IMG/VR virus record: IMGVR_UViG_3300049911_000129 | Span: 1 to 64,000 of that record | Source: a virus | DNA: 64,000 nt | Reading direction: 5' to 3' (one strand) | Part shown: one piece after another, positions 1 through 64,000 of the stretch | Layout of the letters: each line of letters starts with the position of its first letter | Position numbering within the stretch: the stretch's first letter is position 1 | The notes under the pieces: model-generated | Databases searched by the model: none | What the model saw: only the letters and a program-made list of their open reading frames with translations | Told to the model about the DNA's origin: nothing | Position numbers and translations under genes: made by a program

Positions 1-3000
1 GCCGCGAAGGCGCTCGAGGCGGCCGGCTTCAAGCGGGCGACGTTCGACCCGGAGAGCATGGGCGGGCAGTACCGGGGAGGCACCTACAGGATATACTCGG
101 GCGGCAAGGGCTCGGACTACTTCCACGCGGACATCGCCAGGAGGGGGGCGGACGAGGCCAGGTTCAGGGAGGCGCTCGAGGGGGCGGGCTTCAGGGCGAG
201 GCCGATGGGGTCGGGCTTCCAGGTGGAGGAGTCCAGGAACAGCAAGGCCGACAAGGCCGAGATCATGGAGAGCCCCGTCTACGTCAAGCCGGGCCAGCCG
301 GTGCCGAAGGGGGTCGAGGTGCAGCACGGGCCGCGCGGGGGGACGTTCTACGACCCGCAGGTGAGCCCGTCGCAGGCCGGGCACCGGGTGCACATCCCGA
401 GGGACCTGCGAGACGTGGTCCTGGGCGAGACGCCCGTCTGCGCCTACTGCGGCACGTCGAGGGGGCCGTTCCACGCCGACCACATAGTGCCGGTGAAGGT
501 CGGGGGCAGGAACGTGAGGATCAACCTCCAGCCGGCCTGCGCGGCGTGCAACGAGGCAAGGGGCGCGAAGGACCCGTCCCGCAAGCTGGAGTGGATAAGG
601 TACGGCCAGAAGCAGATGCGCGACATCATGGGCCAGGTGCTGGCCAGGCCGCGCGTCGCGAACATGGTGAAGAAGGTCTGGGGGGACGAGCTGTGGCTGT
701 CCTCCCCGTCGCCGTACGCTTCGGCCCTGCTGAAGGGCGCGAGGCCTATCCACCTCGGCCCGGGCGACCCGGTCCCGGAGGGCGCGAGGGAAGTGCGCGG
801 CCCGAGGGGGGGCAGGTACTACGTTCCGGCCAGGGGGGATGCTGGGTCCGAACATGATAGCCGGGACACCAACAACGTCAAGGAACCGACGCAAGCGGAC
901 ACCGCCGAGTGGGCGAGGCAGGACGACGAGCGGGTGGCGCAGGTAAGGCGCAGGGCGCAGGAGCTGGACGACCTCGTGCAGCGCGTCTGGGTCGGGGACT
1001 GGACGAGGGGCAGGTTCGCCGAGACGGTCGCCGGGCTGCCGGACGACGAGCTCAGCAGCCTCAAGGGCTACGTGATCCCGAGGGCCATGCAGATGGTCGA
1101 GGGCAGGAAGGCCAAGGCCGCGCTCAGGGGCGCCCTCGAGACGGTCGAGAGCGAGCTCGGGTCCAGGGAGAAGTCGCTCATACACGGCACGCCGATCGGG
1201 AACCTTAAGGCCATCCTAAAGGTTGGGCTGCTAACCGACAAGGGAGCGTCCAACTTCAGCCTCTCGGCCCCGGGGGTGGTCTACCTTAGCCCGGAGACGA
1301 GGGACGGCAGGCAGCTGTCGCTCACCGTCGCCGCCGCGGCCGCCCTGGTGCACGGGGAGGACAGCTTCGCCGTGCTGCGCATCAGGATGCCGCGCAGGGG
1401 GCTCGAGACCGACCCGAAGTCCTTCGCCAGCGGCGGGATGCTCACGAAGCACGACGTGCCGCCGACTGCGGTCGTGGGCTACGAGGTCTACGACGCCAGG
1501 GACCTCAAGCAGATGTACGAGGACGCGGTCGCGGAGAGGGACGCCCTGTGCTCGCAGCACAACGACGACCCGAAGTACTGCGGGGACGGCCCGTGGGTCA
1601 GCCTCTTCGTCAACCGGTTCGACGACTACGTGCAGGAGAGGGGGATGCCCGAGCCGGTCCGCGAGGTCGACCTGACCGGCAGGCGGAAGGCCGCGGCCGG
1701 GGACATCTTCCTGGCCCCCGCGACAGGGGACACGATCAGGACGCTGCTGGGCTGCTTGCGCAACGAGGGCGGCGGAAGCGGCGATCTTGCGCAAGTCGGC
1801 GGGCTACGGAAGCAGGGGTTCACCCATGAGCACGATGGCTGGCCTAGGCACCCGATAGGCGTCAAGTACCACGACAAGTACTTCCAGGAGCACGGCGGGT
1901 GGAAGATCGGCATGCCGTCCGATGAGCCGGATAGCCCGTACGGCGACGAGAGCGCGGAGGACGAGCTCGACCGCAAGGTCGCGGGCTTCATAGAGGAGAT
2001 AGCCGCCGGCAGGTGGGACAAGGGCGCGACCTTCGCCATGGGCGACGACACGCTCAAGGCCCTGTGGCTGCGGCTCGACCTGGACCTCAAGACCGGCCGC
2101 GTCCAGTTCACCCTCGACACCAGGCGCGCGCGGGACCAGCTGAAGGACCAGGTCATGCGCAGGGGTCTGCTCCCGGGCACGCTGTCGGGTGAGTTCTACC
2201 GCGCCAAGAAGGCCGTCACGGACGGCACGGACTGGGCGATGGACAAGCGCGAGGCGCAGAAGGCCAGGCTCGCGGACGACCTCGGCAAGGCGGCGTTCGG
2301 CGGCAAGTCCCAGTTCGACCGCGCGGCGGACGTGGCCATAGCGGAGGCGATCGCCGCCGGGGTGCTGGAGCGGACCGCCCACGCGGGCTACCACCTGTAC
2401 AAGTATGTCAGCTACGCCGCGGTGGAGCCAGACGAGTCGGGCGCACCGTCATCGCCACCACATAGCAGGCCGATTGGCGGCCGGTGGGGGGTCATCCGGT
2501 GGATGATGGACAACAGCGAGGGGAGCGTCGACAAGCAGCGGTGGGTGTTCGAGATGGAGAAGGCGGCGGAGGGCGACAAGACGTACGCCCTGCTCGCCGA
2601 CATGATGCAGCTCAGCAAGACCGGGGCGACCGGGCTGAGGCAGGACCTGAGCGGCCTGTCGTACTGGCTGCACGCTGGCGGCGAGACGGCGATGTCCGAG
2701 ACGCTCGGCGCGGCCGCTGCTGGCATGATAGTGAAGACGTGGGCCAGGTCCGCTTCTGACCACCAGCCGCTCAGCATAGCCGTGCAGAAGGCGGCCGCCG
2801 CGGAGTTCGGCATGGCGACCGACATAGACGAGTGGACGGGGGTCGCCGCGAGGGACGAGGCGAGGGCGTTCCTGAAGGCGCACGGCGACGAGCTGAGGGG
2901 GTTCACCAGGAAGGTCTACGACCACACCCAGAGGTTCCTCAAGAAGCGCGGGGTGGAGGAGCTGACGCTGGCGCGCGGGTGGGGATGGGACCCGCACGAA

Positions 3001-5622
3001 ACGCCCGAGTGGTTCGTCGACATGGTCCGCGAGGTGCGGCACGACGCGTACTGGAACGGGGAGCCGCCCGCCAAGCCCCTGGGCGTCAGGAAGGCCGTAC
3101 AGCTCAACCCGATGTCGTCCTTCTCGACCGAGTACGAGCAGGCGCAGGCGTTCGCCACCGGGAGGAACGGGATCGTGACCATGGCGAGGGTGCCGATCTC
3201 GAGGGTCCTGTCCACGTTCATGACGGGCTTCGGGTGCGCGACCGAGAACGAGGTCATCGTCCTCGGGGGCGAGCTCGACGCGGTCCACCTCGCCGGAAGC
3301 TCGGAGTCGCTCCCCAAGGACCCGGACGACGCTGAGGACGTGCTGGCGGAGGGCGGGCTGAGGATAGGTGACGCGCAGGAGTGGCCGCCGCAGTCGCCGC
3401 TCTTCAACGCCGCTGAGGGCCCGCAGGCGGTCCCGCTGGACGCGGACGCGTACGACTGGCCCAAGCGGACCAGGGACTACGATCTGCATCAGGGCGATGC
3501 GAATGATAGTATCGCGGGGCTCGATAAGCACCTTCCCGGCCGGCACGACCAGGAGGACCACGGGAACGAGCACAGGCTGTCCGACGCGCACCCGGCGCTG
3601 GGCAAGATGACGGTCGGCTACGGGGGCGATAAGAGGGCGGCCACGGCGAAGGACTGGGAGAAGTACGAGGGGGAGGCCAAGACCAGGGTCGAGGAGTGGG
3701 CGGCCGGCGGCAAGTACGACAGGAAGATGGAGCCGGACGAGATCTGCTACGAGGGTTACCGGCTGAGGGCGAGCGCGAGGGGGAGGAGCGACGCCTGGAG
3801 CTGGGCGCTCTGGGAGGCCGTGCAGAGGTTCGCCGCGTCGAGGGGCTTCTCGTACATGGACGAGGTGACGGAGGACGACGTCTTCGCCGACCCGAGGATG
3901 CCGGAGCCCGAGAGCATCATAGACGACGACAAGGTCAGGGAGCGGTGGCAGGTGGCCGCGCACACGGCCGACAGCAGGCTGACGGACTACCGCAACTCCA
4001 ACAGCGCGAAGACGCTGCTCGACTTCATCAGGACGGAGAGCGGGGGGATGTGGCAGAGGCATTGCCAGCGCGACCTCTGGAACCTGGCCCGCGGGGCGGG
4101 GGGAGAGACGGTCCCGGTCGGCAAGAGGGGGTTCGGCGCCGAGAGGCACTTCGAGGAGTACAGGCCGTTCGCGGAGCCGGGCGGGCTCAAGGGCGCCAAG
4201 ACCTGGGAGGAGGCGCTGGACGCGGAGTTCACGGTCTACCGCGGCGTGGTCAAGGGGGACGAGGCGGAGAACGCCAGGCGCAAGCCGGTCGTCTCGTACA
4301 CGACCTCGCCCGAGATAGCCAGGCTCTTCGCCGAGGGATACTACCACAGCTACAACGTGCCGGGTCAGGGCAAGGTCTACCAGAGGACCTGCAGGCTGCG
4401 CGACGTGCTCAGCTACCTCAACCCGGACGGCGAGCTCGAGGTCCTGCTGAAGCCGCCGGGGAGCAAGGCCGAGAAGGCCTACGGCGGGTATTATACGAAT
4501 GGCGGGATCGCGTTCACGCACGAACATGGCGGGTTGCCGCGGCATCCTGCTGTCCTGAAGGACCACGCGGTTCTGGACAAGCGGTCGGGTGGCCGCGGGG
4601 GGAAGGTCTTCCTGGGCCCGGGCGAGAAGGCTCCGGAGGGCGTGGAGGTGCACGAGGGTCCGCGCGGCGGAAGGTGGTACCAGGGCGGCAAGGCCAAGGA
4701 GCCGGAGCCTGAGCCGAAGAGATCCACCACGTCGAGGCGCGTGCTGGAGGGCAAGACCCCGGAGCGGACGGAACTGGAGGGCGAGACGACCTTCGCGCAG
4801 GCCGGGCTGAGGGGAGGCATCTGGGGTTCGCAGACGGCCATCGCCGAGTGCAAGCCGGGCGTGCTTCCACACGTCGACGGGTTGTCAGACACGAGGCTCC
4901 TGCACAAGATGGTCCCGCAGGACGCTATAACCGAGTTCACGGTGTTCAGGGTCTTCGAGGCGCTCAGGCCGGGCTTCTGCCCGCCGGTCATGCTGGACGA
5001 CCTTCCCGAAAAGGACGACGTGGTGGACTCGTACTACTCGGATCGCCCGAAGGGGCACTCCATGAGGTGGGTGGACGAGGCCGGATTCGGCGGGACAGCC
5101 ATGACGTATGCGCAGTACCTGGCGCACCACGAGGGTCATGACGCCATGACCCCGGCGCAGGCCATGGACGCGGGGTTCATGAACACGGTTGACTGGCTGG
5201 TCTCCAACCAGGACAGGCACACCGGCAACATCATAATCGACGGCGACCGGCTCTGGCCGATCGACCACGGCATATGCTCCGTCGAGTCGATACCCTCCGG
5301 CAACTACGGCGTGGACTACTCGTTCAAGAGCCACCTCAAGGGGCCGAAGACGCTGCGCGCGTTCAGGGACTCGGCGCTCGCCGCGCTCAAGCAGATATAC
5401 GACGACGCGGACGAGGTCGCGTGGGTCATGGTGAGCAGGGGCGATACGCAGAAGAGCGAACGGGTGAAGGGTGTGGATCTCCTCCCGAAGAGTGCGGAGG
5501 TGATGGCCAGGTCGCTCAGGGCCGCGACCGGCAGGGCGGCGGAAGACCTGAACAGGTGGTACAGGGACGAGCTTAAGTACAGGAGGGAGATGCGCCAGGA
5601 GCGGGAGGCTAGGCGGCGATGA
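1..5622 (+). CDS. Giant polyvalent virion protein (HNH, three ART-like regions, kinase), 5' partial
   Basis: The frame is already open at base 1, so the true start lies upstream; residues are numbered from the first internal Met at 58. Visible modules in order: an HNH nuclease at about 125-178 (CxxC, then ADHIVPV, then CxxCN); an ART/DarT-like region at about 373-480 (HGTP..NLKAILK.GL); a classical R-S-E type ADP-ribosyltransferase at about 1015-1070 (SSFST, then the ExE of TENEV, E1063); another at about 1391-1465 (VYRG, SYTTS, GELEV, E1459); and a C-terminal kinase-like domain at about 1586-1740 (NQDRHTGN and IDHG, as in PI3/4-kinase and HipA folds). Three copies of the RGGRYY tag and junction peptides (FTHEHxGxPRHP twice, KHLPGRHDQEDHG once) separate the modules. 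Such arrays are known as phage 'polyvalent proteins'. Packaging with the DNA and action on host targets is inferred. The stop overlaps the next start (ATGA). Confidence 0.85.
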   Translation, partial: AAKALEAAGFKRATFDPESMGGQYRGGTYRIYSGGKGSDYFHADIARRGADEARFREALEGAGFRARPMGSGFQVEESRNSKADKAEIMESPVYVKPGQPVPKGVEVQHGPRGGTFYDPQVSPSQAGHRVHIPRDLRDVVLGETPVCAYCGTSRGPFHADHIVPVKVGGRNVRINLQPACAACNEARGAKDPSRKLEWIRYGQKQMRDIMGQVLARPRVANMVKKVWGDELWLSSPSPYASALLKGARPIHLGPGDPVPEGAREVRGPRGGRYYVPARGDAGSEHDSRDTNNVKEPTQADTAEWARQDDERVAQVRRRAQELDDLVQRVWVGDWTRGRFAETVAGLPDDELSSLKGYVIPRAMQMVEGRKAKAALRGALETVESELGSREKSLIHGTPIGNLKAILKVGLLTDKGASNFSLSAPGVVYLSPETRDGRQLSLTVAAAAALVHGEDSFAVLRIRMPRRGLETDPKSFASGGMLTKHDVPPTAVVGYEVYDARDLKQMYEDAVAERDALCSQHNDDPKYCGDGPWVSLFVNRFDDYVQERGMPEPVREVDLTGRRKAAAGDIFLAPATGDTIRTLLGCLRNEGGGSGDLAQVGGLRKQGFTHEHDGWPRHPIGVKYHDKYFQEHGGWKIGMPSDEPDSPYGDESAEDELDRKVAGFIEEIAAGRWDKGATFAMGDDTLKALWLRLDLDLKTGRVQFTLDTRRARDQLKDQVMRRGLLPGTLSGEFYRAKKAVTDGTDWAMDKREAQKARLADDLGKAAFGGKSQFDRAADVAIAEAIAAGVLERTAHAGYHLYKYVSYAAVEPDESGAPSSPPHSRPIGGRWGVIRWMMDNSEGSVDKQRWVFEMEKAAEGDKTYALLADMMQLSKTGATGLRQDLSGLSYWLHAGGETAMSETLGAAAAGMIVKTWARSASDHQPLSIAVQKAAAAEFGMATDIDEWTGVAARDEARAFLKAHGDELRGFTRKVYDHTQRFLKKRGVEELTLARGWGWDPHETPEWFVDMVREVRHDAYWNGEPPAKPLGVRKAVQLNPMSSFSTEYEQAQAFATGRNGIVTMARVPISRVLSTFMTGFGCATENEVIVLGGELDAVHLAGSSESLPKDPDDAEDVLAEGGLRIGDAQEWPPQSPLFNAAEGPQAVPLDADAYDWPKRTRDYDLHQGDANDSIAGLDKHLPGRHDQEDHGNEHRLSDAHPALGKMTVGYGGDKRAATAKDWEKYEGEAKTRVEEWAAGGKYDRKMEPDEICYEGYRLRASARGRSDAWSWALWEAVQRFAASRGFSYMDEVTEDDVFADPRMPEPESIIDDDKVRERWQVAAHTADSRLTDYRNSNSAKTLLDFIRTESGGMWQRHCQRDLWNLARGAGGETVPVGKRGFGAERHFEEYRPFAEPGGLKGAKTWEEALDAEFTVYRGVVKGDEAENARRKPVVSYTTSPEIARLFAEGYYHSYNVPGQGKVYQRTCRLRDVLSYLNPDGELEVLLKPPGSKAEKAYGGYYTNGGIAFTHEHGGLPRHPAVLKDHAVLDKRSGGRGGKVFLGPGEKAPEGVEVHEGPRGGRWYQGGKAKEPEPEPKRSTTSRRVLEGKTPERTELEGETTFAQAGLRGGIWGSQTAIAECKPGVLPHVDGLSDTRLLHKMVPQDAITEFTVFRVFEALRPGFCPPVMLDDLPEKDDVVDSYYSDRPKGHSMRWVDEAGFGGTAMTYAQYLAHHEGHDAMTPAQAMDAGFMNTVDWLVSNQDRHTGNIIIDGDRLWPIDHGICSVESIPSGNYGVDYSFKSHLKGPKTLRAFRDSALAALKQIYDDADEVAWVMVSRGDTQKSERVKGVDLLPKSAEVMARSLRAATGRAAEDLNRWYRDELKYRREMRQEREARRR
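271..360 (+). repeat. RGGRYY tag, copy 1
   Basis: Protein-level repeat in the giant protein: VKPGQPVPKGVEV followed by HGPRGGTFY. It sits just before the HNH module. This is the most diverged copy at its C-terminal end (TFY instead of RYY). Confidence 0.8.
739..831 (+). repeat. RGGRYY tag, copy 2
   Basis: LGPGDPVPEGAREV followed by GPRGGRYY, placed between the HNH module and the first ART-like region of the giant protein. Confidence 0.8.
4579..4689 (+). repeat. RGGRYY tag, copy 3
   Basis: KRSGGRGGKVFLGPGEKAP, then EGVEVHEGPRGGRWYQGG. It joins the third ART-like region to the kinase-like domain, right after the second FTHEHxGxPRHP junction peptide. Confidence 0.85.
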
Positions 5623-6686
5623 GAGCGGTAGTGTATGCCCTGAAGGACGGCCGGCTGGAGCAGGTCGCGGAGGTGTTCGTGGACGGGCAGGTCAAGGGCC
5701 CGTTCGCCGGCGAGATCCGCGCGTGGATAGGGCACCATGGGTTGGACGGCGAGAAGATGCTGAGGGTCCTGGCCAGGCGGTGGACGACCGGCTACACGGC
5801 GGTCGAGCTGCTGGACGGAGACAGCAAGGAGGACAAGAGGTCCGGAGGCCGGGGCGGGAGGACGTACCTCGGGCCGAAGGAGGAGGCCCCTGCGGGAGTC
5901 GAGGTGCACCAGGGGACGAGGGGCGGGCGGTGGTACGAGGGCGGCAAGAAGGATCCGACCAAGGACTGGAAGATCCACCAGGACTACCCCAAGAGGGAGC
6001 CGAACCCGTACGAGGACTACGCGGTGAAGCCGAAGACGCACGAGGAGATCTTCGACCAGAAGTGGCACACCGAGCGGCTGGGCCAGTGGAAGAGCTTGGT
6101 CGAGGGGGTTGTCCTCGGCCTGCCGTTCGAGCACGCGGAGCTGGTGTCGGACGTGACCGTCACGAAGTACGGCAACAACGGGATAAGCGGGACCTTCGAG
6201 TCGGCGCTGGCCGGGGCGTTCGGCGTCCGGGTGCCGCGCGGGAGGATACTGCTGCGGTTCAAGGGCGCCCCGTTCAATGACACATTCCTTATGGAGACGG
6301 TCGCGCACGAGGTCGGGCACGCGGCGTGCAGGCTCGTCTTCTTCAGCGGGACGGACCACGACACGGAGCTCAAGAAGCGGGTCCTCAGGGCCTACCACAC
6401 CGCCTACAGGGCGGCCGGCAACGAGGCGCTGACGGAGATACACCACAGGCGCTACTTCGCCCCGGCCGCGGTAGCCGGCGCGAGGCAGGCCAGGGCCGTG
6501 TCGCCGTACTCGCTCAAGAACCCGGACGAGTTCTTCGCCGAGCACTACGCCTGGTACCGGATGCACCCGACGTCGCTGCAGGCGCTAAACGAGGAGATGT
6601 ACTCCATCATGAAGGGCGTGTACGGCGGGAGGGAGAACTTCGAGGTGCACCCGCAGGGCGGGCTGAAGAGGGGGCGATATGGATAG
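5619..6686 (+). CDS. Tagged zinc metalloprotease (HEVGH), cargo-type
   Basis: 355 residues, starting inside the stop of the giant protein (ATGA), so translationally coupled to it. Residues 73-109 are a copy of the RGGRYY tag. The C-terminal half carries a gluzincin-like signature: HEVGH at 230-234 in a hydrophobic helix, and an NPDEFFAEHYAWY segment at 301-313 that could give the third zinc ligand (Glu304 or Glu308). Metallopeptidase domains of this kind occur in phage polyvalent proteins. The N-terminal ~70 residues are unrecognised. No signal peptide is visible, consistent with a protein assembled into the particle. It could mature virion cargo or cleave a host protein after injection; the sequence does not separate these. 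Confidence 0.75.
   Translation: MRAVVYALKDGRLEQVAEVFVDGQVKGPFAGEIRAWIGHHGLDGEKMLRVLARRWTTGYTAVELLDGDSKEDKRSGGRGGRTYLGPKEEAPAGVEVHQGTRGGRWYEGGKKDPTKDWKIHQDYPKREPNPYEDYAVKPKTHEEIFDQKWHTERLGQWKSLVEGVVLGLPFEHAELVSDVTVTKYGNNGISGTFESALAGAFGVRVPRGRILLRFKGAPFNDTFLMETVAHEVGHAACRLVFFSGTDHDTELKKRVLRAYHTAYRAAGNEALTEIHHRRYFAPAAVAGARQARAVSPYSLKNPDEFFAEHYAWYRMHPTSLQALNEEMYSIMKGVYGGRENFEVHPQGGLKRGRYG
5835..5945 (+). repeat. RGGRYY tag, copy 4
   Basis: KRSGGRGGRTYLGPKEEAP, then AGVEVHQGTRGGRWYEGG, N-terminal to the metalloprotease domain. Nearest in sequence to copy 3 of the preceding gene. Confidence 0.85.
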
Positions 6687-7101
6687 GATAGTGGTGAGGT
6701 CGCCGACGGGCAAGGTGGTCGGGGTCGCGAACGCGCGGCGCCTGACGCTGTTCGACAGGGAGCTGAAGGCGCACCTCGAGGAGGTCATGGCCTCCGGGCT
6801 GCCGATCGGCCCTGACGGCGGGCTGGCGAGGCCGTCCGTGTTCGCGCTGCTGGACTACCTCGGGCGGAGCGGCTACGAGGTGGTGTGGCCAAAGGGCAAG
6901 GTCGAGAAGGCGCCGGGGATCTCCGAGGACGGGAGCGAGTCGGCCGACCCGGGGCACGTGGTGGGCGACGGGAGCCCGGAGCTCGAGAAGGACTTCGGCG
7001 GGGCGGGCGCGCCGATGACGGGCGGCATGGTGAGCACCCCGGTCGCGGGCTCGGGCAGGAAGCGTCCGGGATGGTCAAGGGGGTTAAGACGTGGAAGATA
7101 G
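6679..7101 (+). CDS. Hypothetical head-module protein, 140 aa
   Basis: Starts with ATG 8 bases before the end of the protease gene and overlaps the following gene. The first ~75 residues look globular (a short beta-hairpin start, DRIVVRSPTGKVVGVANA, then a helical part). The last ~65 residues are Gly/Pro/Ser-rich and probably disordered. Not recognised. Tight coupling to the tagged cargo genes suggests a role in the same head or cargo assembly. Confidence 0.65.
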   Translation: MDRIVVRSPTGKVVGVANARRLTLFDRELKAHLEEVMASGLPIGPDGGLARPSVFALLDYLGRSGYEVVWPKGKVEKAPGISEDGSESADPGHVVGDGSPELEKDFGGAGAPMTGGMVSTPVAGSGRKRPGWSRGLRRGR

Positions 7102-7288
7102 GATAAAGGCCCTCACGTGCCCGGTGTGCGGATCGACGGACTACACGTCGTTCGGCTGGTCGGTGACGTTCGACGGGATGATGGAGGCGCTGCTGAGGCA
7201 CGCGCGGGAGGAGCACCCGGGTCATGTCCGCGACGTGGGCGGCATCACCTACATCGACAGGATCCCGATGGTGGGGGACTGCGAGTAG
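7091..7288 (+). CDS. Small zinc-finger protein, 65 aa
   Basis: GTG start with an AAGGGGG site about 8 bases upstream, overlapping the end of the previous gene. One CPVCG pair followed by LLRHAREEHPGH gives a likely C2H2-type zinc site. Small proteins of this type are common in phages; a function cannot be assigned. Confidence 0.65.
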   Translation: MEDRIKALTCPVCGSTDYTSFGWSVTFDGMMEALLRHAREEHPGHVRDVGGITYIDRIPMVGDCE

Positions 7289-7330
7289 GGGCTTCCAGCT
7301 AATGCGCCCGCGCGCAATAATGGAGACAGC

Positions 7331-7528
7331 ATGACGAGCAAGACCCATACGCGGAAGGTGAACAGGAAGTGCCCCAGGTGCGGGGAGGCCGTATGGACCG
7401 ACGACGGACCGTGCGGGGATGGGCTCTACTACTGCTACGAGTGCATATTGGGGGACCACTGCGGCTGCGAGCGACACGGGCCGCGCAGGCTCCTGAGGAG
7501 GCTCTGGGATGCCATTCGCAGGGTATAA
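7331..7528 (+). CDS. Small cysteine-rich zinc-ribbon protein, 65 aa
   Basis: ATG start preceded by GGAGA. Contains CPRCG, CYEC and CGCERH, enough for one or two zinc sites, and a basic C-terminus (RRLLRRLWDAIRRV). It overlaps the next start by 20 bases. The 42-base gap upstream holds a GGGCTTC segment similar to other post-stop gaps of this phage and no promoter that I recognise. Function unknown. Confidence 0.6.
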   Translation: MTSKTHTRKVNRKCPRCGEAVWTDDGPCGDGLYYCYECILGDHCGCERHGPRRLLRRLWDAIRRV

Positions 7529-10181
7529 GGACTTCGCGGACTGCACGAGCCGCAACCGGGACAAGGGCGACCCAGACGCCTACTGCGGGGCCATAAAGCG
7601 CGACACGGAGGACAAGGCCATGAATGAGGTGGTAGACCACGGCGGCATGATGGCGACCGTCGGTAAGGCCACGGCGGCTGCGCTGTCGCTGGCCACCGCA
7701 ATCTTCAGGGCCGGTCACCAGCCGCCCACGAGTTGGTCGGGCAGGCATGCCAACCGGGATAAGACATACCTGGCCCCGGGCGAGGAGCCGCCAGAGGGCG
7801 TGGACGTCAAGCAGGGCAAGCGCGGGGGTCGGTACTACGTCGGCCCGAAGCGCGGTCCGGGCACCGAGCACCCGTCGCCGGCGGGGGGCGGAGAGGACGA
7901 GACGCACGGCCCGGCGCGCGGGAAGACGCCGGTCAACCTCCCGGACGCGCGGGACGTGATGGACCAGGTCTGGGACCACTTCGGTCCGCAGTCCATTGCG
8001 ATGGCTGGCCACGCCGCGCTGGTGCAGGAGATCAAGCGCCGGGATCCGGGGCTGTCCAACGACGAGGTCATGAGGGCGGCTGACTCGCTGGCCAACATGG
8101 CGCGAACGCACGTCGAGGGGCACAGGGAGGAGGGGGAGGACATGGGCCCGGAGGAGGAGGTCGGCGGTCCGGCGATGGAGGAGCCGGAAGAGCCGGATGC
8201 TGAGGCGGAGGATCCGAATGAGCTCGAGGAGGAGGTCGGAGAGCTGACCAACCAGCTGACTGACATCCGCGACAAGCTGAAGGACATGGCCAGCATGTAC
8301 CCGTCGCTGCAGGCGACCATCGAGGCGTACATCATACCGGGCTTCGACGACCTGATCGGCGAGGGCCCGAACAGGAACCCGTACAACCAGAGCCTGACCG
8401 GACTGGTCGAGTCGCTGCGCGAGCGCCAGGAGGAGAAGCGCCAAAGCGAGGACGAGGAGCGCTACAGGAGCGAGACGCCGGAGTCCCGCAGGCGGCTGAG
8501 CATGTCGGTCGCGAAGGCGGGCGCCGAGGCGTTGTCGCTGGCGGCTGGCAATCAGGCTGCTGCGGATTCGCTCCACGGCGGGAATGGTCCACCACCGAGG
8601 GGCAAGCGCAAGCCGGGCGACAGCGAGTACGAGAGGCCGTACGGGCCGGGTGTTGGCAGGCGCGGCAGGGAGCCGAAGCAGGAGCCGAGCACACCGGCGG
8701 ACGAGGGCAACATCGCCGGAAGGCGCGAGGCGCAGGGCAGGCTGACGGGCGACGAGGGCAGGGGCAGGGCAGGCGGGCATGACCCAGGAGACGCGAAGAA
8801 CACGCGGACTCGCCGAGCCCGAGGCGGGCCGGACGAGCGTGCCCGCGAGAGGGCGAACGATCCGCACCCGGAGGATATGAAGGGCGGCAGGACCTACCTG
8901 GCGCCAGGCGAGCAGCCTCCGCCGGGGGTCGACATCAAGCAGGGCGAGCGCGGCGGGAGGTACTACGAGGGCGGCAAGCGAGGAGGTGGTAAGCCGCAGC
9001 CAGCGCCGTCGCAGAAGCCGCCGGTCAAGAACTACGGGGAAGGCGGGCCTGCGTTCACGCACGCGCCGACCGATCCGAGGCAGGCAGGCGGGAAGCCACA
9101 ACAGGGTCCGCAGGGCGGCAAGGAGCCGTGGTCCGACTTCGAGCCGGACACGTCCTCGTTCTCCACGGCAGCGATCAAGTTCGTCAAGGACTCGATAGCG
9201 GCCGGCAGGGGACTGGACGAGATCCACGCCCAGCTGCACGAGGCTGGCATGAGCCCGCAGGAGGCGCACGAGCTGGTCGGGATGGGGCTCAAGGGCGCGA
9301 AGCAGACGCCGGGCGAGTACGACCAGGGCAAGAGGCAGGACGCGAAGCCGCAGGGCGCGGGCAAGCCGAAGCCGTTCAATCGCGAGCTCGCTCGCCGGAC
9401 CAAGTTCTTCGTGGACGACATCGTCGGCCGGCTGGACGACAGGGACATGCTCGACGAGTATGACACCGGGATGATCGTCGACGAGGTCATGAACGAGGTG
9501 GAGTCCCAGGCGGGCGCCAAGACGCTCTCGCAGGATGAGTATGTCGCCGCCGGAAGGTACGCGGAGAAGCTGGTGCGCGCGAGGACGGGCGACCCGGACG
9601 ACGACCCGTGGGAGCCGAGCACGGGGGATGAGCAGCCGCAGGAGTACGGGCAGCCTCCCAAGCCGAAGTTCAAGAACGCCCCAGGGAGCAGGTTCAGCGA
9701 GCACGGTGACGCTCCGGACGGCAGGCACGTGAGCGAGTTCGAGGACGAGGACCTCAACCCGGCCGAGCTGTGGCAGAAGGTGGCGGGGCTAACCGAGGAC
9801 CACGATGACGAGGGCGCCAGGCGTACGGCAGGCAACATGGTCGGGAAGCTGGCCGCGGAGCTGGACGCCGCAAACAGGGTGTCGGCCGACCACGTGGAGG
9901 TGCTGGCGCGGAAGCTGGCATCTGCGTACCAGGGCGTGCCGAAGGAGTACATCGATGCTGCGCTCAAGCGGGTGCAGTCCGGGAAGGGGCAGGCGGGCGG
10001 CAACCGGGAGGCGGTCCGACGCTACGAGAACACCCGTCCCGAGGGCGCACCAGCGGGCGGCGGATACGCCATAGCGTACGACCCGAGGACGAAGCGGCAC
10101 AAGGTCATCCAGCACCCCAAGGGCGAGATGACCAGGGAAGAGGCCCAGCAGGACATGAAGGCGCGGAGGCGCCAGCGATAG
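7509..10181 (+). CDS. Large tagged low-complexity head protein, 890 aa
   Basis: The N-terminus (PFAGYKDFADC...DPDAYCGAI, residues 2-29) is a two-cysteine motif I recall from other phage head proteins. There follow a hydrophobic helix (about 45-65), an RGGRYY tag (84-114), an acidic coiled-coil-prone region (about 210-275), a charged Arg/Glu/Pro-rich stretch, a second tag (457-490) and a C-terminal helical part. The last ~140 residues resemble a segment of the next gene (SEFEDEDLNPAELWQK versus TEFDDEELEPFELMQK, then a helix ending in a DEYLDAA-like block). No enzyme domain is recognised. Position immediately before the prohead protease suggests an internal head or scaffold-like protein. Confidence 0.75.
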   Translation: MPFAGYKDFADCTSRNRDKGDPDAYCGAIKRDTEDKAMNEVVDHGGMMATVGKATAAALSLATAIFRAGHQPPTSWSGRHANRDKTYLAPGEEPPEGVDVKQGKRGGRYYVGPKRGPGTEHPSPAGGGEDETHGPARGKTPVNLPDARDVMDQVWDHFGPQSIAMAGHAALVQEIKRRDPGLSNDEVMRAADSLANMARTHVEGHREEGEDMGPEEEVGGPAMEEPEEPDAEAEDPNELEEEVGELTNQLTDIRDKLKDMASMYPSLQATIEAYIIPGFDDLIGEGPNRNPYNQSLTGLVESLRERQEEKRQSEDEERYRSETPESRRRLSMSVAKAGAEALSLAAGNQAAADSLHGGNGPPPRGKRKPGDSEYERPYGPGVGRRGREPKQEPSTPADEGNIAGRREAQGRLTGDEGRGRAGGHDPGDAKNTRTRRARGGPDERARERANDPHPEDMKGGRTYLAPGEQPPPGVDIKQGERGGRYYEGGKRGGGKPQPAPSQKPPVKNYGEGGPAFTHAPTDPRQAGGKPQQGPQGGKEPWSDFEPDTSSFSTAAIKFVKDSIAAGRGLDEIHAQLHEAGMSPQEAHELVGMGLKGAKQTPGEYDQGKRQDAKPQGAGKPKPFNRELARRTKFFVDDIVGRLDDRDMLDEYDTGMIVDEVMNEVESQAGAKTLSQDEYVAAGRYAEKLVRARTGDPDDDPWEPSTGDEQPQEYGQPPKPKFKNAPGSRFSEHGDAPDGRHVSEFEDEDLNPAELWQKVAGLTEDHDDEGARRTAGNMVGKLAAELDAANRVSADHVEVLARKLASAYQGVPKEYIDAALKRVQSGKGQAGGNREAVRRYENTRPEGAPAGGGYAIAYDPRTKRHKVIQHPKGEMTREEAQQDMKARRRQR
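7758..7850 (+). repeat. RGGRYY tag, copy 5
   Basis: DKTYLAPGEEPPEGVDV, then KQGKRGGRYYVGPK, after the hydrophobic N-terminal helix of the 890-residue protein. Confidence 0.85.
8878..8978 (+). repeat. RGGRYY tag, copy 6
   Basis: GGRTYLAPGEQPPPGVDI, then KQGERGGRYYEGGK, in the middle of the 890-residue protein; closest to copy 5. Confidence 0.85.
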
Positions 10182-10182
10182 C

Positions 10183-13100
10183 ATGAGGATAGACAAGTCG
10201 GTCGCGCACGACTGGTCGACCGTCCTGATAGACACGGTCCCGCAGGGGTCCGTGTCCGAGTACGGCCGAGTCAGGATCCTGTACAAGCAGGGGGGGCTGG
10301 CGGAGGACTACGAGCTGGTCATCGCCGGCTACGCGTCGCCGCAGGTCGTGGACCGCGAGAAGCACCTGATCACCAAGGAGGCCATGCAGGCCGACCTGCC
10401 GAGGTTCCTGGCGCACCCGCACTACCGGAACGCCATGATCGTCCACTCCAATATACAGGTCGGGGAGGTGCTCCCGACGTGGACCAACCCAGAGACTAAG
10501 GAGGAGTTCGCGACCAAGGTGGACGACCTCGGGCTCTTCTGCGTCATAAAGCTGCGGACCGACAAGTACCGCCCGGAGATCTGCTCCAAGGTCGAGAAGG
10601 ACGTGCGCGAGGGCAAGCTCGCGTCGTTCAGCATCTCCGGGGACGCCCCGTTCGACAGCAGGCGCCACGTCTGCAGCAGCGGGACGTGCTTCTGGATCAT
10701 CGACAAGATAGAGTTCTACGAGATAACTATCTGCGAGCAGGGCGTGAACCAGGACGCCAAGTTCGCGGTCCTGAGCAAGGCGGCGCACTGCGAGGACGGC
10801 TCGTGCGCGCTGCAGCTCCCGACGCCGTTGACCAGGTCCGCGCTTGCGTCTGCCATCTCCAAGGGCCGGACATACCTCGCACCAGGCGAGGACGCACCGG
10901 AGGGTGTGAACGTCGAACAGGGTCCGAGGGGTGGGCGCTACTACGAGGGCGGGGAAGAGGGCGGAATCGAGCCCGAGGGACTGGAGTGGCGCAACCTACA
11001 TCGGACAGGCGACACGGTGCAGGCCGAGGTAAAGGTGCGCGGCGTCGAGGGCGAGAGTCTGATGGTGCACCAGGAGAAGCGCCCGGCGGGACGCCGTTAC
11101 TGGGGCATGGGCGCCGAGACGTCAGGCTGGTCCGCCGGAAGGCCAGGGTCCTGGCACACGGGGATGACAAATATCAAGACCGCCAAGGAAATGGTTAAGG
11201 CGGCACCGCTGATTCAGGAGGCCGTCAACAAGCATCCGGGGGCGAACAGCGTGCGCGTGAGGGTCGAGCAGCAGGAAAACGGGTTGCTCAAGGTCTCGGA
11301 GTACGACCGCAATAAGTGGACCGAGCTCGTCGGTTCGCAGGCTAAGCCTGGAGCGGAGCCGACACAGGAGGGAGGCGGAAGTCCACTATCCTCCGAGGTC
11401 CACGATCTGGCGGTCAAGCTCGGTCGGCACGCCGCCGAGGCGGGCTGGACGCGCGAGGAGGCGCTGCAGTGGGCGCAAGGCGTGGCGGTCGACAACCGCG
11501 TCAAGGCGAGCGACGTCATGGCAGTAGCGGCCAAGGAGTGGGCCAGGGCGAGCACGGAGGCCAGGAAGCCGGCCAAGGCGCCGACGCGGTTCAACCAGCG
11601 CGGCCAGTCGGACCACGGCAACGTGACGGAGTTCGATGACGAGGAGCTCGAGCCGTTCGAGCTGATGCAGAAGATAAACGAGATCGACGATCCGGCGGTC
11701 GTGGCGGCGTCCGAGAAGGTCATGGTGGACAAGCTCGCCGAGGAGATATACATCGGCGCGCACGCCTCCGGCAGCTTCCAGAGCGCGGCGCGGAAGGTGG
11801 AGCAGAAGTACGGCCGGTTCGGCATGCCCGACGAGTACCTGGACGCGGCGGCGGATCAGGCGCGAAAGCGGAAGACCAAGCCGGAGCGCCAGCAGTGGCC
11901 GAGGCGCGGCGCGAGGCCGCAGGACGTCTTCGGGCTGCCGAGGCGCGGGTACGGGAAGTTCGGGAAGGCGGCGGTCGGCGGAGCGGGCGGCGCGATAACG
12001 CCGATCACGCCGATGCAGGGACCGGAGGCGGCCAAGGACCCGTCGAAGGCCGACATCGTGGGCGAGAAGGCGGGCGGCTCGGCGATGGGCCACGGCAGCG
12101 TGGGGGCGGTTGCGAAGGAGGGCCCGAGCGGTCCGGATAGCCCGCTGACCGAGGGCGAGGTCACGGTCGCGGAGGACTTCGCGGCGAGGATGTGGGAGAG
12201 CATGGGGCGGCCCCACGACTTCGGGCAGTTCAGGCGTGGCCTGGGCGTCGAGTGGGAGCACGCAGACGTCCTGGGCGGGGACTGGCTGAAGGTCGCGCAG
12301 GTCGTGCTGGACCACCTGGCGGAGGATGAGGCGTACTACACCAAGCTGGCGACCATCGAGAAGGGCATGGGCGTGCTTGGCCGGGCGGTTGCCAGGGCTA
12401 TCGAGAAGAGGTCGGGCGGGCGCGGCGGGCGCGTCTACCTGAAGCCCGACGAGAAGGCGCCGGAGGGCGTGGAGGTCCAGACGGGCCCGAGCGGCGGTCG
12501 CTACTATGACAGGAAGGGCGGTGGCGAGAAGCCGAAGGAGTCCGAGGCCGGGGAGAAGCCGCGCACGGGCGAGGGGAAGGGACCGGAGGGATCTGGTGTC
12601 GGTGGTGTCCCGCCGAAGGTTCAGAAGAAGATAGACATAATGAAGGGCAACCTCGAGGACTACGTCTATCGTCTCAAGCACGCCAACGAGAGGCGCGTGG
12701 AGATGGGCAACGAGTATTGGCACGAGCCGAAGTCATACGCCGCCAGGCAGGCGCACAAGGACATCGCGGAGTATCAGCGGAGGGTGTACGACCTGCAGAC
12801 TAAGCTGGAGGATTGGGAGGGCCTGACCGCTGCTCCTGATGACGTGGCGAGGGCCATCGAGAAGGGCGCACACTTCCAGAGGAGCCACTGGCACGCCAGC
12901 AAGATGGTTCGTGGGTACAGTTCGCGCTCGACCGGCTACGAGGTCGAGCCGCATAAGGGTCAGCTGCAGGTTAGATACTACATGGGCAACAGCGACTGGC
13001 GCAAGGAGGTGAGCCTCAAGCGGCTGGGTACCATGAAGGAGGCGCTCGAGGACGCCGGATATAACGTCAAGATGGAGGAGGACTACCTGGTGGTCGGTTC

Positions 13101-15453
13101 GGGCGGCAGGATCAAGAAGGCCGGGTTCGCCGGAGGCGGCGGGGCGGACGTGGGGAGCGGCTGGGCCGTGGAGGTACACGACCCGACGACGGCAGGCAAG
13201 AAGGGCGGCGTGATGAGCGACAGGAAGTTCGACGGGGTGGCCGAGCCGCACAGCCCGGGGCTGGTCGTGTCTCCGCCCGCGGGTCCGCTCGAGCAGAAGT
13301 GCCAGCACGGGTTCGAGAAGGGCGACCAGACGTGGGGCCCGGGAGACTTCGATTGGGCCGGGGACCAGGACGACGACGGGGATGTGGACGCGGACGACGA
13401 CGCGGTCGGGGCCGAGAAGGAGGACCGCGCGCAGATAGGCCAGGTCGCGAGGATCCCGCCGGTCCCGCAGATACGCAGGCCGAAGGCGCCGAAGCCGGCC
13501 GGGGTGACGTACAAGGCCGCGATTGACCCTAGCGAGACCACGCAGTTCAGTCCGACGTACGCGCGGGATGACGCGGCGGGCGGCGAGGAGTCCGAGGAGT
13601 ACTACCTGAACAAGCGATGCCCGCTGTGCGCGGCGCGCGACATCATAGAGGACGCGCTGGACGACCGGGGGATCTATGGCGCCATGTCCGAGGAGTTCCG
13701 CGGCGTGCTCAGGCACAGCCTCGCGGTCCTGCAGGCCGGGACGGGCGGGCTTGACTGGGTGCAGGGCGGAGGCTTCGTGGCCTTGTCCGACGACCACGCG
13801 TACGCCGGCTTCACGAGGCCCGGCTATGCGATCCCGATCGCGGGCGTCGCGGCGGCGATAGGCATGGCGGCGTTCGACCTGGGCGACGTGCGGATGGTCC
13901 GCAAGGCTGTAAAGGTCGGCAACCTGATACTCGAGACGCATCCGGTGGAGGAGCGCGAGTTCGCAGAGGGTCTGGCCGACATTCAGGAGAGGATGGCGCG
14001 CGAGCTCAACATCCAGATGGAGGGGGCCGAGGGAGGCCAGGAGCTGCGCAAGGGCTACCACGTCGGCTGGCTCGGGGACGCGCAGAGGACGCTGGAGAGC
14101 GTGAGGGCCGCGCTCGGCGGGATCAACCGGGACGCCATAGGCGACGAGCTCAAGGTCGCGTTGGACGCCATATCGGCGGACATGGACCACCTGGTTGGCT
14201 CGATCGGCGTGACGGAGCAGATGAAGGGCCAGGTGAAGGGCGTCGAGCCGGCCGCGCTGGACGTGGTGCGGACGGTCGCGAAGGACACCGAGGGCGACGT
14301 CAAGGCGGCCGACAGCGCGCTCGAGGTCGTGGACCCGGAGCGCATAGAGGCGAGGGCCGACGGCGAGAAGGACGAGATGAGCGACCCCGACCAGGTCGCG
14401 CACCCCTCCGAGGTGGCGGTGATGACAGGCGCGCCTCCGGGCGTCCCGACCGGCAACCAGGGCGCGAGCGTGGTGCACAGGGGCGAGGACGTCAAGTTCG
14501 GCGACTTCATAACGAGCAGGCTGCACAGGGTCTACTCCCAGACGGCCGACGACGTGATGGCGCTCGGGCACTTCGAGGACGACGTCGAGCGCAAGAAGGT
14601 CGGGGAGGCTATAGGCGAGGCATTGACCACGTTCAAGGAGGCGCTGACCAGGGACGGGCTGTTCGACCTGGTGCTGCCGTCCGAGGACGCCGAGCGGCTG
14701 CTCAAGGCGGTGATGCCTCCGCCGCGCGGGATAGCGAAGACCGACGAGGACTCGGACCTTTGGGGTGGGCAGAACAGGGGAGCCGGGGTCAGTCCGCTCG
14801 GTCCGACGACCGAGGCGCTGGACACGCTCGATCAGGGCCAGCACCCGGCGTACGGGTACAACAGGGACACCAAGCCGGAGGGGCTGACGAAGGACGTGGG
14901 TGCGCCGACCGCCGGCATGCCAGAGGCCGACGTGGCAGTGAACAGGGGCGTGGCGGTTGACAAGGAGCCGGAGGATCCGCTGGCGGTGGAGGCGTTCGAG
15001 ATGGAGCCGAGCGCGCCGAGGCAGCCAGACCCGGACTCCACGGCCGGGCATGTCGAGGAGAAGGACACGGGAGCGCGTAACGACCGATTCGTGGGCGAGC
15101 CGGATAGGGTGAGCAACAGCCGCCTGAGGAAGGATCCTGCGACCGACGAGCCGATGAACGTCAAGGGCGCCGGGGTCGGCAGGCGCAGCCAGTTCGAGGA
15201 CCAGGGTCCGCCGGGCGAGGTCGAGAGTCCGCAGCCGGTTCGCGAGCGCGAGTATGACAACAGGGGCGCACTGGTGCCGCAGTTGAACATGGGCGCGGAG
15301 GACGCGAAGGCGCTGTTCAAGCTCCACGCGTCGCTCTGGTCGCGGTACGTGAGCGACCCGCGGTTCGGGTTGGCCGTCATCGAGCTGGACGACGGGGGCA
15401 ACCCGGTGCAGATAGTGGACATAGCGAAGAGGACCGGCCATGGGCGCAGATAA
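10183..15453 (+). CDS. XkdF/S78-type prohead protease fused to a 1500-residue tagged extension
   Basis: 1756 residues. Residues 1-215 match the XkdF-like branch of phage prohead serine proteases: a GYAS..VVDREKHLITKEAM beta region, a His box (VHSNIQVGEV, H88) and a Ser box (LASFSISGDA, S150/S152), ending near CEQGVNQDAKF. These enzymes cleave scaffold and capsid proteins inside the prohead. The remaining ~1540 residues are unusual: two RGGRYY tags (226-257 and 742-776), a module shared with the preceding gene (about 475-570), small alpha/beta segments, a CPLC zinc-like motif near 1146, and a long acidic disordered tail. The family is normally only a few hundred residues, so the extension is probably a scaffold- or cargo-like part that the protease may release. 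The stop overlaps the next ATG. Confidence 0.85.
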   Translation: MRIDKSVAHDWSTVLIDTVPQGSVSEYGRVRILYKQGGLAEDYELVIAGYASPQVVDREKHLITKEAMQADLPRFLAHPHYRNAMIVHSNIQVGEVLPTWTNPETKEEFATKVDDLGLFCVIKLRTDKYRPEICSKVEKDVREGKLASFSISGDAPFDSRRHVCSSGTCFWIIDKIEFYEITICEQGVNQDAKFAVLSKAAHCEDGSCALQLPTPLTRSALASAISKGRTYLAPGEDAPEGVNVEQGPRGGRYYEGGEEGGIEPEGLEWRNLHRTGDTVQAEVKVRGVEGESLMVHQEKRPAGRRYWGMGAETSGWSAGRPGSWHTGMTNIKTAKEMVKAAPLIQEAVNKHPGANSVRVRVEQQENGLLKVSEYDRNKWTELVGSQAKPGAEPTQEGGGSPLSSEVHDLAVKLGRHAAEAGWTREEALQWAQGVAVDNRVKASDVMAVAAKEWARASTEARKPAKAPTRFNQRGQSDHGNVTEFDDEELEPFELMQKINEIDDPAVVAASEKVMVDKLAEEIYIGAHASGSFQSAARKVEQKYGRFGMPDEYLDAAADQARKRKTKPERQQWPRRGARPQDVFGLPRRGYGKFGKAAVGGAGGAITPITPMQGPEAAKDPSKADIVGEKAGGSAMGHGSVGAVAKEGPSGPDSPLTEGEVTVAEDFAARMWESMGRPHDFGQFRRGLGVEWEHADVLGGDWLKVAQVVLDHLAEDEAYYTKLATIEKGMGVLGRAVARAIEKRSGGRGGRVYLKPDEKAPEGVEVQTGPSGGRYYDRKGGGEKPKESEAGEKPRTGEGKGPEGSGVGGVPPKVQKKIDIMKGNLEDYVYRLKHANERRVEMGNEYWHEPKSYAARQAHKDIAEYQRRVYDLQTKLEDWEGLTAAPDDVARAIEKGAHFQRSHWHASKMVRGYSSRSTGYEVEPHKGQLQVRYYMGNSDWRKEVSLKRLGTMKEALEDAGYNVKMEEDYLVVGSGGRIKKAGFAGGGGADVGSGWAVEVHDPTTAGKKGGVMSDRKFDGVAEPHSPGLVVSPPAGPLEQKCQHGFEKGDQTWGPGDFDWAGDQDDDGDVDADDDAVGAEKEDRAQIGQVARIPPVPQIRRPKAPKPAGVTYKAAIDPSETTQFSPTYARDDAAGGEESEEYYLNKRCPLCAARDIIEDALDDRGIYGAMSEEFRGVLRHSLAVLQAGTGGLDWVQGGGFVALSDDHAYAGFTRPGYAIPIAGVAAAIGMAAFDLGDVRMVRKAVKVGNLILETHPVEEREFAEGLADIQERMARELNIQMEGAEGGQELRKGYHVGWLGDAQRTLESVRAALGGINRDAIGDELKVALDAISADMDHLVGSIGVTEQMKGQVKGVEPAALDVVRTVAKDTEGDVKAADSALEVVDPERIEARADGEKDEMSDPDQVAHPSEVAVMTGAPPGVPTGNQGASVVHRGEDVKFGDFITSRLHRVYSQTADDVMALGHFEDDVERKKVGEAIGEALTTFKEALTRDGLFDLVLPSEDAERLLKAVMPPPRGIAKTDEDSDLWGGQNRGAGVSPLGPTTEALDTLDQGQHPAYGYNRDTKPEGLTKDVGAPTAGMPEADVAVNRGVAVDKEPEDPLAVEAFEMEPSAPRQPDPDSTAGHVEEKDTGARNDRFVGEPDRVSNSRLRKDPATDEPMNVKGAGVGRRSQFEDQGPPGEVESPQPVREREYDNRGALVPQLNMGAEDAKALFKLHASLWSRYVSDPRFGLAVIELDDGGNPVQIVDIAKRTGHGRR
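10858..10953 (+). repeat. RGGRYY tag, copy 7
   Basis: GRTYLAPGEDAPEGVNV, then EQGPRGGRYYEGG, directly after the protease domain and so at the expected boundary between protease and extension. Confidence 0.85.
12406..12510 (+). repeat. RGGRYY tag, copy 8
   Basis: KRSGGRGGRVYLKPDEKAP, then EGVEVQTGPSGGRYYD, in the middle of the extension. It has the longer KRSGGRGG form shared with copies 3 and 4. Confidence 0.85.
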
Positions 15454-15580
15454 GCCGACCAAGGGTGAGCTCCGCGATGGGCGGCGCAGGAACGCCCGCA
15501 AGATGCGGGTCGATGGCGCGGGGGTCAAGCGTGTGTACCCGGCCGCGGTGCTGAAGCGCACGAAGGAGGCGAAGGAGTAG
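15440..15580 (+). CDS. Small basic protein, 46 aa
   Basis: ATG overlaps the end of the protease gene; 46 codons to TAG. Composition is strongly basic (RDGRRRNARKMRVDG, KRTKEAKE), suggesting nucleic-acid or acidic-protein contact in the head. No known family; called from coupling, reading-frame continuity and the following close-packed gene. Confidence 0.5.
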   Translation: MGADKPTKGELRDGRRRNARKMRVDGAGVKRVYPAAVLKRTKEAKE

Positions 15581-15582
15581 CG

Positions 15583-15777
15583 ATGTATACAGGGGTCGTG
15601 CAACAGCGCCCGGTGATGTCGTGGGACGAGCTGCGCATGCAGTTGGAGCTGCTCCTGGTCGAGGACGTGCAGGAAGGCGCGGACGGCCAGCCGAATGCAA
15701 GCGAGCTGCGCAAGGCGACGCATCGGTCGGATAGCATCATGGAGCTGTTCCAGCAGTTCCTCATGGGGAGGGGCTAG
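15583..15777 (+). CDS. Hypothetical, 64 aa
   Basis: ATG two bases after the previous stop; GAAGGAG lies just upstream. Mostly helical and acidic (SWDELRMQLELLLVEDVQEG), ending FQQFLMGRG. Not recognised. Part of the same run of short genes closing the head-protease module. Confidence 0.55.
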   Translation: MYTGVVQQRPVMSWDELRMQLELLLVEDVQEGADGQPNASELRKATHRSDSIMELFQQFLMGRG

Positions 15778-15780
15778 GCG

Positions 15781-16128
15781 GTGGCTTCCGGGACGTACCA
15801 GCTCGAGCTGACGGTTGCCGACGCGTGGGCGATCCAGCAGAGCATCAAGCATGACATGATTGTCAGGCTGTGGAGCGGGCAGGAGGAGCCGGCCGGACAG
15901 TCGCTGCGTCAGAAGGTCAATGGGCTGATCGTGCAGTTCGTCGACGAGAGCGCCGGGCCCGAGTCGTCGGCGGTGATCAACGCGACAGAGGAAGAGCTCT
16001 GGCTTATCGACAAGCAGCTGCCGCTGTCGTACGCGGGGGCGAGGGAGCTGCTCGTCAGGGTGTTCAGGGGACTGCTGGCGCTGGCCGCCGACGGCATATG
16101 GGGCGATCAGAGGCAGGAGGTTTCGTAA
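15781..16128 (+). CDS. Hypothetical, 115 aa
   Basis: GTG start with GGGGAGGGG immediately upstream. Predicted all-helical soluble protein, with no cysteine cluster and no membrane segment. Last gene before a promoter-like site, so probably the end of the first late transcription unit. Function unknown. Confidence 0.6.
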   Translation: MASGTYQLELTVADAWAIQQSIKHDMIVRLWSGQEEPAGQSLRQKVNGLIVQFVDESAGPESSAVINATEEELWLIDKQLPLSYAGARELLVRVFRGLLALAADGIWGDQRQEVS

Positions 16129-16134
16129 ACCGCG

Positions 16135-16151
16135 CGGCGTGCGATACAATT
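16135..16151 (+). promoter_or_regulatory. Late promoter candidate (ATACAATT type)
   Basis: CGGCGTGCGATACAATT; the same arrangement (CGG, four to five bases ending TGC, then kATACAATT) recurs at 21190-21205 before the capsid genes. Only these two sites were seen. No good -35 box at 17 bp; a GTTTCG lies 19 bp upstream of TACAAT. Confidence 0.5.
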
Positions 16152-16196
16152 GCGTTGCGCTAACAGATTCGGGCCATGCGCCCGCAGGAGGACGGA

Positions 16197-16511
16197 ATGA
16201 AGGGTAACGAAGGGCAGATCGACTACTGCATACTGTGCGACGGTGTGCAGGGGCCGGACCATGTGCACATCTGCGCCTACTGCGGCGCGGTGGTAGATCC
16301 CGCCCACCTGCGCTCGGTCGGCAACGACGAGGAGCCGAGGCGGGTCTACTGTGGCCCCTATTGCCACATCATGGCTGAGCCCGATGGCGAGCACGCGCGG
16401 GGCATCCCGGCGGACAAGAAGGACAAGATGGTGCGGCGCGAAGAGCTGCTGCATGCACAGAAGGTGCTGAAGCGCCAGTGCATCGAGGAGGGCGTACCGT
16501 GGATCCACTAA
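16197..16511 (+). CDS. Multi-zinc-finger protein, 104 aa
   Basis: Start chosen at the ATG 7 bases after GCAGGAGG rather than an upstream in-frame ATG at 16176 that lacks a site. Carries CILC, CAYC and CGPYC with nearby His residues, i.e. two probable zinc-binding ribbons, then a basic helical tail. It overlaps the next gene by 13 bases. Small zinc proteins are frequent in this phage; role unknown. Confidence 0.65.
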   Translation: MKGNEGQIDYCILCDGVQGPDHVHICAYCGAVVDPAHLRSVGNDEEPRRVYCGPYCHIMAEPDGEHARGIPADKKDKMVRREELLHAQKVLKRQCIEEGVPWIH

Positions 16512-17065
16512 ACGAGGGAGTCGGAGCGACCGACAGGCTGGGCATCATGGCCGGCGTGTGCGAGGCGATAACCCGGCGGACGTCCTGGCGGCTCGAGAAG
16601 CGCCACGGCGACGGCGCCACGTACGAGGGCGGCATCGAGGCCTTCAAGCGCGACGTCGACCCGTACGAGGTGCTCGAGTTCGAGGGCAACCTGCTGACCA
16701 ACGTCGGCGGCGGGGCCATCTGGGACCTCGTGACCGGCGCGGGCGTGGTCACCGCGTTCGACAACGGCAACGCCTACCTGGGCGTCGGCGACTCGGCGAC
16801 GGCGGCGGACCCGGCGCAGACGGACCTGCAGGCGGGCGGCAACAAGGTCAGGGTGGCCATGAACGCCACGTACCCGCAGTTCACGGACGGGGTGATCATC
16901 TTCCAGGCCGACTTCACCGGCGCGGTGGCCACGTGGACCTGGGCCGAGGTCGCGACGTTCAACGCTGCGGCCGCGGGCGAGATGCTGAACCGCAAGGTCC
17001 AGGCGCTCGGAGTCAAGGGAGCCGGCGCGACTTGGACGCTGACGGAGACCATAACCCTGTCGTAA
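16499..17065 (+). CDS. Phage fibre/tail-associated structural protein
   Basis: GTG start after GAGGAGGG. About 188 residues. The segment NGNAYLGVGDSATAADPAQT, the following LQAGGNKVRVAMN, and the later MLNRKVQALGVK match a family I recall as widespread phage tail-fibre or appendage proteins that begin with a conserved GVGDS/T box. Beta-rich, no signal peptide. Its position before the long fibre-like gene supports a role in virion appendages. Confidence 0.6.
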   Translation: MDPLNEGVGATDRLGIMAGVCEAITRRTSWRLEKRHGDGATYEGGIEAFKRDVDPYEVLEFEGNLLTNVGGGAIWDLVTGAGVVTAFDNGNAYLGVGDSATAADPAQTDLQAGGNKVRVAMNATYPQFTDGVIIFQADFTGAVATWTWAEVATFNAAAAGEMLNRKVQALGVKGAGATWTLTETITLS

Positions 17066-17165
17066 GCAACGCCGGCCGGCACGACCCGGGGTCACCCGGG
17101 CACGGCCGGGATCCCGGCGGGCTAAGGCCTGTAGACTCGGGGGCGGCCTGCGCGGTCGCCCCCTT
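17066..17165 (+). terminator. Nested inverted repeats, terminator-like hairpin
   Basis: The 124-base gap holds GC-rich palindromes (GCCGGGATCCCGGC at 17105-17118) and a hairpin GGGGGCG (17139-17145) / CGCCCCC (17157-17163) followed by only two T. It resembles an attenuator or a stabilising hairpin more than a strong intrinsic terminator. Confidence 0.5.
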
Positions 17166-17189
17166 GAGTGCTAGAGGAAGGGGATCAGC

Positions 17190-19157
17190 ATGGTAGACGT
17201 TCCTGTTGCCGACGGCGTCCAGCTGGACGACGGCATAAACCCGTACTGGGACGTCTTCAGGTGGACGGAGCTCGGGGTCTCGAGCTTGGCCAATGCGCTC
17301 GGGTACCCAGGCGGGGTCCCGGTCATCGTCAAGGACGAGCCCGGCGCCGCGGGGATCTTCGTCGCCTACCAGACAGGCACGAAGGGCGCGGGTGGTCTTG
17401 TCTACCAGCAGAGCGACGACCGCGGCGGGACGTGGCTCGGCGAGGTAGTGATCGACGTGGATATAGATAAGCTCGCGGCGGCGGTCATCGACCCTATCTC
17501 GTACGACATCCACCTGATCTACTTCCAGATCGGCGAGCCGACGCTGAGCACGGCGTCGAACCTCTGGTACAGGGTCCTGGCGTGGAGCGGCGGCGTGTGG
17601 GTGATAGGCGCCGAGAAGCAGATCATACTCGCCAGCGCCTCGCACGGCTACAGCAACGCGTCGCTGGAGGTCAGGTCCGGGTACCTGATGGCGATGCTAT
17701 ACGACAAGACATCGACCACCGTGCGGAACCTGTACAGCGCGAAGGCTGCCGGCACGTGGGACCTGTTCACGAACGTCAACCTCGACGTCGAGCAGGTCAT
17801 GATCCCGAGCACGGCGGTTCATGTTGACCTGACGCGCGACAACGTGGGCGACAAGTGGTACATCACCACCGAGCAGGGTGGCACGTTCACCATCTGGAGC
17901 CCGTCGGAGACGCTGCGGCCGCCTGGCGAGATAACGCCCGTCAACCTCGCGTCCTGGTATGGGGCGACGACGGAGCAGTTCGACACGGTCTACAACCCGT
18001 CGACAGCCATGGTCGGCATCGTCCAGGAGAATGGCGGCGCGCTGCAGTTCCGGACCTTCGACCCGGCGACGAGCCTGGTGAGCGCGCCGACGGTCATAGA
18101 GGCAAGCGGGGCGTTCTGGCCCTGCATCACGGTCGACCAGGGCGGGCGGTTCGTCGTGGCGTACACCAAGACGGCGTCGGGCGACGGGCGCCACCTGATG
18201 GTCGTGCGATCGGACGACTGGACGGCAACGCACGCGCTGGCGACAGACAGCGGGGTCGAGGGTTGGGGCGGGACCCACATTGCGAGGATCAGCACAGGCG
18301 TCGACGGGTTGGTCATAGCGTGGTGCGAGACCATAGACGGGGACGCTGACGGCGAGTACAAGGTGTTCTGCGGGGTCCTCGACCAGCAGGTGTTCAAGGC
18401 CGTGGCGGAGTCGGTCGACGCGCTCGAGTTCATAACGTCGGTGCACGGCCTGGCGGACGCCGCCGCGTTCGTGGAGCTGCTGCACGCGTCGGAGCCGAAG
18501 AGCGCCACCGATGCCGCGGCGCTGGTCGAAGCGCTGGCGACCTGGCAGAACGTGGCTGAGGCGGCGGCGATCGCGGAGGCATTCCTGGTCAACTACCGGG
18601 TGACCGAGGGGATCTCTTTCACGGACATATTCCGGCTTAAGATGCCGGTCTCTGACACGGGAACGGCCACCGACATCTTCAGCTTCGTGTGGAAGATAGT
18701 CGTCAGCGACGTCATCGCGGCGACCGACGCGGTCGCCCGCCTGAAGGTGGCGATGGCTGACGCGATGTCGGCCGATGACCAGCTGGCGCCGTTCGGACTC
18801 TCGGTCGCCGAGGCGATCGCGGTCGGGGACGCCGAGGTCATATGGGTCGAGGTGGCCGAGACGGCTGCGGCGGGGGACATGCCCGTCATATGCCATACGA
18901 TCCTGGATGGGGCGTCCGTCGACGAGATCATCGACATGACGTACGGGATCATAGAGTCGGCGGTCGCATCCGAAGGGGTCTGGATGAACGGCGGCGTCAT
19001 CGAGTCGGTGACGGCGACTGACGCGGTACTCAGGATGGAGGTGCACTCGGACAGCACCATTCAAGCCGCCGACAGTTGGGCTAAGCTGATTGTCATCCGC
19101 ATAGGGGTCCGCCTGCACCTGCACAGTGGGCAGGCGCGGCTCCGGATGGAGAGATAG
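17190..19157 (+). CDS. Tail fibre-like protein: beta-propeller-like head plus repeat stalk
   Basis: 655 residues, ATG after AGGGGATC. The N-terminal ~400 residues are beta-rich with recurrent Trp/Gly/Asp blades (SDDRGGTWLGEV, a BNR-like SxDxGxTW box), reminiscent of sialidase-type propellers used for sugar binding. Residues ~405-640 consist of degenerate ~30-40 residue repeats of the form V.E....D.., e.g. VAESVDALEF, SVAEAIAVGDAEV, IIESAVASEGV, typical of fibrous phage tail repeats. The C-terminus is basic (LHSGQARLRMER). Probably a host-binding fibre. The gene lies before the capsid cluster, away from the main tail genes. Confidence 0.65.
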   Translation: MVDVPVADGVQLDDGINPYWDVFRWTELGVSSLANALGYPGGVPVIVKDEPGAAGIFVAYQTGTKGAGGLVYQQSDDRGGTWLGEVVIDVDIDKLAAAVIDPISYDIHLIYFQIGEPTLSTASNLWYRVLAWSGGVWVIGAEKQIILASASHGYSNASLEVRSGYLMAMLYDKTSTTVRNLYSAKAAGTWDLFTNVNLDVEQVMIPSTAVHVDLTRDNVGDKWYITTEQGGTFTIWSPSETLRPPGEITPVNLASWYGATTEQFDTVYNPSTAMVGIVQENGGALQFRTFDPATSLVSAPTVIEASGAFWPCITVDQGGRFVVAYTKTASGDGRHLMVVRSDDWTATHALATDSGVEGWGGTHIARISTGVDGLVIAWCETIDGDADGEYKVFCGVLDQQVFKAVAESVDALEFITSVHGLADAAAFVELLHASEPKSATDAAALVEALATWQNVAEAAAIAEAFLVNYRVTEGISFTDIFRLKMPVSDTGTATDIFSFVWKIVVSDVIAATDAVARLKVAMADAMSADDQLAPFGLSVAEAIAVGDAEVIWVEVAETAAAGDMPVICHTILDGASVDEIIDMTYGIIESAVASEGVWMNGGVIESVTATDAVLRMEVHSDSTIQAADSWAKLIVIRIGVRLHLHSGQARLRMER

Positions 19158-19174
19158 GACAGGAGGGAACGGTC

Positions 19175-19384
19175 ATGAAGAAGTTGTTTGGTTTTCTGCC
19201 GTCGCTGTGGCCACCGTTGGCCCGCTTCCTGCGGGTCGTCGGCGCCGCGGCTCTCGCGGCTGGCATCGCTGCCGCTATCGTGGCTGTCAAGGACCTGCCC
19301 GTCGATAACGTTCAGGTACTGGCGCTGCTGACCGCTGGTTTGATGGCGCTCGACAAGTATTGCCGCGACCACGGCATCTACTAG
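19175..19384 (+). CDS. Holin candidate, 69 aa, two membrane segments
   Basis: ATG with AGGAGG upstream. Basic/aromatic N-terminus, then a small-residue-rich helix (VVGAAALAAGIAAAIVAV), a short polar turn (KDLPVDN) and a second helix (VQVLALLTAGLMALD), ending in a charged tail. This is the layout of two-segment holins, and the gene sits two genes before the endolysin. The role is inferred from size, topology and context. Confidence 0.6.
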   Translation: MKKLFGFLPSLWPPLARFLRVVGAAALAAGIAAAIVAVKDLPVDNVQVLALLTAGLMALDKYCRDHGIY

Positions 19385-19388
19385 CACC

Positions 19389-19598
19389 GTGTGGCGCGGG
19401 CTGAGGAGCAGGCTGCTGCGCAGGCTCGATAGGGACGCGATCGAGTACACCGGATCGACGCTGGTCGGCCACGTCATACTCGCGTGTGATCAGTGCGGCG
19501 CGCTTGTGGACTACCTCGAGCAGTCGGCAAAGGAGCCGTTCGGGTGGTTGTGCGGGCCATGCAAGGCTAGGGAGCAGGAGTGCCAGGAGACGACGTAG
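19389..19598 (+). CDS. Small zinc-ribbon protein in lysis cassette, 69 aa
   Basis: GTG start 4 bases after the holin stop. CDQCG and CGPC form one four-cysteine zinc site; the N-terminus is basic. It overlaps the endolysin start by 19 bases, so expression is coupled to lysis genes. Function unknown. Confidence 0.55.
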   Translation: MWRGLRSRLLRRLDRDAIEYTGSTLVGHVILACDQCGALVDYLEQSAKEPFGWLCGPCKAREQECQETT

Positions 19599-20347
19599 TA
19601 GACATCAGCGGCTGGGGCGGCGAACTCGACGTAGAGACCGTCCGCTGCTGGGCCAGGCAGGGGAAGCGGAAGGTCGTCGTCGGCGTGGGGCCGGATGTCG
19701 CGCTGGCGCGCAGACAGATGCTGGCGGTGCTCGCCGGCGGCCTGCTTCTGGAGGTGTACGTCTACCCGTACTACGAGGCCGACCCGGCGCGCTACCTCGA
19801 CCGCGTGGACGCGGCGACGGCTGGGCTGCAGGTCGGCTTCAGGTGGCTGGACTTCGAGGACACGGAGACGCTGCCTGGCGGGTACTCGTGGCAGTCGCTA
19901 GTGGTCCTGTGGGTCCACCAGTGCATGGGCGAGGCCACGGCGAGGTGGGGCGCAGAGAACATAGGCCTATACACCGGGGCGTGGTGGTGGCGGGAGTACA
20001 CCGACGACAGCGTGGATCTCGCCGGCTGGCCGCTGTGGGCCGCGGACTACGACCACGAGGCGAACGCGTCGTTCACGCCGTTCGGCGGCTGGATGGCATG
20101 TAGGCTGAAGCAGTACAGCGGGACCACCGAGCTCTGCAGGTTCTCGGTGGACCTGGACTTCGAGGGGGGATACGAGATGGACGTGGAGACGGAGAAGCAG
20201 CTGAAGCGGAGCATGGCGTTCCAGCGCTGGGGCGCGTTGATCACGACCGGGGAGGACGCCCAGGTCGAGCAGGCCCTGCGCGAGCTGATATACGTCAGGC
20301 TGCTTGCGGGCCTGCCGGCGATCCCGCCGGTGCCGGAGGACAAGTAG
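19580..20347 (+). CDS. GH25-type lysozyme endolysin
   Basis: GTG start with GGAGCAGGAG directly upstream. About 255 residues. Features of the glycoside hydrolase 25 barrel: DISGWGG near the N-terminus (D8), a beta-strand ending in the D-x-E pair (LDFED, D91/E93), GLYTGAWWW, LWAADYDH and a late QYSG with a conserved Asp. GH25 enzymes cut the MurNAc-GlcNAc bond of peptidoglycan. A helical C-terminal ~60 residues may bind the wall. No signal peptide, so release would need the upstream holin candidate. Confidence 0.75.
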   Translation: MPGDDVVDISGWGGELDVETVRCWARQGKRKVVVGVGPDVALARRQMLAVLAGGLLLEVYVYPYYEADPARYLDRVDAATAGLQVGFRWLDFEDTETLPGGYSWQSLVVLWVHQCMGEATARWGAENIGLYTGAWWWREYTDDSVDLAGWPLWAADYDHEANASFTPFGGWMACRLKQYSGTTELCRFSVDLDFEGGYEMDVETEKQLKRSMAFQRWGALITTGEDAQVEQALRELIYVRLLAGLPAIPPVPEDK

Positions 20348-20348
20348 C

Positions 20349-21038
20349 ATGCAGATAGTAGCGACGCCGGTAGTCATCGGCCCGTTCTTCACGGGCAATA
20401 CGGCCCCAGACGTCGAGGGGTTCCTTGCATGGGACACGGGCGGCCTCGTGGACCTAACCGGGGCGTCCGTGCAGTTCGCCGTCCGGAAGTGGGACCCGAT
20501 GCGCCACAAGGGGTTCGGCCCCGTCGTGACCGGAGGCGCCTGCTCGCTCGGCTCGGCCAAGGCCGGGGAGGCAATCTACAGTTGGACGACGTCCCCGCTC
20601 CCGGTGGACACGGGATGGTACGCCGGACGGTTCATCGTCACGTTCCCCGGCGTCAAGCCCCAGGACAGCCAGGACTGCGTCTTCGAGGTCCAGGAGGGGT
20701 CTCCGACCGCTCTGGGGCCCACGGTGGTGATCGTCGACCATGCGGATCCGTCGCCGAAGACGCTTTTGGCCGCGGATGCGACCACCGATAGGGTAGTGAT
20801 CGTGCAGGCCACGGCGACCGAGGCGGCCGCCGGCGGACCGGAGTTTGATGTCGGCTCGGAGATAACCGACCCGAACGCCGTGTTCGATGACGTGGGCGCG
20901 GGCGTATGGGCGCTAGGCGCCAGCTACCTCGGTACCTGCGTGCTGCCTAAGACCGAGAAGCTCGTCTGCACCATCGTCGGCGCTGGGACAGCCGGGAAGA
21001 TCTCGATGCGCTGCACCGCGCTGCCGCCCCCGCCATAG
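20349..21038 (+). CDS. BppU-like baseplate/fibre N-domain protein
   Basis: The start is placed at the ATG just after the endolysin stop. The first ~125 residues (LTGASVQFAVRKWDP, SWTTSPLPVDTGWYAGRF, CVFEVQEG) resemble the Ig-like N-terminal domain of baseplate upper protein (BppU) used to anchor receptor-binding parts. The rest is beta-rich (ATEAAAGGPEFDVGSEI) with no enzyme motif, ending in PPPP. Likely a structural appendage. Confidence 0.55.
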   Translation: MQIVATPVVIGPFFTGNTAPDVEGFLAWDTGGLVDLTGASVQFAVRKWDPMRHKGFGPVVTGGACSLGSAKAGEAIYSWTTSPLPVDTGWYAGRFIVTFPGVKPQDSQDCVFEVQEGSPTALGPTVVIVDHADPSPKTLLAADATTDRVVIVQATATEAAAGGPEFDVGSEITDPNAVFDDVGAGVWALGASYLGTCVLPKTEKLVCTIVGAGTAGKISMRCTALPPPP

Positions 21039-21189
21039 GTTTCAGAATACAGGTGCTTGAGATATACTGTAGGTAGCGGTCCCAGGAGGCCAGATCTCTT
21101 CAACCTCTGCGCATACGCCGGGATCTTGGACCTGCCTCTGGACCGCTTCCATATGCTCGTGTGCGCGCGCAGGGGCTTCTTTTTTGTTA

Positions 21190-21205
21190 CGGTTGCTATA
21201 CAATT
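21190..21205 (+). promoter_or_regulatory. Late promoter candidate before capsid genes
   Basis: CGGTTGCTATACAATT, nearly the same as 16135-16151. It lies in a 232-base non-coding gap (21039-21270), preceded by a run of seven T at 21179-21185 that may end upstream transcription. The rest of the gap shows no convincing gene. Confidence 0.55.
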
Positions 21206-21270
21206 AGGACTGCAGTGTGTTAGGGGCGGGCTATGCTCGCGACTTCAACTACAGGAGGCACAGGGAAAGC

Positions 21271-22164
21271 ATGAGGAAGAGCAGGAGTCTCATCCGCCTG
21301 GCCGACAATCCGTTCGGGGACGAGGAGCTAGCGCCGCCAGAGGCCGGGGCCGAGGACGAGTTCGGCGAGGACCTAGGTGGTGGCATGCCCGAGGATCCGT
21401 TTGCGGAGGGCGGCGAGGACGAGATGGGCGAGGACAGCATGTACCAGATGAGGAAGGGCCGCAAGCTGCGGGGACCGCGCGTGAAGCTGTCCCTCGAGCA
21501 GCGCCAGGCCAACCTCGAGAAGGGCGTGGCTGACCTCGCTGAGACCGTAGCGTCGCTCGCCAAGTCGACGTCGTTCCTCGGGAAGGCTGTGCTTGCACGG
21601 CTCGAGAAGGACGAGGACGACGACGAGGACGACGCGAAGGAGGACAAGGCCAAGGTCCGCAAGGGCGTGGCCAAGGTCCGCAAGCAGTACGAGTCCGACA
21701 CCGGAGTGGGTGCGACCAAGGACGTCGGCGACGACCGTACCTCCCAGGAGGAGACGGAGAACGAGACCGGCATCACCGAGGGCGAGCTCACGCTGGGGCA
21801 GGTCCGCAAGGACGACGCCGCCGGCAACTTCGGCGAGAAGGACGACGACATGCCCGGTAACGCGCCGGCCGACATCGACGAGAAGGACAAGAGCCCCGAG
21901 GACTACCTGCTTCAGGGTGACCCGGGCGACGGTCCAGGTCCACAGGTCAGCGCCGCCGTTAAGGCCGAGCTCGAGAAGGCGGTCAGCGCGGTGTACGCTC
22001 GACACGGCATCATCCGAAAGGCCCAGGGCCCTCGGACGGGAACCGGTTCCGGTACCGCAGCGCAGGGCGACGAGGCCGCATTCTCGAAGATCAAGAGCTT
22101 GAGCTTCAAGCAGATCAACCAGATGCGGACCGACCTCGGGCTACTCCCGAACGGGCTGATCTAG
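21271..22164 (+). CDS. Scaffold-like acidic coiled-coil protein
   Basis: Start chosen at the ATG following AGGAGG (12 bases); an upstream GTG at 21217 has no site. 297 residues, very acidic, with a basic helical core (RQANLEKGVADLAETVASLA) of coiled-coil character, long Asp/Glu/Lys runs, and a conserved-looking C-terminus (FSKIKSLSFKQINQMRTDLG). Placement 12 bases before the major capsid gene, high charge and low complexity are typical of head scaffold proteins. A substrate role for the upstream prohead protease is inferred. Confidence 0.65.
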   Translation: MRKSRSLIRLADNPFGDEELAPPEAGAEDEFGEDLGGGMPEDPFAEGGEDEMGEDSMYQMRKGRKLRGPRVKLSLEQRQANLEKGVADLAETVASLAKSTSFLGKAVLARLEKDEDDDEDDAKEDKAKVRKGVAKVRKQYESDTGVGATKDVGDDRTSQEETENETGITEGELTLGQVRKDDAAGNFGEKDDDMPGNAPADIDEKDKSPEDYLLQGDPGDGPGPQVSAAVKAELEKAVSAVYARHGIIRKAQGPRTGTGSGTAAQGDEAAFSKIKSLSFKQINQMRTDLGLLPNGLI

Positions 22165-22176
22165 GAGGTAGCGAGA

Positions 22177-23574
22177 GTGGACTACGGATCGATCCTCAAC
22201 AAGAGTGGACAGGTATGGAGCCCGAGGAACCTGGCGGACTGGCTGATGCGGGTCCCCGGTGGCGCCTCGCCTCGCGAGATGCGCTACGGCTACTTCGGTT
22301 CCAGCAATGGGCTGCTGCAGAAGGACATCACCGCGGTCGGTGACTCCTTCGTCAGCACCGACTTCTTCGTTAACACCTTCGGCGCGAAGGTGTGGGACTC
22401 GCTCAACTCCCAGACCAGGTTCTTCAACCTGCTCCGGAAGGTGGCGTGGGGTCCAACCACAGGTTACAGGATCCGGTCCGGTCGTAACCTGAGCACGCAG
22501 CCTGTCTCCGAGACTGGCGCGCTGCCCACGATCGACAGCCCGGATCTCGAGACGGTGTACATCCAGCCGAAGTTCATCGTTACGTCCGTGGGCGTGACGG
22601 CCCTGGCGCAGTTCCTCGGCACCCTCGAGGGTGGCATTGGGGACGCCCTGGCCGTGGCCCAGGAGACGGCGATGATCGACCACACGAAGCGGCTGAACCA
22701 GATGCTTCTGGCGTCCGGTTCGCAGCGCGTCGTGGCCGGCGGTGGCACACCCGACACCCTGATCGATGCAAGCTGGCTGAGCGTCGGCGACGTGCTGAAC
22801 GGCACGACGGTCGCCGGTGACGTGACAATCACCGCGATCACCCTGCCGAACATCGTGGCCTACGGCGGCAACGCCCTCGCGACGGACGAGATCGTGTTCA
22901 TCGCGTCCAGGGCGGGCTTCGCGAGCATCGACGACATCGTCGAGATGACGAACCGCACCGTCAACGGAGTCGCGCTGGGAGCCGCGAAGGCGCCGAACTA
23001 CGGCAGCCTGGTGATGGCCGACCGCGACCTCGACTTCTGGAGCGCTTCGGGTATCTACGATAATGCGGGTGACCTGAGGCACTTGACGACCGGCCTGGTG
23101 GACCAGGCGATCGACGGGTCCAGGCGGAAGGGCGGCGAGCCCGACCTCATTCTGACCGGCGTGGAGCAGGTCACGAGGCTGGGCACCATCCTGCAGGCCA
23201 ACCAGCACTTCATCGGCGAGGGGACCTTCCAGGTCAAGCTCGGCGGTGAGGGCACGCTGAAGGGCTACCCGACGGGCTTCCAGGTGGCTACGTACAAGGG
23301 CATCCCAGTCTTCCACGACTTCGACTGCCCGGGTTCGTACCAGAAGGCGGCCAACGGCGACTCCAAGCGCGGCGCGAACGTGTACGTGCTGGACACCCGG
23401 TTCCTCGAGGTCCCTGTGCTGTTCACAACGCAGTACATGGAGTCGAGGGACTACCTCCAGAACAACATGCTCGGCGTGAAGGCCATCTACCTGACCGCCG
23501 GGAACCTGCGCTGCCTAGACTTCGTCAAGCAGTCCAAGGTCTGCGACCTGAGCGACGGTATCAACCTGACCTAG
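22177..23574 (+). CDS. Major capsid protein, HK97 fold
   Basis: GTG start with AGGAGG 8 bases upstream, 465 residues. Sequence character fits the HK97-fold capsid family: a helical N-arm, a long beta-rich centre, a spine-helix-like stretch (GGIGDALAVAQETAMIDHTK), the A-domain block LVDQAIDGSRRKGGEPDLIL, and the C-terminal YKGIPVFHDFDCP and QYMESRDYLQNN segments. Immediate context (scaffold before, decoration-like genes after, own promoter) is that of a capsid gene. No separate long propeptide is obvious; the scaffold is a distinct gene. Confidence 0.85.
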   Translation: MDYGSILNKSGQVWSPRNLADWLMRVPGGASPREMRYGYFGSSNGLLQKDITAVGDSFVSTDFFVNTFGAKVWDSLNSQTRFFNLLRKVAWGPTTGYRIRSGRNLSTQPVSETGALPTIDSPDLETVYIQPKFIVTSVGVTALAQFLGTLEGGIGDALAVAQETAMIDHTKRLNQMLLASGSQRVVAGGGTPDTLIDASWLSVGDVLNGTTVAGDVTITAITLPNIVAYGGNALATDEIVFIASRAGFASIDDIVEMTNRTVNGVALGAAKAPNYGSLVMADRDLDFWSASGIYDNAGDLRHLTTGLVDQAIDGSRRKGGEPDLILTGVEQVTRLGTILQANQHFIGEGTFQVKLGGEGTLKGYPTGFQVATYKGIPVFHDFDCPGSYQKAANGDSKRGANVYVLDTRFLEVPVLFTTQYMESRDYLQNNMLGVKAIYLTAGNLRCLDFVKQSKVCDLSDGINLT

Positions 23575-23603
23575 GCCGCGGAGCGAGACAGAGTGTATTA
23601 GTC

Positions 23604-23631
23604 GGGGGGCCGGCAGCGATACCGGCCTCCC
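23604..23631 (+). terminator. Hairpin after capsid gene
   Basis: GGGGGGCCGG / CCGGCCTCCC, a 10-pair stem with one G-U pair and an 8-base loop, 30 bases after the capsid stop. No T-run follows. A second inverted repeat (CCGCCG / CGGCGG) follows at about 23659. They may trim or attenuate the abundant capsid transcript. Confidence 0.55.
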
Positions 23632-23705
23632 GGCACCTGAAGGGGAGTCCCATGGCCCCGCCGCCTCCCACGGCGGCGAAAGAAACTATGGTGTAAAGGA
23701 GGTTC

Positions 23706-24155
23706 ATGGTGGGACGCGTGACGATTCGCCAGGAGCTGGGCAAGGGGATGGAGGTCGCGCGGCAGTTCTGCGCCACCGCCCTCGAGCGCGCGGCTTCGAC
23801 ACAGTATCTACTTCTCTGCTGCCCCAAGTTCCGCTACAACGTCGACAAGCTGGAGTTCCAGTCGGTCGTCGCGACTGCGGCCGGGGCCAACACCGTCGAC
23901 GTCGTCAAGGACGAGGCCGCACCTGTCGTCATCATGACGCAGTTCGACCCCGCTGACATCGTTGCGGGCGCCGCGCCGGTCGCGAAGACCGTCCTGGCCG
24001 CCGGCAAGGGTATTCCCGCGGGGACGCCTCTGTACATGAAGCTCGTATGCGCCGCTGGTGACGGGGGCGACCCGCCCGACGTGACCTGCATCGCGCACAT
24101 CTCTCCCGACATCCGGGGATACGACGGCGAGCTGACTGTCGGAACCTACGAGTAG
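23706..24155 (+). CDS. Head-associated protein A (short paralogue)
   Basis: The AAAGGAGG site leaves 3 bases to ATG 23706 and 6 to GTG 23709, so the start is one of these. About 149 residues. Begins TIRQELGKGMEVARQFC and ends FDPADIVAGAAPVAK ... PDIRGYDGELTVGTYE. Both ends match the next gene, showing a tandem duplication. Beta-rich, directly after the capsid gene: likely a decoration or head-fibre anchoring protein. Confidence 0.65.
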   Translation: MVGRVTIRQELGKGMEVARQFCATALERAASTQYLLLCCPKFRYNVDKLEFQSVVATAAGANTVDVVKDEAAPVVIMTQFDPADIVAGAAPVAKTVLAAGKGIPAGTPLYMKLVCAAGDGGDPPDVTCIAHISPDIRGYDGELTVGTYE

Positions 24156-24167
24156 GGGGTGCCGACG

Positions 24168-24932
24168 ATGCTGAGGATACGCACCGAGGTCGGGAAGGGC
24201 CTCGAGATGGATCGCTGCGGGGTCGCGGCTTTTGTCTGCGGCAACAACGGCGTCAACGACCTGTACAAGCTGGTGGCCAGGCCGCGGGTGCGCTTCGACA
24301 TATCCAAGGTCGAGGTGTACTCCGTGGTAAAGGTCGCGGCTGGCACCAACACGCTCGGCGTCTACATCGGGGCGTCCGGCGACGCCGACCTCGTGGTCGC
24401 GTCCGACGACCCGAACGCCATAGTGGCGGCGGGGTTCGCGACGATAGCGGCGCAGCCTGACATCCCGCGCACAATGAGGATGACGCTGGACGACAACGCC
24501 GGCGTCGACCTAATCGTCTCCGCGACGGTTGTTGGGGTGGACGCGTGGGGCAAGCCGCTCACGGAGGTCATCACCAACACGGTCGCCGGATCCGGGTACA
24601 AGGACGGCGTTCAGAGGTTCAGGGAGGTCAAGTCTGTCACGCTCGTGATAGACGCGGGCGACGGTGACGCGGCCGACGCGTTCTATCTCGGCACGTCTAC
24701 CGATTCGGTCATCGCCGTGTTCGACCCCGATACGATCACCGCCGGGGCCGCTCCTGTGTCGAAGGCGCTGCTCGGCTCGGCGTACAACATCCCGGCGAAC
24801 ACGCCGGTGTGGGTCGGGCTCAACACGGACAACGGCGCCGTGGCCGCTCCGCCGGACGTCGGCGTGGTGGTGCACTGGCAGCCATACATTGGCGCATACG
24901 ACGGCGAGGTCGCTTACGGCGGCTACGAGTAG
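24168..24932 (+). CDS. Head-associated protein B (long paralogue with insertion)
   Basis: ATG 9 bases after GGGGG (GTG 24159 is the alternative). About 254 residues. The ends align with the preceding protein (RIRTEVGKGLEMDR; FDPDTITAGAAPVSK; PYIGAYDGEVAYGGYE). An inserted ~105-residue beta domain (from about DADLVVASDDP to DAFYLGTS) lies between them. The two paralogues may form hetero-oligomers on the capsid surface. Confidence 0.65.
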   Translation: MLRIRTEVGKGLEMDRCGVAAFVCGNNGVNDLYKLVARPRVRFDISKVEVYSVVKVAAGTNTLGVYIGASGDADLVVASDDPNAIVAAGFATIAAQPDIPRTMRMTLDDNAGVDLIVSATVVGVDAWGKPLTEVITNTVAGSGYKDGVQRFREVKSVTLVIDAGDGDAADAFYLGTSTDSVIAVFDPDTITAGAAPVSKALLGSAYNIPANTPVWVGLNTDNGAVAAPPDVGVVVHWQPYIGAYDGEVAYGGYE

Positions 24933-24942
24933 GGGGTAGGAG

Positions 24943-26655
24943 ATGGGCATCCCGATCAGGACAAGGGACGCGGTCTCGCAGCTGCCCTCGGCGACATCGG
25001 GGCTGCACGTCGAGTGGTTCTCCGACCCGTCCGACACCAATCCGTTTTTCTACATCGTCAACGAGTACGGCGTGTATGAGGCGTTCGGTATCAACGTCAC
25101 CGCGCTGCTTGGCCCTACGGGGCTCATTGACGACATCGACCCGGGCATCTCGGTTGTCGGACCGACCGGCACCGCAGGCCCACAGGGAAGCATCGGACCC
25201 ACCGGTACGGCCGGACCGCAGGGGAGTCTGGGACCGACCGGGACCGCAGGCCCGCAGGGATCGATCGGCCCGACCGGGACGGCCGGCCCCCAGGGCAGCG
25301 TCGGACCGACGGGCACGGCTGGCCCTCAGGGATCCATAGGCCCGACCGGGACCGCGGGACTGCAGGGGAGCCTGGGCCCGACCGGAACAGCTGGGGCACA
25401 GGGATCCATAGGACCGACCGGGACGGCCGGCCCCCAGGGGAGCCTGGGACCGACAGGCACAGCCGGACCGCAGGGGAGTATCGGACCGACCGGGACGGCC
25501 GGCCCTCAGGGCAGCGTAGGTCCTACGGGACCTGGCGTTGGCTCGATGGGCCCGACCGGGACCGCGGGACCGCAGGGATCCATAGGCCCGACCGGCACGG
25601 CCGGCCCCCAGGGCAGCATAGGGCCGACCGGAACCGCGGGTCCCCAGGGGAGCTTGGGCCCGACCGGGACCGCGGGGCCACAGGGCAGCGTCGGACCGAC
25701 CGGACCGCAGGGCACCATAGGCCCGAGCGGTGGTCCCCAGGGTTCCATGGGCCCGACTGGCACGGCCGGTCCGCAAGGATCGGTTGGACCTCAGGGCAGC
25801 GTTGGTCCGACCGGGACGGCGGGTCCCCAGGGCAGCGTCGGACCGACCGGGACCGCAGGCCCGCAGGGATCGATCGGCCCGACCGGGACGGCCGGCCCCC
25901 AGGGCAGCGTCGGACCGACGGGCACAGCCGGACCGCAGGGCAGCATAGGTCCTACAGGTCAGGGCACCGTTGGACCGACCGGAACCGCGGGTCCACAGGG
26001 TTCCATAGGCCCGACCGGGACCGCGGGTCCCCAGGGCAGCATCGGACCGACCGGGACCGCGGGACCGCAGGGCAGCGTAGGTCCTACGGGTAAGGGCGAT
26101 CCAGGACCGACCGGGACCGCGGGACCGCAGGGATCCATAGGCCCGACAGGGACCGCGGGGCCTCAGGGCACCATCGGCCCTACCGGCACGGCCGGGCCCC
26201 AGGGAAGCGTAGGCCCCACCGGCACGGCGGGTCCTCAGGGATCTGTCGGCCCGACCGGGACCGTAGGCCCGCAGGGCACCATAGGCCCAACAGGACCAGC
26301 AATCGGGCTCGGCGCCCAGGTGGACGTGGAGTTTGACGACGGAACGACGCAGCTTGCTGCGGCCGATGACCAGAACAACAGGGCGGTGGTCGTGGTTGCG
26401 GAGTGCATCGTGTCGTGCTCCGGCACGAACGACCACGCGACGTTCGAGGTCGGATGGCCGGCGGATTCGGACGCGGTCCTGTCCGCTGCTCAGATGGAAG
26501 CGGCAGGCGTCGGGGACATACTCATCGGGGCTGGTATGCTGCCAGCGACGGCGGTGCTCAGCGCGACTGTCACGGACGGCGGGACGCCCGACCAGGACGA
26601 CGGCGGGGAGTTCCTGTTCACCGTGCTGATCATGCCGCAGCTGCAGCTGAACTAG
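24943..26655 (+). CDS. Collagen-like fibre protein
   Basis: ATG after GGGGGTAGG, 570 residues. An N-terminal ~70-residue globular anchor, then about 380 residues of Gly-X-Y triplets built from the 12-residue unit [11 protein letters not shown](I/V/L), then a ~115-residue beta-rich C-terminal domain that could trimerise the triple helix. Short breaks ([18 protein letters not shown]) interrupt the register. Collagen-like phage proteins form trimeric fibres; the position after capsid and decoration genes suggests a head fibre. Confidence 0.85.
25159..26300 (+). repeat. Collagen-type tandem repeat (36-bp unit)
   Basis: About thirty in-frame 36-base units encode [12 protein letters not shown]. 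Many share long identical stretches (CCGACCGGGACC, CCGCAGGG), which makes the region prone to slippage and to assembly collapse. The reading frame stays open throughout. Confidence 0.9.
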
Positions 26656-26716
26656 CGGACAACAGAATAGACGGTCGCGGGGAGGAAAACGGCCCCGGAC
26701 CCGGAACGTAACCTCG

Positions 26717-26748
26717 AGGGGGACGGACCTGGACCGGGTCGTCCCCCT
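26717..26748 (+). terminator. Strong hairpin after collagen-like gene
   Basis: AGGGGGACG (26717-26725) and CGTCCCCCT (26740-26748) form a 9-pair perfect stem around a 14-base loop that can fold further (GACC/GGTC). Only TT follows. Likely a transcription terminator or processing hairpin in a 115-base gap. Confidence 0.6.
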
Positions 26749-26770
26749 TGCGCTTTGCGGGAAGTGAGAC

Positions 26771-27319
26771 ATGAGCGACGACGAGGACCAGCAGGGACAG
26801 GCGTCCAACAACAAGCTGTGGCGCGCGAGCGCGGAGAGCAGGGCCGAGACCGAGCGCCAGGACATAGACGACGCCAACGCCCATGACCAGGCGGTGATCG
26901 ATGCCAAGGACCGGGCGGATGACGTTGCTCAGGAGGAGCCGAGCGGACGGGTCTCGAACAGGGATCTGTGGCGGCTGAGCGCGGTCATGAACGACCGGTG
27001 CAGCGCCATTGATCACGGCCTGCAGTCTATGCTGGACCACGTCGACTCTGGGTTCGATGACCTGCGGGCCAATATGCGCGACCTGCGTGGGGTCGTGAAC
27101 GAGCAGCTGCACGCGCAGGATCAGCGGATCGCCGAGGGCCATGCGGAGGTCGACAAGCTGCGAGAGGTGATAGAGCCGATGCGCCGCGGGTGGGACATCA
27201 GGGTCGCGCTGCTGAAGGGCAGTTGGAAGCTTACCGGTGCGATGATCGGCGCGGCTGCCGTGATCAGTGGGCTAATTGTGCGGTTCGGGCCGCCCTGGTT
27301 TTGGCACTTCGGGATATAG
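26771..27319 (+). CDS. Coiled-coil protein with C-terminal membrane anchor (XhlA-like layout)
   Basis: 182 residues, ATG after GGGAAGTGAG. Highly charged helical N-terminus (SNNKLWRASAESRAETER; a similar SNRDLWRLSAV occurs later), a long coiled coil, then a single membrane helix (LTGAMIGAAAVISGLIVRF) and a short tail. This is the arrangement of XhlA-type lysis accessory proteins, but it could equally be a membrane-contact protein of the virion. It overlaps the next gene. Confidence 0.55.
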   Translation: MSDDEDQQGQASNNKLWRASAESRAETERQDIDDANAHDQAVIDAKDRADDVAQEEPSGRVSNRDLWRLSAVMNDRCSAIDHGLQSMLDHVDSGFDDLRANMRDLRGVVNEQLHAQDQRIAEGHAEVDKLREVIEPMRRGWDIRVALLKGSWKLTGAMIGAAAVISGLIVRFGPPWFWHFGI

Positions 27320-27723
27320 TCGCGGCGCTGCCCGATAGGGTCACGGGGATCATAGGCTCGTGGCGCTTCGTGTTGGGCGAGATCGGCCTTTTGATCATCT
27401 GGGCCGCGGTGAACGTCATCATGGTCGAGGGGCACAAGTGGGACCCGTACCCGTTTGTCCTCCTGAACCTGGTGTTCGGGTTGCAGGCCGCGCTCATTGG
27501 GCCGATTATCATGATGAGCCAGGCCAGGCAGGAGGCGAGGGACAAGCGGATCGCGAGCCTGGAGCTGCAGCTGACCAGGGACTTCGAGACGTTGACTACG
27601 CGGCTGCTCGACAAGCTCGAGGGCAACGAGGTCAAGCAGTCGATGATGGTGGGGCGCATGGAGGCGCTCCTCGTAGAGCTCGAGCTGAGACAGCGGGCAA
27701 TGGAGGAATCGGATGAGCGATAA
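27301..27723 (+). CDS. DUF1003-family membrane protein
   Basis: The start is uncertain: TTG 27301 is the only in-frame candidate close before the conserved part and overlaps the previous stop by 19 bases; no clear ribosome site. About 140 residues. GSWRF near the N-terminus, a first membrane helix (LLIIWAAVNVIMV), the diagnostic WDPYPFVLLNLV, a second helix, and IIMMSQARQEARDKR then a helical tail match the DUF1003 family as I remember it. That family is of unknown function and usually chromosomal, so its presence in a phage is of note. Confidence 0.65.
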   Translation: MALRDIVAALPDRVTGIIGSWRFVLGEIGLLIIWAAVNVIMVEGHKWDPYPFVLLNLVFGLQAALIGPIIMMSQARQEARDKRIASLELQLTRDFETLTTRLLDKLEGNEVKQSMMVGRMEALLVELELRQRAMEESDER

Positions 27724-28219
27724 GCCGACACAGGTCATCTACAGTACCCAGGACAGGACGGTCCGCGAGTGCGTGCAGGCGCTGCTCGGGCTCAAGGACA
27801 TCGAGATCCTGTCGAGCGCTGCGCGGGCGACCGTGGTTGCGCTGGCGGTCGAGGGCAACATTGTCCAGCTGGAGCACGCCGGCTTCGGGCAGCTGGAGCT
27901 GCTGCTTGACGTCACAAACGCCGACACGGACGCTGGCGATACGCTGGACGTCTTCGTTGACAGCTCGATAGACGGCGTCACGTGGGTGAACATCTGCCAC
28001 TTCACGCAGGTCGTCGGCACCGATGCCGCGACCAAGCTCGTGGCGATCATCCCGCGGACTGGCACTGGCGCGGTAGCTAACGTGACGTCGAACTTGGCGG
28101 CCGGCAACGTGCGGAACTTCATCGGATCCTGGCTGCGCTCCCGCGCGACGCGTGTGGAGGCCGCGGGTCTGGGCGCCATGTCGTTCACGTACTCGCTCAA
28201 GGCGTGCTTGAAGCCGTAG
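27713..28219 (+). CDS. Structural protein, decoration/neck type
   Basis: ATG overlaps the previous stop region. 168 residues, beta-sandwich-like: LDVFVDSSIDGVTWVNIC followed by HFTQVVG resembles domains of phage structural proteins with the S.DG.TW box. No catalytic motif. Sits between the membrane genes and the head-tail connectors, so a capsid- or neck-associated role is likely. Confidence 0.55.
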   Translation: MSDKPTQVIYSTQDRTVRECVQALLGLKDIEILSSAARATVVALAVEGNIVQLEHAGFGQLELLLDVTNADTDAGDTLDVFVDSSIDGVTWVNICHFTQVVGTDAATKLVAIIPRTGTGAVANVTSNLAAGNVRNFIGSWLRSRATRVEAAGLGAMSFTYSLKACLKP

Positions 28220-28230
28220 GGGGACGAGAG

Positions 28231-28488
28231 ATGCCTAAGCGCAGGCTGACGATACGCAGGGGCGGCGACGTCATCGCCGTCCTGACTGGTGAGCGCCTCG
28301 AGGTGACGGACATCGGGACGCTCGACGGCTCGATGGTGTACCAGCTCGTGTCGCTGGGCGTGCCGGTGTCGAGGGAGGACCCGGGCGTCCGGTACGAGTT
28401 CTGGCGCGTGCAGGTGGGCGACATGGACTTCGCCACGGCGCTGGCCGAGTACATCGGGCAGTACGGGTTGGAAGTGGAGGCAAGCTAG
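28231..28488 (+). CDS. Hypothetical, 85 aa, head-tail region
   Basis: The start is placed at the ATG after GGGGGACGAGAG, the same 12-base leader that precedes the tail tube gene (30203-30214). Small alpha/beta protein (RLTIRRGGDVIAVLTGERLE). Not recognised; coupled to the connector gene that begins one base after its stop. Confidence 0.6.
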   Translation: MPKRRLTIRRGGDVIAVLTGERLEVTDIGTLDGSMVYQLVSLGVPVSREDPGVRYEFWRVQVGDMDFATALAEYIGQYGLEVEAS

Positions 28489-29607
28489 GTGCAGAGGTTC
28501 GACTGCGTCTGGAAGTTCAACAGCACGACGGGGGTCTTCACCGACTACTCGGCGGTCGCAGGCCGCGGCGGCGCGGCAATCTCTGTGCAGGGGACGGACA
28601 AGCTGTACTTCGGGCACGGCGACTGGCTGAGCGGCATCCTCGCCATGGTGGACTCCTACGTCGCAGGCGTGCAGTACGTGGTGGAGCAGTGGGCCGGGGA
28701 CGGGTGGAAGGAGCTGCCGACGGCCGAGTCGTACACGGATCTCCCGATCGGCTTCGACGTCATCGAGCAGGCGTTCGACTTCACCGGCCACGGGGTCATG
28801 GAGTGGGGGCGCAGCAGGTTCAACTGGTTCGAGAAGGTGCCGGTGGACGACACGTGGCCCGAGGTCGGGCCGCCTCCGGCTCCGCCGGGCGCCGTGGTGC
28901 CGGACACGGAGTCGAGGTTCTGGGTGCGCATCCGGTTCCTGAGCGGCGGGCCGGTCGTGATAGACAGGCTCCTGCCGCTGCTGTTCAACACGTACGCGAC
29001 GTACTCCGGGCTCGCGTCGTTCATGAGCCTGCCGGAGTTCGACGAGCAGGTCCAGCCGACGGCCACCGAGGTACGGAAGATCATCCGCCGGCACGAGGAC
29101 TGGCTCGATTCCTACACGCGGCGCGCGTGGAGGCCGAGGTATGTCCGGAACGAGACGCAGGACTTCAACGCGTACGGGATACCGCTGAACCGCAGGCCCA
29201 TCCTGTTCGTGACGAGCGTCGGACTGTGGAACGGGTCGTCGTTCGTGCCGATGGTTCTGGGGCGGGACCAGGAGGCGTACGTCGACCGGTACCTGTCGAT
29301 GGTCTACCCGAACACGCCCAGCTTCCGGCTGCGCTACTACAGCTACCTGCTGTCGAAGTACCTGCGCCAGCCGCGGAGCTTCCAGGTGAGCTACGTCTAC
29401 GGCGAGGACTTCGAGCTGTCTGACACTGGGTCCACGGCCGAGGGCATCGTGCTGAGGCGCGCGGCGGCCGACCTGGTGACGAACGGCGACTGGTCGAAGT
29501 TCCTGACCAGCGGGTTGGATGTGCTACCGAAGCCGGAGAAGGTCAGGGAGTGGAGCGAGAAGGCGCAGGACGCGGCCGACAACCTGAGGGCCCTCTACAC
29601 GGCGTAA
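28489..29607 (+). CDS. Head-tail connector/adaptor-like protein
   Basis: GTG directly after the previous TAG, 372 residues. The N-terminal ~180 residues are beta-rich (WVRIRFLSGGPVVIDR). The central part TATEVRKIIRRHEDWLDSYT resembles gp6/gp15-type adaptor proteins that ring the portal, and the C-terminus is helical (KVREWSEKAQDAADNLRALY). Location between head and tail tube genes supports a connector role; the beta-rich N-terminal half is unusual for the family. Confidence 0.6.
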   Translation: MQRFDCVWKFNSTTGVFTDYSAVAGRGGAAISVQGTDKLYFGHGDWLSGILAMVDSYVAGVQYVVEQWAGDGWKELPTAESYTDLPIGFDVIEQAFDFTGHGVMEWGRSRFNWFEKVPVDDTWPEVGPPPAPPGAVVPDTESRFWVRIRFLSGGPVVIDRLLPLLFNTYATYSGLASFMSLPEFDEQVQPTATEVRKIIRRHEDWLDSYTRRAWRPRYVRNETQDFNAYGIPLNRRPILFVTSVGLWNGSSFVPMVLGRDQEAYVDRYLSMVYPNTPSFRLRYYSYLLSKYLRQPRSFQVSYVYGEDFELSDTGSTAEGIVLRRAAADLVTNGDWSKFLTSGLDVLPKPEKVREWSEKAQDAADNLRALYTA

Positions 29608-29644
29608 GGGCTTCGCACGGGTGCAGAACGGGATAGGATAGAAG

Positions 29645-30202
29645 ATGATCGACAGGTATGGCCCGCCGGACCAGCAGATCCGCGGTGGGACCGTCACGAC
29701 CCATACGCCGTCGCTCGAGGGGTACGGCAACGAGCCGATACCCGACGAGATCGTGCGCGACCTACTCATGGATCAGTGGATAGAGTCCGAGGGGGCGCCG
29801 CGTCCCGTCATCGTTGTGCAGAACGACCAGATGCAGCAGGACATGCGGCGCAGCGACATCATCGCTGTCCACGTCGCGGACTATCGGACTGAGTTCGTCG
29901 GCCACAGGCACGAGCACGTCAGCCTCGAGATACCGGTCGACATCGAGATCAAGACGGTCAAGGATCGACAGCGCCTGTGGAACCTGTTCGCAGAGGTGCG
30001 GCGCATCATCTTCAAGAATATACTCGCGGTACGGCCCTACCAGTCCATCTACTTCGACGGGTTTAAGCCGGACTACGAGGGGCTGGCTAAGTTTCACACC
30101 GGAACCGTAAGCATCAGGTTGACGGCGGATATGCTGCCGTGGCACTCGATGGTGGTCGAGGACATGGAGAGCCCCAACGTCGACCCGGATGTGGTGCCAT
30201 AG
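29645..30202 (+). CDS. Tail completion/head-tail joining protein
   Basis: ATG after GGATAGAAG. 185 residues with an alpha/beta core (HEHVSLEIPVDIEIKTVKDR followed by a helix with EVRRIIFKNI), the pattern of small tail-terminator proteins encoded just before the tail tube. Assignment rests mainly on gene order. Confidence 0.55.
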   Translation: MIDRYGPPDQQIRGGTVTTHTPSLEGYGNEPIPDEIVRDLLMDQWIESEGAPRPVIVVQNDQMQQDMRRSDIIAVHVADYRTEFVGHRHEHVSLEIPVDIEIKTVKDRQRLWNLFAEVRRIIFKNILAVRPYQSIYFDGFKPDYEGLAKFHTGTVSIRLTADMLPWHSMVVEDMESPNVDPDVVP

Positions 30203-30214
30203 GGGGGACGAGAG

Positions 30215-31258
30215 ATGACTACTATCTACAGGACCGAGCATTGCCTGGTACTGTTCTCGACCGAGGGTACGTGGGGCACGCGGGCGCAGCCCTCCAAGCG
30301 GTTCGGGATCCATGAGGCGGTAACCGTGCCGGACATGGAGAACGAGTGGTACCCGTTCTTCGGAGTGGCGTCCGGGAGGTCGCGGGACACTATCCTGCGC
30401 GGCCGGCTCGCCTTCCGCGGTGGGGTGCCGGACATCCGGCTCCAGTCCACTACCGACCTGAAGGCCCTGCTGGCGCTCATGCTCGGGCGCGTGTCCGGGA
30501 CCACGGTTCTCGAGGGGGTCGGGGCGAGCGACGAGCGCGTCCCGTCGATGACGCTGCAGGTCGCCATGCGCGACACGTCCGGCAACTACTCGTTCATCCG
30601 CGAGTTCTACGGCGGCAAGGTCGGGAGGGCGTCGCTAAAGGCGGCCGAGGGCGAGGAGCTGCGGCTCAGCCTCGACGACGTCATCTTCAAGGACATGGCG
30701 CACAACCGCTCGGGCGTCTCGAAGTACAACGCCGCGGTCATGCTCGGCACCGATCCGGGGGCGTCCGGGGCGCCGAGGTTCCTGTTCGCCGGCGCGACGA
30801 TACAGGCGGCCGGCGTGACGCTCGCGAAGGTCAAGCGGTTCAACCTGACCGTCGACAACCAGCTGGAGGCCAAGTACTACTTGAGCAAGGCCGCGGGCGA
30901 CCCGACCAACCTCACGCAGGTGCCCAACGACATCGTCGAGGGAAGGCGCGCCTACACGTTGGAGGTCGAGCTCGACGTGTCCAACATGGCCGACCTCGAG
31001 CTGTTCGACCTGCTGGTGAACCAGGGTGCGGCGGCTCCCGGCGGCGCCACGATCGGGTTCTCCGTGGTGATGCAGTTCCAGCTCTCCGAGGGCACGTCCG
31101 GGACGCTGACCATCGTATGCTCGACGGGCGCGACGTCTGCGCATCCGGGGGCCGTGATCAGGAGCGGCAAGATCAACGTCCCGCCACCGCCGACCGGGTA
31201 CTTCCCGAGCGTCTGGGCGATGGACGTGGACCACGTCATCATCACCACGCCGATATAG
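30215..31258 (+). CDS. Major tail tube protein
   Basis: ATG after GGGGGGACGAGAG. 347 residues, beta-rich. The block FAGATIQAAGVTLAKVKRFN followed by LTVDNQLEA is typical of phage tail tube proteins, where a beta-hairpin arm completes the neighbouring subunit. It is followed by the chaperone frameshift gene and tape measure, as expected. No sheath gene accompanies it, so the tail is non-contractile. Confidence 0.75.
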   Translation: MTTIYRTEHCLVLFSTEGTWGTRAQPSKRFGIHEAVTVPDMENEWYPFFGVASGRSRDTILRGRLAFRGGVPDIRLQSTTDLKALLALMLGRVSGTTVLEGVGASDERVPSMTLQVAMRDTSGNYSFIREFYGGKVGRASLKAAEGEELRLSLDDVIFKDMAHNRSGVSKYNAAVMLGTDPGASGAPRFLFAGATIQAAGVTLAKVKRFNLTVDNQLEAKYYLSKAAGDPTNLTQVPNDIVEGRRAYTLEVELDVSNMADLELFDLLVNQGAAAPGGATIGFSVVMQFQLSEGTSGTLTIVCSTGATSAHPGAVIRSGKINVPPPPTGYFPSVWAMDVDHVIITTPI

Positions 31259-31270
31259 CGGGGAGGCGAC

Positions 31271-31414
31271 ATGCCGACGCCGACATTGACACCAACGCGG
31301 ACGCCCACGCTGGCGCCCGGGCAGGAACCCGACAGGGAGCCCTACTACCAGCCCGAGCGGCTCTGCCCGGCGCAGAAGCAGGAGGGCGGGTGGAGGGCCC
31401 GACCGCGCGGGTAG
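31271..31414 (+). CDS. Small Pro/Thr-rich protein, 47 aa
   Basis: ATG 4-5 bases after GGGGAGG, 47 codons. Starts PTPTLTPTRTPTLAPG, a low-complexity PT repeat, then a polar tail. Its stop codon lies in the stem-loop at 31405-31426. Short, but the ribosome site and conserved-looking PT repeat argue that it is translated. Unknown role between tube and chaperone genes. Confidence 0.45.
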   Translation: MPTPTLTPTRTPTLAPGQEPDREPYYQPERLCPAQKQEGGWRARPRG

Positions 31415-31426
31415 AATCACCCGCGC
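31405..31426 (+). terminator. Perfect 8-pair stem-loop over a stop codon
   Basis: GCGCGGGT (31405-31412), loop AGAATC, ACCCGCGC (31419-31426). The TAG of the 47-residue gene spans the stem and loop. No T-run. It may lower transcription or block ribosome read-through between the abundant tube protein and the chaperones. Confidence 0.6.
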
Positions 31427-31488
31427 ATTCCGACAAGTGTAGGTAAGTCCCGGCGCACTCCGTAGGCGCGGGGGAAAGGAGGCACACG

Positions 31489-31893
31489 GTGCCCACAACG
31501 AAGAAGGATAGGATAGCAGCGACGCTGGCGGTCCTAGAGGCCGGCCAGCTGACGAAGGAGCTCGAGATCAGGATCACCGATGACCCTGACGAGGAGCCGC
31601 TGGTATTCCGCTACAAGCCACTCGGGTGGCTGGCGAAGTCCAGGGCCGTCTCCGCGGCGTCGGAGTTCGCGGCCAGGCAGAAGGGGGACAGCGGGGAGTA
31701 CGAGGTCAGCACGATCTTCCACCTCGACATCTACAAGGTGGTCGCGCTGCGGGCGATGCTCGTGGACCCGCCGATCCCGCTGGACGACAAGGTCCTCGAG
31801 AACATGCCGCCCGAGATCGGCGAGCAGTTCGACACGATCATACCGGACCCGTTCACGGTCCCGGCGAAGGCGGCCGCCATAAAAAAAGGGTAA
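31489..31893 (+). CDS. Tail assembly chaperone, short form (gpG-like)
   Basis: GTG after AAAGGAGG. 134 residues in the zero frame, ending at TAA 31891-31893. Helical protein placed between the tail tube and tape measure genes, the standard position for gpG. Its last codons, ATA AAA AAA GGG, contain a slippery heptamer, so a fraction of ribosomes would extend it into the next frame. Confidence 0.75.
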   Translation: MPTTKKDRIAATLAVLEAGQLTKELEIRITDDPDEEPLVFRYKPLGWLAKSRAVSAASEFAARQKGDSGEYEVSTIFHLDIYKVVALRAMLVDPPIPLDDKVLENMPPEIGEQFDTIIPDPFTVPAKAAAIKKG

Positions 31894-32090
31894 GCGGGCT
31901 CCTCCGCGGGGTGCGGACGCAGGAGCGTAGCGACGAGGACCTCGTGCGGGCCCACGTCGAGTTCACCCTCTTGAAGGCCGGCCTCCCATGGGAGGTGCTC
32001 GCGGCAGTCGACGAGGTCCGTCTGCTTGAGTACTACGCGATAGCGCTCACGGAGCGCGAGCTCGAGCGGGAGGCGGTACTCGGGGGATAG
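31489..32090 (+). CDS. Tail assembly chaperone, frameshifted long form (gpGT-like)
   Basis: Joins the first 133 codons of the short form to a 67-codon extension in the -1 frame (from 31887 to TAG 32090), giving about 200 residues. The extension (SGLLRGVRTQERSDEDLVRA ... EREAVLGG) has no start codon or ribosome site of its own. Read in the -1 frame it is collinear and protein-like (helical, WEVLAAVDEVRLLEYYA). In lambda and many siphophages the GT form binds the tape measure and the tube subunits. The next gene is the tape measure. Confidence 0.75.
31881..31887 (+). other. -1 programmed ribosomal frameshift site
   Basis: A AAA AAA in the correct zero-frame phasing (at A.AAA.AAA.G), the classical X XXY YYZ form. 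After slippage the next codon is AGG at 31887. The following GC-rich stretch (GGGCTCCTCCGCGGGG) could pause the ribosome. Confidence 0.8.
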
Positions 32091-32099
32091 GGAAGTAGT

Positions 32100-33299
32100 G
32101 TGACTACCGGGAACCAGGAAGTAGTCTTCCGAATGGTGCTGGACGCGTCCGACCTGCAGCGGGTCATGGCTGCGGGCGGCGTTGCCATGCCAGGCGGCGG
32201 GGTCGGTGGGCATCCTGCAGGCGGCGGCGGGACTGGCGTGATGGTTCGGCCGGACCCGTCGTTCATGTCCATCTTCAAGCCGCTCGCCGCGATGGAGATC
32301 ATAAAGGTCGGCATCAGCGAGCTGGTCCGGAGCAGCCAGGTCGTCGGGTCGTACGTGGACGCCTACCGCCGCATCTTCGGCGCGTTCGCCGACCTCATCA
32401 TGGCGGCGCTGTCGCCGTTCCTCAACGTCGGCATGCTCTTCATGACGACCATCTTGCAGTCGCTGATCCAGAGCGGCCTCTTCCAGAAGCTGCTGCTGTG
32501 GAGCCAGAGCCTGGCCAAGGACATGTCCAAGTGGATCAATGACCATGCGCCGCAGATCGAGGCGTTCGTCAAGAACGTGGTCGAGAGGACGGGCGACGTC
32601 TTCCGCATCATCGGCGACGTGGGCGGGTGGATCATCGACAAGTTCACCGACGTGACGGGCTGGCTCGACAACCACCTCGGCGGGTTCGGCAGCTTCGCCG
32701 CGGACGCGCTGCGGATCCTCGCGGTGATCGCCGCCGCGGTCGTCATCGGCAAGGGCATAAGCGCGGTGGTCCCGGGCATGGGCATGCTCGGTATGGGATG
32801 GGGCGCAGGGGGCGCAGGGCTGAGCCTCGGCAAGGGGCTGATGAGCATGGCGACCATGGGCCCCGGCGGCGTCGGTCCGCTCGGCGCACTCGGAACGGCC
32901 GGCCTCGGCATCGGGGGCGGCCTCCTGGCTGGCTACGGGCTGGAGAAGGCGGGGGCGCCTAACTGGGCACAGAACGCGGCGCGGGCAGGCCTGATGGGCG
33001 CCGGCATCGGCGGGATGTTCGGCCCGGAAGGCGCGCTGATCGGCGGCGGCCTAGGCCTGGGCATGGCCGGGCTGGAGGCGGCCGGCGTCCCGATCGACAA
33101 GATCCCCGGCTTGGGCAAGCTGTTCAAGCCGCCCGGCGGCGGGGGTGGCGGCGGGGGCGGCGACACGAACGTCCAGAACTCGGGCAACATCGTGAACCTG
33201 AACGTCGACGTCAGCGGCATGAAGGACCCGGAGGGCGCCGCCAAGCAGATGATCGAGGAAGCGAACAGGAACCTTGGATACCAGATGGGTCGCGGATAG
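32100..33299 (+). CDS. Short tape measure protein
   Basis: GTG start, 399 residues. Hydrophobic, Gly/Ala/Met-rich centre (several membrane-like helices, GLGIGGGLLAGYGLEKAG), amphipathic helices before it, a poly-Gly linker and a polar C-terminus (VNLNVDVSGMKDPEGAAKQM). Position after gpG/gpGT identifies it. Using the usual ~1.5 angstrom per residue ruler, the tail would be about 60 nm, short for a siphovirus. The end overlaps the RNase HII start. Confidence 0.75.
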   Translation: MTTGNQEVVFRMVLDASDLQRVMAAGGVAMPGGGVGGHPAGGGGTGVMVRPDPSFMSIFKPLAAMEIIKVGISELVRSSQVVGSYVDAYRRIFGAFADLIMAALSPFLNVGMLFMTTILQSLIQSGLFQKLLLWSQSLAKDMSKWINDHAPQIEAFVKNVVERTGDVFRIIGDVGGWIIDKFTDVTGWLDNHLGGFGSFAADALRILAVIAAAVVIGKGISAVVPGMGMLGMGWGAGGAGLSLGKGLMSMATMGPGGVGPLGALGTAGLGIGGGLLAGYGLEKAGAPNWAQNAARAGLMGAGIGGMFGPEGALIGGGLGLGMAGLEAAGVPIDKIPGLGKLFKPPGGGGGGGGGDTNVQNSGNIVNLNVDVSGMKDPEGAAKQMIEEANRNLGYQMGRG

Positions 33300-33864
33300 G
33301 CTCGTCGGCATCGACGAAGTCGGGCGCGGCTCGCTCGCGGGGCCGGTTGTGGCCGCCGCGGTACTGTACGATCCCCTTGTCGAGGGGCTGCCGTGGAGCT
33401 CCGGGATCCGGGACTCGAAGACCCTGACACGGAAGGCCATAGAGCGCGCGGGCGCGAAGATAGTCGAGGCCATGCCGTACGGGATAGGCCAGTCAAGCGC
33501 GGCGGAGATTGACCAGTTCGGCATCACGCGCGCCACGGTGCTCGCCATGGAGCGTGCGCTGGAGAGGCTATACGAGCGTGCGCCGGAGGCCAGGAGGGTC
33601 ACAGTCGTGGTCGATGGCAACTCGCAGATGGGTCACGCGTGGCTGGCGGTTGTCAAGGGCGACGCCAGGGTCAGGGGCGTGTCGGCGGCGTCCATCGTCG
33701 CCAAGGACGCCAGGGATCGGCTGATGCGCGGACCGGTGGCGGCGCGGTTTCCGCTCTACGGGTTCGAGAGCCACGTCGGGTACGGCACCAGGCGGCATAT
33801 GGCGGCCATCAGGGAGCACGGGCCATGCGAGGAGCACAGGACGACGTTCAAGGGGGTGAGGTAG
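33274..33864 (+). CDS. rnhB: Ribonuclease HII
   Basis: 196 residues, almost the length of a bacterial RNase HII. TTG start inside the tape measure gene; no other in-frame start lies before the first motif. Catalytic set present: GIDEVGRG (D14, E15), VVDGN (D114) and SIVAKDARDR (D145). C-terminal GYGTRRHMAAIREHGPCEEH is also diagnostic. RNase HII cleaves at ribonucleotides in DNA-RNA duplexes. Its position within the tail operon is unexpected; it would be made late, perhaps to remove primers or misincorporated rNMPs before packaging, or to attack host R-loops. Confidence 0.9.
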   Translation: MDTRWVADRLVGIDEVGRGSLAGPVVAAAVLYDPLVEGLPWSSGIRDSKTLTRKAIERAGAKIVEAMPYGIGQSSAAEIDQFGITRATVLAMERALERLYERAPEARRVTVVVDGNSQMGHAWLAVVKGDARVRGVSAASIVAKDARDRLMRGPVAARFPLYGFESHVGYGTRRHMAAIREHGPCEEHRTTFKGVR

Positions 33865-33865
33865 C

Positions 33866-34372
33866 GTGACCGACATCGACGGGGTCTATATCAAGCTCGT
33901 GAACACGGGCAAGTCGGAGGTCGAGGGCTTTTCGCTCGCGGTCGACACGGTGCAGCACACTATCACGCGTAACCCGATCGTCTTCCCGATCCCGGGCGTG
34001 AACTTCGGGACGACGGGGCAGCCCATGATCTTCGGCCTCGACTTCGGGATGATGAGCGAGACCATCACCTTCAGCGGCGTCCTCAAGGACAACGACGACG
34101 CGCCGGACCGTCCGAACCATCAGGAGCTGGCGGCGGCCGCGCGGACATGGTGGCGCTACCTGAACGTGACGTGCGGCGACGCGCAATCGACGAACGTGAA
34201 CAAGATCCTCGTGAAGGAGGGTCCGGGCCACGGGACCTGGATATACGGTGGCATCATACAGTCGGCGACATTCACGCGCGAGGGCGGCAAGACCTACTGG
34301 ACGTACAGGCTGACGTTCCAGATCGTGCAGCCGCCGTCGGTGGATCCGGCCTGGGAGGGGCCGAGCTGGTAG
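33866..34372 (+). CDS. Baseplate-proximal tail protein
   Basis: GTG start two bases after the RNase HII stop. 168 residues, beta-rich: a split beta-barrel-like N-part (GVYIKLVNTG) and a recurrent FGLDFGMMSETITFSGVLKD strand pattern. Resembles distal-tail or hub-connecting proteins in size and place (after tape measure, before hub). Family not certain. Confidence 0.5.
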   Translation: MTDIDGVYIKLVNTGKSEVEGFSLAVDTVQHTITRNPIVFPIPGVNFGTTGQPMIFGLDFGMMSETITFSGVLKDNDDAPDRPNHQELAAAARTWWRYLNVTCGDAQSTNVNKILVKEGPGHGTWIYGGIIQSATFTREGGKTYWTYRLTFQIVQPPSVDPAWEGPSW

Positions 34373-34373
34373 C

Positions 34374-36308
34374 ATGGGCTACGTACTGGAACTCAGCGAC
34401 ATGGTCGGGTATGGCGCCGGGCTCGGCAACGAGACCTGGACGCAGGTCGGCGGCCTCCTCGAGTTCGAGGTAACGCGGACCGGGCTCGCCAGGCCAGGCA
34501 CGCTGGAGGCCGTCTTCGCGGCGCCGGATCTCTCGCTGTGCGGCAAGACGGTCTACGCGAGGCAGCGGTTCCAGCTGCGCGACAACTCGCTTCCGACGGA
34601 CCAGAACAAGGACATCATCCTGGTCGGGCGCCTGGACGACGTCGAGCCGGTGCAGGACGCGCGGTATGGCCGCGTCTACCGGGTCAAGGGACGGGACTAC
34701 CTGGGCGCGCTGGCGGACAACCACATCGACAGCGGCTTCGACAACTGGGACTCCTTCTACGCGTGCGCCGGGCAGAGTACGGATCCCTGGATACCGAACT
34801 GGGTCGGCAACAACAACGGCCTCTTCGACCCGAGCGGCGCGTCGTACGGCCCCGGCGAGATGCGCAGCGTCATCATCGCGCAGCTGGCGCAGAACATCCT
34901 CGAGTACAGGCAGGGCATCCTGTTCGTTTCGTACCCGTACAACTGGCTCAACTCGAAGCCGATCGAGGTGAACTACGAGGACGCGACGGGCTACACGATC
35001 CTGGACGCCATCAGGAATCTGGCGCGCGAGGACCCGTGGGGTATCGGGTTCGGCTCGACGCATCCGCTCGTCGATGCGTATGACATAGTCATGGGCGTGG
35101 CGCCGCCGCCTCCGCCGCTCGGGCCCGCTCCGCCGCCGGTGCCGTTCCCGGACGCCGGCATAGGGGGCGAGTTCCAGATAGACTACTACAGCGGCGCCCA
35201 ATGCGGACCGCCCCCGCCCGCGCCGCCGCCACTCGGTCCGGCGCCACTGTCGTGCGGGCCGGTGAACCAGCGGCGTGGCCACCAGGCTATGTACTTCAAG
35301 CGCGGGGACGAGGCATGGGATCCGGCCATCATCCTGCAGTACGGGACTGTGCAGCTGGCCGGGACCAAGTTCGCGGTTGTCCCCATTATCAGCTACAGCA
35401 TGCCGGAGCTCGGGTCGGACATCTTCAGCCGCAGCCGGGTCGTGGGCACCGGCGAGGCGAAGTACACGCCGCCGGCGCCGGCCGGGAGCTCGGGGACTGG
35501 TAACGTGCTGCAGTCGGCCGAAGACACGTGGGACCCGGTGAACGGGCTGTACGCGTCGCGGCGCGAGATCGTCGACTATGACGAGGCGCTTACTGGCGAC
35601 TGGACCCACGAGTTCCTCCCGGACTCGGAGAACTATATGTCGAGGGCCTTGCGCGACCGCGCGTACGCCAACCTCTACACTGGGAACCCGGCGCTGGCCC
35701 GCTACCGCGGCGCCATGGCCGGCTCCGTCGTGATACCGTACTTCCCCCGCAACCTGGCGGGCTTCCCGATCGTGCCCGGCCAGCTGGTGTCGGTCCAGAT
35801 AGATCACCTCGGCATCCAGAAGAGCTTCGTCGTCGACAGCTGGAAGTACTCGTGGCCGGCGAACCAGATGACGCTCCAGCTCGCGCGCAACCCGCTTCGG
35901 TCGTTCGGCGAGCAGGTGGTCAAGGGCGTGCGCCGGCAGGAGCAGCTCATAGCGGCTCAGTCGAACCACAAGGACCTCGGGTGGTGGCAGACGGACGGCA
36001 CCGGATCGCACCGGTGGACGCACAATAAGGGGGTCATCCCGAAGAAGATCTCCGTGCAGGTCGCGCAGGACTCGGGCAACGTCGATGCCCTCAACCGGCC
36101 GGTCCCGAAGCTGGGGACCGTCGTCGCGATGACGATGGCGCTGGTACTCAGTCCGGCCGACGGGCAGTGGGCGGGCTGGTACCCGACCGAGTTGACGGCG
36201 ACGGACGTCACTATCCGCTACAGCGTGAATATAACGTACGACGAGGGCCTCTCGTGCGGGTGGATGACGGACGGCAACTCCCTGTTGCGCGTGATCATCG
36301 AGGGTTAG
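34374..36308 (+). CDS. Baseplate hub / tail tip protein
   Basis: 644 residues, ATG one base after the previous stop. The N-terminal barrel-like part (WTQVGGLLEFEVTRTG), DIILVGRLDDVEPVQD and YRVKGRDYLGALADN correspond to the gp27/gpD-like hub fold in which two barrels ring the tail tip. Two Pro-rich loops (PPPPPLGPAPPPVPFP and a second like it near 275-290) interrupt it. The following gene supplies the lytic tip, as usual. Confidence 0.65.
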   Translation: MGYVLELSDMVGYGAGLGNETWTQVGGLLEFEVTRTGLARPGTLEAVFAAPDLSLCGKTVYARQRFQLRDNSLPTDQNKDIILVGRLDDVEPVQDARYGRVYRVKGRDYLGALADNHIDSGFDNWDSFYACAGQSTDPWIPNWVGNNNGLFDPSGASYGPGEMRSVIIAQLAQNILEYRQGILFVSYPYNWLNSKPIEVNYEDATGYTILDAIRNLAREDPWGIGFGSTHPLVDAYDIVMGVAPPPPPLGPAPPPVPFPDAGIGGEFQIDYYSGAQCGPPPPAPPPLGPAPLSCGPVNQRRGHQAMYFKRGDEAWDPAIILQYGTVQLAGTKFAVVPIISYSMPELGSDIFSRSRVVGTGEAKYTPPAPAGSSGTGNVLQSAEDTWDPVNGLYASRREIVDYDEALTGDWTHEFLPDSENYMSRALRDRAYANLYTGNPALARYRGAMAGSVVIPYFPRNLAGFPIVPGQLVSVQIDHLGIQKSFVVDSWKYSWPANQMTLQLARNPLRSFGEQVVKGVRRQEQLIAAQSNHKDLGWWQTDGTGSHRWTHNKGVIPKKISVQVAQDSGNVDALNRPVPKLGTVVAMTMALVLSPADGQWAGWYPTELTATDVTIRYSVNITYDEGLSCGWMTDGNSLLRVIIEG

Positions 36309-36312
36309 GGCC

Positions 36313-38886
36313 ATGCCCGCCGTACCGGTGCTCAGGGACAGGGTCACGCCGGGCAAGTACGCGCTGGTGCGGACCGCGCTGTCGGCATCCGCCGCCGACT
36401 ATGCCGGGCGGGCGCAGGCATGCGGGCTCACCGGCCTAGTGTTCAAGCTGAACGACAAGGATAGGCCGATGTCCGAGTGGCTCCCGGACCCGGCCGGCGA
36501 GGACTGGCAGAGGCTGCAGTACATGCTGGGGCCGGCCGGAGGGCTAGATGACCTGATCGGCTACGGCCTGAAGGTCGGCGTCGTGTTCGACGCCGGCAGG
36601 GGCGCCTACGAGGTCCCGACGGCGGAGGGCTCGAGCTGGGCCGGCATCATGAGGCTGCTCGACCCCTTGGGGACGAAGATCGACTTCTACATGGCCGACA
36701 TCACCATCGAGCCACGATGGGCGGTTGCTTCGAACGTACAGGCGTACTTCTCCCCCTGGGTCGGTACTCACGCTACGCCGGCGCGCGCGCTTTCGGCGCT
36801 GATAACCTCGTCCCGTGTTGCGCAGGCGGGTCGTTTGCGGCCGATCTACCTCATAACCCCGGCTGAGCCGCTGGCTGACTGGTTGGGGCTCTATAACAAC
36901 CTGACGTCGGGTCATGACGGCTTCGGCGTACTGGCGTCGACGGATAATGTCTTCTGCAATGCGGTCCTCAACCTAGCGCATCGCGTCGACCCGGCCAACG
37001 GGACATCTGACATCTCGACGGCCTGGCTTTGGCATCAGACCGTCTATGGGACCCAGACCATGGTCCGGGGAGAGTTCGTCTTCGACCTCCGCACGACGTC
37101 CGCCGATGCGGAGACGCTCAAGGGCATGGTCCAGTACGTGGTGGACGGCTTCGACGTCACTACGTCGGACCTGGGCGCCGGATGCGATTGTACGTGGCAT
37201 CCGACGGCGGGCCTGGTCATGTTCGACGATCTCGACGCGATAGAGTCCAAGGGCCTCTACACGGCCGTCGGGGAGGCGATCACCCCGACCGACTTCTGGG
37301 ACCTGGACATCTACGAGGGCGGACCGTGCCTCCTGGGTCCAGTGGGCGAACTGGTCTGGTGGTCGCTCGGGCAGGTCCCGGCGCTGGTCGCCGGCCAGCC
37401 GTGGGAGATGCGCCTGGCGGTCGAGAGCTGGCGACTCGGCAGACTACCCAACTGGATCTTCCTGTATGGTCTGCGCCCGTGCGCATCATACGAGGACCCC
37501 AGCTTTCCGTGGTTCTACCCAGGCTGGATTAGCGTCGGATCTTCGTTGATCCTGTTGAATGCCGGCGCGGGCTTCAGCACGCGTGTCGAGGACGAGCTCG
37601 AGGACTACGTCGACCCAGCCACGGGGCTGTCGCACAAGGTCTTCCGCCTGAGTGGGACGCCCAGCGCGGCCGACGCCGACGCTTACACTTTGCAGCTCAC
37701 CTTCTATGGTGGGTTCTTGGCCATGAACGAGTGCGGAAGATTCCTACTGGTCGTTACGCCGGCGTCGACCATACTCCCGTCCATCGGATCGGGGGGCGCT
37801 GCATCGGATATGCTGCACCCGATACTGCCGTCCATGGGTGCGCTCGTCTCGCCCTGCATGCCGATACCGACCGGCCCGGGACCGGGACCAGTTACACCAC
37901 CGGGCCCCGGTGGCGTCGGGGACTGCGGGCAGACGACTACGCTCAGCTGCCCGGATGGGACATACGAGGTGTGCAACGCCATACTGAACCTCGTCTGGGT
38001 GGTGGCGGGTCAGACATCTGATTGGGAGGAGATGGCGTTCTACATCGCGGTCATGGTGCGCGAGTCGGCCGGCTACGCGGACGCCGCGGGGGACTGCTGC
38101 CCCAACCCGGCCCTGAACTGCGCGCTGTGCGCGACGTGCACCCAGAGCGACCACCCGACGACGTGCTGCTGCTCGTTCGGCCTGTTCATGCTCAACAGGT
38201 GCGGCGGCCAGGGCGCGGGGATGACCTGCGCGCAGCTGCTCGACCCGGCGACCAACGCGAGCGTCGCCATGGCCTCTATGAAGCCGGCTTGGGACGCAAA
38301 CAAGGCGGCCGGGTTGACCGGTATCGCATTGTACAAGGCCGTCGCGGCAGATAGCGGGCACCCAGGCAGTAGCGCCAGCGGCGAGCTGTCGAGGCAGTGG
38401 ATCGCCCGCTTCACGCAGTGCCTGGTGGCTATGGGCTCGCTCTCGTTCCCGCTGCCGTCGTTCTGGCTGTCTTGGCCGATGCGGGCGCCGCTTACGGCCG
38501 ACTGCGCGTGGCACATGGCGTCGCCTGAGGCCCTTTCGGCCATCGACATCGGCTGCACCCCGGGCGTCGGGGGAGAGACGATCAAGGCGGCGCATGACGG
38601 GTATGTGACGTTCGCCGGGCTAGACCCGACGACGGTGGACAACCCGGCCACGGGCTACGGCTACATGGTCGAGATCAGGGACAAGGCGTTCGGCGAGTAC
38701 GTTACGAGGTACGGCCACATGAAGGCAGGCTCGCTCATGGTCAGCACCGGCGACGAGGTCGCGCGCGGCGATGGGATCGGGCTTTGCGGAAACACAGGGC
38801 ACTCGACGGGATACCACCTGCACTTCGAGCTGCGGCACAGCGGGGTAACGGTGTGCCCGTGCACATACTTGGAGGGGGGTTGCTAA
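36313..38886 (+). CDS. Tail-tip lysin with transglycosylase-like and M23-like domains
   Basis: 857 residues. N-terminal ~520 residues unrecognised. A Pro/Gly linker (TGPGPGPVTPPGPGG) is followed by a lysozyme-like domain at about 540-700: catalytic-type Glu in VRESAGY (E584), FGLFMLN, and LLDPATNASVAM. It holds an unusual cysteine cluster (CCPNPALNCALCATC, TTCCC), probably disulfides. The C-terminal domain (about 725-855) is LytM/M23-like with D745 (AIDIG), YGHM (H802) and HLHFEL (H835, H837). The first zinc His of the HxxxD motif is replaced by Leu, so endopeptidase activity is doubtful. Such proteins open the wall locally during DNA entry. Confidence 0.75.
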   Translation: MPAVPVLRDRVTPGKYALVRTALSASAADYAGRAQACGLTGLVFKLNDKDRPMSEWLPDPAGEDWQRLQYMLGPAGGLDDLIGYGLKVGVVFDAGRGAYEVPTAEGSSWAGIMRLLDPLGTKIDFYMADITIEPRWAVASNVQAYFSPWVGTHATPARALSALITSSRVAQAGRLRPIYLITPAEPLADWLGLYNNLTSGHDGFGVLASTDNVFCNAVLNLAHRVDPANGTSDISTAWLWHQTVYGTQTMVRGEFVFDLRTTSADAETLKGMVQYVVDGFDVTTSDLGAGCDCTWHPTAGLVMFDDLDAIESKGLYTAVGEAITPTDFWDLDIYEGGPCLLGPVGELVWWSLGQVPALVAGQPWEMRLAVESWRLGRLPNWIFLYGLRPCASYEDPSFPWFYPGWISVGSSLILLNAGAGFSTRVEDELEDYVDPATGLSHKVFRLSGTPSAADADAYTLQLTFYGGFLAMNECGRFLLVVTPASTILPSIGSGGAASDMLHPILPSMGALVSPCMPIPTGPGPGPVTPPGPGGVGDCGQTTTLSCPDGTYEVCNAILNLVWVVAGQTSDWEEMAFYIAVMVRESAGYADAAGDCCPNPALNCALCATCTQSDHPTTCCCSFGLFMLNRCGGQGAGMTCAQLLDPATNASVAMASMKPAWDANKAAGLTGIALYKAVAADSGHPGSSASGELSRQWIARFTQCLVAMGSLSFPLPSFWLSWPMRAPLTADCAWHMASPEALSAIDIGCTPGVGGETIKAAHDGYVTFAGLDPTTVDNPATGYGYMVEIRDKAFGEYVTRYGHMKAGSLMVSTGDEVARGDGIGLCGNTGHSTGYHLHFELRHSGVTVCPCTYLEGGC

Positions 38887-39263
38887 TGCAGCACTACGAC
38901 GCCTGGATTCAGAACGACTACCCGACGCTGGAGGCCGCGTTCGAGCAGGTGCAGGGCATCATCTGCCGCTCGCTGCTGCTCTGCGCGAGCATCGGCTGCC
39001 GGTGCGTCATGGGCAAGGGCGAGCAGCACTGCAGCGAGGTCTACCACGGCAAGGTTCTCCGGGTCTCGGTCAGCGAGGGCCCGACGTGGCTGGTCATCGC
39101 GTACCTGCTCCGCGAGTCGCTGCACGTGCAGATATACCTGGACAGCCTGCCGGGCCTGGACCAGCGCAAGGAGCTGGAGCGCGCCCTACGTGCCCTCGGC
39201 GGCCTGCTGTACTGGACGCAGGACAGCAAGGCGATAACGATGGAGGAGCGCCTTGGACGCTAG
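38886..39263 (+). CDS. Hypothetical, 125 aa
   Basis: ATG overlaps the preceding TAA. Contains CRSLLLCASIGCRC followed by a CSEVYH segment (five cysteines in about 30 residues) and then an alpha/beta pattern (KVLRVSVSEGPTWLVIAYLL). Not recognised. Coupling to the tail-tip gene suggests a tail or adsorption-related role. Confidence 0.55.
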   Translation: MQHYDAWIQNDYPTLEAAFEQVQGIICRSLLLCASIGCRCVMGKGEQHCSEVYHGKVLRVSVSEGPTWLVIAYLLRESLHVQIYLDSLPGLDQRKELERALRALGGLLYWTQDSKAITMEERLGR

Positions 39264-39936
39264 CCTGGCACGGCCATTCGACGCCCACGCTGCACGGGAG
39301 GCGTGGCTTACAGCCGCCTGGAAGCATGGCGACAAGAAGTCGCAGCGCGTCGCCCAGATGTGCTGCTGGAACAATATCGTAGAGGACATGCGTCGGCTGC
39401 CGGAGAAGCAGCGGCTGGCGATGCTCAGGGACTTCTTCTCCGCCTACCCGGCGGGCGGCGAGCAGATCGCGCGCGCCATCGACACCCTCGGGACTGCGGA
39501 GCTCTTCGTCCCGAACAAGCCGCTCGCGAGCGTGGCCGGGCCGATCACGGCGTGGGCCGAGAAGCAGGGCATGGAGCTGGAGGGGGTCGACGTGGTGCCG
39601 TGGGGGCCACCGAGGGTGCTCGGTGGGGCATGGCAGGCGCGGCACGTGCAGGCGCGACAGTCGATGGGCGCCCAGGCCGAGGGCAACACATACCTTCAGC
39701 GGCTCGATGACATCCTCACGGCTGTGGTCGCCCTGCAGCGCGCGGCCATGGACAGGGTTGGCCGGCTGGCGCTTCAGGACGTGAGGCTCATAGCGCAGCG
39801 TGCGCTGTGGGACATGGCGGTCGAGGAGGACTCCGGCTGGGGGAACCTCCTGGACGTGGTGTTCATGGGGTTCTGGCCGTGCGGGGTCACACCGGAGAAC
39901 GTGTTCGTAGTGGCGCACAGGCCGGCGCAGGAGTAG
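39253..39936 (+). CDS. Hypothetical, 227 aa
   Basis: TTG start with GGAGGAG upstream, overlapping the previous gene by 11 bases. Mainly helical; a Trp-containing N-part (REAWLTAAWKHG) and a C-part ending DVVFMGFWPCGVTPENVF. No cysteine cluster, no membrane helix. Not recognised. Confidence 0.6.
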   Translation: MDASLARPFDAHAAREAWLTAAWKHGDKKSQRVAQMCCWNNIVEDMRRLPEKQRLAMLRDFFSAYPAGGEQIARAIDTLGTAELFVPNKPLASVAGPITAWAEKQGMELEGVDVVPWGPPRVLGGAWQARHVQARQSMGAQAEGNTYLQRLDDILTAVVALQRAAMDRVGRLALQDVRLIAQRALWDMAVEEDSGWGNLLDVVFMGFWPCGVTPENVFVVAHRPAQE

Positions 39937-39945
39937 GGGGGCGGG

Positions 39946-40668
39946 ATGGCATTCGAGGTCGAGAGGGGACACCTGATCTCCGTGGCGCGGGACCTGGGAG
40001 TGGAGCTGCGCCTGTCCAGCCTGCAGGTCTGGACGCAGACGTGCTTCGCTCAGATCCTCAAGGAGACCGAGACGTATCCGGACGGGACCATGCGGAACGT
40101 CCTTTGGAAGTGGCTCGAGGCGGTGAGCCGGGACGAGGGGATAGGCGAGTGGCCGGCGCGCGCGACCGCGCAGGCGTTCTGGAGGGTGTGGTCGGCCAGG
40201 ATGTTCTACCCGGTCGAGTCGCCGCTCAAGGCATGCTCTGCGGCCGTGAGGGAGCACCTCAAGCGCATGGCGGAGACGTCGCCGATCCCGCAGTCGGCCA
40301 TCGAGCAGGAGCCGATCGGCGGGCGCGTGGCGTGGACGTCGCTCGACAGGTGGTTCGAGAAGCCGCTCAACCCGGTGTGGCGCGCCAAGTACGACGACGC
40401 GAACAGGCAGCTGAGGGAGCACTCCGACGACCGGTATGACATGCTGCGGCAGCTGGCGTTCGGGCACCTACAGAACGTCTCGGAGCCGGCGCACGCGTCG
40501 GCGTACAAGTGGCTGAGGCCGGTGTGGGTCATGGGGCTGTGGGAGGCGTGGGACGAGGCCCCCGCGGTGTGGCTCCCGCTGCTCAGCATCATCGAGCGGG
40601 GGTACCTACCGGTCGGACTGTCGGCGGACGGGCGGTCGTTCCTGGTCGCGTCGCAGGTGCTGCCGTGA
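39946..40668 (+). CDS. Hypothetical, 240 aa
   Basis: ATG after GGGGGGCGGG. Helical, Trp-rich protein (VLWKWLEAVS, FWRVWSARMF, WLRPVWVMGLWEAWDE). Not recognised. End of the late region; its stop overlaps the next GTG. Confidence 0.6.
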   Translation: MAFEVERGHLISVARDLGVELRLSSLQVWTQTCFAQILKETETYPDGTMRNVLWKWLEAVSRDEGIGEWPARATAQAFWRVWSARMFYPVESPLKACSAAVREHLKRMAETSPIPQSAIEQEPIGGRVAWTSLDRWFEKPLNPVWRAKYDDANRQLREHSDDRYDMLRQLAFGHLQNVSEPAHASAYKWLRPVWVMGLWEAWDEAPAVWLPLLSIIERGYLPVGLSADGRSFLVASQVLP

Positions 40669-40895
40669 CGGCCCCGCGGTACCGGTACAGGATCATCTCG
40701 TTCGACAATGAGCGGATGCGAATCGAGAAGTTCGAGGACTCGTCGGTGCGCGACAGGCGCGCGGCGGCACTCGCGGCCGAGGGTAAGGCGGTCCTGGTGT
40801 GCGAGGTCCTGGACGTGATAGGCGGCGGCGACGAGGGAGCTCCGGGCCCTCTTCCGGGTCCTCTTCCGAGGCGCCAGATACGGCATCGGCGATAA
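40665..40895 (+). CDS. Hypothetical, 76 aa, end of late operon
   Basis: GTG overlaps the previous TGA (GTGA). Basic alpha/beta protein (RYRYRIISFDNERMRIEKFE) with a Pro-rich tail. The last gene before a 111-base gap with a T-run (40910-40914) and a promoter, so probably the end of the late transcription unit. Confidence 0.55.
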   Translation: MTAPRYRYRIISFDNERMRIEKFEDSSVRDRRAAALAAEGKAVLVCEVLDVIGGGDEGAPGPLPGPLPRRQIRHRR

Positions 40896-40937
40896 TTCTG
40901 CGATCTTTTTGTGCTTTCGGCCGTTCGGGCTGCTCTC

Positions 40938-40966
40938 GTTTGACCCGTTCGGCCGATTATTATAAT
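40938..40966 (+). promoter_or_regulatory. Early promoter A
   Basis: GTTTGA (40938), 14 bases, TATTAT (40958-40963) overlapping TATAAT (40961-40966), then GAAGG. Upstream box GCCGATTAT is shared with the promoter at 43639. CGGCC/GGCCG flank the -10 as an inverted repeat. The TTGACC reading gives a 15-bp spacer. The transcript would begin with a small hairpin (GGCCG/CGGCC). Confidence 0.65.
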
Positions 40967-41006
40967 GAAGGGCCGGACATGACGGCCACGGTCGAGAGGT
41001 GAGGAT

Positions 41007-41168
41007 ATGGTGCACATCTACGAGACAGGCAGGCACTACGGCAAGAGCAGGCGCGAGAGCGCGCGGCAGGCACTCAGGGGCGAGGCGTCCCTGTTCTGGG
41101 GCCGCGACGAGCGGCTCGCCTTCCTGGCCGGTTACGGTCGCGGGAGGCAGGAGCGGTCGGCGTCGTAG
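41007..41168 (+). CDS. Small early protein, 53 aa
   Basis: ATG after AGGTGAGG, 53 codons. Basic with a helical centre (RHYGKSRRESARQALRG, LFWGRDERLAFLAGYGRG). Placed directly behind promoter A and directly before promoter B, so probably a very early, single-gene transcript of the host-takeover type. Not recognised. Confidence 0.5.
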   Translation: MVHIYETGRHYGKSRRESARQALRGEASLFWGRDERLAFLAGYGRGRQERSAS

Positions 41169-41169
41169 C

Positions 41170-41194
41170 GTTTCGAGCCTTCGTGCGTTATAGT
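41170..41194 (+). promoter_or_regulatory. Early promoter B
   Basis: GTTTCG, 13 bases, TATAGT, then ATGTAGAGGGCCG. Starts two bases after the previous stop. The leader GGGCCGCCGATGGCGG can form a short hairpin, paralleling promoter A. Confidence 0.6.
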
Positions 41195-41243
41195 ATGTAG
41201 AGGGCCGCCGATGGCGGTCGCGGTTACGGAAGGGACAAGGCAG

Positions 41244-41588
41244 ATGGCAGACAACGGGCTGTTCGGATATAAGAATGAAGGCGAGCTGCATGCGGCGTTC
41301 GACGCGCGCAAGGCGAGGCGCCTCGGGAAGATGGGCAGGACTGTGGTGATTGACCGCGAGTCGGCGAAGGCCGCGCGGGTGGACGGTCTGCATCCGGACC
41401 GCAAGCCGCTTACGGATACGGAGCTTGTCGGCTTCGACTTGAGCGACCTGAACAACACCACGGAGTTCTGGTGCACATGCGACGACGGGGGACTCGAGCC
41501 GCGTTACGTCCCCGACGGCGAGCACACGCACTGCGGCAAGCACCACTGGGACTGCGCCCGCTGCGGCAGGGTGGTCCAGGTAGGCTAG
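41244..41588 (+). CDS. Zinc-finger early protein, 114 aa
   Basis: Start chosen at the ATG 9 bases after GGAAGGGA; the in-frame ATG 41211 lies within the leader hairpin. The C-terminal third carries CTCDDG, HTHCGKHHWDC and CGR, a likely zinc-binding cluster. N-terminal part basic and helical (AAFDARKARRLGKMGR). Possibly nucleic-acid binding; not recognised. Confidence 0.6.
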   Translation: MADNGLFGYKNEGELHAAFDARKARRLGKMGRTVVIDRESAKAARVDGLHPDRKPLTDTELVGFDLSDLNNTTEFWCTCDDGGLEPRYVPDGEHTHCGKHHWDCARCGRVVQVG

Positions 41589-41611
41589 ACGGTTATTGAG
41601 GAGGCACGGTC

Positions 41612-41854
41612 ATGAAGGCACCAACCATCATTGGCAAGAGAATCACGGCACTCCGCCCCATGACCCCGCAGGAGCAGTCTTCGTGGGGTTGGTATGGGGA
41701 CCCGACGGCAGTCGTCATCGAGCTCGAGGGCGGACTACGGTTCGTCCCGCTGCGTGACGAGGAAGGCAATGGTCCGGGGGCGCTCCTCCTTGAGGACGAC
41801 CGCGGCAATGACTACGCCTGCTTCGAGAAGGACGGCAAGGTGCAGATTGCGTAG
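41612..41854 (+). CDS. Small conserved-type phage protein, 80 aa
   Basis: ATG after GAGGAGG. Pattern GKRITALRPMTPQEQ...GWYGDPTAVVIELEGG...LRDEEGNGPGALLLEDD resembles small phage proteins I recall with GW.G.PT and RDEEGNGPG blocks, of unknown function. Acidic, beta-rich. Followed by the structured leader L1. Confidence 0.6.
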   Translation: MKAPTIIGKRITALRPMTPQEQSSWGWYGDPTAVVIELEGGLRFVPLRDEEGNGPGALLLEDDRGNDYACFEKDGKVQIA

Positions 41855-41939
41855 GACCAGGGGGCTTCCGCCCCTTGACACGGTGACCGGGCTTCGGCCG
41901 CCGGGTGAATGGGCAGAAGGTATCTGAGGAGGTACAAGA
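41855..41939 (+). promoter_or_regulatory. Structured leader RNA L1
   Basis: First of three related leaders: hairpin GGGGCTTCCGCCCC, then TTGACA, a UUCG-loop hairpin (CCGGGCTTCGGCC), then the conserved GGGCAGAAGG and the ribosome site GAGGAGG. The 5' hairpin arm (CTTCCGCCC) can also pair with GGGCAGAAG with one mismatch, so two folds compete next to the ribosome site. Confidence 0.6.
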
Positions 41940-42977
41940 ATGGCACACAAGGTCGAATCGGCAGCGTACGCTGACGAACCGGCGTGGCACGGTCTAGGCA
42001 CGGTAGTCAAGGGCGCGATGTCCTCAGCTGAGGTATGCGCGCTGTCTGGCACCGACTGGACGGTGGGCATCCGGAAGGCGTACACAAGGGGATTGGGCGG
42101 CAGGTTCGTCGAGATGCCCGGGCGCTTCGCGGTCGTTCGTGAGACCGATGGCGCGGTCCTCGGCAACGTCGGGCGCGCGTACCGACCCATCCAGAACGCG
42201 GATGGCATCAGCTTCCTGGACCACCTGGTGGCGACCGAGGAGCTCGGCTACGAGGCGGCTGGTTCGCTCCGCGGCGGTCAGACGTTCTGGGCGCTGTGCC
42301 GGGTCCCAGAGGACATGATCATCGGCAAGCGCGGCGACGTCAGCAAGAGGTTCATCCTCTTCACGACGACGCACGACGGGCTGTCGGCGGCCAGGGCCAT
42401 CCCGACGAGTGAGCGGGTCGTCTGCTGGAACACCCTGCAGGCTGCGCTCTGGCACGGCGAGAAGGAGCTCACGGTCCACATCCCCCACACTGGCGACATC
42501 AACCGCAAGATCGCGGTCGCCCGCCAGATCATGGGGATCAGCGTCGACACGTTCAAGCTCTACGGCATCGCCATGAACCAGCTCGCCGACACGGACGGGC
42601 TGCCGATGATCGAGCCGCTGCTGAACGCCCTCTTCCCCCAGAAGGAAGACCTGCCAGGCGAGGAGAACACGCGCCGGCAGGAGAAGGTCGACGCCATCGT
42701 CAGCCTCTACAAGAGCGACGGCGAGGAGTCGGCCTGGGGGCTGCTGAACGCGGTCACCGCCTGGGTCGACCACAAGTACGTCCCGACGGCTACCAAGGAC
42801 GGGTTCCACCGTCCGAAGATCGACGGGCAGTTCCTCTCCACGCTCGCGGGCGCCGGCGCGGACATCAAGTCGCAGGCGGCGAGCATGCTGCTTACGACGG
42901 CCGGCATCTACGAGAGGATGCAGTCCGACCTCGACGCCCTCAAGGTGCGGGCGGTCAGCATCAGGCAGGGGGGCTAA
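41940..42977 (+). CDS. DUF932 (phage/plasmid-like) protein
   Basis: ATG after GAGGAGGTACAAGA, 345 residues. Begins MAHKVESAAY...PAWHGLGTVV and contains AYRPIQNADGISFLD, GGQTFWALCRVPE and RVVCWNTLQAALWHG, all characteristic of the DUF932 family. These proteins are abundant in phages and plasmids; the biochemical role is unknown, with early expression and DNA-related roles suspected. It has its own leader L1 and is followed by leader L3, so it is probably a strongly and separately controlled gene. Confidence 0.8.
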   Translation: MAHKVESAAYADEPAWHGLGTVVKGAMSSAEVCALSGTDWTVGIRKAYTRGLGGRFVEMPGRFAVVRETDGAVLGNVGRAYRPIQNADGISFLDHLVATEELGYEAAGSLRGGQTFWALCRVPEDMIIGKRGDVSKRFILFTTTHDGLSAARAIPTSERVVCWNTLQAALWHGEKELTVHIPHTGDINRKIAVARQIMGISVDTFKLYGIAMNQLADTDGLPMIEPLLNALFPQKEDLPGEENTRRQEKVDAIVSLYKSDGEESAWGLLNAVTAWVDHKYVPTATKDGFHRPKIDGQFLSTLAGAGADIKSQAASMLLTTAGIYERMQSDLDALKVRAVSIRQGG

Positions 42978-42984
42978 TTGAGAC

Positions 42985-43066
42985 ACAACGGAGCGGGCTT
43001 ACTGCCCCTCCGCGTGCCCACCGCCTGGTGGGCGCACGATAGGGCAGAAGGCAGAGGAGACAGCAG
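42985..43066 (+). promoter_or_regulatory. Structured leader RNA L3
   Basis: GGGCTTACTGCCCC, then a strong hairpin (GTGCCCACC / GGTGGGCGCAC), then GGGCAGAAGG and GAGGAG. Same order as leaders L1 and L2, but the second hairpin has a different sequence and CTTACTGCCC pairs with GGGCAGAAG through one bulged A. Confidence 0.6.
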
Positions 43067-43576
43067 ATGGCTAGGGCAACGAGACGGGAGTTCACGGTAG
43101 GGCAGGAGGTCATGGTGTGCAATGGGCGGCCGTCGCGCTACTCGCCTCAGGGCTACTGGCAGTTCGCGGTGGTCGCGGAGCCGGACGTCTTCGAGGGTCG
43201 ACGCAGCTTCTACGGCAGCCGTGCCAAGCGCCACTACGTCAGGGTCCAGTACGTCAACCACGACGGGACGGTGGAGTCCTGGGTTCACGGCGTCCTCAAC
43301 GCCAGGAACGCGATCCTCAGCATGGAGGACTACGAACCGATCAAGGCGGCCCGGCTGGCCAGGGAGCAGAGGGAGCGCGAGCAGCCGGCGCGCGAGGCGG
43401 CCGAGAGGATGCGCGAGTGCGGGTTCTACGCCCGCGAGATCATCGGGTGCGTCCAGGACTACAAGCCGGACGGAGGCCCAGGCTTGGTCGAGGTGATCAC
43501 CCAGTACCTCGTCGAGACGTTCGAGAAGACGAAATGGGACGCTGACGCGCGGAGCCGGTACATCGCGACTAGGTAG
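43067..43576 (+). CDS. Hypothetical early protein, 169 aa
   Basis: ATG after GAGGAGACAGCAG. Basic beta-rich N-part (REFTVGQEVMVCNGR, KRHYVRVQYVNHDGTVESWV) like a small SH3-type barrel, followed by a charged helix. Not recognised. Behind leader L3. Confidence 0.6.
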   Translation: MARATRREFTVGQEVMVCNGRPSRYSPQGYWQFAVVAEPDVFEGRRSFYGSRAKRHYVRVQYVNHDGTVESWVHGVLNARNAILSMEDYEPIKAARLAREQREREQPAREAAERMRECGFYAREIIGCVQDYKPDGGPGLVEVITQYLVETFEKTKWDADARSRYIATR

Positions 43577-43584
43577 GCCGTAGC

Positions 43585-43612
43585 GTTTGGCTAGTTCGCG
43601 CATTATTATATG
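43585..43612 (+). promoter_or_regulatory. Early promoter C
   Basis: GTTTGG, 13 bases, TATTAT (43604-43609) overlapping TATATG, then TGAACGGCC. Same architecture as promoters A, B and D. Confidence 0.55.
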
Positions 43613-43638
43613 TGAACGGCCTGTCATGAGGCGTTCGT

Positions 43639-43664
43639 GTTTCGGCGGATGTGCCGATTATAAT
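43639..43664 (+). promoter_or_regulatory. Early promoter D
   Basis: GTTTCG, 14 bases, TATAAT, then AGTGAAGG. TGTGCC and GGCACA flank the -10 as a 6-bp inverted repeat, a possible operator. It lies 54 bases after promoter C in a 146-base gap; the remainder is a leader with TGCCCTAGCAGAAAGG before the ribosome site. Confidence 0.65.
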
Positions 43665-43722
43665 AGTGAAGGCACACGGACTTTAACAATCGTATAGGTG
43701 CCCTAGCAGAAAGGAACTGGTC

Positions 43723-44031
43723 ATGGCAAATGGTTGGGACACAGTCAAGTTCGACAAGGACGGCACGATCAAGCTAGAGGAGCGCGGGACGGCCACAGTC
43801 GAGGAGCTCAGGCGTCTGGACGCGGACGACGTCGAGTTTTACGTCGACCGCTTGGTGGACATAAAGCGGGCCCGGGAGCTCGGGGTTCTGGACCTCATCC
43901 GGTGCGCGACGTGCATTCGGCGACTGAGCGCGTATGGCGACGAGCCCGTATGCCTGTGTGAGACGTCGTCTGACGACGAGACGCCAGAAGATCGCAACCT
44001 CACTGAGCTGGCGCACATCCAGCACGGCTAG
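43723..44031 (+). CDS. Small zinc-binding early protein, 102 aa
   Basis: ATG after GAAAGGAACTGGTC. Acidic, with two cysteine pairs (CATC and CLC) in the C-terminal half that could bind zinc; N-terminal KFDKDGTIKLEERGT is beta-hairpin-like. Not recognised. Transcribed from promoters C and D. Confidence 0.6.
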   Translation: MANGWDTVKFDKDGTIKLEERGTATVEELRRLDADDVEFYVDRLVDIKRARELGVLDLIRCATCIRRLSAYGDEPVCLCETSSDDETPEDRNLTELAHIQHG

Positions 44032-44034
44032 CGG

Positions 44035-44119
44035 AACCAAGGGGCTTCTGCCCCTTGACCCGGCGACCGGCTTCGGCCGTCGGATGAACGGGCAGAAGGT
44101 AGCGAAGGAGACGACGATT
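44035..44119 (+). promoter_or_regulatory. Structured leader RNA L2
   Basis: GGGGCTTCTGCCCC hairpin, TTGACC, a CGAC-CGGC-TTCG-GCCG-TCG hairpin with UUCG loop, GGGCAGAAGG, then AAGGAG. CTTCTGCCC is a perfect 9-base complement of GGGCAGAAG, so the first hairpin and a long-range helix are mutually exclusive. Confidence 0.65.
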
Positions 44120-44272
44120 ATGGTTGACCCGAATGCGGTGCCGGTATGGCTGAGGCAGCTGCGCGAGGAGCAGAACGCGAAGCTGGAGGCCAGGATACCG
44201 CCAGAGAAGCGCGGGAGATTCCGCCTGGTCATGGCGGTCCTCCAGGCGCTGGACGAGCAGCAGAGGAGCTAG
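44120..44272 (+). CDS. Small helical protein, 50 aa
   Basis: ATG 9 bases after AAGGAG in leader L2; 50 codons. PVWLRQLREEQNAKLEARIP then RLVMAVLQALDEQQRS: two charged helices. Not recognised; the leader is the main evidence that it is a real, regulated gene. Confidence 0.55.
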   Translation: MVDPNAVPVWLRQLREEQNAKLEARIPPEKRGRFRLVMAVLQALDEQQRS

Positions 44273-44274
44273 AC

Positions 44275-44673
44275 ATGGGCGACGAGGACGGCAAGGCAGA
44301 GGAGCAGGCGGTAGGGACGGCCGACGTCGGGCTCGCCAACGGGCGGTGCCCGTTCAGGGGCATAGTGCTAGGCGGAGGCGGCGACGCCCACACGTTCATG
44401 GTCGACGAGCGGTGCCCACCTGGCATCCCGGCCATGAGGGTTCGGGTGTATCTCGACAAGAACAAGCCGGACGAGGAGGTCCCCGGCGCGATGTTGGTGC
44501 CGGTACTGCGCGAGGGCACGCCGTGCTACGAGTGCATGGATACGCTTAGGCGCGAGGAGGAGGCGGGGTTCGGCAAGAGCAGGCACAAGATCAGCGACTT
44601 CAAGCCGGCGAGGCGGCGGGCATCCGGGCGGCGCAAGCCGCGGAGGAAGTATGGCTGGCAAGCGAGCCGATAA
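44275..44673 (+). CDS. Hypothetical, 132 aa
   Basis: ATG two bases after the previous stop. Two CP motifs and CYEC give a possible zinc site; the C-terminal 30 residues are very basic (RRRASGRRKPRRKYGW), suggesting nucleic-acid binding. It overlaps the next gene by 23 bases. Not recognised. Confidence 0.55.
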   Translation: MGDEDGKAEEQAVGTADVGLANGRCPFRGIVLGGGGDAHTFMVDERCPPGIPAMRVRVYLDKNKPDEEVPGAMLVPVLREGTPCYECMDTLRREEEAGFGKSRHKISDFKPARRRASGRRKPRRKYGWQASR

Positions 44674-44920
44674 GTCGAAGGTCTTCGGGACCTTCATGGT
44701 CAACCCGACGACGCAGCTCCGGGTCTCGACGCAGACGAACCCGAAGACCGGGGTGCGTTCGGTCAGCATCAGGAAGTATTGGCTTCCGGCCAGCGGGGAC
44801 CGGTTCCTGCCGACGAGGATAGGGGTCGAGATCTACCGCGAGCACGCGACGGGCGTGCTGGACGCCATCGTCGAGGCCGTCAGGGACCTGATGGCGGCGC
44901 CAGTCAAGGGAGGCATATGA
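44651..44920 (+). CDS. PC4/YdbC-like single-strand DNA-binding or coactivator protein
   Basis: ATG after CGCGGAGGAAGT, 89 residues. The pattern of a basic start, three or four beta strands (LRVSTQTNPKTGVRSVSIRK), a GDRFLPTRIGVEIY strand and a C-terminal helix (VLDAIVEAVRDLM) matches the PC4 fold, in which 'DIR.W..DG.W.PT..GI.L' precedes the helix. Bacterial and phage members bind ssDNA. Assigned on pattern only; conserved residues cannot be verified here. Confidence 0.5.
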   Translation: MAGKRADKSKVFGTFMVNPTTQLRVSTQTNPKTGVRSVSIRKYWLPASGDRFLPTRIGVEIYREHATGVLDAIVEAVRDLMAAPVKGGI

Positions 44921-45114
44921 TGAGCAAGTGCGCATGCGGCGGGAACATGGTCAAGGTCTGGGACACGGAGCAGGACCTGCCGAGGGTGAAGTGCGACAAC
45001 CCAATGCACAGCCCGGCGCGCCGCTGGGAGGGTGAGGACGATCCCCTGATCCAGCTGCTGAAGACCCCGGGCGCGTTCGTCATGGACATGACAGATCCGG
45101 AAGGGATCCGATAG
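44917..45114 (+). CDS. Small zinc-binding protein, 65 aa
   Basis: ATGATG overlaps the previous TGA. CACGG near the N-terminus and a later VKCDNP suggest a small zinc site. The rest is acidic. Not recognised. Confidence 0.55.
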   Translation: MMSKCACGGNMVKVWDTEQDLPRVKCDNPMHSPARRWEGEDDPLIQLLKTPGAFVMDMTDPEGIR

Positions 45115-45130
45115 CGAAAGGAGAATCGCC

Positions 45131-45760
45131 GTGGTGGCGATGCAAGCGATAGGCAAGAGTAGGGTCGGACGCGTGGGGTGTGGACACCCGGCGCCGTGCG
45201 GGTGCCCATACGGCGGCGCCTGCTGCGAGGACTGCGTACTGCCAGATTGTGTGCTGCCCGACGAGGTCGAGCTCCGCGGCGCTGCCAGGGCGCGCCCGTC
45301 GGTCGACAAGGTCATGATGATACTGGCGGGCATGCTAGCCGGTGGGCCACGGCCGCTGCCGGAGATACGGATGGCCGTGGAGGGCATAGGGTTCGGCGAA
45401 CGAACCCTGTACGCGGCGAAGGACACGCTCGGCATCGTCGGCCAGATGTCCCGCGCGGGCGGGCATCCGACGTGCCTGTGGGCGTTGCCGCCGCGGGCGA
45501 CCGAACCACTGGTGGAGGACGAGCCGGCCAAGCCGGCCGCCCCCGCGAGGACGGGGCGTATATTGAAGGTAGGGGACCCGTGTCCGCGCTGCCGCGGGCG
45601 GCTATTCAGCGAGCGGGGCGACCTCTACTGTCTGAACTGCGGGTACAGGGAGTCGGACGGCATCGATGCGGCGCTCGCGATGATCACGACTGAGCGTGCA
45701 CTTATCCGTCCCGTACCACTTCCTCTGGTTGCTAGAGGTGAGGAGGTCAGCGATGACTAG
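45131..45760 (+). CDS. Cysteine-rich DNA-binding-type regulator, 209 aa
   Basis: GTG (two in tandem) after AAAGGAGAA. The N-terminal cluster CGHPAPCGCPYGGACC then EDCVLPDC holds eight cysteines in about 25 residues. The centre (VDKVMMILAGMLAGGPRPLP, then EIRMAVEGIGFGERTLYAAK) looks like a winged-helix domain of the type seen in phage or plasmid regulators. The C-terminus has a zinc ribbon (CPRCRG...CLNCGY). A transcriptional regulator is plausible but not proven. Confidence 0.5.
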   Translation: MVAMQAIGKSRVGRVGCGHPAPCGCPYGGACCEDCVLPDCVLPDEVELRGAARARPSVDKVMMILAGMLAGGPRPLPEIRMAVEGIGFGERTLYAAKDTLGIVGQMSRAGGHPTCLWALPPRATEPLVEDEPAKPAAPARTGRILKVGDPCPRCRGRLFSERGDLYCLNCGYRESDGIDAALAMITTERALIRPVPLPLVARGEEVSDD

Positions 45761-46217
45761 GATAGCCATCGTAGGCCCGAAGTCGGGCGTCAACTCGATG
45801 CGTGTGGTCAGCTACGTGCGCGACCTCCCGGTCGGGACGGTAGTGGTCTCGACGGGGGCGAAGGGCGTAGAGGAAACCGCGGCGTGGGCGGCCGAGGCAC
45901 GCAGCCTCGAGACGGTCGTCTGCCGACCCGACTGGGACCGCTTCGTCCTCGTCGGCGGCAGGGGCACCGACAAATGGGCCGCGCTCGACGCCATGAACAA
46001 CGACATCGTGGACAAGTGCGACGAGGTGCATGCGTTCCTGCACTGGGGCTCGAGGGACGGCCATGTGCTGTCGGTGGCGGCCAAGGCCCGGCGGCTCGGC
46101 AAGACGGTCATCGTCCGCTGGGACAACGGCAACGAGGCCATAGTCCCACGTCTGCCGCCCCCGCTGCGCGCGTCGCTCGCGCGATTCCTATTCCCATGGG
46201 AGGACGCGTCGCGATGA
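45753..46217 (+). CDS. SLOG-superfamily (YspA/DUF2493-like) Rossmann protein
   Basis: ATG 6 bases after GAGGAGG. 154 residues: MTRIAIVGPKSG strand-loop, LPVGTVVVSTGAKGVEETAA glycine-rich loop, FVLVGGRGTDKWAALDAMNN, then a Rossmann repeat ending ARRLGKTVIV. This is the YspA-type SLOG fold, which in other contexts binds nucleotide-like ligands and appears in defence and phage systems. No partner effector gene is evident beside it. Confidence 0.65.
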   Translation: MTRIAIVGPKSGVNSMRVVSYVRDLPVGTVVVSTGAKGVEETAAWAAEARSLETVVCRPDWDRFVLVGGRGTDKWAALDAMNNDIVDKCDEVHAFLHWGSRDGHVLSVAAKARRLGKTVIVRWDNGNEAIVPRLPPPLRASLARFLFPWEDASR

Positions 46218-46489
46218 AGGTAGGGGACTACATCCGGCCCAGGGACCGGAAGCGGCAGGACGAGGTCTTCCTGGTCGCGAGCATCGAGCTCGAGATAGAC
46301 GAGGGGTACCTCGCGAGGGGCGGCAACAGGCAGCTGGCGGCGATGCCGATACTGCAGCTGACGGCCCCGCCGGGGTCGCCGTATGGGGACCAGGTCCTGC
46401 GGTCGCCGTGGGACTTCGAGGTCATGACGGACCGGTCACCCAGGACGATGGGGAGGCTCAAGGCGGCTTGGCGCAAGCACGGGGTATAA
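46214..46489 (+). CDS. Hypothetical paralogue 1, 91 aa
   Basis: ATGA overlap with the previous gene. MKVGDYIRPRDR...DEVFLVASIELEIDEG aligns with the next gene (MRVGDWIQNRER..DEVFLVEGIELTIDET), indicating a tandem duplication. SH3-like beta content followed by a helix at the end. Unknown function. Confidence 0.65.
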   Translation: MKVGDYIRPRDRKRQDEVFLVASIELEIDEGYLARGGNRQLAAMPILQLTAPPGSPYGDQVLRSPWDFEVMTDRSPRTMGRLKAAWRKHGV

Positions 46490-46490
46490 T
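46466..46490 (+). promoter_or_regulatory. Promoter candidate G
   Basis: GCTTGG, 13 bases, TATAAT, then ATGATCGGAGGC. The -10 overlaps the stop codon (TAA) of the preceding gene. Spacing is identical to promoters B and C; the following bases GGTATAATATGAT match the site at 58324. Confidence 0.55.
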
Positions 46491-46507
46491 ATGATCGGAG
46501 GCACGAG

Positions 46508-46786
46508 GTGAGGGTAGGGGACTGGATTCAGAATAGGGAGCGGCCGGACGAGGTATTCTTGGTCGAGGGCATCGAGCTCACGATCGACGAGACCCTGGTG
46601 CACGAGGCCGGCACGGGTCGGGGCTCGAGGCTACTGAGGCAGAGGGCGGTTATGCCGCTCATCGGGCTGAGGGCACCTACGGAGTCTTCGTACCCGGGCG
46701 GGTTCACGCAGTACCCGGCGGACTTCAGGGTCATATCGGTACAGGAGATGGAGGAGGTCAAGGCATCATGGCGAACGAGAAGCTGA
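46508..46786 (+). CDS. Hypothetical paralogue 2, 92 aa
   Basis: GTG after GGAGGCACGAG. Second copy of the preceding gene, diverged in the centre (HEAGTGRGSRLLRQRAVMPL) but with the same ends. It overlaps the next gene by 19 bases. Function unknown. Confidence 0.65.
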   Translation: MRVGDWIQNRERPDEVFLVEGIELTIDETLVHEAGTGRGSRLLRQRAVMPLIGLRAPTESSYPGGFTQYPADFRVISVQEMEEVKASWRTRS

Positions 46787-47229
46787 GCCTACCGCCGGCG
46801 GTCATCCGCGCGCTGGCGGCGAGGGCGGTGGAGGTGGACTCGCTGGACGCGGAGATCAAGGCGAAGTCTGCCCGCATGGCGCTGCTGCGCGGCGAGATAC
46901 GGGAGACCGTCGAGAAGTACGTCGACCTGGTGCCGCTCGTCGGGGCCAGCAGGATCATCCCGCTGTCCACGGTCGGACGGCAGATCCGCGTGACGTACAC
47001 GACCGGGACGCCCGGCATGGACTACGGCGCGCTCCAGTCGAAGATCGGCGACCGGGTCTTCGCGCGAATCACCAAGGCGACCGCGTGGGAGCTGGACGTT
47101 GACAGGGTGAACAAGGCCATCGAGCGCGAGGAGCTCAAGGAGTCCGACCTCGTGGCCTGCGTTACGGAGGCACCGGCGCGCAAGCCGTCAGTCTACGTGG
47201 ACGACCTGAAGGGGGCAGAGGTATTATGA
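46768..47229 (+). CDS. Hypothetical, 153 aa
   Basis: ATG after GGAGGTCAAGGCATC. N-terminal helical coil (AEIKAKSARMALLRGEIRET), then a beta-rich part (LSTVGRQIRVTYTTGTPG) and a helix-rich end. Not recognised; ATGA coupling to the next gene. Confidence 0.6.
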   Translation: MANEKLSLPPAVIRALAARAVEVDSLDAEIKAKSARMALLRGEIRETVEKYVDLVPLVGASRIIPLSTVGRQIRVTYTTGTPGMDYGALQSKIGDRVFARITKATAWELDVDRVNKAIEREELKESDLVACVTEAPARKPSVYVDDLKGAEVL

Positions 47230-47516
47230 GCGATGACATCGATGGCACGGTCATAGTCGAGGTCTCGGTGCATACCGTTGGCCGCCCGCTGGTGGCCAAG
47301 GTCCGCGACTTCTCCAACTTCACGACGCTGGAGATCCTGGTCAGTGGGGGGCCAACACGCCCGGACCAGAAGATCGCGTTCTTCATCGGGCACCACGACG
47401 ACGCACAGCTCGAGGCCGTGGTCAACGGCATCCTCGAGGCCAGGCCGGAGCTCAGGGAGAAGCTGGTGCGAGAGGACACGGGTCCGGAGGAGGCGGTAGG
47501 CGATGGGCAGGCGTAG
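47226..47516 (+). CDS. Hypothetical, 96 aa
   Basis: ATGA overlap with the previous stop. Alpha/beta: VIVEVSVHTVGRPLVAKVRD strands then a helix (LEAVVNGILEARPELREKLV). Not recognised. Confidence 0.6.
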   Translation: MSDDIDGTVIVEVSVHTVGRPLVAKVRDFSNFTTLEILVSGGPTRPDQKIAFFIGHHDDAQLEAVVNGILEARPELREKLVREDTGPEEAVGDGQA

Positions 47517-47946
47517 GCGCATAGCGGACGGCGACCCGCTGCCGACCAAGGTGACGGTAGACGTCTGCCAGTGGTGCGCGGCGCGCGGCCTGCCGTGCGA
47601 GAAGTATGACATCCCCGAGCTCGGGCTGTCGCAGCTAAGCTGGGAGGTCGCGGCGAGGATCGCCCTCGCCTGGAACGACGGCAACGACCTCAGCCTCATA
47701 CTCCGGCGGATCCAAGGGGCGATGGCGTCGAGGGGCAACCTCTCGGACAAGCAGGTGCTCAGCGAGATCCAGTCGGCGCTCATGGCCGGCCTCGGGCCGG
47801 CGGCGGAGGGGTCGCTCTACGGGCGGCCGCTGTCCGAGTGGCTGGCGGTCGGGCGCGCGATGCAGGAGTTCGACATCCACGACGCGGACGAGCTGCGCCG
47901 GCGGATGATCTACCTGAAGGGCGTGATTGCGATGGTGGCGAAGTGA
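47503..47946 (+). CDS. Hypothetical with single CxxC, 147 aa
   Basis: ATG overlaps the previous gene by 14 bases. A basic start, VCQWCAARGLPC (three cysteines), then a mostly helical body (LRRIQGAMASRGNLSDKQVL). The stop overlaps the next GTG. Not recognised. Confidence 0.6.
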   Translation: MGRRRRIADGDPLPTKVTVDVCQWCAARGLPCEKYDIPELGLSQLSWEVAARIALAWNDGNDLSLILRRIQGAMASRGNLSDKQVLSEIQSALMAGLGPAAEGSLYGRPLSEWLAVGRAMQEFDIHDADELRRRMIYLKGVIAMVAK

Positions 47947-48350
47947 GGCTGATCAGTTGGCTGCAGGACAGGTGGTACGCCGCGAGGTGCTTCGTGCAGC
48001 GCGGCCGCCGCGGCTGGTCGGACGGCGACTGGTGGGTGGGGTACTCATACTTCGGGCGCGTCATGGTCGGTATGCTGACGGAACTGCGGGACAAGGGCCA
48101 CGGCTATTGGTGCCCGGACATGCCGTTCCCCAGCAGCTTCTCCCAGGGCGTCGCGTGCGACGATGACGACGCCGACAACGAGTGTCGCCGCTGGTGGCGG
48201 GAGACGCTGACGACGATGATCGAGGGCTTCGAGCGGATGGCCACCGCCGAGGATCTGCTCGGCGACGCCTGGGCGAACCCGGAGACCGATCCGCAGATCA
48301 TCGAGGCGCTCAGGCTGTTCGCGCTGTACTGGCCGGCGCTGTGGGACTGA
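47943..48350 (+). CDS. Hypothetical, 135 aa
   Basis: GTGA overlap. Trp-rich and acidic (WSDGDWWVGYSYFGRV; ACDDDDADNECRRWWRE), helical at the end. It may be a small acidic mimic or inhibitor type of early protein, but there is no direct evidence of that. Confidence 0.55.
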   Translation: MRLISWLQDRWYAARCFVQRGRRGWSDGDWWVGYSYFGRVMVGMLTELRDKGHGYWCPDMPFPSSFSQGVACDDDDADNECRRWWRETLTTMIEGFERMATAEDLLGDAWANPETDPQIIEALRLFALYWPALWD

Positions 48351-48353
48351 ACG

Positions 48354-49007
48354 ATGCACACGAGCATTAGGCTAGATGCGCTGAGGCTGCCGCTGGCAGA
48401 CGAGAGCGTCGACACCATCATCACGGACCCGCCGTGGCACTTCGACCGGCGCGTTAGCGCGAGGGCGAAGGCCGTCAAGGCGACGGACTACCCCATCCTG
48501 GAGGACCACCAGATGCGGGAGGCGATCGCCGAGGCGTGCAGGGTCCTCAAGCCCGGCGCGCACCTCTATGTGTTCTGCCCCGAGCAGAAGCTCGGCTGGC
48601 TGCTTGGCAACTACCCCCTGATGCTGGAGCACTTCCATACGCTCGTCTGGGTGAAGACGCGCAAGGATGGGACAGACTTGAGGATCGGGCTTGGGCATTC
48701 GTATCGCGTCGCGCATGAGTTCATCGTGTGCTTCTGGCGGCGGTCGTATGACGACGTCAGCGCCGAGATGGCAGGTAAGCCGGTGAAGTTGCGCCGGCGG
48801 CCGCTCATGACTAAGTCTGTTCCGACTGTGTTCTTCGCCCCGCCGATCGGCGGGTCGCGCAAGCCGCCGGAGATCTACGCCGCGCTGGCCCGGGCGAGCA
48901 CGCCGCCGGGTGCTGTCATCCTGGACATGTTCGCGGGGCTTGACCCCCTCGGGCAGGCCGGGTTGGACGGGTATGTTACTGTCAGCGGAGACATCAGAGC
49001 ATGGTGA
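48354..49007 (+). CDS. DNA amino-methyltransferase (DPPW, beta-class order)
   Basis: ATG three bases after the previous stop. 217 residues. Motif IV DPPW lies near the N-terminus (residues 25-28, TIITDPPWHF) and the SAM-binding motif I-like VILDMFAG lies near the C-terminus, the circularly permuted order of beta-class N6-adenine or N4-cytosine methylases. The chain is short, with a small target-recognition region between them. No partner restriction gene is adjacent, so it is probably a solitary methylase protecting phage DNA. It overlaps the polymerase gene by 7 bases. Confidence 0.8.
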   Translation: MHTSIRLDALRLPLADESVDTIITDPPWHFDRRVSARAKAVKATDYPILEDHQMREAIAEACRVLKPGAHLYVFCPEQKLGWLLGNYPLMLEHFHTLVWVKTRKDGTDLRIGLGHSYRVAHEFIVCFWRRSYDDVSAEMAGKPVKLRRRPLMTKSVPTVFFAPPIGGSRKPPEIYAALARASTPPGAVILDMFAGLDPLGQAGLDGYVTVSGDIRAW

Positions 49008-51637
49008 ATGACGGTGAGGCTCCGCGCTACAAGCCGCGGACCGACAGGCAGCTGAACGACGTCCGGAACCTGGAGGCGGAGGATGTGCCGCCCCTGACTC
49101 CGGGCGCTACCGCGTTGCGGCGGGACGTGCGCAACCCGCGGTGCGAGGCGTGCCCGCTGTCGCAGGGGGTTCTCAACGTCTGCATGATGGGCGACGGGCC
49201 GGTCCCCGCCGACGGGATGATCATCGGTTCGGCCCCGGGACTGGTGGACGACAGGGTCGGGAGCCCGCTGCGCAATGAGCCCGGGATCTACCTGGACGAG
49301 ATACTCGCCGACGCCGGGGTGGCGCGAGACGACGTCTATGTGACGAGCGCGGTCAAGTGCGCTCCGCCGGCCGCCGGCAACAGGGACGCGGACATTAAGA
49401 AGGCGATCAAGCCGTGCGGCGTCTACCTCAGGCGGGAGATCGAGGCAGTGAAGCCGAAGGTCATCCTCCTCATGGGCGCACCGGCGCTCAAGGCCATCAC
49501 CGGCAAGGAGGCAGTGACATCGGCCAGGGGGCAGGAGTACTTCGACGAGGACCTCAAGGCGTGGGTCATCGTATCGATGCACCCGTCGTGGGTCCTAGAG
49601 CACCCCAACGGCCACGACAACTTCTATGGCGACGTCGGGAGGTTCGTGCGCAGGCTCCGCGGGGAGGCGCCACCGGCCGACCCGGAGGTCAGGATCTGCA
49701 TGACGCGCGAGGAGGTGGATCTCTGCCTCGCGAGGTTCGAGAAGGCCGGCCCGTTCAGCTGCGACCTCGAGACCCAAGGCTTCTTCGACTTCAGGACCGG
49801 CGCCAAGATATGGATGCTCGCGCTGTCGGACGACCCGCAACTGGGCTTCGTCATCCCGCTCGAGCACCCTGAGTCGCCGTGGGTTGGGCACGAGTCATAC
49901 CTGCGAGACCTGTGGACCCGCATCGGCGCGCTGCTCGAGGGCGGCAAGACGGTGTGGCACAACGCCAAGTTCGACTCGCGGTGGACATACCGCCGCGGCA
50001 TCACACCGAACGTCTGGTTCGACACGGCCACCGCGGCCCACCTGCTGGACGAGAACAGGCCGATAAACCTCGAGGACCTGGCGGTCTCCGAGCTCGGCGC
50101 GTCGCGCTGGGGCAAGGGCAAGATCAAGTTCGATCCGCCCGATCCGCTCGAGAAGATGGCCATCTACTCCGGCGTCGACGTCGCGCATACGCACGGGCTC
50201 TACATGAAGTTCCGCGAGAAGCTAGGGGCGGACCAGCAGCTCGCCAGGCTGTACAAGTACGCCTGCCTACCGGGGGCGGCCGCGCTCTGCAAGGCAGAGG
50301 TGCACGGCATATGGCTCGACCAGAAGCGGCTGGAGACGCGCGAGGGCGAGACAAAGGTACTCGTGGCGGAGACGGTCGAGAAGCTGTACAACTTCGTCCC
50401 GCCGGCGATGCTCGGCGACGCGGAGGCCCAGGCGGCGAAGTCGAAGCTCGGGCACCCGTTCGGGTCGAGCTCGACATTCCTCCTGGAGTGGCTGTTCGGG
50501 GAGGCGGGCCTCGGGGTCAAGGCGCACAGGCTGACGCCGAAGAAGAAGGCGCCGGCGACCGACAAGAGCGCCCTCGACGAGCTCGCGGGCCAGCACCCGG
50601 CGATCGACCTCGTGCTGATGCTCAGGCACGCCGAGAAGCAGATCACCTTCTTCAACCAGTGGAAGGAGTTCTTAGGACCCGACGGCAGGCTGCACCCGTT
50701 CTTCAACATGGTCGGCACCGTGACCGGCCGGAGGAGCTGCGCCACGCCGAACCTGCACCAGGTGCCGCGTGAGGTCTACTTGAAGTCCATCTTCGGCGCG
50801 CCTCCTGGGTGGCGGTTCATCGACGCTGACTACTCGCAGGTCGAGCTGCGCATCGCGGCGTTCCTGTCCGGCGACCCGATCATGCTGCTGGCGTTCCAGT
50901 TGGGGCGGGACATCCACTCCCTGACGGCGGCGCAGGTGACCGGCAAGTTCGGGAAGCTGGTAGACCGGTTCGGCCTCGCCGGGCAGGGCATAGAGGACCT
51001 GCTCCACCACGATGACTTCATGGCCGCTATAGAGTCGGCGGTCACCAAGGTCGAGAGGGATATGGCCAAGGCGGTCAACTTCGGGTTCCTCTTCGGCATG
51101 GGCGCCCGCGGGTTCCAGGTGTACGCGAAGGAGAAGTACGGGCTGACCGTCTCGCTCGAGGAGGCGACGGCGTTCCGGGCCATGTTCTTCGGCCTGTACC
51201 GCGAGCTCCTGTCGTGGCACGCGCGGCAGAAGGCGATCCTGCGGAAGTCGCTGGAGGTCAGGGACCCGGCCGGTCGGCTGCGGCACCTGGCGACCATCAT
51301 GTCGGTCGACGAGGGGCTACGCGCAGAGGCCGAGCGGCAGTCCATCAACTCCCCGGTGCAGGGGTTCGGCGGCGACTTGACGCTGACGTCAGAGGGCATC
51401 TTCGGGCTCGAGCTGGACTGGGACGAGTGCAGGATGGTCGGCGAGGTCCATGACTCGATACTGTTCGAGGTCAGGGAGGACCTGGTTGACAAGTGGGTAC
51501 CCGTCATAAAGAAGGTCATGGAGTACCCCGAGCTGCGTGAGCGATTCGGACTGGAGTTCACCGTCCCGCTGGTCGCCGACGTCAAGGTCGGCCAGCATTG
51601 GGGCGAGTGCGAGCTGTGGCGGGAGAAGGCCGCATAG
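49001..51637 (+). CDS. Family A DNA polymerase with N-terminal uracil-DNA glycosylase domain
   Basis: 878 residues. About 40-215: a family 4/5-type UDG with four cysteines for a 4Fe-4S cluster (C48, C51, C120, C139), IGSAPGLVDD as motif A (the usual Glu is Ser) and MHPSW as motif B. About 245-410: a 3'-5' exonuclease with all motifs (DLET D255/E257; NAKFD N321/D325; YSGVD Y389/D393). About 430-878: polymerase with motif A DADYSQVELR (D610), motif B KAVNFGFLFG (K690) and motif C VHDSI (H817, D818). It is the replicative polymerase of the phage; the fused UDG may sense or process uracil. SPO1-type phages carry a comparable UDG-like N-domain. Confidence 0.92.
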   Translation: MVNDGEAPRYKPRTDRQLNDVRNLEAEDVPPLTPGATALRRDVRNPRCEACPLSQGVLNVCMMGDGPVPADGMIIGSAPGLVDDRVGSPLRNEPGIYLDEILADAGVARDDVYVTSAVKCAPPAAGNRDADIKKAIKPCGVYLRREIEAVKPKVILLMGAPALKAITGKEAVTSARGQEYFDEDLKAWVIVSMHPSWVLEHPNGHDNFYGDVGRFVRRLRGEAPPADPEVRICMTREEVDLCLARFEKAGPFSCDLETQGFFDFRTGAKIWMLALSDDPQLGFVIPLEHPESPWVGHESYLRDLWTRIGALLEGGKTVWHNAKFDSRWTYRRGITPNVWFDTATAAHLLDENRPINLEDLAVSELGASRWGKGKIKFDPPDPLEKMAIYSGVDVAHTHGLYMKFREKLGADQQLARLYKYACLPGAAALCKAEVHGIWLDQKRLETREGETKVLVAETVEKLYNFVPPAMLGDAEAQAAKSKLGHPFGSSSTFLLEWLFGEAGLGVKAHRLTPKKKAPATDKSALDELAGQHPAIDLVLMLRHAEKQITFFNQWKEFLGPDGRLHPFFNMVGTVTGRRSCATPNLHQVPREVYLKSIFGAPPGWRFIDADYSQVELRIAAFLSGDPIMLLAFQLGRDIHSLTAAQVTGKFGKLVDRFGLAGQGIEDLLHHDDFMAAIESAVTKVERDMAKAVNFGFLFGMGARGFQVYAKEKYGLTVSLEEATAFRAMFFGLYRELLSWHARQKAILRKSLEVRDPAGRLRHLATIMSVDEGLRAEAERQSINSPVQGFGGDLTLTSEGIFGLELDWDECRMVGEVHDSILFEVREDLVDKWVPVIKKVMEYPELRERFGLEFTVPLVADVKVGQHWGECELWREKAA

Positions 51638-51672
51638 CCGCCCGCTGACGGCGCGGCCGCCGGCGATCGCGG

Positions 51673-51686
51673 TATGATAATGAAGG
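51673..51686 (+). promoter_or_regulatory. Promoter candidate E
   Basis: TATGATAAT followed by GAAGG, as in promoters A and D, flanked by CGCG on both sides. No GTTTsG box at the usual distance. Lies in the 85-base gap after the polymerase gene. Confidence 0.45.
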
Positions 51687-51722
51687 CGCGGGCGTGCGAG
51701 ACGCTGGAAGGGAAATGGTACG

Positions 51723-51938
51723 ATGGACATACCAGTCAGGCTAGCCCGGAAGGGCGGCAACGCCGGTGAAAAGCAGGCCGGGGTCTACTACGGTCGGCTC
51801 GTCGGCATCGTGTACGCACCACCGGAGGACGACGTCTTCGGGGTGGTGATCATAGAAGATGGGATCTTCAGGCTGGTCCAGCTTGACCAGCTGAGGGCGG
51901 TTGACATGTCCGATCCCCCCGACGGTACGGAAGTATAG
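51723..51938 (+). CDS. Hypothetical, 71 aa
   Basis: ATG after GGAAGGGAAATGGTACG. Beta-rich (VYYGRLVGIVYAPPEDDVFG then VVIIEDGIFRLVQ), probably a small barrel. Not recognised. Confidence 0.55.
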   Translation: MDIPVRLARKGGNAGEKQAGVYYGRLVGIVYAPPEDDVFGVVIIEDGIFRLVQLDQLRAVDMSDPPDGTEV

Positions 51939-51941
51939 AGG

Positions 51942-52175
51942 ATGACGAATGTCGATCTGGTCATGGCGCCCAGGTACCAGCGTGTACGCGCCATTGACAG
52001 CCCCGACAACAGGGAGCGCGGCTTCGCAGGCAAGTGCGGTGAGATCCGGCACTACTCGTTTGGCGCGCAATCCTGGATGACCCCTGACGTACCACCAAAG
52101 TCGTACGTCGACGTCGCGTTCGACGACGGGGCGTATGGGGTCAACATCTACGGTACAGAGCTGGAGGTCGAGTGA
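51942..52175 (+). CDS. Hypothetical, 77 aa
   Basis: ATG after GAGG. Beta-rich small protein (YQRVRAIDSPDN; YVDVAFDDGAYGVNIYG). The stop overlaps the RNA ligase start (TGATG). Not recognised. Confidence 0.55.
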   Translation: MTNVDLVMAPRYQRVRAIDSPDNRERGFAGKCGEIRHYSFGAQSWMTPDVPPKSYVDVAFDDGAYGVNIYGTELEVE

Positions 52176-52897
52176 TGGACGCACCGGAGTACCCGAAGAT
52201 CAAGACGCTGTGGGTCCGCGGCGAGGACCACAAGGTCATACCGTGGGGCTGGAGCCAGCCGGAGTTCGGGTACCTCCGCGACTGCCAGTGGGAGTTGACC
52301 GAGAAGGTCGACGGGACGAATATCCGCGTGGCGCTGGAGCCGTTCCCGGAGTCGGGTGGGAATCCGTTTGACGACTGGTTCCTCGGCCTCTACGGGCGCA
52401 CGAACGCCGCGGATATCCCGCCGTTTCTGGCGGACAAGCTCATGAGGCTGTTCACGGCAGACAATCTGAAGGCGCTCTGGCGCGGTCAGAAGGACTGCAA
52501 GGAGTGCGGCGGCTTCGGTCGCGTCGGTCCGGCGACCTGCGGGTGCGTCGTGCCGTACCCGATCACCCTCTACGGCGAGGGGTTCGGGGAGCGGATACAG
52601 AAGGTCGGCCACAAGTACATCCCCGACGGCGTCGACTTTACGCTGTTCGACGTCAGGGTCGGCGACGTGTGGCTGAAGCGCGAGGACGTCTACGAGGTAG
52701 CCGATAGGCTGGGGATCTCGCGCGTGCCGGTCGTGAAGGTGGCGACGCTGCATGAGGCGGCCGTCATGGTGCGCAATGGGATCCGATCGGCCTGGGGCGA
52801 CTTCGAGGCCGAGGGCGTGGTGGCGCGGCCGACGGTCGAGCTGCAGACGCGGTTCGGCCGGCGGGTCATAGGCAAGCTGAAGACGAAGGACTTCTAG
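52175..52897 (+). CDS. RNA ligase family (Rnl2-like) with zinc-finger insertion
   Basis: ATG overlapping the previous TGA. 240 residues. Nucleotidyltransferase motifs: I EKVDGTN (adenylated K44), LGLYGRTN, ITLYGEGFG, IIIa VDFTLFDVRV, IV EGVVARP (E213) and V GKLKTKDF. These fit the T4 Rnl2/DRaCALA-like RNA ligases that seal nicks or repair tRNA. An insertion with CKECGGFGRVGPATCGC (C108, C111, C122, C124) is a likely zinc knuckle not present in T4 Rnl2. Could repair host tRNA cleaved by anticodon nucleases, or act on DNA nicks. Confidence 0.75.
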   Translation: MDAPEYPKIKTLWVRGEDHKVIPWGWSQPEFGYLRDCQWELTEKVDGTNIRVALEPFPESGGNPFDDWFLGLYGRTNAADIPPFLADKLMRLFTADNLKALWRGQKDCKECGGFGRVGPATCGCVVPYPITLYGEGFGERIQKVGHKYIPDGVDFTLFDVRVGDVWLKREDVYEVADRLGISRVPVVKVATLHEAAVMVRNGIRSAWGDFEAEGVVARPTVELQTRFGRRVIGKLKTKDF

Positions 52898-52913
52898 GAA
52901 AGGCAGGCACGGG

Positions 52914-53963
52914 ATGTTCGGTAGAGGCGGTAAGGGCTATCCGGACGACAAGGGCTACCCGGGAGATATTCACGGGCGCGACATAGACATAGAGGCGACC
53001 CGAGAGAGGCTTGGCGAGGAGGTTGATCGCGCCAACGATGGGCGGGTGCTGCAGATCGCGCACCACCTGGGCATAGCCCCGGCGTACGTGGAGCCGCCAT
53101 GCTATTGTCATACACGCAGTTGCGCTTGCTGCTGCCACCCGCAGTGTGGGCGGTGTTGCGCCTGCAGCAACGACAAGCGCCCGGACTTCGGGAAGAAGCA
53201 GGTCCGGTGCCTCTGCCAGGTGGTGAGGGGCCAGCAGTATCGGCTGATGCACATCAAGTACGGCGATCACGGTGTTGTGACCGCGACGAGCGGTCCGTAC
53301 ATACGCAGCGGGTCGTGGTGGTTTGACGTGGTGACCTCAAGCGGGTACCACGACCGCCACTCGCTAGTGGACCACAGCGTCGTCCCGATCGTGCGGGGCC
53401 GTTGGAACGAGTCCAACTGGTTGGAGTTCGTCCAGCATGAGACACCCGACGACAAGGGTCGGGCAACCCCGGGCACGCTCTGGCTGTACAAAAAGTACGC
53501 AGAGGCGTTGGCACGGCTCAATGACTGTTGCCGGCGATGTGGGTGCGAGTGCCTGCCGTGCGGGTGCTGTGGCGACCGCTGCTGCCTGTGCTACGTGCGG
53601 CATGACCGCTGCTATGGCGAGTGCTGCAACGGGCCGAACCAGGCAGCGCGCACGAACTACGGGCCGTGCCACGTTCGGTGCCTCTGCCAGGTGGTGAGGG
53701 GCCAGCGCTACCGGCTGCACTTCCAAGGTCTGGGGACCAAGTTGGTGACCGCGACGAGCGGTCCCTACGAGCGCGACGGGTCGCTGTGGTTCGATGCCTG
53801 GTACAACGACTGCGGATTCAAGCGTGAGTGCAAGTACTCGCTCGCGGACCTCGGGGTCGTCCGGAGCAGGTGTGGCGCGAACAGCGGGTGGGGAGGTTGG
53901 GCGCAGGGCGACTGGATGGAACACATAGATCCGGCGCACAGCGGCTACCAACTGGACTACTAG
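52914..53963 (+). CDS. Cysteine-rich protein with internal duplication, 349 aa
   Basis: ATG after GGAAAGGCAGGCACGGG. Two units, each a cysteine cluster followed by a ~75-residue domain. Cluster 1 (about 62-85) holds 10 Cys within PCYCHTRSCACCCHPQCGRC and the next few residues; cluster 2 (about 204-240) has 14 Cys. The domains share VRCLCQVVRGQ.YRL, VTATSGPY.R.GS.WFD and a late Trp-rich strand, and their DNA repeats are partly identical. Cysteine density suggests multi-metal binding, like metallothionein or multi-zinc modules. No known family. N-terminal ~60 residues contain KGYPDDKGYPGD. Confidence 0.7.
   Translation: MFGRGGKGYPDDKGYPGDIHGRDIDIEATRERLGEEVDRANDGRVLQIAHHLGIAPAYVEPPCYCHTRSCACCCHPQCGRCCACSNDKRPDFGKKQVRCLCQVVRGQQYRLMHIKYGDHGVVTATSGPYIRSGSWWFDVVTSSGYHDRHSLVDHSVVPIVRGRWNESNWLEFVQHETPDDKGRATPGTLWLYKKYAEALARLNDCCRRCGCECLPCGCCGDRCCLCYVRHDRCYGECCNGPNQAARTNYGPCHVRCLCQVVRGQRYRLHFQGLGTKLVTATSGPYERDGSLWFDAWYNDCGFKRECKYSLADLGVVRSRCGANSGWGGWAQGDWMEHIDPAHSGYQLDY
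53205..53296 (+). repeat. Direct repeat, left copy, in Cys-rich gene
   Basis: Blocks 53205-53235 (31 bases) and 53277-53296 (20 bases) recur identically at 53676-53706 and 53745-53764. Spacing differs by 3 bases, so the frame is kept. Confidence 0.85.
53676..53764 (+). repeat. Direct repeat, right copy, in Cys-rich gene
   Basis: Second copy of the two blocks. Near-perfect identity only in these blocks, with clear divergence around them, suggests gene conversion or strong constraint rather than a simple recent duplication. Confidence 0.85.
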
Positions 53964-53973
53964 GATACGGTTG

Positions 53974-54417
53974 ATGGTCAAGAGCAGGGTCGAGCTCGGG
54001 GGCGATCTGGCCGAGCCGGTCTACGCGAGGTTGAAGGAGATCTTCGGCGGGCAGTACGGCGACTACGTCGTGCTGCGGCGTCGGATGCACGACCTGGCGG
54101 GGGACTTCGGCGACGCGGACATGGTCGTGGCCGTCGCGCTCGAGATAGTCGAGGTCGATGGCGCGAGGTTCTCCCCCATATCGTCCCTCGCGTTCGTGCA
54201 CTTCGCGTACGTGAGGGAGAAGCTGGGCTGGCCCGACGGGTCCTGGCGCTACGTGAGGTGGCTCTCCGAAGGGGCGGGCGACGAGCGCACGGCGTCCTCC
54301 GTGGACCACTGGCTGTCGAGGTGGCGCGGCGCGTACGAGGACGGCGACCTAGATGCGCAGCTGGGGTGCGCTGCGGCGCTCGAGGGGCTGTGGTCCGAGA
54401 GGGGAGCGGTGATGTGA
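53974..54417 (+). CDS. Hypothetical, 147 aa
   Basis: ATG 53974 (TTG 53971 is in frame). Helical protein with a Trp-rich C-part (LGWPDGSWRYVRWLSEGAG; HWLSRWRGAYEDG). Overlaps the next gene by 4 bases. Not recognised. Confidence 0.6.
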   Translation: MVKSRVELGGDLAEPVYARLKEIFGGQYGDYVVLRRRMHDLAGDFGDADMVVAVALEIVEVDGARFSPISSLAFVHFAYVREKLGWPDGSWRYVRWLSEGAGDERTASSVDHWLSRWRGAYEDGDLDAQLGCAAALEGLWSERGAVM

Positions 54418-54836
54418 GCGAGCTGAGGGTCGGCTACCACTACACCCCATGCGCGATGTGGCCGCAGATAGAGCGCGACGGGCTGGTCCCGCAGCGGGTC
54501 GTCCACCCGGACATCATCAGGCAGTTCCCGAAGCTGCGGGCGACCTGGCTCTGGCCGGAGATGGAGGTTGGCGACGCCCATCTGGGGAACCTCATGCGGC
54601 AGGTCGCGGTCCACTGCTCCACGCGCACGGTCCTCCTCGAAGTGCGATACCGATCAATTGACGTGTTCAGGCCCGACCTCATATTTGATCACAGCGCTGC
54701 GGTCGGCGCCTGGGTCTACCACGTGGCCGAACCGGGTATTCTAATAATGCGGCGGGTACCGCCGTCTCGGCTTAAGGTGCTCGGCGTATACGACCTGGCG
54801 CTACTGTTGACGCCGTTGGAGGGGATCAGTGCCTGA
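54414..54836 (+). CDS. ART/DarT-like small protein, 140 aa
   Basis: GTG overlapping the previous TGA. Pattern VGYHYTPCAMWPQIERDGLV then a basic loop, TWLWPEMEVGDAHLGNLM and TVLLEVRYRSID is like small ADP-ribosyltransferase-fold proteins (HYT..., I..DGL.P, WL.PE, VLLEV). If correct it would be an early-expressed modifier of host targets. No ExE is seen, so activity cannot be assumed. It overlaps the helicase start. Confidence 0.4.
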   Translation: MSELRVGYHYTPCAMWPQIERDGLVPQRVVHPDIIRQFPKLRATWLWPEMEVGDAHLGNLMRQVAVHCSTRTVLLEVRYRSIDVFRPDLIFDHSAAVGAWVYHVAEPGILIMRRVPPSRLKVLGVYDLALLLTPLEGISA

Positions 54837-56103
54837 CCTGACGCCCGCGGAAGTGGAGCGCCTCGCGCTGTCTGCAATGAGGACGGCTGACGCCGTCCAG
54901 TGGGCGCTCAAGCGCGGACTTGCCGTAGAGGCTTTCCAGACGGAGGCGGGTGCGGCCGTGTGGTCGCTGCTCAGGGAGCGGGCGCTCTCCGGCTCGCCGC
55001 TGCCGGGACCCGATGACTTGAGGGCCCTCGGGCTGGAGCCGGCCGAGGGGGCGAGGGACTTCCAGACGTACGTCGAGGAGTTGGTCCGCGCCGGCGTGGC
55101 GAGCCAGGCGCGCGCGTCGCTGATGTCGCGGGTCCAGAAGCTGGACGAGGATCCGGAGGGTACCGTCAGGGCCATTGCGGCCGACATGGCGGGACTGTCC
55201 CTCGGGACCGACCTCCACGTCGGCATGTCCGACAGGGACGCCGCCGACCGCCTCGTGCTGATCCGCGAGCGGGTGGAGGCGAAGTCGGCCGGGCGCTCGC
55301 TGGGCATACCGACCGGACTGCCGGTGTTCGACGACATAGGAGGCGAGTGGCGGCCGGGCGAGGTGGCGACCGTCATGGGCGCGACCGGGTCTGGAAAGAG
55401 CTTCATGCTCGTGTACTGGTGCTGCGTAGCGTACGCGGCCGGGAGGCGGGTCCTCCTGCTGTCGCCCGAGAACACGAAGACCGACATGGAGTGGCGCGTC
55501 GATGTCATTCTGTCCAGGCTCGACTCCGAGGACTGGGGGCTGACGCTGGACGACCTCAGGATGGGCACAGTGGACGTCGCGGCGTATGAGAAGTGGCTCG
55601 ACAGGTTCGGGATCCGGGACGACTGGATCACTGTCGACTCCGGGGAGGGCGGCGGGGCGTTCACCGCGGACGACGTGGTGGCCCTCGCGCGCGAGCACAG
55701 GCCGGACATCCTGGCGTTGGACGGCTTCCACCTGCTGGCCGGCAAGGGCAAGAGCTGGGAGGTCATGTTCGACGCCGGCAAGAGGATCAAGGGGCTCGCC
55801 CAGGGGCTGGGGATCCCGATACTCTGCGCGACCCAGGCGACGAGGGAGGCGTCGGTCATACAGGAGGACACTCCGGAGCTGAGCCAGGCGGCCTACGGCT
55901 ACGCCATCATGGAGGACTCCAACAGGGTCGTCGGCATGGCGCGCCAGCGCGGCAACAAGGGCAGGCGCATCTTCAGGGTAACCAAGTGGAGGGATGGCCC
56001 CGATGTCACGCAGAGGCAGTACCTGAGTTTCGACGTCAACAGGGGGATGATCAGGCAGGTTACGGCGAGGGAGGGGGCGGACGGGCAGGTTGACTTCGTA
56101 TGA
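54829..56103 (+). CDS. DnaB-type replicative helicase
   Basis: GTG start overlapping the previous gene by 8 bases. 424 residues. An N-terminal helical domain as in DnaB (LALSAMRTADAVQWALKRGL; FQTEAGAAVWSLL), linker, then a RecA-like motor: GIPTGLPVFDDIGGEWRPGE, Walker A GATGSGKS (184-191), LLLSPENTKTDME, Walker B DILALDGFHLL, and CATQATREA. Hexameric 5'-3' helicase unwinding DNA ahead of the PolA fusion. The primase gene follows a few genes later. Confidence 0.85.
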   Translation: MPDLTPAEVERLALSAMRTADAVQWALKRGLAVEAFQTEAGAAVWSLLRERALSGSPLPGPDDLRALGLEPAEGARDFQTYVEELVRAGVASQARASLMSRVQKLDEDPEGTVRAIAADMAGLSLGTDLHVGMSDRDAADRLVLIRERVEAKSAGRSLGIPTGLPVFDDIGGEWRPGEVATVMGATGSGKSFMLVYWCCVAYAAGRRVLLLSPENTKTDMEWRVDVILSRLDSEDWGLTLDDLRMGTVDVAAYEKWLDRFGIRDDWITVDSGEGGGAFTADDVVALAREHRPDILALDGFHLLAGKGKSWEVMFDAGKRIKGLAQGLGIPILCATQATREASVIQEDTPELSQAAYGYAIMEDSNRVVGMARQRGNKGRRIFRVTKWRDGPDVTQRQYLSFDVNRGMIRQVTAREGADGQVDFV

Positions 56104-56167
56104 TGATTGCGGAAGACCGATCGAAGAATACCCGCGGGGGACGCGCGGATGACGAGGGAGGCATGAG

Positions 56168-56500
56168 ATGATGGGACCGTGTACCGGGGCGACCGGGGCG
56201 AAGGCGCCCTCATGGGAGGAGCAGCGGGAGAAGGCGGCCCTGACCGGTGAGGTGCTGCTATGCAAGGCGAAGATGCTGGTCGAGGAGGCCGGGATACCGG
56301 GGCTCCAGATCTACACGATCACGGAGGGGCTCGAGTCGCCCGTGCTGCACAGGCGCAGCATACTGGGGCTTGTCGTAGACCAGCGGTACGGGGACTGGGT
56401 CCTGCAGACGCTGCACGACGACGACGGCGAGGAGCGCGCGACGACCATCTCCGAGCACGAGGCGGCGGACGTCCTCCAGCAGCTACTGGAGCTGGTGTGA
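56168..56500 (+). CDS. Hypothetical, 110 aa
   Basis: ATG (tandem ATGATG) six bases after GGGAGG. Helical N-part, then alpha/beta (LQIYTITEGLESPVLHRRSI; YGDWVLQTLHDDDGEE). Not recognised. TGATG coupling to the next gene. Confidence 0.6.
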   Translation: MMGPCTGATGAKAPSWEEQREKAALTGEVLLCKAKMLVEEAGIPGLQIYTITEGLESPVLHRRSILGLVVDQRYGDWVLQTLHDDDGEERATTISEHEAADVLQQLLELV

Positions 56501-56715
56501 TGGCCGACCCGACGGTCGAGGACGACGTCCTCCAGCTCGGAGACGTGGAGACGAGGCGCGGGCTCTACGAGGCGATGACTACGTCGTTCGAGGCCGTGTT
56601 GGCCGCCATGCCGCACATCGGGTGCGACGCGTGCAAGGCGCCGAGGGAGGTCAAGCGGTGCAGGTGCCAGTGCCACATCGACTACTACGTGGAGGACCTG
56701 CCGCTCTATGGCTGA
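56500..56715 (+). CDS. Small zinc-binding protein, 71 aa
   Basis: ATG overlapping TGA. CDAC and CRCQCH near the C-terminus give a zinc site; the rest is helical. Not recognised. Confidence 0.6.
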   Translation: MADPTVEDDVLQLGDVETRRGLYEAMTTSFEAVLAAMPHIGCDACKAPREVKRCRCQCHIDYYVEDLPLYG

Positions 56716-56905
56716 TCTGATAAGGGTAAAGCTAGTGAGATACGTGGACCGGAGCGCCAGGGAGTTCGTGGCCATCGTGGTGGACGAGGACCTGAGCGAG
56801 TTCGAGGGCGGCGGGTACGCCCTGGCCGGTATCGTCGAGTTCGACGTCGACGGGGACTCCATCAGGGATTTCCCGATAGACCGGACACTGGTCGAGGAGC
56901 GCTGA
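56708..56905 (+). CDS. Hypothetical, 65 aa
   Basis: ATG overlapping the previous gene by 8 bases. Single alpha/beta domain (LIRVKLVRYVDRSAREFVAI; VDGDSIRDFPID). Not recognised. Confidence 0.55.
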   Translation: MADLIRVKLVRYVDRSAREFVAIVVDEDLSEFEGGGYALAGIVEFDVDGDSIRDFPIDRTLVEER

Positions 56906-56907
56906 CA

Positions 56908-57333
56908 GTGGCGGATCGGGTCAGCCAGGAGGTGAGGAGCAGGATGATGTCGCGCATACGCGGGCGAGACACCGGCCCGGAGCTGGCGGTCAGGCGTGCG
57001 CTGCACGCGTGGGGCTACCGCTTCCGGGTGTGCTGCGCCGACCTTCCGGGCAAGCCCGACATCTGCTTCCACGCCAGGAGGCACGCGGTCTTCGTGCACG
57101 GCGACTTTTGGCACAGGTGCCCAATTCATACGCATAAGAAGAGGGTCGCGTCCAACGTCAGGTTTTGGGAGGAGAAGTTCGAGAGGAACGTCGAGCGCGA
57201 CGCGCGGGTCGCGGCCGAGCTCAGGGCGCTCGGCTGGACGGTGCACGTGATCTGGGAGTGCGAGGTGAAGGACAGGGGCAAGCTGCTGAAGCTGGCGGCG
57301 GCGCTGGGTCCGCCGAGGTTGCGACATGGCTAG
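56908..57333 (+). CDS. vsr: Vsr-like (very short patch repair) endonuclease
   Basis: GTG start two bases after the previous stop, 141 residues, normal length for Vsr. SRMMSRIRGRDTGPELAVRR is the family start; KPDICF holds the catalytic Asp; VFVHGDFWHRCPIHTHK corresponds to THGCFWHHHHC of E. coli Vsr; RVASNVRFWEEKFERNVERD and VIWECEV follow. The first zinc Cys is Asp here. Vsr nicks 5' of T in G:T mismatches produced by 5mC deamination. No cytosine-C5 methylase was found, so a nickase for replication, recombination or host-DNA attack is an alternative. Confidence 0.85.
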   Translation: MADRVSQEVRSRMMSRIRGRDTGPELAVRRALHAWGYRFRVCCADLPGKPDICFHARRHAVFVHGDFWHRCPIHTHKKRVASNVRFWEEKFERNVERDARVAAELRALGWTVHVIWECEVKDRGKLLKLAAALGPPRLRHG

Positions 57334-58288
57334 CGGGGCCGACAGGCTGCGCAAGCTGGTGGCGGCGTCGTCCGGGCCTGACGTCCTCGCGGTCCTAGAG
57401 ACGCTCGGCATCGAGGTCGTGCGCGTGGAGCAGAAGAAGCGCGACCCATGGGCGATGTGCCTCTGCCCGTTCCACGACGATCATGACCCATCGTTCGCCA
57501 TCGCCATCGAGAACGGTTACTGGGTGTGCTACGCCAGCTGCGGGGTAGGTCGCCTCGCCGAGCTCGTGGCGAGGGTCAAGGGGATAACGGAGGCTGAGGC
57601 CGACATCTGGCTCGGGTCGGTCAAGGCGCCGGACCCCGGCAATGAAGCGTTGAGGAAGGCCATAGTCGGAACGGGCATCGCGGTGGCGGAAGGTCCGCCG
57701 GTGATGCCGGAGTACGAGCATGGGCAGACGTACAAGTACATGGAGGGGCGTGGTTTCGAGCCTGCGACGCTGAGGGCATGGGACGTGGGGATGGACAAGG
57801 TGCGGGCCGCTGTCGTGATGCCGATCACGTTCCGCGGCAGGATAGAGGGATTGGTGTACAGGTACGTCAACCCGCTCACGTCGCCCAAGTACGTCTACAC
57901 GGCCGGCCTCAAGGCGGGTGAGGTGCTGTTCGGCTGGGACATGATACCGGACGCACCAGACGAGATAGTACTCGTCGAGGGGCCACTGGATGCCATGTGG
58001 CTGTGGCAGTGCGGGATACCGGGGGTCGCACTGCTCGGGGCGCAGATCTCGAGGGCGCAGGCGTCGCTCATCGCCGGCCGCACGAGGGGGGCCGTGCTTG
58101 CGCTCGACATGGACGAGGCGGGTCAGAGGGGCGTGGCGCAGGCTGCGAGGCTCCTCGGCCACAGGATGCGCGTCAGGGCGGCCATCCTGCCGCCCGGCAA
58201 GAAGGATGTCCAGGAGTGCGGGTGCATAGAGCTGAAGGTCGTGGTGTCCCAGGCGGTCGACGTGGCCACAATCGGGTTCCCGAAATGA
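57326..58288 (+). CDS. DnaG-type primase (CHC2 zinc finger and TOPRIM)
   Basis: ATG overlapping the Vsr-like gene by 8 bases, 320 residues. Zinc finger CLCPFHDDHDPSFAI...WVCYASCG at about 44-75; a linking region ending YVYTAGLKAGEVLFG; TOPRIM with VLVEGPLDAMWLWQCG and VLALDMDEAGQRG (catalytic Glu and DxD). Compact relative to bacterial DnaG, with no helicase-binding tail, as in many phages. It would prime the strands opened by the upstream DnaB-like helicase. Confidence 0.85.
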   Translation: MASGADRLRKLVAASSGPDVLAVLETLGIEVVRVEQKKRDPWAMCLCPFHDDHDPSFAIAIENGYWVCYASCGVGRLAELVARVKGITEAEADIWLGSVKAPDPGNEALRKAIVGTGIAVAEGPPVMPEYEHGQTYKYMEGRGFEPATLRAWDVGMDKVRAAVVMPITFRGRIEGLVYRYVNPLTSPKYVYTAGLKAGEVLFGWDMIPDAPDEIVLVEGPLDAMWLWQCGIPGVALLGAQISRAQASLIAGRTRGAVLALDMDEAGQRGVAQAARLLGHRMRVRAAILPPGKKDVQECGCIELKVVVSQAVDVATIGFPK

Positions 58289-58323
58289 TGCCGCCATGTA
58301 GGCCCCCATCGCCCCCCGACTGT

Positions 58324-58344
58324 GGTATAATATGATAAGGAAAG
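58324..58344 (+). promoter_or_regulatory. Promoter candidate F
   Basis: GGTATAATATGATAAGG in a 92-base gap; the -10 is 58326-58331. The first 12 bases match site G (46483). No -35-like box at 13-17 bp. It would drive the block containing the sigma-like gene, SSB-like gene and RecA. Confidence 0.5.
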
Positions 58345-58380
58345 GTTGGCAAGGCAGTGGATCTTGAAGGGAGTGGTCAT

Positions 58381-59097
58381 GTGAGCATCCAGGTAGGCGA
58401 TAAGCACAGCAACTTGCTGGGCGAGTACACGGCCGTCAAGATCGACGGGGACGATCTCTTCGTCGAGTACACCAGCAGGCCCGGCATCAGGGTCAAGACG
58501 AGCCTCGTCGTGCAGGAGCGGATAGTCGAGAACCTCGCTCGCAAGGAGATGCTGAGGACGAGGCCACCGGAGCCGTCGAGGCGGTCGCGCCGCAGTTCGA
58601 CGTTCCAGCCGTTCCGCCCGGCCAAGGCCGATTGGGCGCGGACACCGCTCTACTACCGGACAGTGGGGCTCCTCGCGGCCAACGCGAGCAACTTCACGTG
58701 CGCCGTACCCCACAAGGACATCGACCGGTTCCAGGCGACGTACCGCTCGCTGACCGGAGAGACCGCCGGTTACGACACGCCGGGTATCTCTGAACGAGAC
58801 GTGACGGACATGCGCCGGGACTGGTTGAGGTACGTCTGGTTGAGCTGGAAGATCTCGTTCAACGCCGACGACCACACGGTATTCCGCATACACCTCATGA
58901 GCCAGGAGATACGCGTCGCCAACCCAGATGACGGGTACCCGACGCGGCGCCTCATATCCAACAACGCGCTGTGCTGGGAGCTGGTCGACCTGGGGTTCAG
59001 GCCGGGGCTCAAGCATCAGGACGTGGACGCGATAAGGGCGCTGGTGCCGGCGACGCAGCGGGCGGAGTTCGACCGGGGGTTGGCGGGGTACGTGTGA
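58381..59097 (+). CDS. Hypothetical, 238 aa, upstream of sigma-like gene
   Basis: GTG preceded by GAAGGGAG at 7 bases; the upstream GTG 58357 has a weaker site. N-terminal barrel-like part (YTAVKIDGDDLFVEYTS), a basic loop (RRSRRSSTFQ), then a C-terminal alpha/beta domain (YVWLSWKISFNADDHTVFRI; HQDVDAIRALVPATQRAEF). Not recognised. Its position before the sigma-like gene makes a regulatory role possible. Confidence 0.6.
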   Translation: MSIQVGDKHSNLLGEYTAVKIDGDDLFVEYTSRPGIRVKTSLVVQERIVENLARKEMLRTRPPEPSRRSRRSSTFQPFRPAKADWARTPLYYRTVGLLAANASNFTCAVPHKDIDRFQATYRSLTGETAGYDTPGISERDVTDMRRDWLRYVWLSWKISFNADDHTVFRIHLMSQEIRVANPDDGYPTRRLISNNALCWELVDLGFRPGLKHQDVDAIRALVPATQRAEFDRGLAGYV

Positions 59098-59098
59098 T

Positions 59099-59725
59099 AT
59101 GGACCCCACGGAGTTCGCCCAGCAGTACGAGCCGTTCATAGCAGCGACGGTCAGACGGTGGGGCATCCCCGGCTGCGACGACGACGACAAGCGCAGCGAG
59201 ATATACCACGTGCTCGTCAAGTGCGCCAAGGGGTACGACCAGGCGTCCGGCGTCCCGTTCTTCTTCTACTTCAGGTCGGCGGTGGCCAACCACCTCGGGA
59301 AGGTGTTGACGAGGGGACTCGCCAGGCGCGGGCTGTTGGCTGAGTACAGCTCGCTGTTTCTCTGCGGCATGGGCGAGTTCTACGACGACGACCCAGAGCT
59401 CCGGCAGATCCCGGACCCCAGCCCCGGGCCGGACAGGCTCGCCGAGTCGTCAGAGTTCATGGAGAGGCTCAATAGGCTCAGCCCGGTCGCGCGCGCCTAC
59501 ATCAGTTGGCGCAGGCTGGGTCCACACTGCGAGCTGCGCGACCCGGTCGACATTAGACTGACTGCGGCGCAGCGCCGGACCGCCAGGGCAGAGCTCAAGA
59601 GGGAGTTGGCCGAGGAACTGCGCGAGTGGCGCAACAGCCTCAGGGTTCCGGTGGACCGCGACGGGAAGCCGGTGCGGAACGTGGCTTCGGCGGTGCGCTG
59701 GGTGCGAGCCGAGCAGATAACGTAG
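59099..59725 (+). CDS. Sigma70-family-like factor
   Basis: ATG after the previous stop, 208 residues. Residues 1-85 follow sigma region 2: FAQQYEPFIAATVRRWGIPG, an acidic DDDDKRSEIYHVLVKCAKGYD (helix 2.1), SGVPFFFYFRSAVANHLGKV (core-binding 2.2 and -10-melting helix), then a basic helix. Residues 120-200 form a helical C-part (MERLNRLSPVARAYISWRRL ... ELAEELREW) where region 4 would lie, but the usual helix-turn-helix is not clear. May direct host RNA polymerase to phage promoters. Confidence 0.55.
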   Translation: MDPTEFAQQYEPFIAATVRRWGIPGCDDDDKRSEIYHVLVKCAKGYDQASGVPFFFYFRSAVANHLGKVLTRGLARRGLLAEYSSLFLCGMGEFYDDDPELRQIPDPSPGPDRLAESSEFMERLNRLSPVARAYISWRRLGPHCELRDPVDIRLTAAQRRTARAELKRELAEELREWRNSLRVPVDRDGKPVRNVASAVRWVRAEQIT

Positions 59726-59754
59726 AGACGGAATGGCATATAGGAGGTATCGAC

Positions 59755-60498
59755 ATGGGTGACAGGGGACTCAACTACCTGATGGGGATGCGCGACAGGT
59801 TCGCGTACCAGGGCGGGAAGATCCGGAAGCTGTGGCTGACCGGCGACGGCGACGTGGCCAAGTTCCGGGTGCTGACCGAGGGGGACGCGATGTTCAGTCA
59901 CGTCTTCCACGAAGTGAAGGTCCAGTCTACCAGGAAGGACTTCACGAAGGACGTGATCTGCTCGCGCAGGCTGGACGATGACTGGAACTTCATCGACCCG
60001 ATCGAGTCGTGCGCGCAGTGCGTCGCCGGCCTGTACGTGAAGCCCAAGGCCGTGCTTTGGGTCTTCGTCGAGGCGATAGCGCACAACAGCCCGGCGCAGG
60101 ACGGGAGCTGGCCGCTCGGCAAGCGCGGACTGCTGAACGTCTACATCGAGACGGTCAACGAGCTGCGCCTGTGGCTGCTTCGCGACCGGATGATAGACAC
60201 CGTCGTCAAGCGGTACGGTGAGAACGGGTCGCTCGTAGACCGCGACTGGGAGCTCGAGCGGCAGGGCGTGACTGGCAAGGGCCCGGTCTCGTACACGCTC
60301 ATCGGAAAGGACGCGGCACCGCCGAGCGCGGCGTGCCAGAAGGCGATAGCGGAGCTGAGGCCGCTCGAGGAGGTTGTCCTCGAGGAGTTCGGAGACCGCA
60401 AGCCGGGCGCGCCACAGCAGGCAGTCGTCGAGCCGATCGTGGGGCCGACAAACTCCTCGGGCGGCGGGACGGGCCTCGACGAGGTTACGACGTTCTGA
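59755..60498 (+). CDS. Putative single-stranded DNA-binding protein
   Basis: ATG after AGGAGG (6 bases), 247 residues. A beta-rich core (VAKFRVLTEGDAMFSHVFHEV), a cysteine-containing loop (VICSRR...SCAQC), a strand pair (AVLWVFVEAIAHN), and an acidic/Gly-rich C-terminal tail ending LDEVTTF, the arrangement of phage SSBs whose acidic tail recruits partners. It lies between the primase and RecA genes. Called on pattern and context; the OB fold is not proven. Confidence 0.55.
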   Translation: MGDRGLNYLMGMRDRFAYQGGKIRKLWLTGDGDVAKFRVLTEGDAMFSHVFHEVKVQSTRKDFTKDVICSRRLDDDWNFIDPIESCAQCVAGLYVKPKAVLWVFVEAIAHNSPAQDGSWPLGKRGLLNVYIETVNELRLWLLRDRMIDTVVKRYGENGSLVDRDWELERQGVTGKGPVSYTLIGKDAAPPSAACQKAIAELRPLEEVVLEEFGDRKPGAPQQAVVEPIVGPTNSSGGGTGLDEVTTF

Positions 60499-60944
60499 TG
60501 GCCGAGGAGCCGCTGATGGTCTCGGTCTCGCTCGGGGCCACAATCCCGACCGGCGACTACGGCAACCTGAAGCCGCAGCTGGAGATCCACAACGTGCGGC
60601 TGGACCAGCCGCTGGAGCCCCAGCTGGAGCAGGCGCTCGCGGCCGGCCGGGCGGCGTGGCTCGCCATCGATAGTGAGATAGAGGTCCGCATCACGGAGAT
60701 GCTGTCAGTCAGCGCGGGCGGGCAGGCAGGGGTCGGCGTTCGCGAGCGGCTCGCGGCTCTGGAGGCGTTCATGTCCGTGGTCGGCCCGAGCGTCAAGAAC
60801 ATCGCGGAGGAGGTGCGCAAGCACAAGGCCGCGCTGGAGAAGCCGAAGAAGGCGAAGAAGGCGAAGGTGAAGAAGGGGGTGGCAGTTGAGCACGGTCAGG
60901 ATAGTGGAGATAGCGCACGGGAGGCCGGTGATGGACAGAGCTAA
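60498..60944 (+). CDS. Recombination/SSB-associated hypothetical, 148 aa
   Basis: TGATG coupling to the SSB-like gene. N-terminal VSVSLGATIPTGDYGNLKPQ is a strand pattern that I recall from small phage proteins next to SSB genes. The central helix (LAALEAFMSVVGPSVKNI) is followed by a Lys-rich tail (KKAKKAKVKK) that could bind DNA. It overlaps the following membrane-protein gene. Confidence 0.5.
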   Translation: MAEEPLMVSVSLGATIPTGDYGNLKPQLEIHNVRLDQPLEPQLEQALAAGRAAWLAIDSEIEVRITEMLSVSAGGQAGVGVRERLAALEAFMSVVGPSVKNIAEEVRKHKAALEKPKKAKKAKVKKGVAVEHGQDSGDSAREAGDGQS

Positions 60945-61191
60945 GATAGTGGGCTACAGCGACAAGGTCGGCATGGTTGGCCTGCTCGCGTTCTACGCGT
61001 TCCACTTGTGGAACCTGCTGTGGACCAGGGAGACGGCCGGGCTGTCGCTACCGGCGTTCTCTTGCCTGCTGGTCGGGTGCGTCGCGTTCACGGTCCTCGG
61101 GGCCGCGACCGGCAAGGTCGGGCTGCTCGTGGCGAACGGCCTGGCCACGATCGTGACGACGATAACGCTGGGGTTCATTCTGTGGGCCTGA
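60931..61191 (+). CDS. SemiSWEET/PQ-loop-like membrane protein
   Basis: ATG after GGGAGG (TTG 60886 is an in-frame alternative). 86 residues, three membrane helices: KVGMVGLLAFYAFHLWNLLW; LPAFSCLLVGCVAFTVLG; VGLLVANGLATIVTTITLGF. The loop TRETAGLSLPAF corresponds to the KT..T.GLS.P block of MtN3/SemiSWEET proteins, which work as dimers moving sugars. The PQ pair itself is replaced (HLWN). Expression with replication genes is unexpected; it might supply or exclude sugars, or be a superinfection-exclusion protein. Confidence 0.5.
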   Translation: MDRAKIVGYSDKVGMVGLLAFYAFHLWNLLWTRETAGLSLPAFSCLLVGCVAFTVLGAATGKVGLLVANGLATIVTTITLGFILWA

Positions 61192-61391
61192 CGCCGTTCA
61201 AGTCGCGCTGCCACTCCGACAAGTGCGACGGGCGAGAGCGGGAGTTCGAGAGGCCGCGCAAGATCATGCGCCTGTCGGACGCCGCGGTGGAGGCGCTCAA
61301 GGTCAGGTTCGCCTGCAAGGTGTGCCACGTCGACCAGGATTTCGTCATGACGCCGGCCAACGCGCTGAAGGCCGGACTGAAGAGCGTATGA
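61182..61391 (+). CDS. Small zinc-binding protein, 69 aa
   Basis: GTG overlapping the previous gene by 10 bases. Two cysteine pairs (RCHSDKC and CKVCH) bracket a basic helix, a four-Cys zinc site. Overlaps the RecA start (ATGA). Possibly a recombinase accessory; not recognised. Confidence 0.55.
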   Translation: MGLTPFKSRCHSDKCDGREREFERPRKIMRLSDAAVEALKVRFACKVCHVDQDFVMTPANALKAGLKSV

Positions 61392-62383
61392 GCGACGAGA
61401 AGGTGCTGGACAGGGCCGGGCTGGAGATCCTGAGGGCCGAGCTGTCGAAGGACAAGTCCGTCGGCGGCATGCTCTTCTGGGGCAGCGACGAGCGCCTGGT
61501 GATCGAGTGGCTGCCGACCGGGATCGCGCCGTTCGACGCGGCCATGGGCGGAGGCTTCGCCTTCGGCCGGATAACCGAGCTGATCGGCGCGTTCTCCTCC
61601 GGCAAGACGCTGCTCGCGTACATGGCCGTCGTCCAGGCGCAGGCCCGCGGGCTGACAGCGTGCTTCGTGGACGTGGAGAAGTCATACGACCCCGAGTGGG
61701 CGAAGACCCTCGGGGTGAACACCGACGACCTATTGGTCGCGCGGCCGCGGTCCGGCGAGCAGGCCTGGGACATGGTCGAGCAGATGTGCCTCGCCGGCGT
61801 CGGGGTCGTCGTCATGGACAGCATCGCGCAGCTCGTGCCGACGGCGGAGGCCGAGGGCGGGATGGACGATCTCCAGGTCGGCGCCCAGGCGCGCCTCGTC
61901 AACAAGGGGCTGCGCAAGGTCACGCTCGCCAACGAGAAGACCATCGTCATCCTCATAAACCAGCTGCGGTCGGCCGTAGGCGTCAGGTACGGGAACCCGG
62001 AGGTCCTGCCCGGCGGCAAGGGCCAGGGATTCGTCGCGAGCCAGCTCGTGCGCGTGAGGCGCGGGGACTGGATCGAGGAGGGTACCGGCGACCACAAGCG
62101 GCGCATCGGATACATACTCATGATACGGGTAGAGAAGTCGAAGCTGGGCGAGCCGTGGCGGGAGGGGAGCGTCCCGTTCTTCTTCACCGGCCAGATGGAC
62201 GAGGCCGCCGCGATGGCCCCGCTGGCCGTGGAGCTCGGGATCGTCACCAAGAGGGGCGCGACATACACGCTGCCCAACGGCGACCGGATCATCGGGATGG
62301 CGAAGCTCAGGGAGGCCATATCGGCCGACGAGGGGCTGCAGGCCGAACTGCGGCAGAAGATAGCGGAGGTTCCGGAGTTCTGA
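61388..62383 (+). CDS. RecA/UvsX-type recombinase
   Basis: ATGA coupled to the preceding gene, 331 residues. IEWLPTGIAPFDAAMGGGFA, Walker A GAFSSGKT (67-74), ACFVDVEKSYDPEWAK with a conserved Glu, Walker B VVVMDSIAQLVP, loop 1 region EGGMDDLQVGAQARL, and the loop 2 block LINQLRSAVGVRYGNPEVLP, as in RecA (NQIR...FGNPE). Forms ATP-dependent filaments on ssDNA for recombination-dependent replication and repair. Slightly shorter than bacterial RecA. Confidence 0.9.
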   Translation: MSDEKVLDRAGLEILRAELSKDKSVGGMLFWGSDERLVIEWLPTGIAPFDAAMGGGFAFGRITELIGAFSSGKTLLAYMAVVQAQARGLTACFVDVEKSYDPEWAKTLGVNTDDLLVARPRSGEQAWDMVEQMCLAGVGVVVMDSIAQLVPTAEAEGGMDDLQVGAQARLVNKGLRKVTLANEKTIVILINQLRSAVGVRYGNPEVLPGGKGQGFVASQLVRVRRGDWIEEGTGDHKRRIGYILMIRVEKSKLGEPWREGSVPFFFTGQMDEAAAMAPLAVELGIVTKRGATYTLPNGDRIIGMAKLREAISADEGLQAELRQKIAEVPEF

Positions 62384-62556
62384 TGCGCCAGAGACTGACA
62401 ATCATCCTGAAGCGCGAGGGCGGGCGCGGCGACCACGTGGAGCGCGGCGAGTGCCTCCTCTACGTGGACGAGACCCCGCGCATCCTGACGCGCGGCAAGA
62501 ACAAGGCCGGCAAGCGGCGACAGGGAAAGCAGCGCCCGAAGGTAGTGGATGCCTGA
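62383..62556 (+). CDS. Small basic protein, 57 aa
   Basis: TGATG overlap. RLTIILKREGGRGDHVERGE then a Lys/Arg-rich tail (RGKNKAGKRRQGKQRPK). Likely nucleic-acid binding by composition only. It overlaps the nuclease start by 8 bases. Confidence 0.55.
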   Translation: MRQRLTIILKREGGRGDHVERGECLLYVDETPRILTRGKNKAGKRRQGKQRPKVVDA

Positions 62557-62935
62557 GTGGGACCGTGAGCCGCCGCAGACGGCGCTGACGCGGCCGCACA
62601 GGCGCCTCATGGACCTGCTGAGGGGCATGGGACTGGAGGTGCGGGCCGAGGTCAGGGTCGGGCGGTACGTGCTCGACATCCTGGTGGACGAGCTCTGGGT
62701 CGGCCTGGAGGCCGACGGCCGGGCAGCGCACGCCGGGCCGCGGAAGCGGAAGCGCGACGCCGAACGGGACGTCTGGATACTGGTCAATGCCGGGATCCCA
62801 ATCCTGCGGGTCAGCGAGTGGGAGCTCAAGACGGCCAATAGACCCGCTTTGAACATGCGGATACACGAGTTCGTTGACTCGCATTCGGAGGACACGGAGG
62901 AGAGGAGGGCGCGCGGCAGATGGGTGGTCGACTGA
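62549..62935 (+). CDS. DUF559/Vsr-like PD-(D/E)XK nuclease
   Basis: ATG overlapping the previous gene, 128 residues. HRRLMDLLRGMGLEVRAEV, then VLDILVDELWVGLEADGRAA with the Asp and E-x-D set, RKRKRDAERDVWILVNAGI and PILRVSEWEL match the DUF559 nuclease layout (D..., I E.DG, D.eRd..L...G...lR). Probably cuts or nicks DNA in replication or repair. It is the second Vsr-fold nuclease in 6 kb. Confidence 0.7.
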   Translation: MPEWDREPPQTALTRPHRRLMDLLRGMGLEVRAEVRVGRYVLDILVDELWVGLEADGRAAHAGPRKRKRDAERDVWILVNAGIPILRVSEWELKTANRPALNMRIHEFVDSHSEDTEERRARGRWVVD

Positions 62936-63378
62936 GGGAGGTCCACGGGGAGCTGGACTACGACGGTGGGCTGACGCGGCTCAAGCACAAGCTGCAGGGC
63001 GCGCACGCCACGTGGCCACCGAGGGACGGGGTTCTGCAGATCATGCTCGACGAGCAGCAGAGCGTTCTCGACGCGATACAGGAGCGGCTGGGCGAGTCGG
63101 ATCTACCGGCGTCGCTGCGGCTCGTCGAGATGGCCGACGCGATTGTTATGGAGGCGGCGGAGCTGAAGGCGTGGCTGCCGTGGAAGCGGTGGAAGGGCGA
63201 CTACGGCCGCGAGCTCACCGACGAGGAGGAGGCCGGCGTCATCGAGGAGCTGGTCGACATCCTGCACTTCCTGATGGAGGCGCTCCTGATGGCCGGCGTG
63301 GAGTCGGAGTACGACCTGGGCGCGCTCTATCTCGCGAAGGCCGCCGTCAACAAGAAGCGGCAGGAGGACGGGTACTGA
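62920..63378 (+). CDS. Dimeric all-alpha dUTPase (dUTPase_2/MazG-like)
   Basis: ATG overlapping the nuclease gene by 16 bases, 152 residues. Helical NTP pyrophosphohydrolase pattern: IMLDEQQSVLDAIQERLG, MADAIVMEAAELKAWLPWK (ExxE), the second acidic pair EELVDILHFLMEAL (E..D), and the C-terminal LYLAKAAVNKKRQEDGY typical of dimeric dUTPases. Hydrolyses dUTP to dUMP, removing the substrate for uracil incorporation and feeding thymidylate synthesis; complements the UDG domain of the polymerase and the adjacent dTMP kinase. Confidence 0.85.
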   Translation: MGGRLREVHGELDYDGGLTRLKHKLQGAHATWPPRDGVLQIMLDEQQSVLDAIQERLGESDLPASLRLVEMADAIVMEAAELKAWLPWKRWKGDYGRELTDEEEAGVIEELVDILHFLMEALLMAGVESEYDLGALYLAKAAVNKKRQEDGY

Positions 63379-63412
63379 TGCCGCGAGGGTATCATATTAT
63401 AGGAGGGGACGC

Positions 63413-64000
63413 GTGAGATACGGGCCCTACATCGTATTCGAGGGGGCGGACGGGACCGGCAAGACGACGCTGGCCGAGGAGGTCGCCAGGCGGACCGGCG
63501 TCGGCTACATACACTGCGGACCGCCGGACAAGCCAGCGCTCGAATACTACCTGCAGAAGCTGCGCTCGGTCGAGGGGCCGGCCGTGGTCGACAGGCTGCA
63601 CCTCGGGAGCTACTGCTACGGGCTGCCGTTCCGCAACACGGCGGACCTCACGGAGTTCGAGGAGTGGCTGATTGAGGGGTTCCTCTGGGCGCACGGTGCG
63701 CTCCTCGTCTACTGCACGATCCCACCGGACGTCGTGGACCGCAACCTAGCGCGCGGGCCAGACAACGCGGACGCGGTGATCTACGAGGACCCCGGGAAGC
63801 GGGCGGAGGTTAGGCGCCTCTACGAGGAGAGGATGCTGACGACCGAACTGCTGTCCGTACGGTACGACTACACGAGCTGCGATCACGTCTTCGATGCCGC
63901 CGCGGCCTACGCCGAGTCCATGATCTACAGCATGTACCGGAGGCGATCCGGCCTCCCGGAGTTCGACGCCATAGGCAACACGGTCGACCCGCACTGGGTG
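63413..64000 (+). CDS. Thymidylate kinase-like P-loop kinase, 3' partial
   Basis: GTG after AGGAGGGG, open to the right edge (196 codons seen). YIVFEGADGTGKTTLAEEVA is the dTMP kinase P-loop; VVDRLHLGSYCYG corresponds to the DR(Y/W) substrate box; later LVYCTIPPDVVDRNLARGPD resembles the lid region. It converts dTMP to dTDP, the next step after dUTPase-fed thymidylate synthesis. A 34-base gap before it carries CATATTAT, a possible -10. Confidence 0.75.
   Translation, partial: MRYGPYIVFEGADGTGKTTLAEEVARRTGVGYIHCGPPDKPALEYYLQKLRSVEGPAVVDRLHLGSYCYGLPFRNTADLTEFEEWLIEGFLWAHGALLVYCTIPPDVVDRNLARGPDNADAVIYEDPGKRAEVRRLYEERMLTTELLSVRYDYTSCDHVFDAAAAYAESMIYSMYRRRSGLPEFDAIGNTVDPHWV

Follow-up and report, generated by a model that had tools for sequence, protein, structure and literature searches.

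Four consecutive large proteins encoded at the start of the window (the whole 64,000-nt stretch of viral DNA analyzed here) share a short stretch of residues, which raises the question of why such different proteins should carry the same tag beside a head maturation protease. The tag has a 29-residue consensus, K-x-R-V-Y-L-x-P-G-E-x-x-P-E-G-V-x-V-x-x-G-P-R-G-G-x-Y-Y-E, and occurs in eight in-frame copies across the open reading frames A to D (Table 1). These copies had been reported in the sequence-only reading, and a profile built from 76 external copies, all from other viruses, recovered exactly the same eight in a six-frame search of the window, with i-E values of 3.4e-6 to 6.7e-15. The first match beyond them scored only 0.26 and the reversed control reached 1.2 at best; together with the external profile, this control rules out a chance origin. 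The coordinates given earlier were correct to within a few codons, the copies with a longer KRSGGRGG form having been placed six codons earlier because the extension was counted in. This form does occur in three window copies (starting at 4597, 5853, and 12424) and was absent from every external copy inspected. Agreement between the window copies is 51% at third codon positions compared to 71% at positions 1 and 2, and where residues are identical, their codons match in just 52% of cases. This means that the likeness is kept at the protein level and does not reflect a recent DNA repeat.

Table 1. Tag copies, genes, and domains in the window
Feature	Sequence	Coordinates	Strand	Remarks
Gene A, giant polyvalent protein		1..5622	+	5' end missing at record end
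Tag copy 1	ESPVYVKPGQPVPKGVEVQHGPRGGTFYD	268..354	+	Protein A; external profile i-E 5.5e-11
HNH endonuclease domain of A		439..567	+	aa 147-189, PF01844 E=2e-8
Tag copy 2	ARPIHLGPGDPVPEGAREVRGPRGGRYYV	739..825	+	Protein A, after HNH domain; i-E 3.4e-6, weakest copy
T3 motif, copy 1	FTHEHDGWPRHPIGVKYHDKYF	1819..1884	+	Protein A; third repeated motif
ADP-ribosyltransferase (DRAT-like) region of A		3088..3276	+	aa 1030-1092, PF07357 E=1.2e-4, under Pfam cut-off
T2 motif	KHLPGRHDQEDHG	3526..3564	+	Protein A; second, unrelated tag
T3 motif, copy 2	FTHEHGGLPRHPAVLKDHAVLD	4513..4578	+	Protein A, just before tag copy 3
Tag copy 3	GGKVFLGPGEKAPEGVEVHEGPRGGRWYQ	4597..4683	+	Protein A, KRSGGRGG form, before kinase-like C-terminal domain; i-E 2.3e-11
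Kinase-like catalytic region of A		5185..5277	+	After tag copy 3; aa 1729-1759, PF00454 E=0.007, below cut-off
Gene B, tag then putative zinc metallopeptidase (HEVGH)		5619..6686	+	
Tag copy 4	GGRTYLGPKEEAPAGVEVHQGTRGGRWYE	5853..5939	+	Protein B, KRSGGRGG form; i-E 7.2e-12
Gene C, two tags		7509..10181	+	
Tag copy 5	RDKTYLAPGEEPPEGVDVKQGKRGGRYYV	7755..7841	+	Protein C; i-E 3.8e-12
Tag copy 6	GGRTYLAPGEQPPPGVDIKQGERGGRYYE	8883..8969	+	Protein C; i-E 4.4e-11
Gene D, S78-type head maturation protease and long C-terminal region with two tags		10183..15453	+	
S78 prohead protease domain of D		10303..10785	+	aa 41-201, phrog_23555 head maturation protease E=2.6e-12
Tag copy 7	KGRTYLAPGEDAPEGVNVEQGPRGGRYYE	10861..10947	+	Protein D, directly after S78 domain; i-E 6.7e-15
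DUF5661 in D		12217..12363	+	aa 679-727, PF18905 E=5.9e-9
Tag copy 8	GGRVYLKPDEKAPEGVEVQTGPSGGRYYD	12424..12510	+	Protein D, KRSGGRGG form, ~20 aa after DUF5661; i-E 4.4e-14
Major capsid protein, HVTV-1 family, untagged		22177..23574	+	phrog_24667, downstream of tagged cluster

Further analysis of the four proteins showed different contents around the tags. Protein A runs in the order tag, HNH, tag, ART-like region, tag, and PI3/PI4-kinase-like region, the last with the motif NQDRHTGNIII...IDHG; this motif and the HExxH of protein B were read from the sequence, the Pfam matches of B being weak only (E 0.003-0.06). Work on polyvalent proteins includes MuF-effector and portal-effector fusions, some of them with RelA/SpoT and zeta-type kinases (Iyer et al. 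2017, PMC5512222), and A likewise joins HNH, ART-like, and kinase-like domains beside head genes; the text of that paper does not mention the tag motif. A has at least two effector-type domains in one chain, with the DRAT-like and kinase-like regions below the Pfam cut-off, and its head/packaging context consists of the D protease and the capsid, portal, and MuF genes, the latter two at 72.3-74.9 kb of the full virus record. Protein C had been called a head protein, which was not borne out, as it has no significant Pfam or PHROG family match outside its tags. Protein D is a Caudovirus prohead protease of the S78 type by its protease-domain match, with predicted activity; PF04586 was above the cut-off in the frame search but fell short of it when the whole protein was scanned (E=0.007). 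One copy does stand straight after this domain, as first described, starting at aa 227 of D.

About 100 tag copies were found in 32 virus records, with 1 to 8 copies each (8 in the window and about 90 elsewhere). The carriers are the haloarchaeal Druskaviridae HVTV-1, HCTV-1, and HCTV-5 and uncultured viruses, in line with the similar motifs that the sequence-only reading had placed in other tailed viruses, including haloarchaeal ones, and residue conservation is strong from haloarchaeal to GC-rich, presumably bacterial viruses. Among 50,697 phage records searched, the tag was found only in Druskaviridae, two Klebsiella phage matches being due to chance (E=8). No match was found in plasmids, and a strict DNA pattern searched against 84,980 cellular genomes gave a single match, a chance one within a Siculibacillus ORF in which the tag's first half is missing. 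Rare cellular copies may exist, because such a strict pattern would miss many true tags. Matches to EGVSVHIGR[ND]GGRYYF in short ORFs of several contigs, also without the first half, were left out as probably chance or non-coding, and a close relative, the 90% identical record G030, does not bear on loss of the tag, since the tagged region lies outside its coverage. The tag is thus nearly restricted to viruses, and no description of it was found in the literature searched. A good example is provided by the zeta-toxin proteins HVTV-1 gp115, HCTV-1 gp109, and HCTV-5 gp114, in which it sits some 22 aa past the annotated start; their genes lie between the MuF and head protease/capsid genes. They have been annotated by the zeta-toxin domain only, with a role called unknown, and the tag is not mentioned for them (PMC4284463).

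The 68 non-redundant tagged proteins are otherwise unrelated, the tag being their only conserved stretch. Their matches include portal (7-8), S78 (6), and MuF (3) domains and, on the effector side, ADP-ribosyltransferases, zeta toxin, RelA/SpoT, HNH, kinases, NUDIX, and metallopeptidases. Some trends were apparent. First, the tag often lies between a head domain and an effector, for instance as S78-tag-zeta/PNK-like kinase (L085), portal-tag-ART (L045), and portal-tag-MuF (L088), or N-terminal to an effector, as tag-DRAT and tag-RelA/SpoT (L029). These architectures, in which the tag joins head-building domains (portal, protease, and MuF) with effectors, support the earlier idea of movable cassettes. 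Second, 28 of 65 proteins have their first tag less than 60 aa from the initial Met, compared to 11.4 expected (p=2e-4), and many other tags are internal or C-terminal. Third, linker-type residues make up 74% of the sequence after the tag compared to 57% overall. Finally, some proteins have tandem copies, and the tag of HVTV-1 gp116 stops a few residues short of the C-terminus.

The tags also cluster in head modules near S78-type proteases, as the sequence-only reading had expected of a profile search. An S78 domain was detectable in 10 records of 30 kb or longer, and every one of them has a tag less than 4 kb away from that domain, at 0.27-3.7 kb (permutation p<=5e-5). The portal family phrog_18178 (HVTV-1 gp112) is present in 26 of 31 tagged records and the HVTV-1-type capsid family phrog_24667 in 16 of 24 tested, and neither was found in 14 control genomes. 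The tag is present in only 3 of another 29 portal relatives, most of them fragments; the portal lineage therefore does not require it, the tag is not fixed there, and it is ruled out as a lineage marker of this portal family. Scattering over unrelated contexts was limited to a few exceptions, namely, HCTV-5 gene 26, which is tagged outside the head module and beside ribonucleotide reductase, and two weak copies in G011. In the linear records G000 and G008, a long distance separates the portal gene from the tag cluster. At the protein level the tag is a conserved module; it clusters next to the S78 protease, with the capsid gene downstream, and is common to head-building and effector proteins.

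An AlphaFold model of tag copy 7 is a three-stranded beta-meander with a pLDDT of about 80 in the core. In Pfam and the PDB, no entry spans the tag; searches of the PDB gave no match at E<0.4 by sequence and none at E<=0.001 by fold. Structure-library matches to viral proteins (E 0.08-0.8) came from the same haloarchaeal and archaeal viruses and give no independent fold assignment. The sole family matching the tag region is phrog_24083, an unnamed family of 1233 positions.

Since the tag is found mostly on head-building proteins or probably injected enzymes, it is likely a cargo-loading address label. We give a rough probability of 60% to its being a docking tag, an address label for the head interior that brings effectors into the prohead; it is the loading, the binding partner, the injection, and any protease processing that we infer. 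The tag would be a small folded docking module of one lineage, that with the HVTV-1-type portal and capsid protein. Any tagged protein, whether head maturation protease, portal/MuF fusion, ADP-ribosyltransferase, kinase, nuclease, or peptidase, would be held by the same partner within the assembling prohead; the most likely candidates are the capsid or scaffold surface that faces inward and the portal-protease assembly. Because the tag would hold them to this partner, the cargo domains would be packed in together with the genome and then injected when the next infection begins, and the flexible G/P/E/S-rich linker after each tag would keep the next domain apart, so that effectors could be added as cassettes. 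The N-terminal bias, the linker, and the predicted fold count for the docking reading, and tandem copies fit a binding module. Against it stand HCTV-5 gene 26, the low share of tagged portal relatives, and the layout of G000 and G008. Furthermore, the portal and protease should reach the prohead untagged, so their tags need a reason, which may be to keep fused effectors tethered or to let them be released by cutting.

Short signals that take internal proteins into the head are known; in P1 DarB, the 30 N-terminal residues are enough to direct a reporter to the inside of the capsid (PMC9024508). DarB is, like A, a giant multidomain protein, but its signal and the CTS of T4 internal proteins are described at the N-terminus, whereas the tag can also be internal or C-terminal and in several copies, is common to many proteins, the protease and portal among them, and follows a defined consensus of 29 aa. 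With so many internal and C-terminal copies, it is not a short N-terminal signal of the T4 CTS or P1 DarB type. The T4 CTS is removed by the prohead protease.

Cutting at the tag itself is an unlikely explanation that still accounts for several observations. Effectors fused to the portal, the protease, or each other would be freed inside the prohead when the head maturation protease recognizes the tag and cuts in or just before it, at the conserved K-x-R boundary. Tags do lie between head and effector domains in the portal and protease fusions, where ejection would need release, every long record with a detectable S78 has it close to a tag, and the tag starts at a sharp K-x-[RK] boundary. N-terminal tags are reminiscent of the propeptides that SPN3US gp245 cuts, an enzyme whose substrates include the protease itself (PMC10052503), and DarA is a substrate of P1 Pro (PMC12810830). 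In SPN3US, head and ejected proteins likewise share a protease-linked feature, but there it is a short cleavage motif. A cutting site would need less than a conserved predicted fold of 29 aa, and tandem tags and the near-C-terminal tag of HVTV-1 gp116 would give redundant cuts. The major capsid protein is the standard prohead-protease substrate, and no tag was found in that of the window or at the capsid genes located in other records. Of the earlier proposal of a common loading or cleavage signal, the shared head-module tag linked to an S78-type protease stands, and cleavage is the less favored part.

It is improbable that the tag is a neutral or structural element between domains, for oligomerization or spacing, spread by domain shuffling and addressing nothing. 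The tag does mark domain boundaries, precedes flexible linkers, and is multi-copy and lineage-restricted, but the strong conservation, unrelated partners, and N-terminal bias speak for a specific interaction, and an unrelated second tag has the same distribution. A signal acting after the start of infection, for ejection through portal and tail instead of loading, is very improbable: the cargo is effector-type, and C-terminal fusions of tagged portals would, from portal topology, point to the head interior, but the tags on the protease would be left unexplained, and tags occur at either terminus as well as internally. Maintenance as DNA homology for recombination between cassettes, suggested by several copies in one operon with swapped effectors, is largely refuted by the near-random third codon positions and the low share of matching codons among the window copies.

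The second tag, T2 (KHLPGxHDQxxHG), is carried by the same protein classes in other phages. This parallel to the docking reading suggests that prokaryotic virus heads generally rely on short repeated modules to address their cargo. More tentatively, and at less than even odds, tailed viruses of archaea and bacteria may use several unrelated, interchangeable head addresses (T1, the 29-aa tag; T2; and perhaps T3) as an undescribed general code. Each address would be read by a given capsid lineage, and portal, protease, MuF, and injected effectors would be recruited modularly. Cultured haloarchaeal carriers (HVTV-1, HCTV-1, and HCTV-5) exist for tests. If the tag is a loading address, it would offer a short portable signal to load proteins into virus heads, and a one-line search would give candidate injected effectors for a whole lineage of uncultured tailed viruses, whose large proteins mostly lack an annotated function.

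ORFs A, B, C, and D are consecutive in the window and have one motif in common, the tag. A tag profile made, against circularity, from 76 copies of other viruses only gave exactly eight matches in the six frames of the window (E values of 3.4e-6 to 6.7e-15), whereas the next-best match was at 0.26 and the best match on reversed sequences at 1.2. These are the same eight copies that the sequence-only reading had placed in the four ORFs. Compared with one another, they agree at 51% of third codon positions versus 71% at positions 1 and 2; therefore, selection acts at the protein level. The window covers bases 1-64000 of the source record in IMG/VR, which has 99,994 bases in full. Because the ends of this record do not join, it lacks the beginning of A together with any tags located there.

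Features of the tagged region and domain layouts of tagged proteins in other loci
Feature	Position	Strand	Remarks
ORF A	1-5622	plus	3 tag copies; 5′ end cut off by record end
HNH domain	in A		PF01844, E=2e-8
DRAT-like ADP-ribosyltransferase region	in A		E=1.2e-4, below cut-off
PI3/PI4-kinase-like region	in A, C-terminal		in domain after third tag; E=0.007
Second tag, KHLPGRHDQEDHG	3526-3564		in A
Third motif, FTHEHxGxPRHPxxVKxH	1819-1884, 4513-4578		repeated in A
Third motif in related record G008	L090, ORFs at 13996 and 7778		799 and 2095 aa
ORF B	5619-6686	plus	1 tag copy
ORF C	7509-10181	plus	2 tag copies
ORF D	10183-15453	plus	2 tag copies
Head maturation protease domain	D, aa 41-201		N-terminal; phrog_23555, E=2.6e-12
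First tag of D	D, aa 227-255		directly behind protease domain
DUF5661	D, aa 679-727		last tag of D comes after
GH25 lysozyme	19580-20347		downstream of A-D
Capsid protein	22177-23574		downstream of A-D, as are tail genes
Portal and MuF genes	72.3-74.9 kb of record		
S78-tag-zeta/PNK-like kinase	L085		
Portal-tag-ART	L045		
Portal with intein-tag-MuF	L088:984-5012		intein splicing domain in portal part, PF14890, E=2.8e-5
Tag-DRAT and tag-RelA/SpoT	L029		neighboring genes

As also read from the sequence at the outset, one copy directly follows the protease domain of D. B has an HEVGH motif with only weak metallopeptidase matches, and no significant family match was found in C outside the tag. 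The lysozyme, together with a phrog_17-family DNA polymerase, suggests a bacterial host. The record also encodes a 5-hmdU DNA kinase helical domain (HMUDK_hel, L073:5851-6699, E=1.7e-46), and because of this match the virus may have hypermodified thymine DNA. Genes for an RtcB RNA ligase and for collagen-like repeats are present (L073:13901-15073, L073:17407-17994, and window 24943-26655); the record terminates within a collagen repeat, which probably caused the assembly break. A close relative, G030 (L141 and L220-L222), is about 90% identical to the record at the DNA level between 30.2 and 84.8 kb (30.2-84.8 kb), and the tagged region lies outside its coverage.

Across 85 copies, the tag is a conserved stretch of 29 residues with sharp edges and the consensus K-x-[RK]-[VTI]-Y-[LVI]-x-x-[GP]-[ED]-x-[AP]-P-x-G-[VA]-x-V-x-x-G-x-x-G-G-x-[YFW]-Y-[ED], with two invariant positions, the PxG proline and the first of the two glycines in GG. 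G/P/E/S-rich sequence comes after the tag, with linker-type residues making up 74% of the next 20 positions compared to 57% in whole proteins. An AlphaFold2 model from 62 sequences has three strands (residues 10-13, 25-27, and 33-36 of 42) at moderate confidence (core pLDDT about 80, pTM only 0.43). No PDB match was found by sequence or by fold. On this medium-confidence prediction, mini-domain is a better description of the tag than linear cleavage motif.

Scans of IMG/VR with degenerate patterns and a whole-record profile search, starting from copies obtained with consensus-biased patterns (GVxV and GGxYY), yielded about 100 copies in 32 records, mostly metagenomic fragments, with 1 to 8 copies each. 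The only matches in 50,697 phage records were Druskaviridae (HVTV-1/2, HCTV-1, HCTV-5, and HCTV-16), which bears out what the sequence-only reading had said of similar motifs in haloarchaeal viruses. Their tagged "zeta toxin" gene sits between the MuF and head-protease/capsid genes, and the tag starts about 22 residues into the annotated protein. Plasmids gave no match, and a strict pattern gave one match, by chance, in 84,980 cellular genomes. The HVTV-1 portal family phrog_18178 (gp112) was present in 26 of 31 tagged records, the other five being fragments of 9-34 kb, and the HVTV-1 capsid family phrog_24667 in 16 of 24; neither was found in 14 control genomes. The converse association fails: the tag is present in only 3 of the other 29 portal relatives, most of which are short contigs. 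Druskaviridae capsid proteins have been placed among marine archaeal viruses (PMC8651126). In record G016, a TAA and an approximately 700-base gap break up the HVTV-1-family capsid gene match (C1:36911-38645), possibly through an inserted element or recoding.

Two trends were seen in the genomic context. First, 18 of the 31 tagged records had S78 matches, and each of the 10 S78-bearing records that reach 30 kb or more had its nearest tag 0.27-3.7 kb away (P ≤ 5e-5 with tags rotated along each record), which bears out the clustering beside S78-type proteases that the sequence-only reading had proposed to test. Second, MuF was also nearer than chance (P = 0.019), a weaker effect because three records (G000, G008, and G011) hold portal/MuF away from the tag cluster. 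There were two exceptions. G011 has a pair of weak copies, at 158 and 171 kb, and HCTV-5 gene 26 (L070:2862-3299) lies next to ribonucleotide reductase and away from the head module; its small tagged product is a candidate for an early effector or for a packaged protein.

In 68 aligned nonredundant tagged proteins, the tag was the sole conserved stretch. Matches were to head-type families (portal, 7-8; S78, 6; MuF, 3) and to effector types, namely, DRAT and other ARTs, zeta toxin, RelA/SpoT, NUDIX, HNH, metallopeptidases, PI3/PI4-kinase-like domains, DNA ligase, topoisomerase I, and PAP2. The first tag lay <60 aa from the first Met in 28 of 65 proteins (11.4 expected; P = 2e-4), and internal, C-terminal, and tandem tags were all common. 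A two-tag module that is its own gene in HVTV-1 (gp116, L009:15878-16339) forms the C terminus of the zeta-toxin protein in HCTV-5 (gp114, L010:11944-15825), a natural fission/fusion.

What portal, MuF, head protease, and effectors have in common is the prohead interior. The simplest account is that the tag would be a docking module loading cargo into the prohead. The capsid-building apparatus of the tagged lineage would read the tag, the docked tag would bring cargo inside, and the flexible linker would allow any effector to be appended. A precedent is P1 DarB, a giant antirestriction protein with a head-directing signal in its first 30 residues, which are enough to carry a reporter into heads (PMC9024508); DarA lies on the inner capsid surface following N-terminal cutting (PMC12810830). 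Docking and then cutting near the tag would reconcile this account with its main rival, in which the prohead protease would cut at the tag and so release effectors from their portal or protease carriers. The placement of tags between head and effector domains and their K-x-R boundary favor such cutting. Arguing against a pure cutting site are how large the tag is, its predicted fold, its occurrence in tandem, one copy that ends just a few residues short of the HVTV-1 gp116 C terminus, and the capsid proteins that lack a tag.

Another motif keeps similar company. The second tag, KHLPG[QKR]HDQ[SK]xHG, which the sequence-only reading had not mentioned, occurred in 49 IMG/VR stretches (loci L093-L140), with up to five copies per ORF (L116:8815-11256). 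Its 54 proteins match head maturation protease (15/54), portal (14/54), and head morphogenesis/MuF (13/54), as well as ADP-ribosyltransferases, HNH, ddrB-ParB, and kinase-like domains. Thus, the two tags share protein company, whereas their sequences are unrelated and their viruses mostly different. The third motif was seen only in the window virus and G008. Of five probe strings for the two tags, none was found in the open-access literature searched. That two unrelated motifs behave alike is the strongest sign that cargo addressing by tags may be a general principle.

Follow-up and report, generated by a model that had tools for sequence, protein, structure and literature searches.

The window, by which we mean the whole 64,000-nucleotide stretch analysed here, opens with a giant gene that very likely encodes a multi-enzyme polyvalent head-cargo protein, and the short tags that recur between its enzyme modules proved to be a more informative feature than the sequence-only reading of this DNA had allowed. 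The window covers the first 64 kb of IMG/VR record IMGVR_UViG_3300049911_000129, which has 99,994 bases. All motifs named in the earlier reading sit within a single open frame on the plus strand, and its claim of one frame of more than 1,850 residues was borne out. The gene is cut at the first base of the record, so the N-terminus of the protein is missing and its 1,873 residues are a minimum. In the sister virus G001 (the record of L023), whose portal is 79% identical to that of the window virus, a collagen-like repeat gene precedes the counterpart of the giant gene by a few kilobases. The last gene of the window record is a collagen-like GxT repeat frame (L008:19407-19994), inside which the record ends, and it shares 72% DNA identity with the G001 frame across their common segment. 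Since this homologue lies just upstream of the giant gene in G001, the two ends of the record flank the same place, an assembly gap, and the 5' part of the giant gene is therefore absent from the record. The features of the available part are as follows.

1-5622, plus strand: polyvalent protein gene, an open frame of 1,873 codons with its 5' end missing
268-357 (aa 90-119), plus strand: T1 tag 1, YVKPGQPVPKGVEVQHGPRGGTFY, found by pattern and HMM
358-735 (aa 120-245), plus strand: HNH nuclease module, Pfam PF01844 (2e-8)
739-828 (aa 247-276), plus strand: T1 tag 2, found by HMM
1117-1500 (aa 373-500), plus strand: ART1, H-type ART-like, KptA/Tpt1-like region with weak matches (HGT 395, YLS 428-430)
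1819-1884 (aa 607-628), plus strand: T3 motif FTHEHDGWPRHPIGVKYHDKYF, also repeated in G001
2716-3330 (aa 906-1110), plus strand: ART2, DRAT-related R-S-ExE ADP-ribosyltransferase (R992, S1040, E1082, E1084)
3526-3564 (aa 1176-1188), plus strand: T2 motif KHLPGRHDQEDHG, KHLPGxHDQxxHG class
4171-4500 (aa 1391-1500), plus strand: ART3, R-S-ExE ADP-ribosyltransferase (R1414, SYTTS 1432-1436, E1478/E1480)
4513-4548 (aa 1505-1516), plus strand: T3 motif FTHEHGGLPRHP, FTHEHxGxPRHP class
4597-4686 (aa 1533-1562), plus strand: T1 tag 3, three short strands in the model
4696-5619 (aa 1566-1873), plus strand: PI3/4K- or SCO1664-like kinase module (ECKPG 1616, NQDRHTGN 1736, IDHG 1754)

The protein is a polyvalent effector protein, a class described by Iyer, Burroughs, Aravind and colleagues in 2017 (PMC5512222), and we regard it as a variant of that class because ARTs, kinases and peptidases have been described in polyvalent proteins before (PMC5512222; PMC9503650). 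As in the described proteins, which include ARTs, kinases and metallopeptidases, are encoded among head genes and are likely packaged and injected, several disparate enzymatic domains share one phage polypeptide, here an HNH nuclease, a pair of R-S-E ARTs and a domain resembling a kinase. The gene is encoded with virion components, with a prohead protease 4.5 kb downstream and the MCP at 22177-23574, and the head region of G001 has the same layout. Its domain content and the tags on head genes suggest that this effector is probably packaged in the virion. It differs from the proteins of PMC5512222 in its kinase, which is of PI3/4K type rather than a truncated protein-kinase-type domain, and in the recurring tags that separate its modules, which we did not find described in that paper (the word 'linker' is absent from its text). 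MuF polymorphic toxins (PMC5576092) likewise attach effector domains to phage head proteins, but the available part of the window protein, which lacks the N-terminus, has no match to a MuF domain in Pfam or PHROG, and the MuF-like gene of the window virus is separate and untagged. In another sister virus (G002, L009:6678-11696), a 1,673-aa protein read from its sequence apparently combines ARTs and tags with a peptidase-like HExxH region and a C-terminus resembling MuF in a single chain. Close-relative searches of viral contigs returned no relatives of the whole protein, of ART2 or of the kinase; relatives of the giant protein were reached through the tag patterns only.

The HNH domain claimed from the letters is confirmed by its PF01844 match and by a motif that lies in frame (CAYC..ADH..CAAC, aa 147-183). 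The module also matches PHROG (2e-12) and is 66% identical to G001 aa 883-1012, and PADLOC matches were almost all to HNH.

The earlier reading had also named three ART-like regions, two of which stand. On their motifs and profile matches, ART2 and ART3 are well supported as catalytic-looking R-S-ExE ART domains, each with R, S-x-S and ExE following one another as expected of the triad. When scored against an R-S-E profile from which window sequences were left out, ART2 reached 99.6% probability and ART3 96% (hhalign, E 2e-9), while other window segments reached at most 2.2%. ART2 has a Pfam DRAT match (1.2e-4) and about 25 relatives among the tag-bearing contigs, and conservation at its R, S and ExE positions is 90% or more across 15 aligned sequences. 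It is 33% identical to the Bacillus phage SP-15 protein SP15_258, and its top structural match in BFVD is a protein of SP-15; SP15_258 differs in being stand-alone, about 470 residues long and encoded among small hypothetical genes. A query of PDB sequences with ART2 gave chance-level rows only. The expectation of ART folds in predicted structures held for ART2, which has pLDDT mostly 75-95 in the AlphaFold model and whose structural matches (model residues 1-238) are mostly ART enzymes (SpvB, HopU1, C2-I, C3, cholera A), at Z 4.7-5.8, modest values that fall short of a clear match for a model of 979 aa. ART3 has no Pfam match; in model A its strand/helix order fits an ART, at pLDDT of about 44-66.

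The first of the three regions, ART1, had been called DarT-like on its HGTP motif (HGTPI at aa 395). We dropped this name in favour of KptA/Tpt1-like, following the best, though non-significant, matches; Pfam returned no DarT match at E up to 10, which is not evidence against DarT. The best Pfam match is PTS_2-RNA (KptA/Tpt1; E 0.22, and 12 bits against a curated cut-off of 26) and the best PDB sequence match an RNA 2'-phosphotransferase (E 0.096), each non-significant alone, and both alignments span the HGT and YLS motifs. ART1 is 51% conserved in G001, and a third enzyme or ART-fold region of the KptA/Tpt1-like, ADP-ribosylating kind is weakly supported here. In model B (aa 85-905) the ART1 part has pLDDT 55-87, but the model is uninformative on the HNH or ART1 folds, because its overall pLDDT is 44 and its structural rows mainly concern a helical pair at and after the end of the HNH core.

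The proposed kinase-like domain is upheld at the sequence level. The module matches TIGR03843 (E 7.8e-6) at 25.4 bits against a curated cut-off of 172.4, and the domain scanned alone matches PF00454 (8e-4) at 19.8 bits against 27.1; since both scores fall below the cut-offs, we regard it as related to SCO1664/TIGR03843 and PI3/4 kinases rather than as a member. Its alignment gave no match among PDB sequences. The kinase part of model A, mostly below pLDDT 60, is too poor for a fold test, and its Foldseek rows are weak PI4K/PI3K/HipA matches (E 0.5-1.5). In the window, L156 and L171 the tag that precedes this module is T1, in L079 it is T2 and in G001 T3, and a PGHPFRGNQW motif precedes it in L096, so the same enzyme can follow different tag classes. 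An ORF of L079 (1926-4328) apparently joins a T2 tag and a kinase module to sequence resembling MuF and a stretch resembling an intein. The L096 motif, GDxPGHPFRGNQW, is repeated on four ORFs (222-2564, 2568-3632, 3636-4655 and 5966-6544), once before the kinase module and once in a T2-bearing ORF, and is possibly another tag class.

The T1 tag is a motif of about 30 residues, K.[RK][VIT]Y[LIV]....[ED]AP.G[VA].V..G.RGG.[YFW]Y ('GPRGGRYY'). The window contains five matches to its DNA pattern where 0.00 are expected, and by HMM the window virus has eight copies in four nearby genes, three of them in the giant protein. The other tagged genes follow downstream.

5619-6686, plus strand: tagged HExxH metallopeptidase-like protein, 355 aa (M90 0.003, SprT-like 0.011)
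5853-5942, plus strand: T1 tag of the 355-aa protein, found by HMM
7509-10181, plus strand: tagged protein, 890 aa, with two tags (7755-7844 and 8883-8972)
10183-15453, plus strand: prohead protease (aa 41-201) with long tagged regions, 1,756 aa (phrog_23555 2.6e-12; TIGR01543 4e-5)
10861-10950, plus strand: T1 tag of the protease protein (aa 227-256), at the N-terminal edge of stretch aa 236-565
12424-12513, plus strand: T1 tag of the protease protein (aa 748-777), at the N-terminal edge of stretch aa 750-937

The 355-aa protein has a homologue in G001 that is 36% identical. The protease protein is colinear with that of G001 except for aa 236-565 and 750-937, which G001 lacks, and each of these extra stretches begins at a T1 tag, as suits tag-led cassettes. 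The 890-aa protein looks internally duplicated, with two stretches that match one region of its 603-aa G001 homologue.

Among viral contigs, the T1 DNA pattern found 64 stretches and a one-base-shifted pattern found one; the latter, one N shorter, is a fair control as its specificity is nearly equal. The HMM extended this to 121 tags in 104 ORFs at 76 loci. Pfam recognized nine portals among 76 non-redundant T1-tagged ORFs, and Pfam and PHROG together added head-maturation proteases and minor head proteins as well as effectors (ART exoenzymes, zeta toxins, DRAT and PI3/4 kinases). The T2 motif KHLPGxHDQxxHG was found by pattern in 78 stretches and occurs in 51 ORFs, 17 of which are MuF proteins by Pfam; PHROG gave 19 head-protease and 18 portal matches, and ART exoenzymes and HNH also occur in this set. 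The bias towards head proteins is not built in, because the ORFs were selected by DNA pattern alone. No Pfam family covers the T1 tag, while phrog_24083, annotated as of unknown function, matches 38 T1-tagged ORFs. The T1 tag was not found in plasmids, and a 20-aa T2 query, so short that it has little power, had no match among isolated phages. We did not find the tags described in the open-access papers searched, where other wording may have been used.

T1 is also present in the cultured haloarchaeal viruses HVTV-1 and HCTV-5 (Druskaviridae), whose giant proteins gp115 and gp114, annotated as zeta toxin or zeta toxin plus ParB nuclease, are T1-tagged and encoded before the prohead protease and capsid genes, as in the window virus. 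They differ in their archaeal hosts and other enzyme modules; the R-S-E profile found only one weak stretch in HCTV-5.

Within one virus the tags resemble each other. Tags in different ORFs of one contig are on average 55% identical, against 45% between contigs, a similarity reached in none of 2,000 permutations, and the trend was seen in all 15 contigs tested. Whole-gene duplication fails to explain this, because the 30 residues on either side of the tags are only 6-9% identical, within and between viruses alike, which is the background level. A shared binding partner would explain it, as would duplication or conversion of the tags.

We lean slightly towards a head-packaged cargo protein made of tag-plus-enzyme cassettes, with the tags acting like the T4 capsid targeting sequence. 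The giant effector would be made together with the phage head and assembled from cassettes in which a short tag leads into an enzyme module (the HNH nuclease, the KptA-like ART-fold region, each of the two R-S-ExE ADP-ribosyltransferases and the PI3/4K-like kinase). The T1, T2 and T3 tags would most likely bind a shared procapsid partner (scaffold, portal or shell) and so load the protein into the head, and at infection the cargo would pass into the host together with the DNA, where it would modify proteins or nucleic acids of the host. The domains, the tags, the link of the tags to head proteins in many viruses, the gains and losses at tag borders and the likeness of tags within one virus are observed; we infer the loading, injection, catalysis and targets, and with them the modification of several host targets that the sequence-only reading had suggested.

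That the tags in particular are head-loading labels we consider evenly balanced. Tags that stand alone or near a terminus, together with the three strands predicted for T1, speak for a binding unit, short of proof. The T4 targeting sequence is short, N-terminal and cleaved. Diverse counter-host internal proteins of T4 share only this short conserved sequence, which directs them into the prohead core (PMC3012670). T1 and T2 differ from it in sequence, are longer (about 30 aa for T1), often internal and repeated, come in several classes, and also occur on portal, protease and MuF proteins; loading here is only predicted from the association with head proteins. Against labels it can further be said that tags on portals sit directly behind the portal core, a position that also suits a linker or a cleavage site, that duplication or gene conversion could account for the within-virus similarity with no shared partner, and that we found no tag on either the portal or the MuF-like protein of the window virus itself.

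The tags could instead be prohead-protease sites, at each of which a giant polyprotein would be cut inside the procapsid into separate ejectable enzymes. They do mark the borders between modules, the prohead protease encoded alongside carries a tag of its own immediately after the catalytic domain, and P1 DarA and DdrB undergo proteolytic processing prior to packaging or in the course of it (PMC5512222; PMC12810830). We nevertheless think such cleavage unlikely, since 69 of the 80 tagged ORFs have a single tag, roughly half of the tags are no more than 110 aa away from the first Met, gp114 of HCTV-5 is tagged close to each end, and T1 tag 3 is predicted as three strands (pLDDT block means 72-79), which resembles a small folded unit more than it does an exposed site.

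For the HNH module alone, a homing-type mobile element lodged in a head gene would be an alternative to an effector. Free-standing HNH genes are scattered through the head modules of HVTV-1 and HCTV-5, and the module has tags on both sides in both sister viruses, T1 GPRGGRYY tags in the window virus and KHPGHDDQSVHG motifs in G001. We rate this as distinctly unlikely, because the HNH is in frame and conserved in G001 at a different position within the protein, and other T2-tagged ORFs also contain HNH.

Least probable are neutral linkers or recombination joints that serve cassette swapping and have no role in the protein: the T1 copies of the record share 73-78% DNA identity, the HNH changes its flanking motifs between the sister viruses, and the two stretches of the protease protein that G001 lacks start at tags, but T1 positions P13, G15, G21, G24, G25 and Y28 are conserved in the protein at 92-100% in viruses of both bacteria and archaea, single tags are found in ORFs with one module and close to protein ends, and the tagged ORFs are biased towards head proteins.

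Returning to head-loading labels, we tentatively propose, at less than even confidence, that tailed viruses of Bacteria and Archaea share undescribed interchangeable cargo labels (T1, T2, the kindred KHPGHDDQSVHG, and PGHPFRGNQW) that load enzymes into the head, with cassettes moving between the genes for effectors, portals, MuF proteins and proteases. If true, the T4 capsid targeting sequence would have a general counterpart in these labels, through which a sequence search could list injected effectors. The phage proteins injected with DNA are usually unknown and are found one virion proteome at a time. Tags that mark head cargo would make predicted injected effectors searchable across thousands of uncultured viruses, allow direct tests of the tags in cultured haloviruses, and explain how polyvalent proteins come to be assembled and rearranged.

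Other genes of the record give clues to the host. DnaB, a DnaG-type primase, Cpn10 and an M23 peptidase on a long structural-type protein suggest a bacterial host; the only match of the capsid protein among annotated phage records is a Methanofastidiosa virus. The M23 peptidase domain (5e-19) ends an 857-aa protein (window 36313-38886), probably a tail protein acting on peptidoglycan, and the Cpn10 co-chaperonin is phage-encoded at L007:18426-18761 (3e-9). The phage also encodes an RtcB RNA ligase (L008:15901-17076; 1e-110) and an RNase HII (window 33274-33864; 2e-29).
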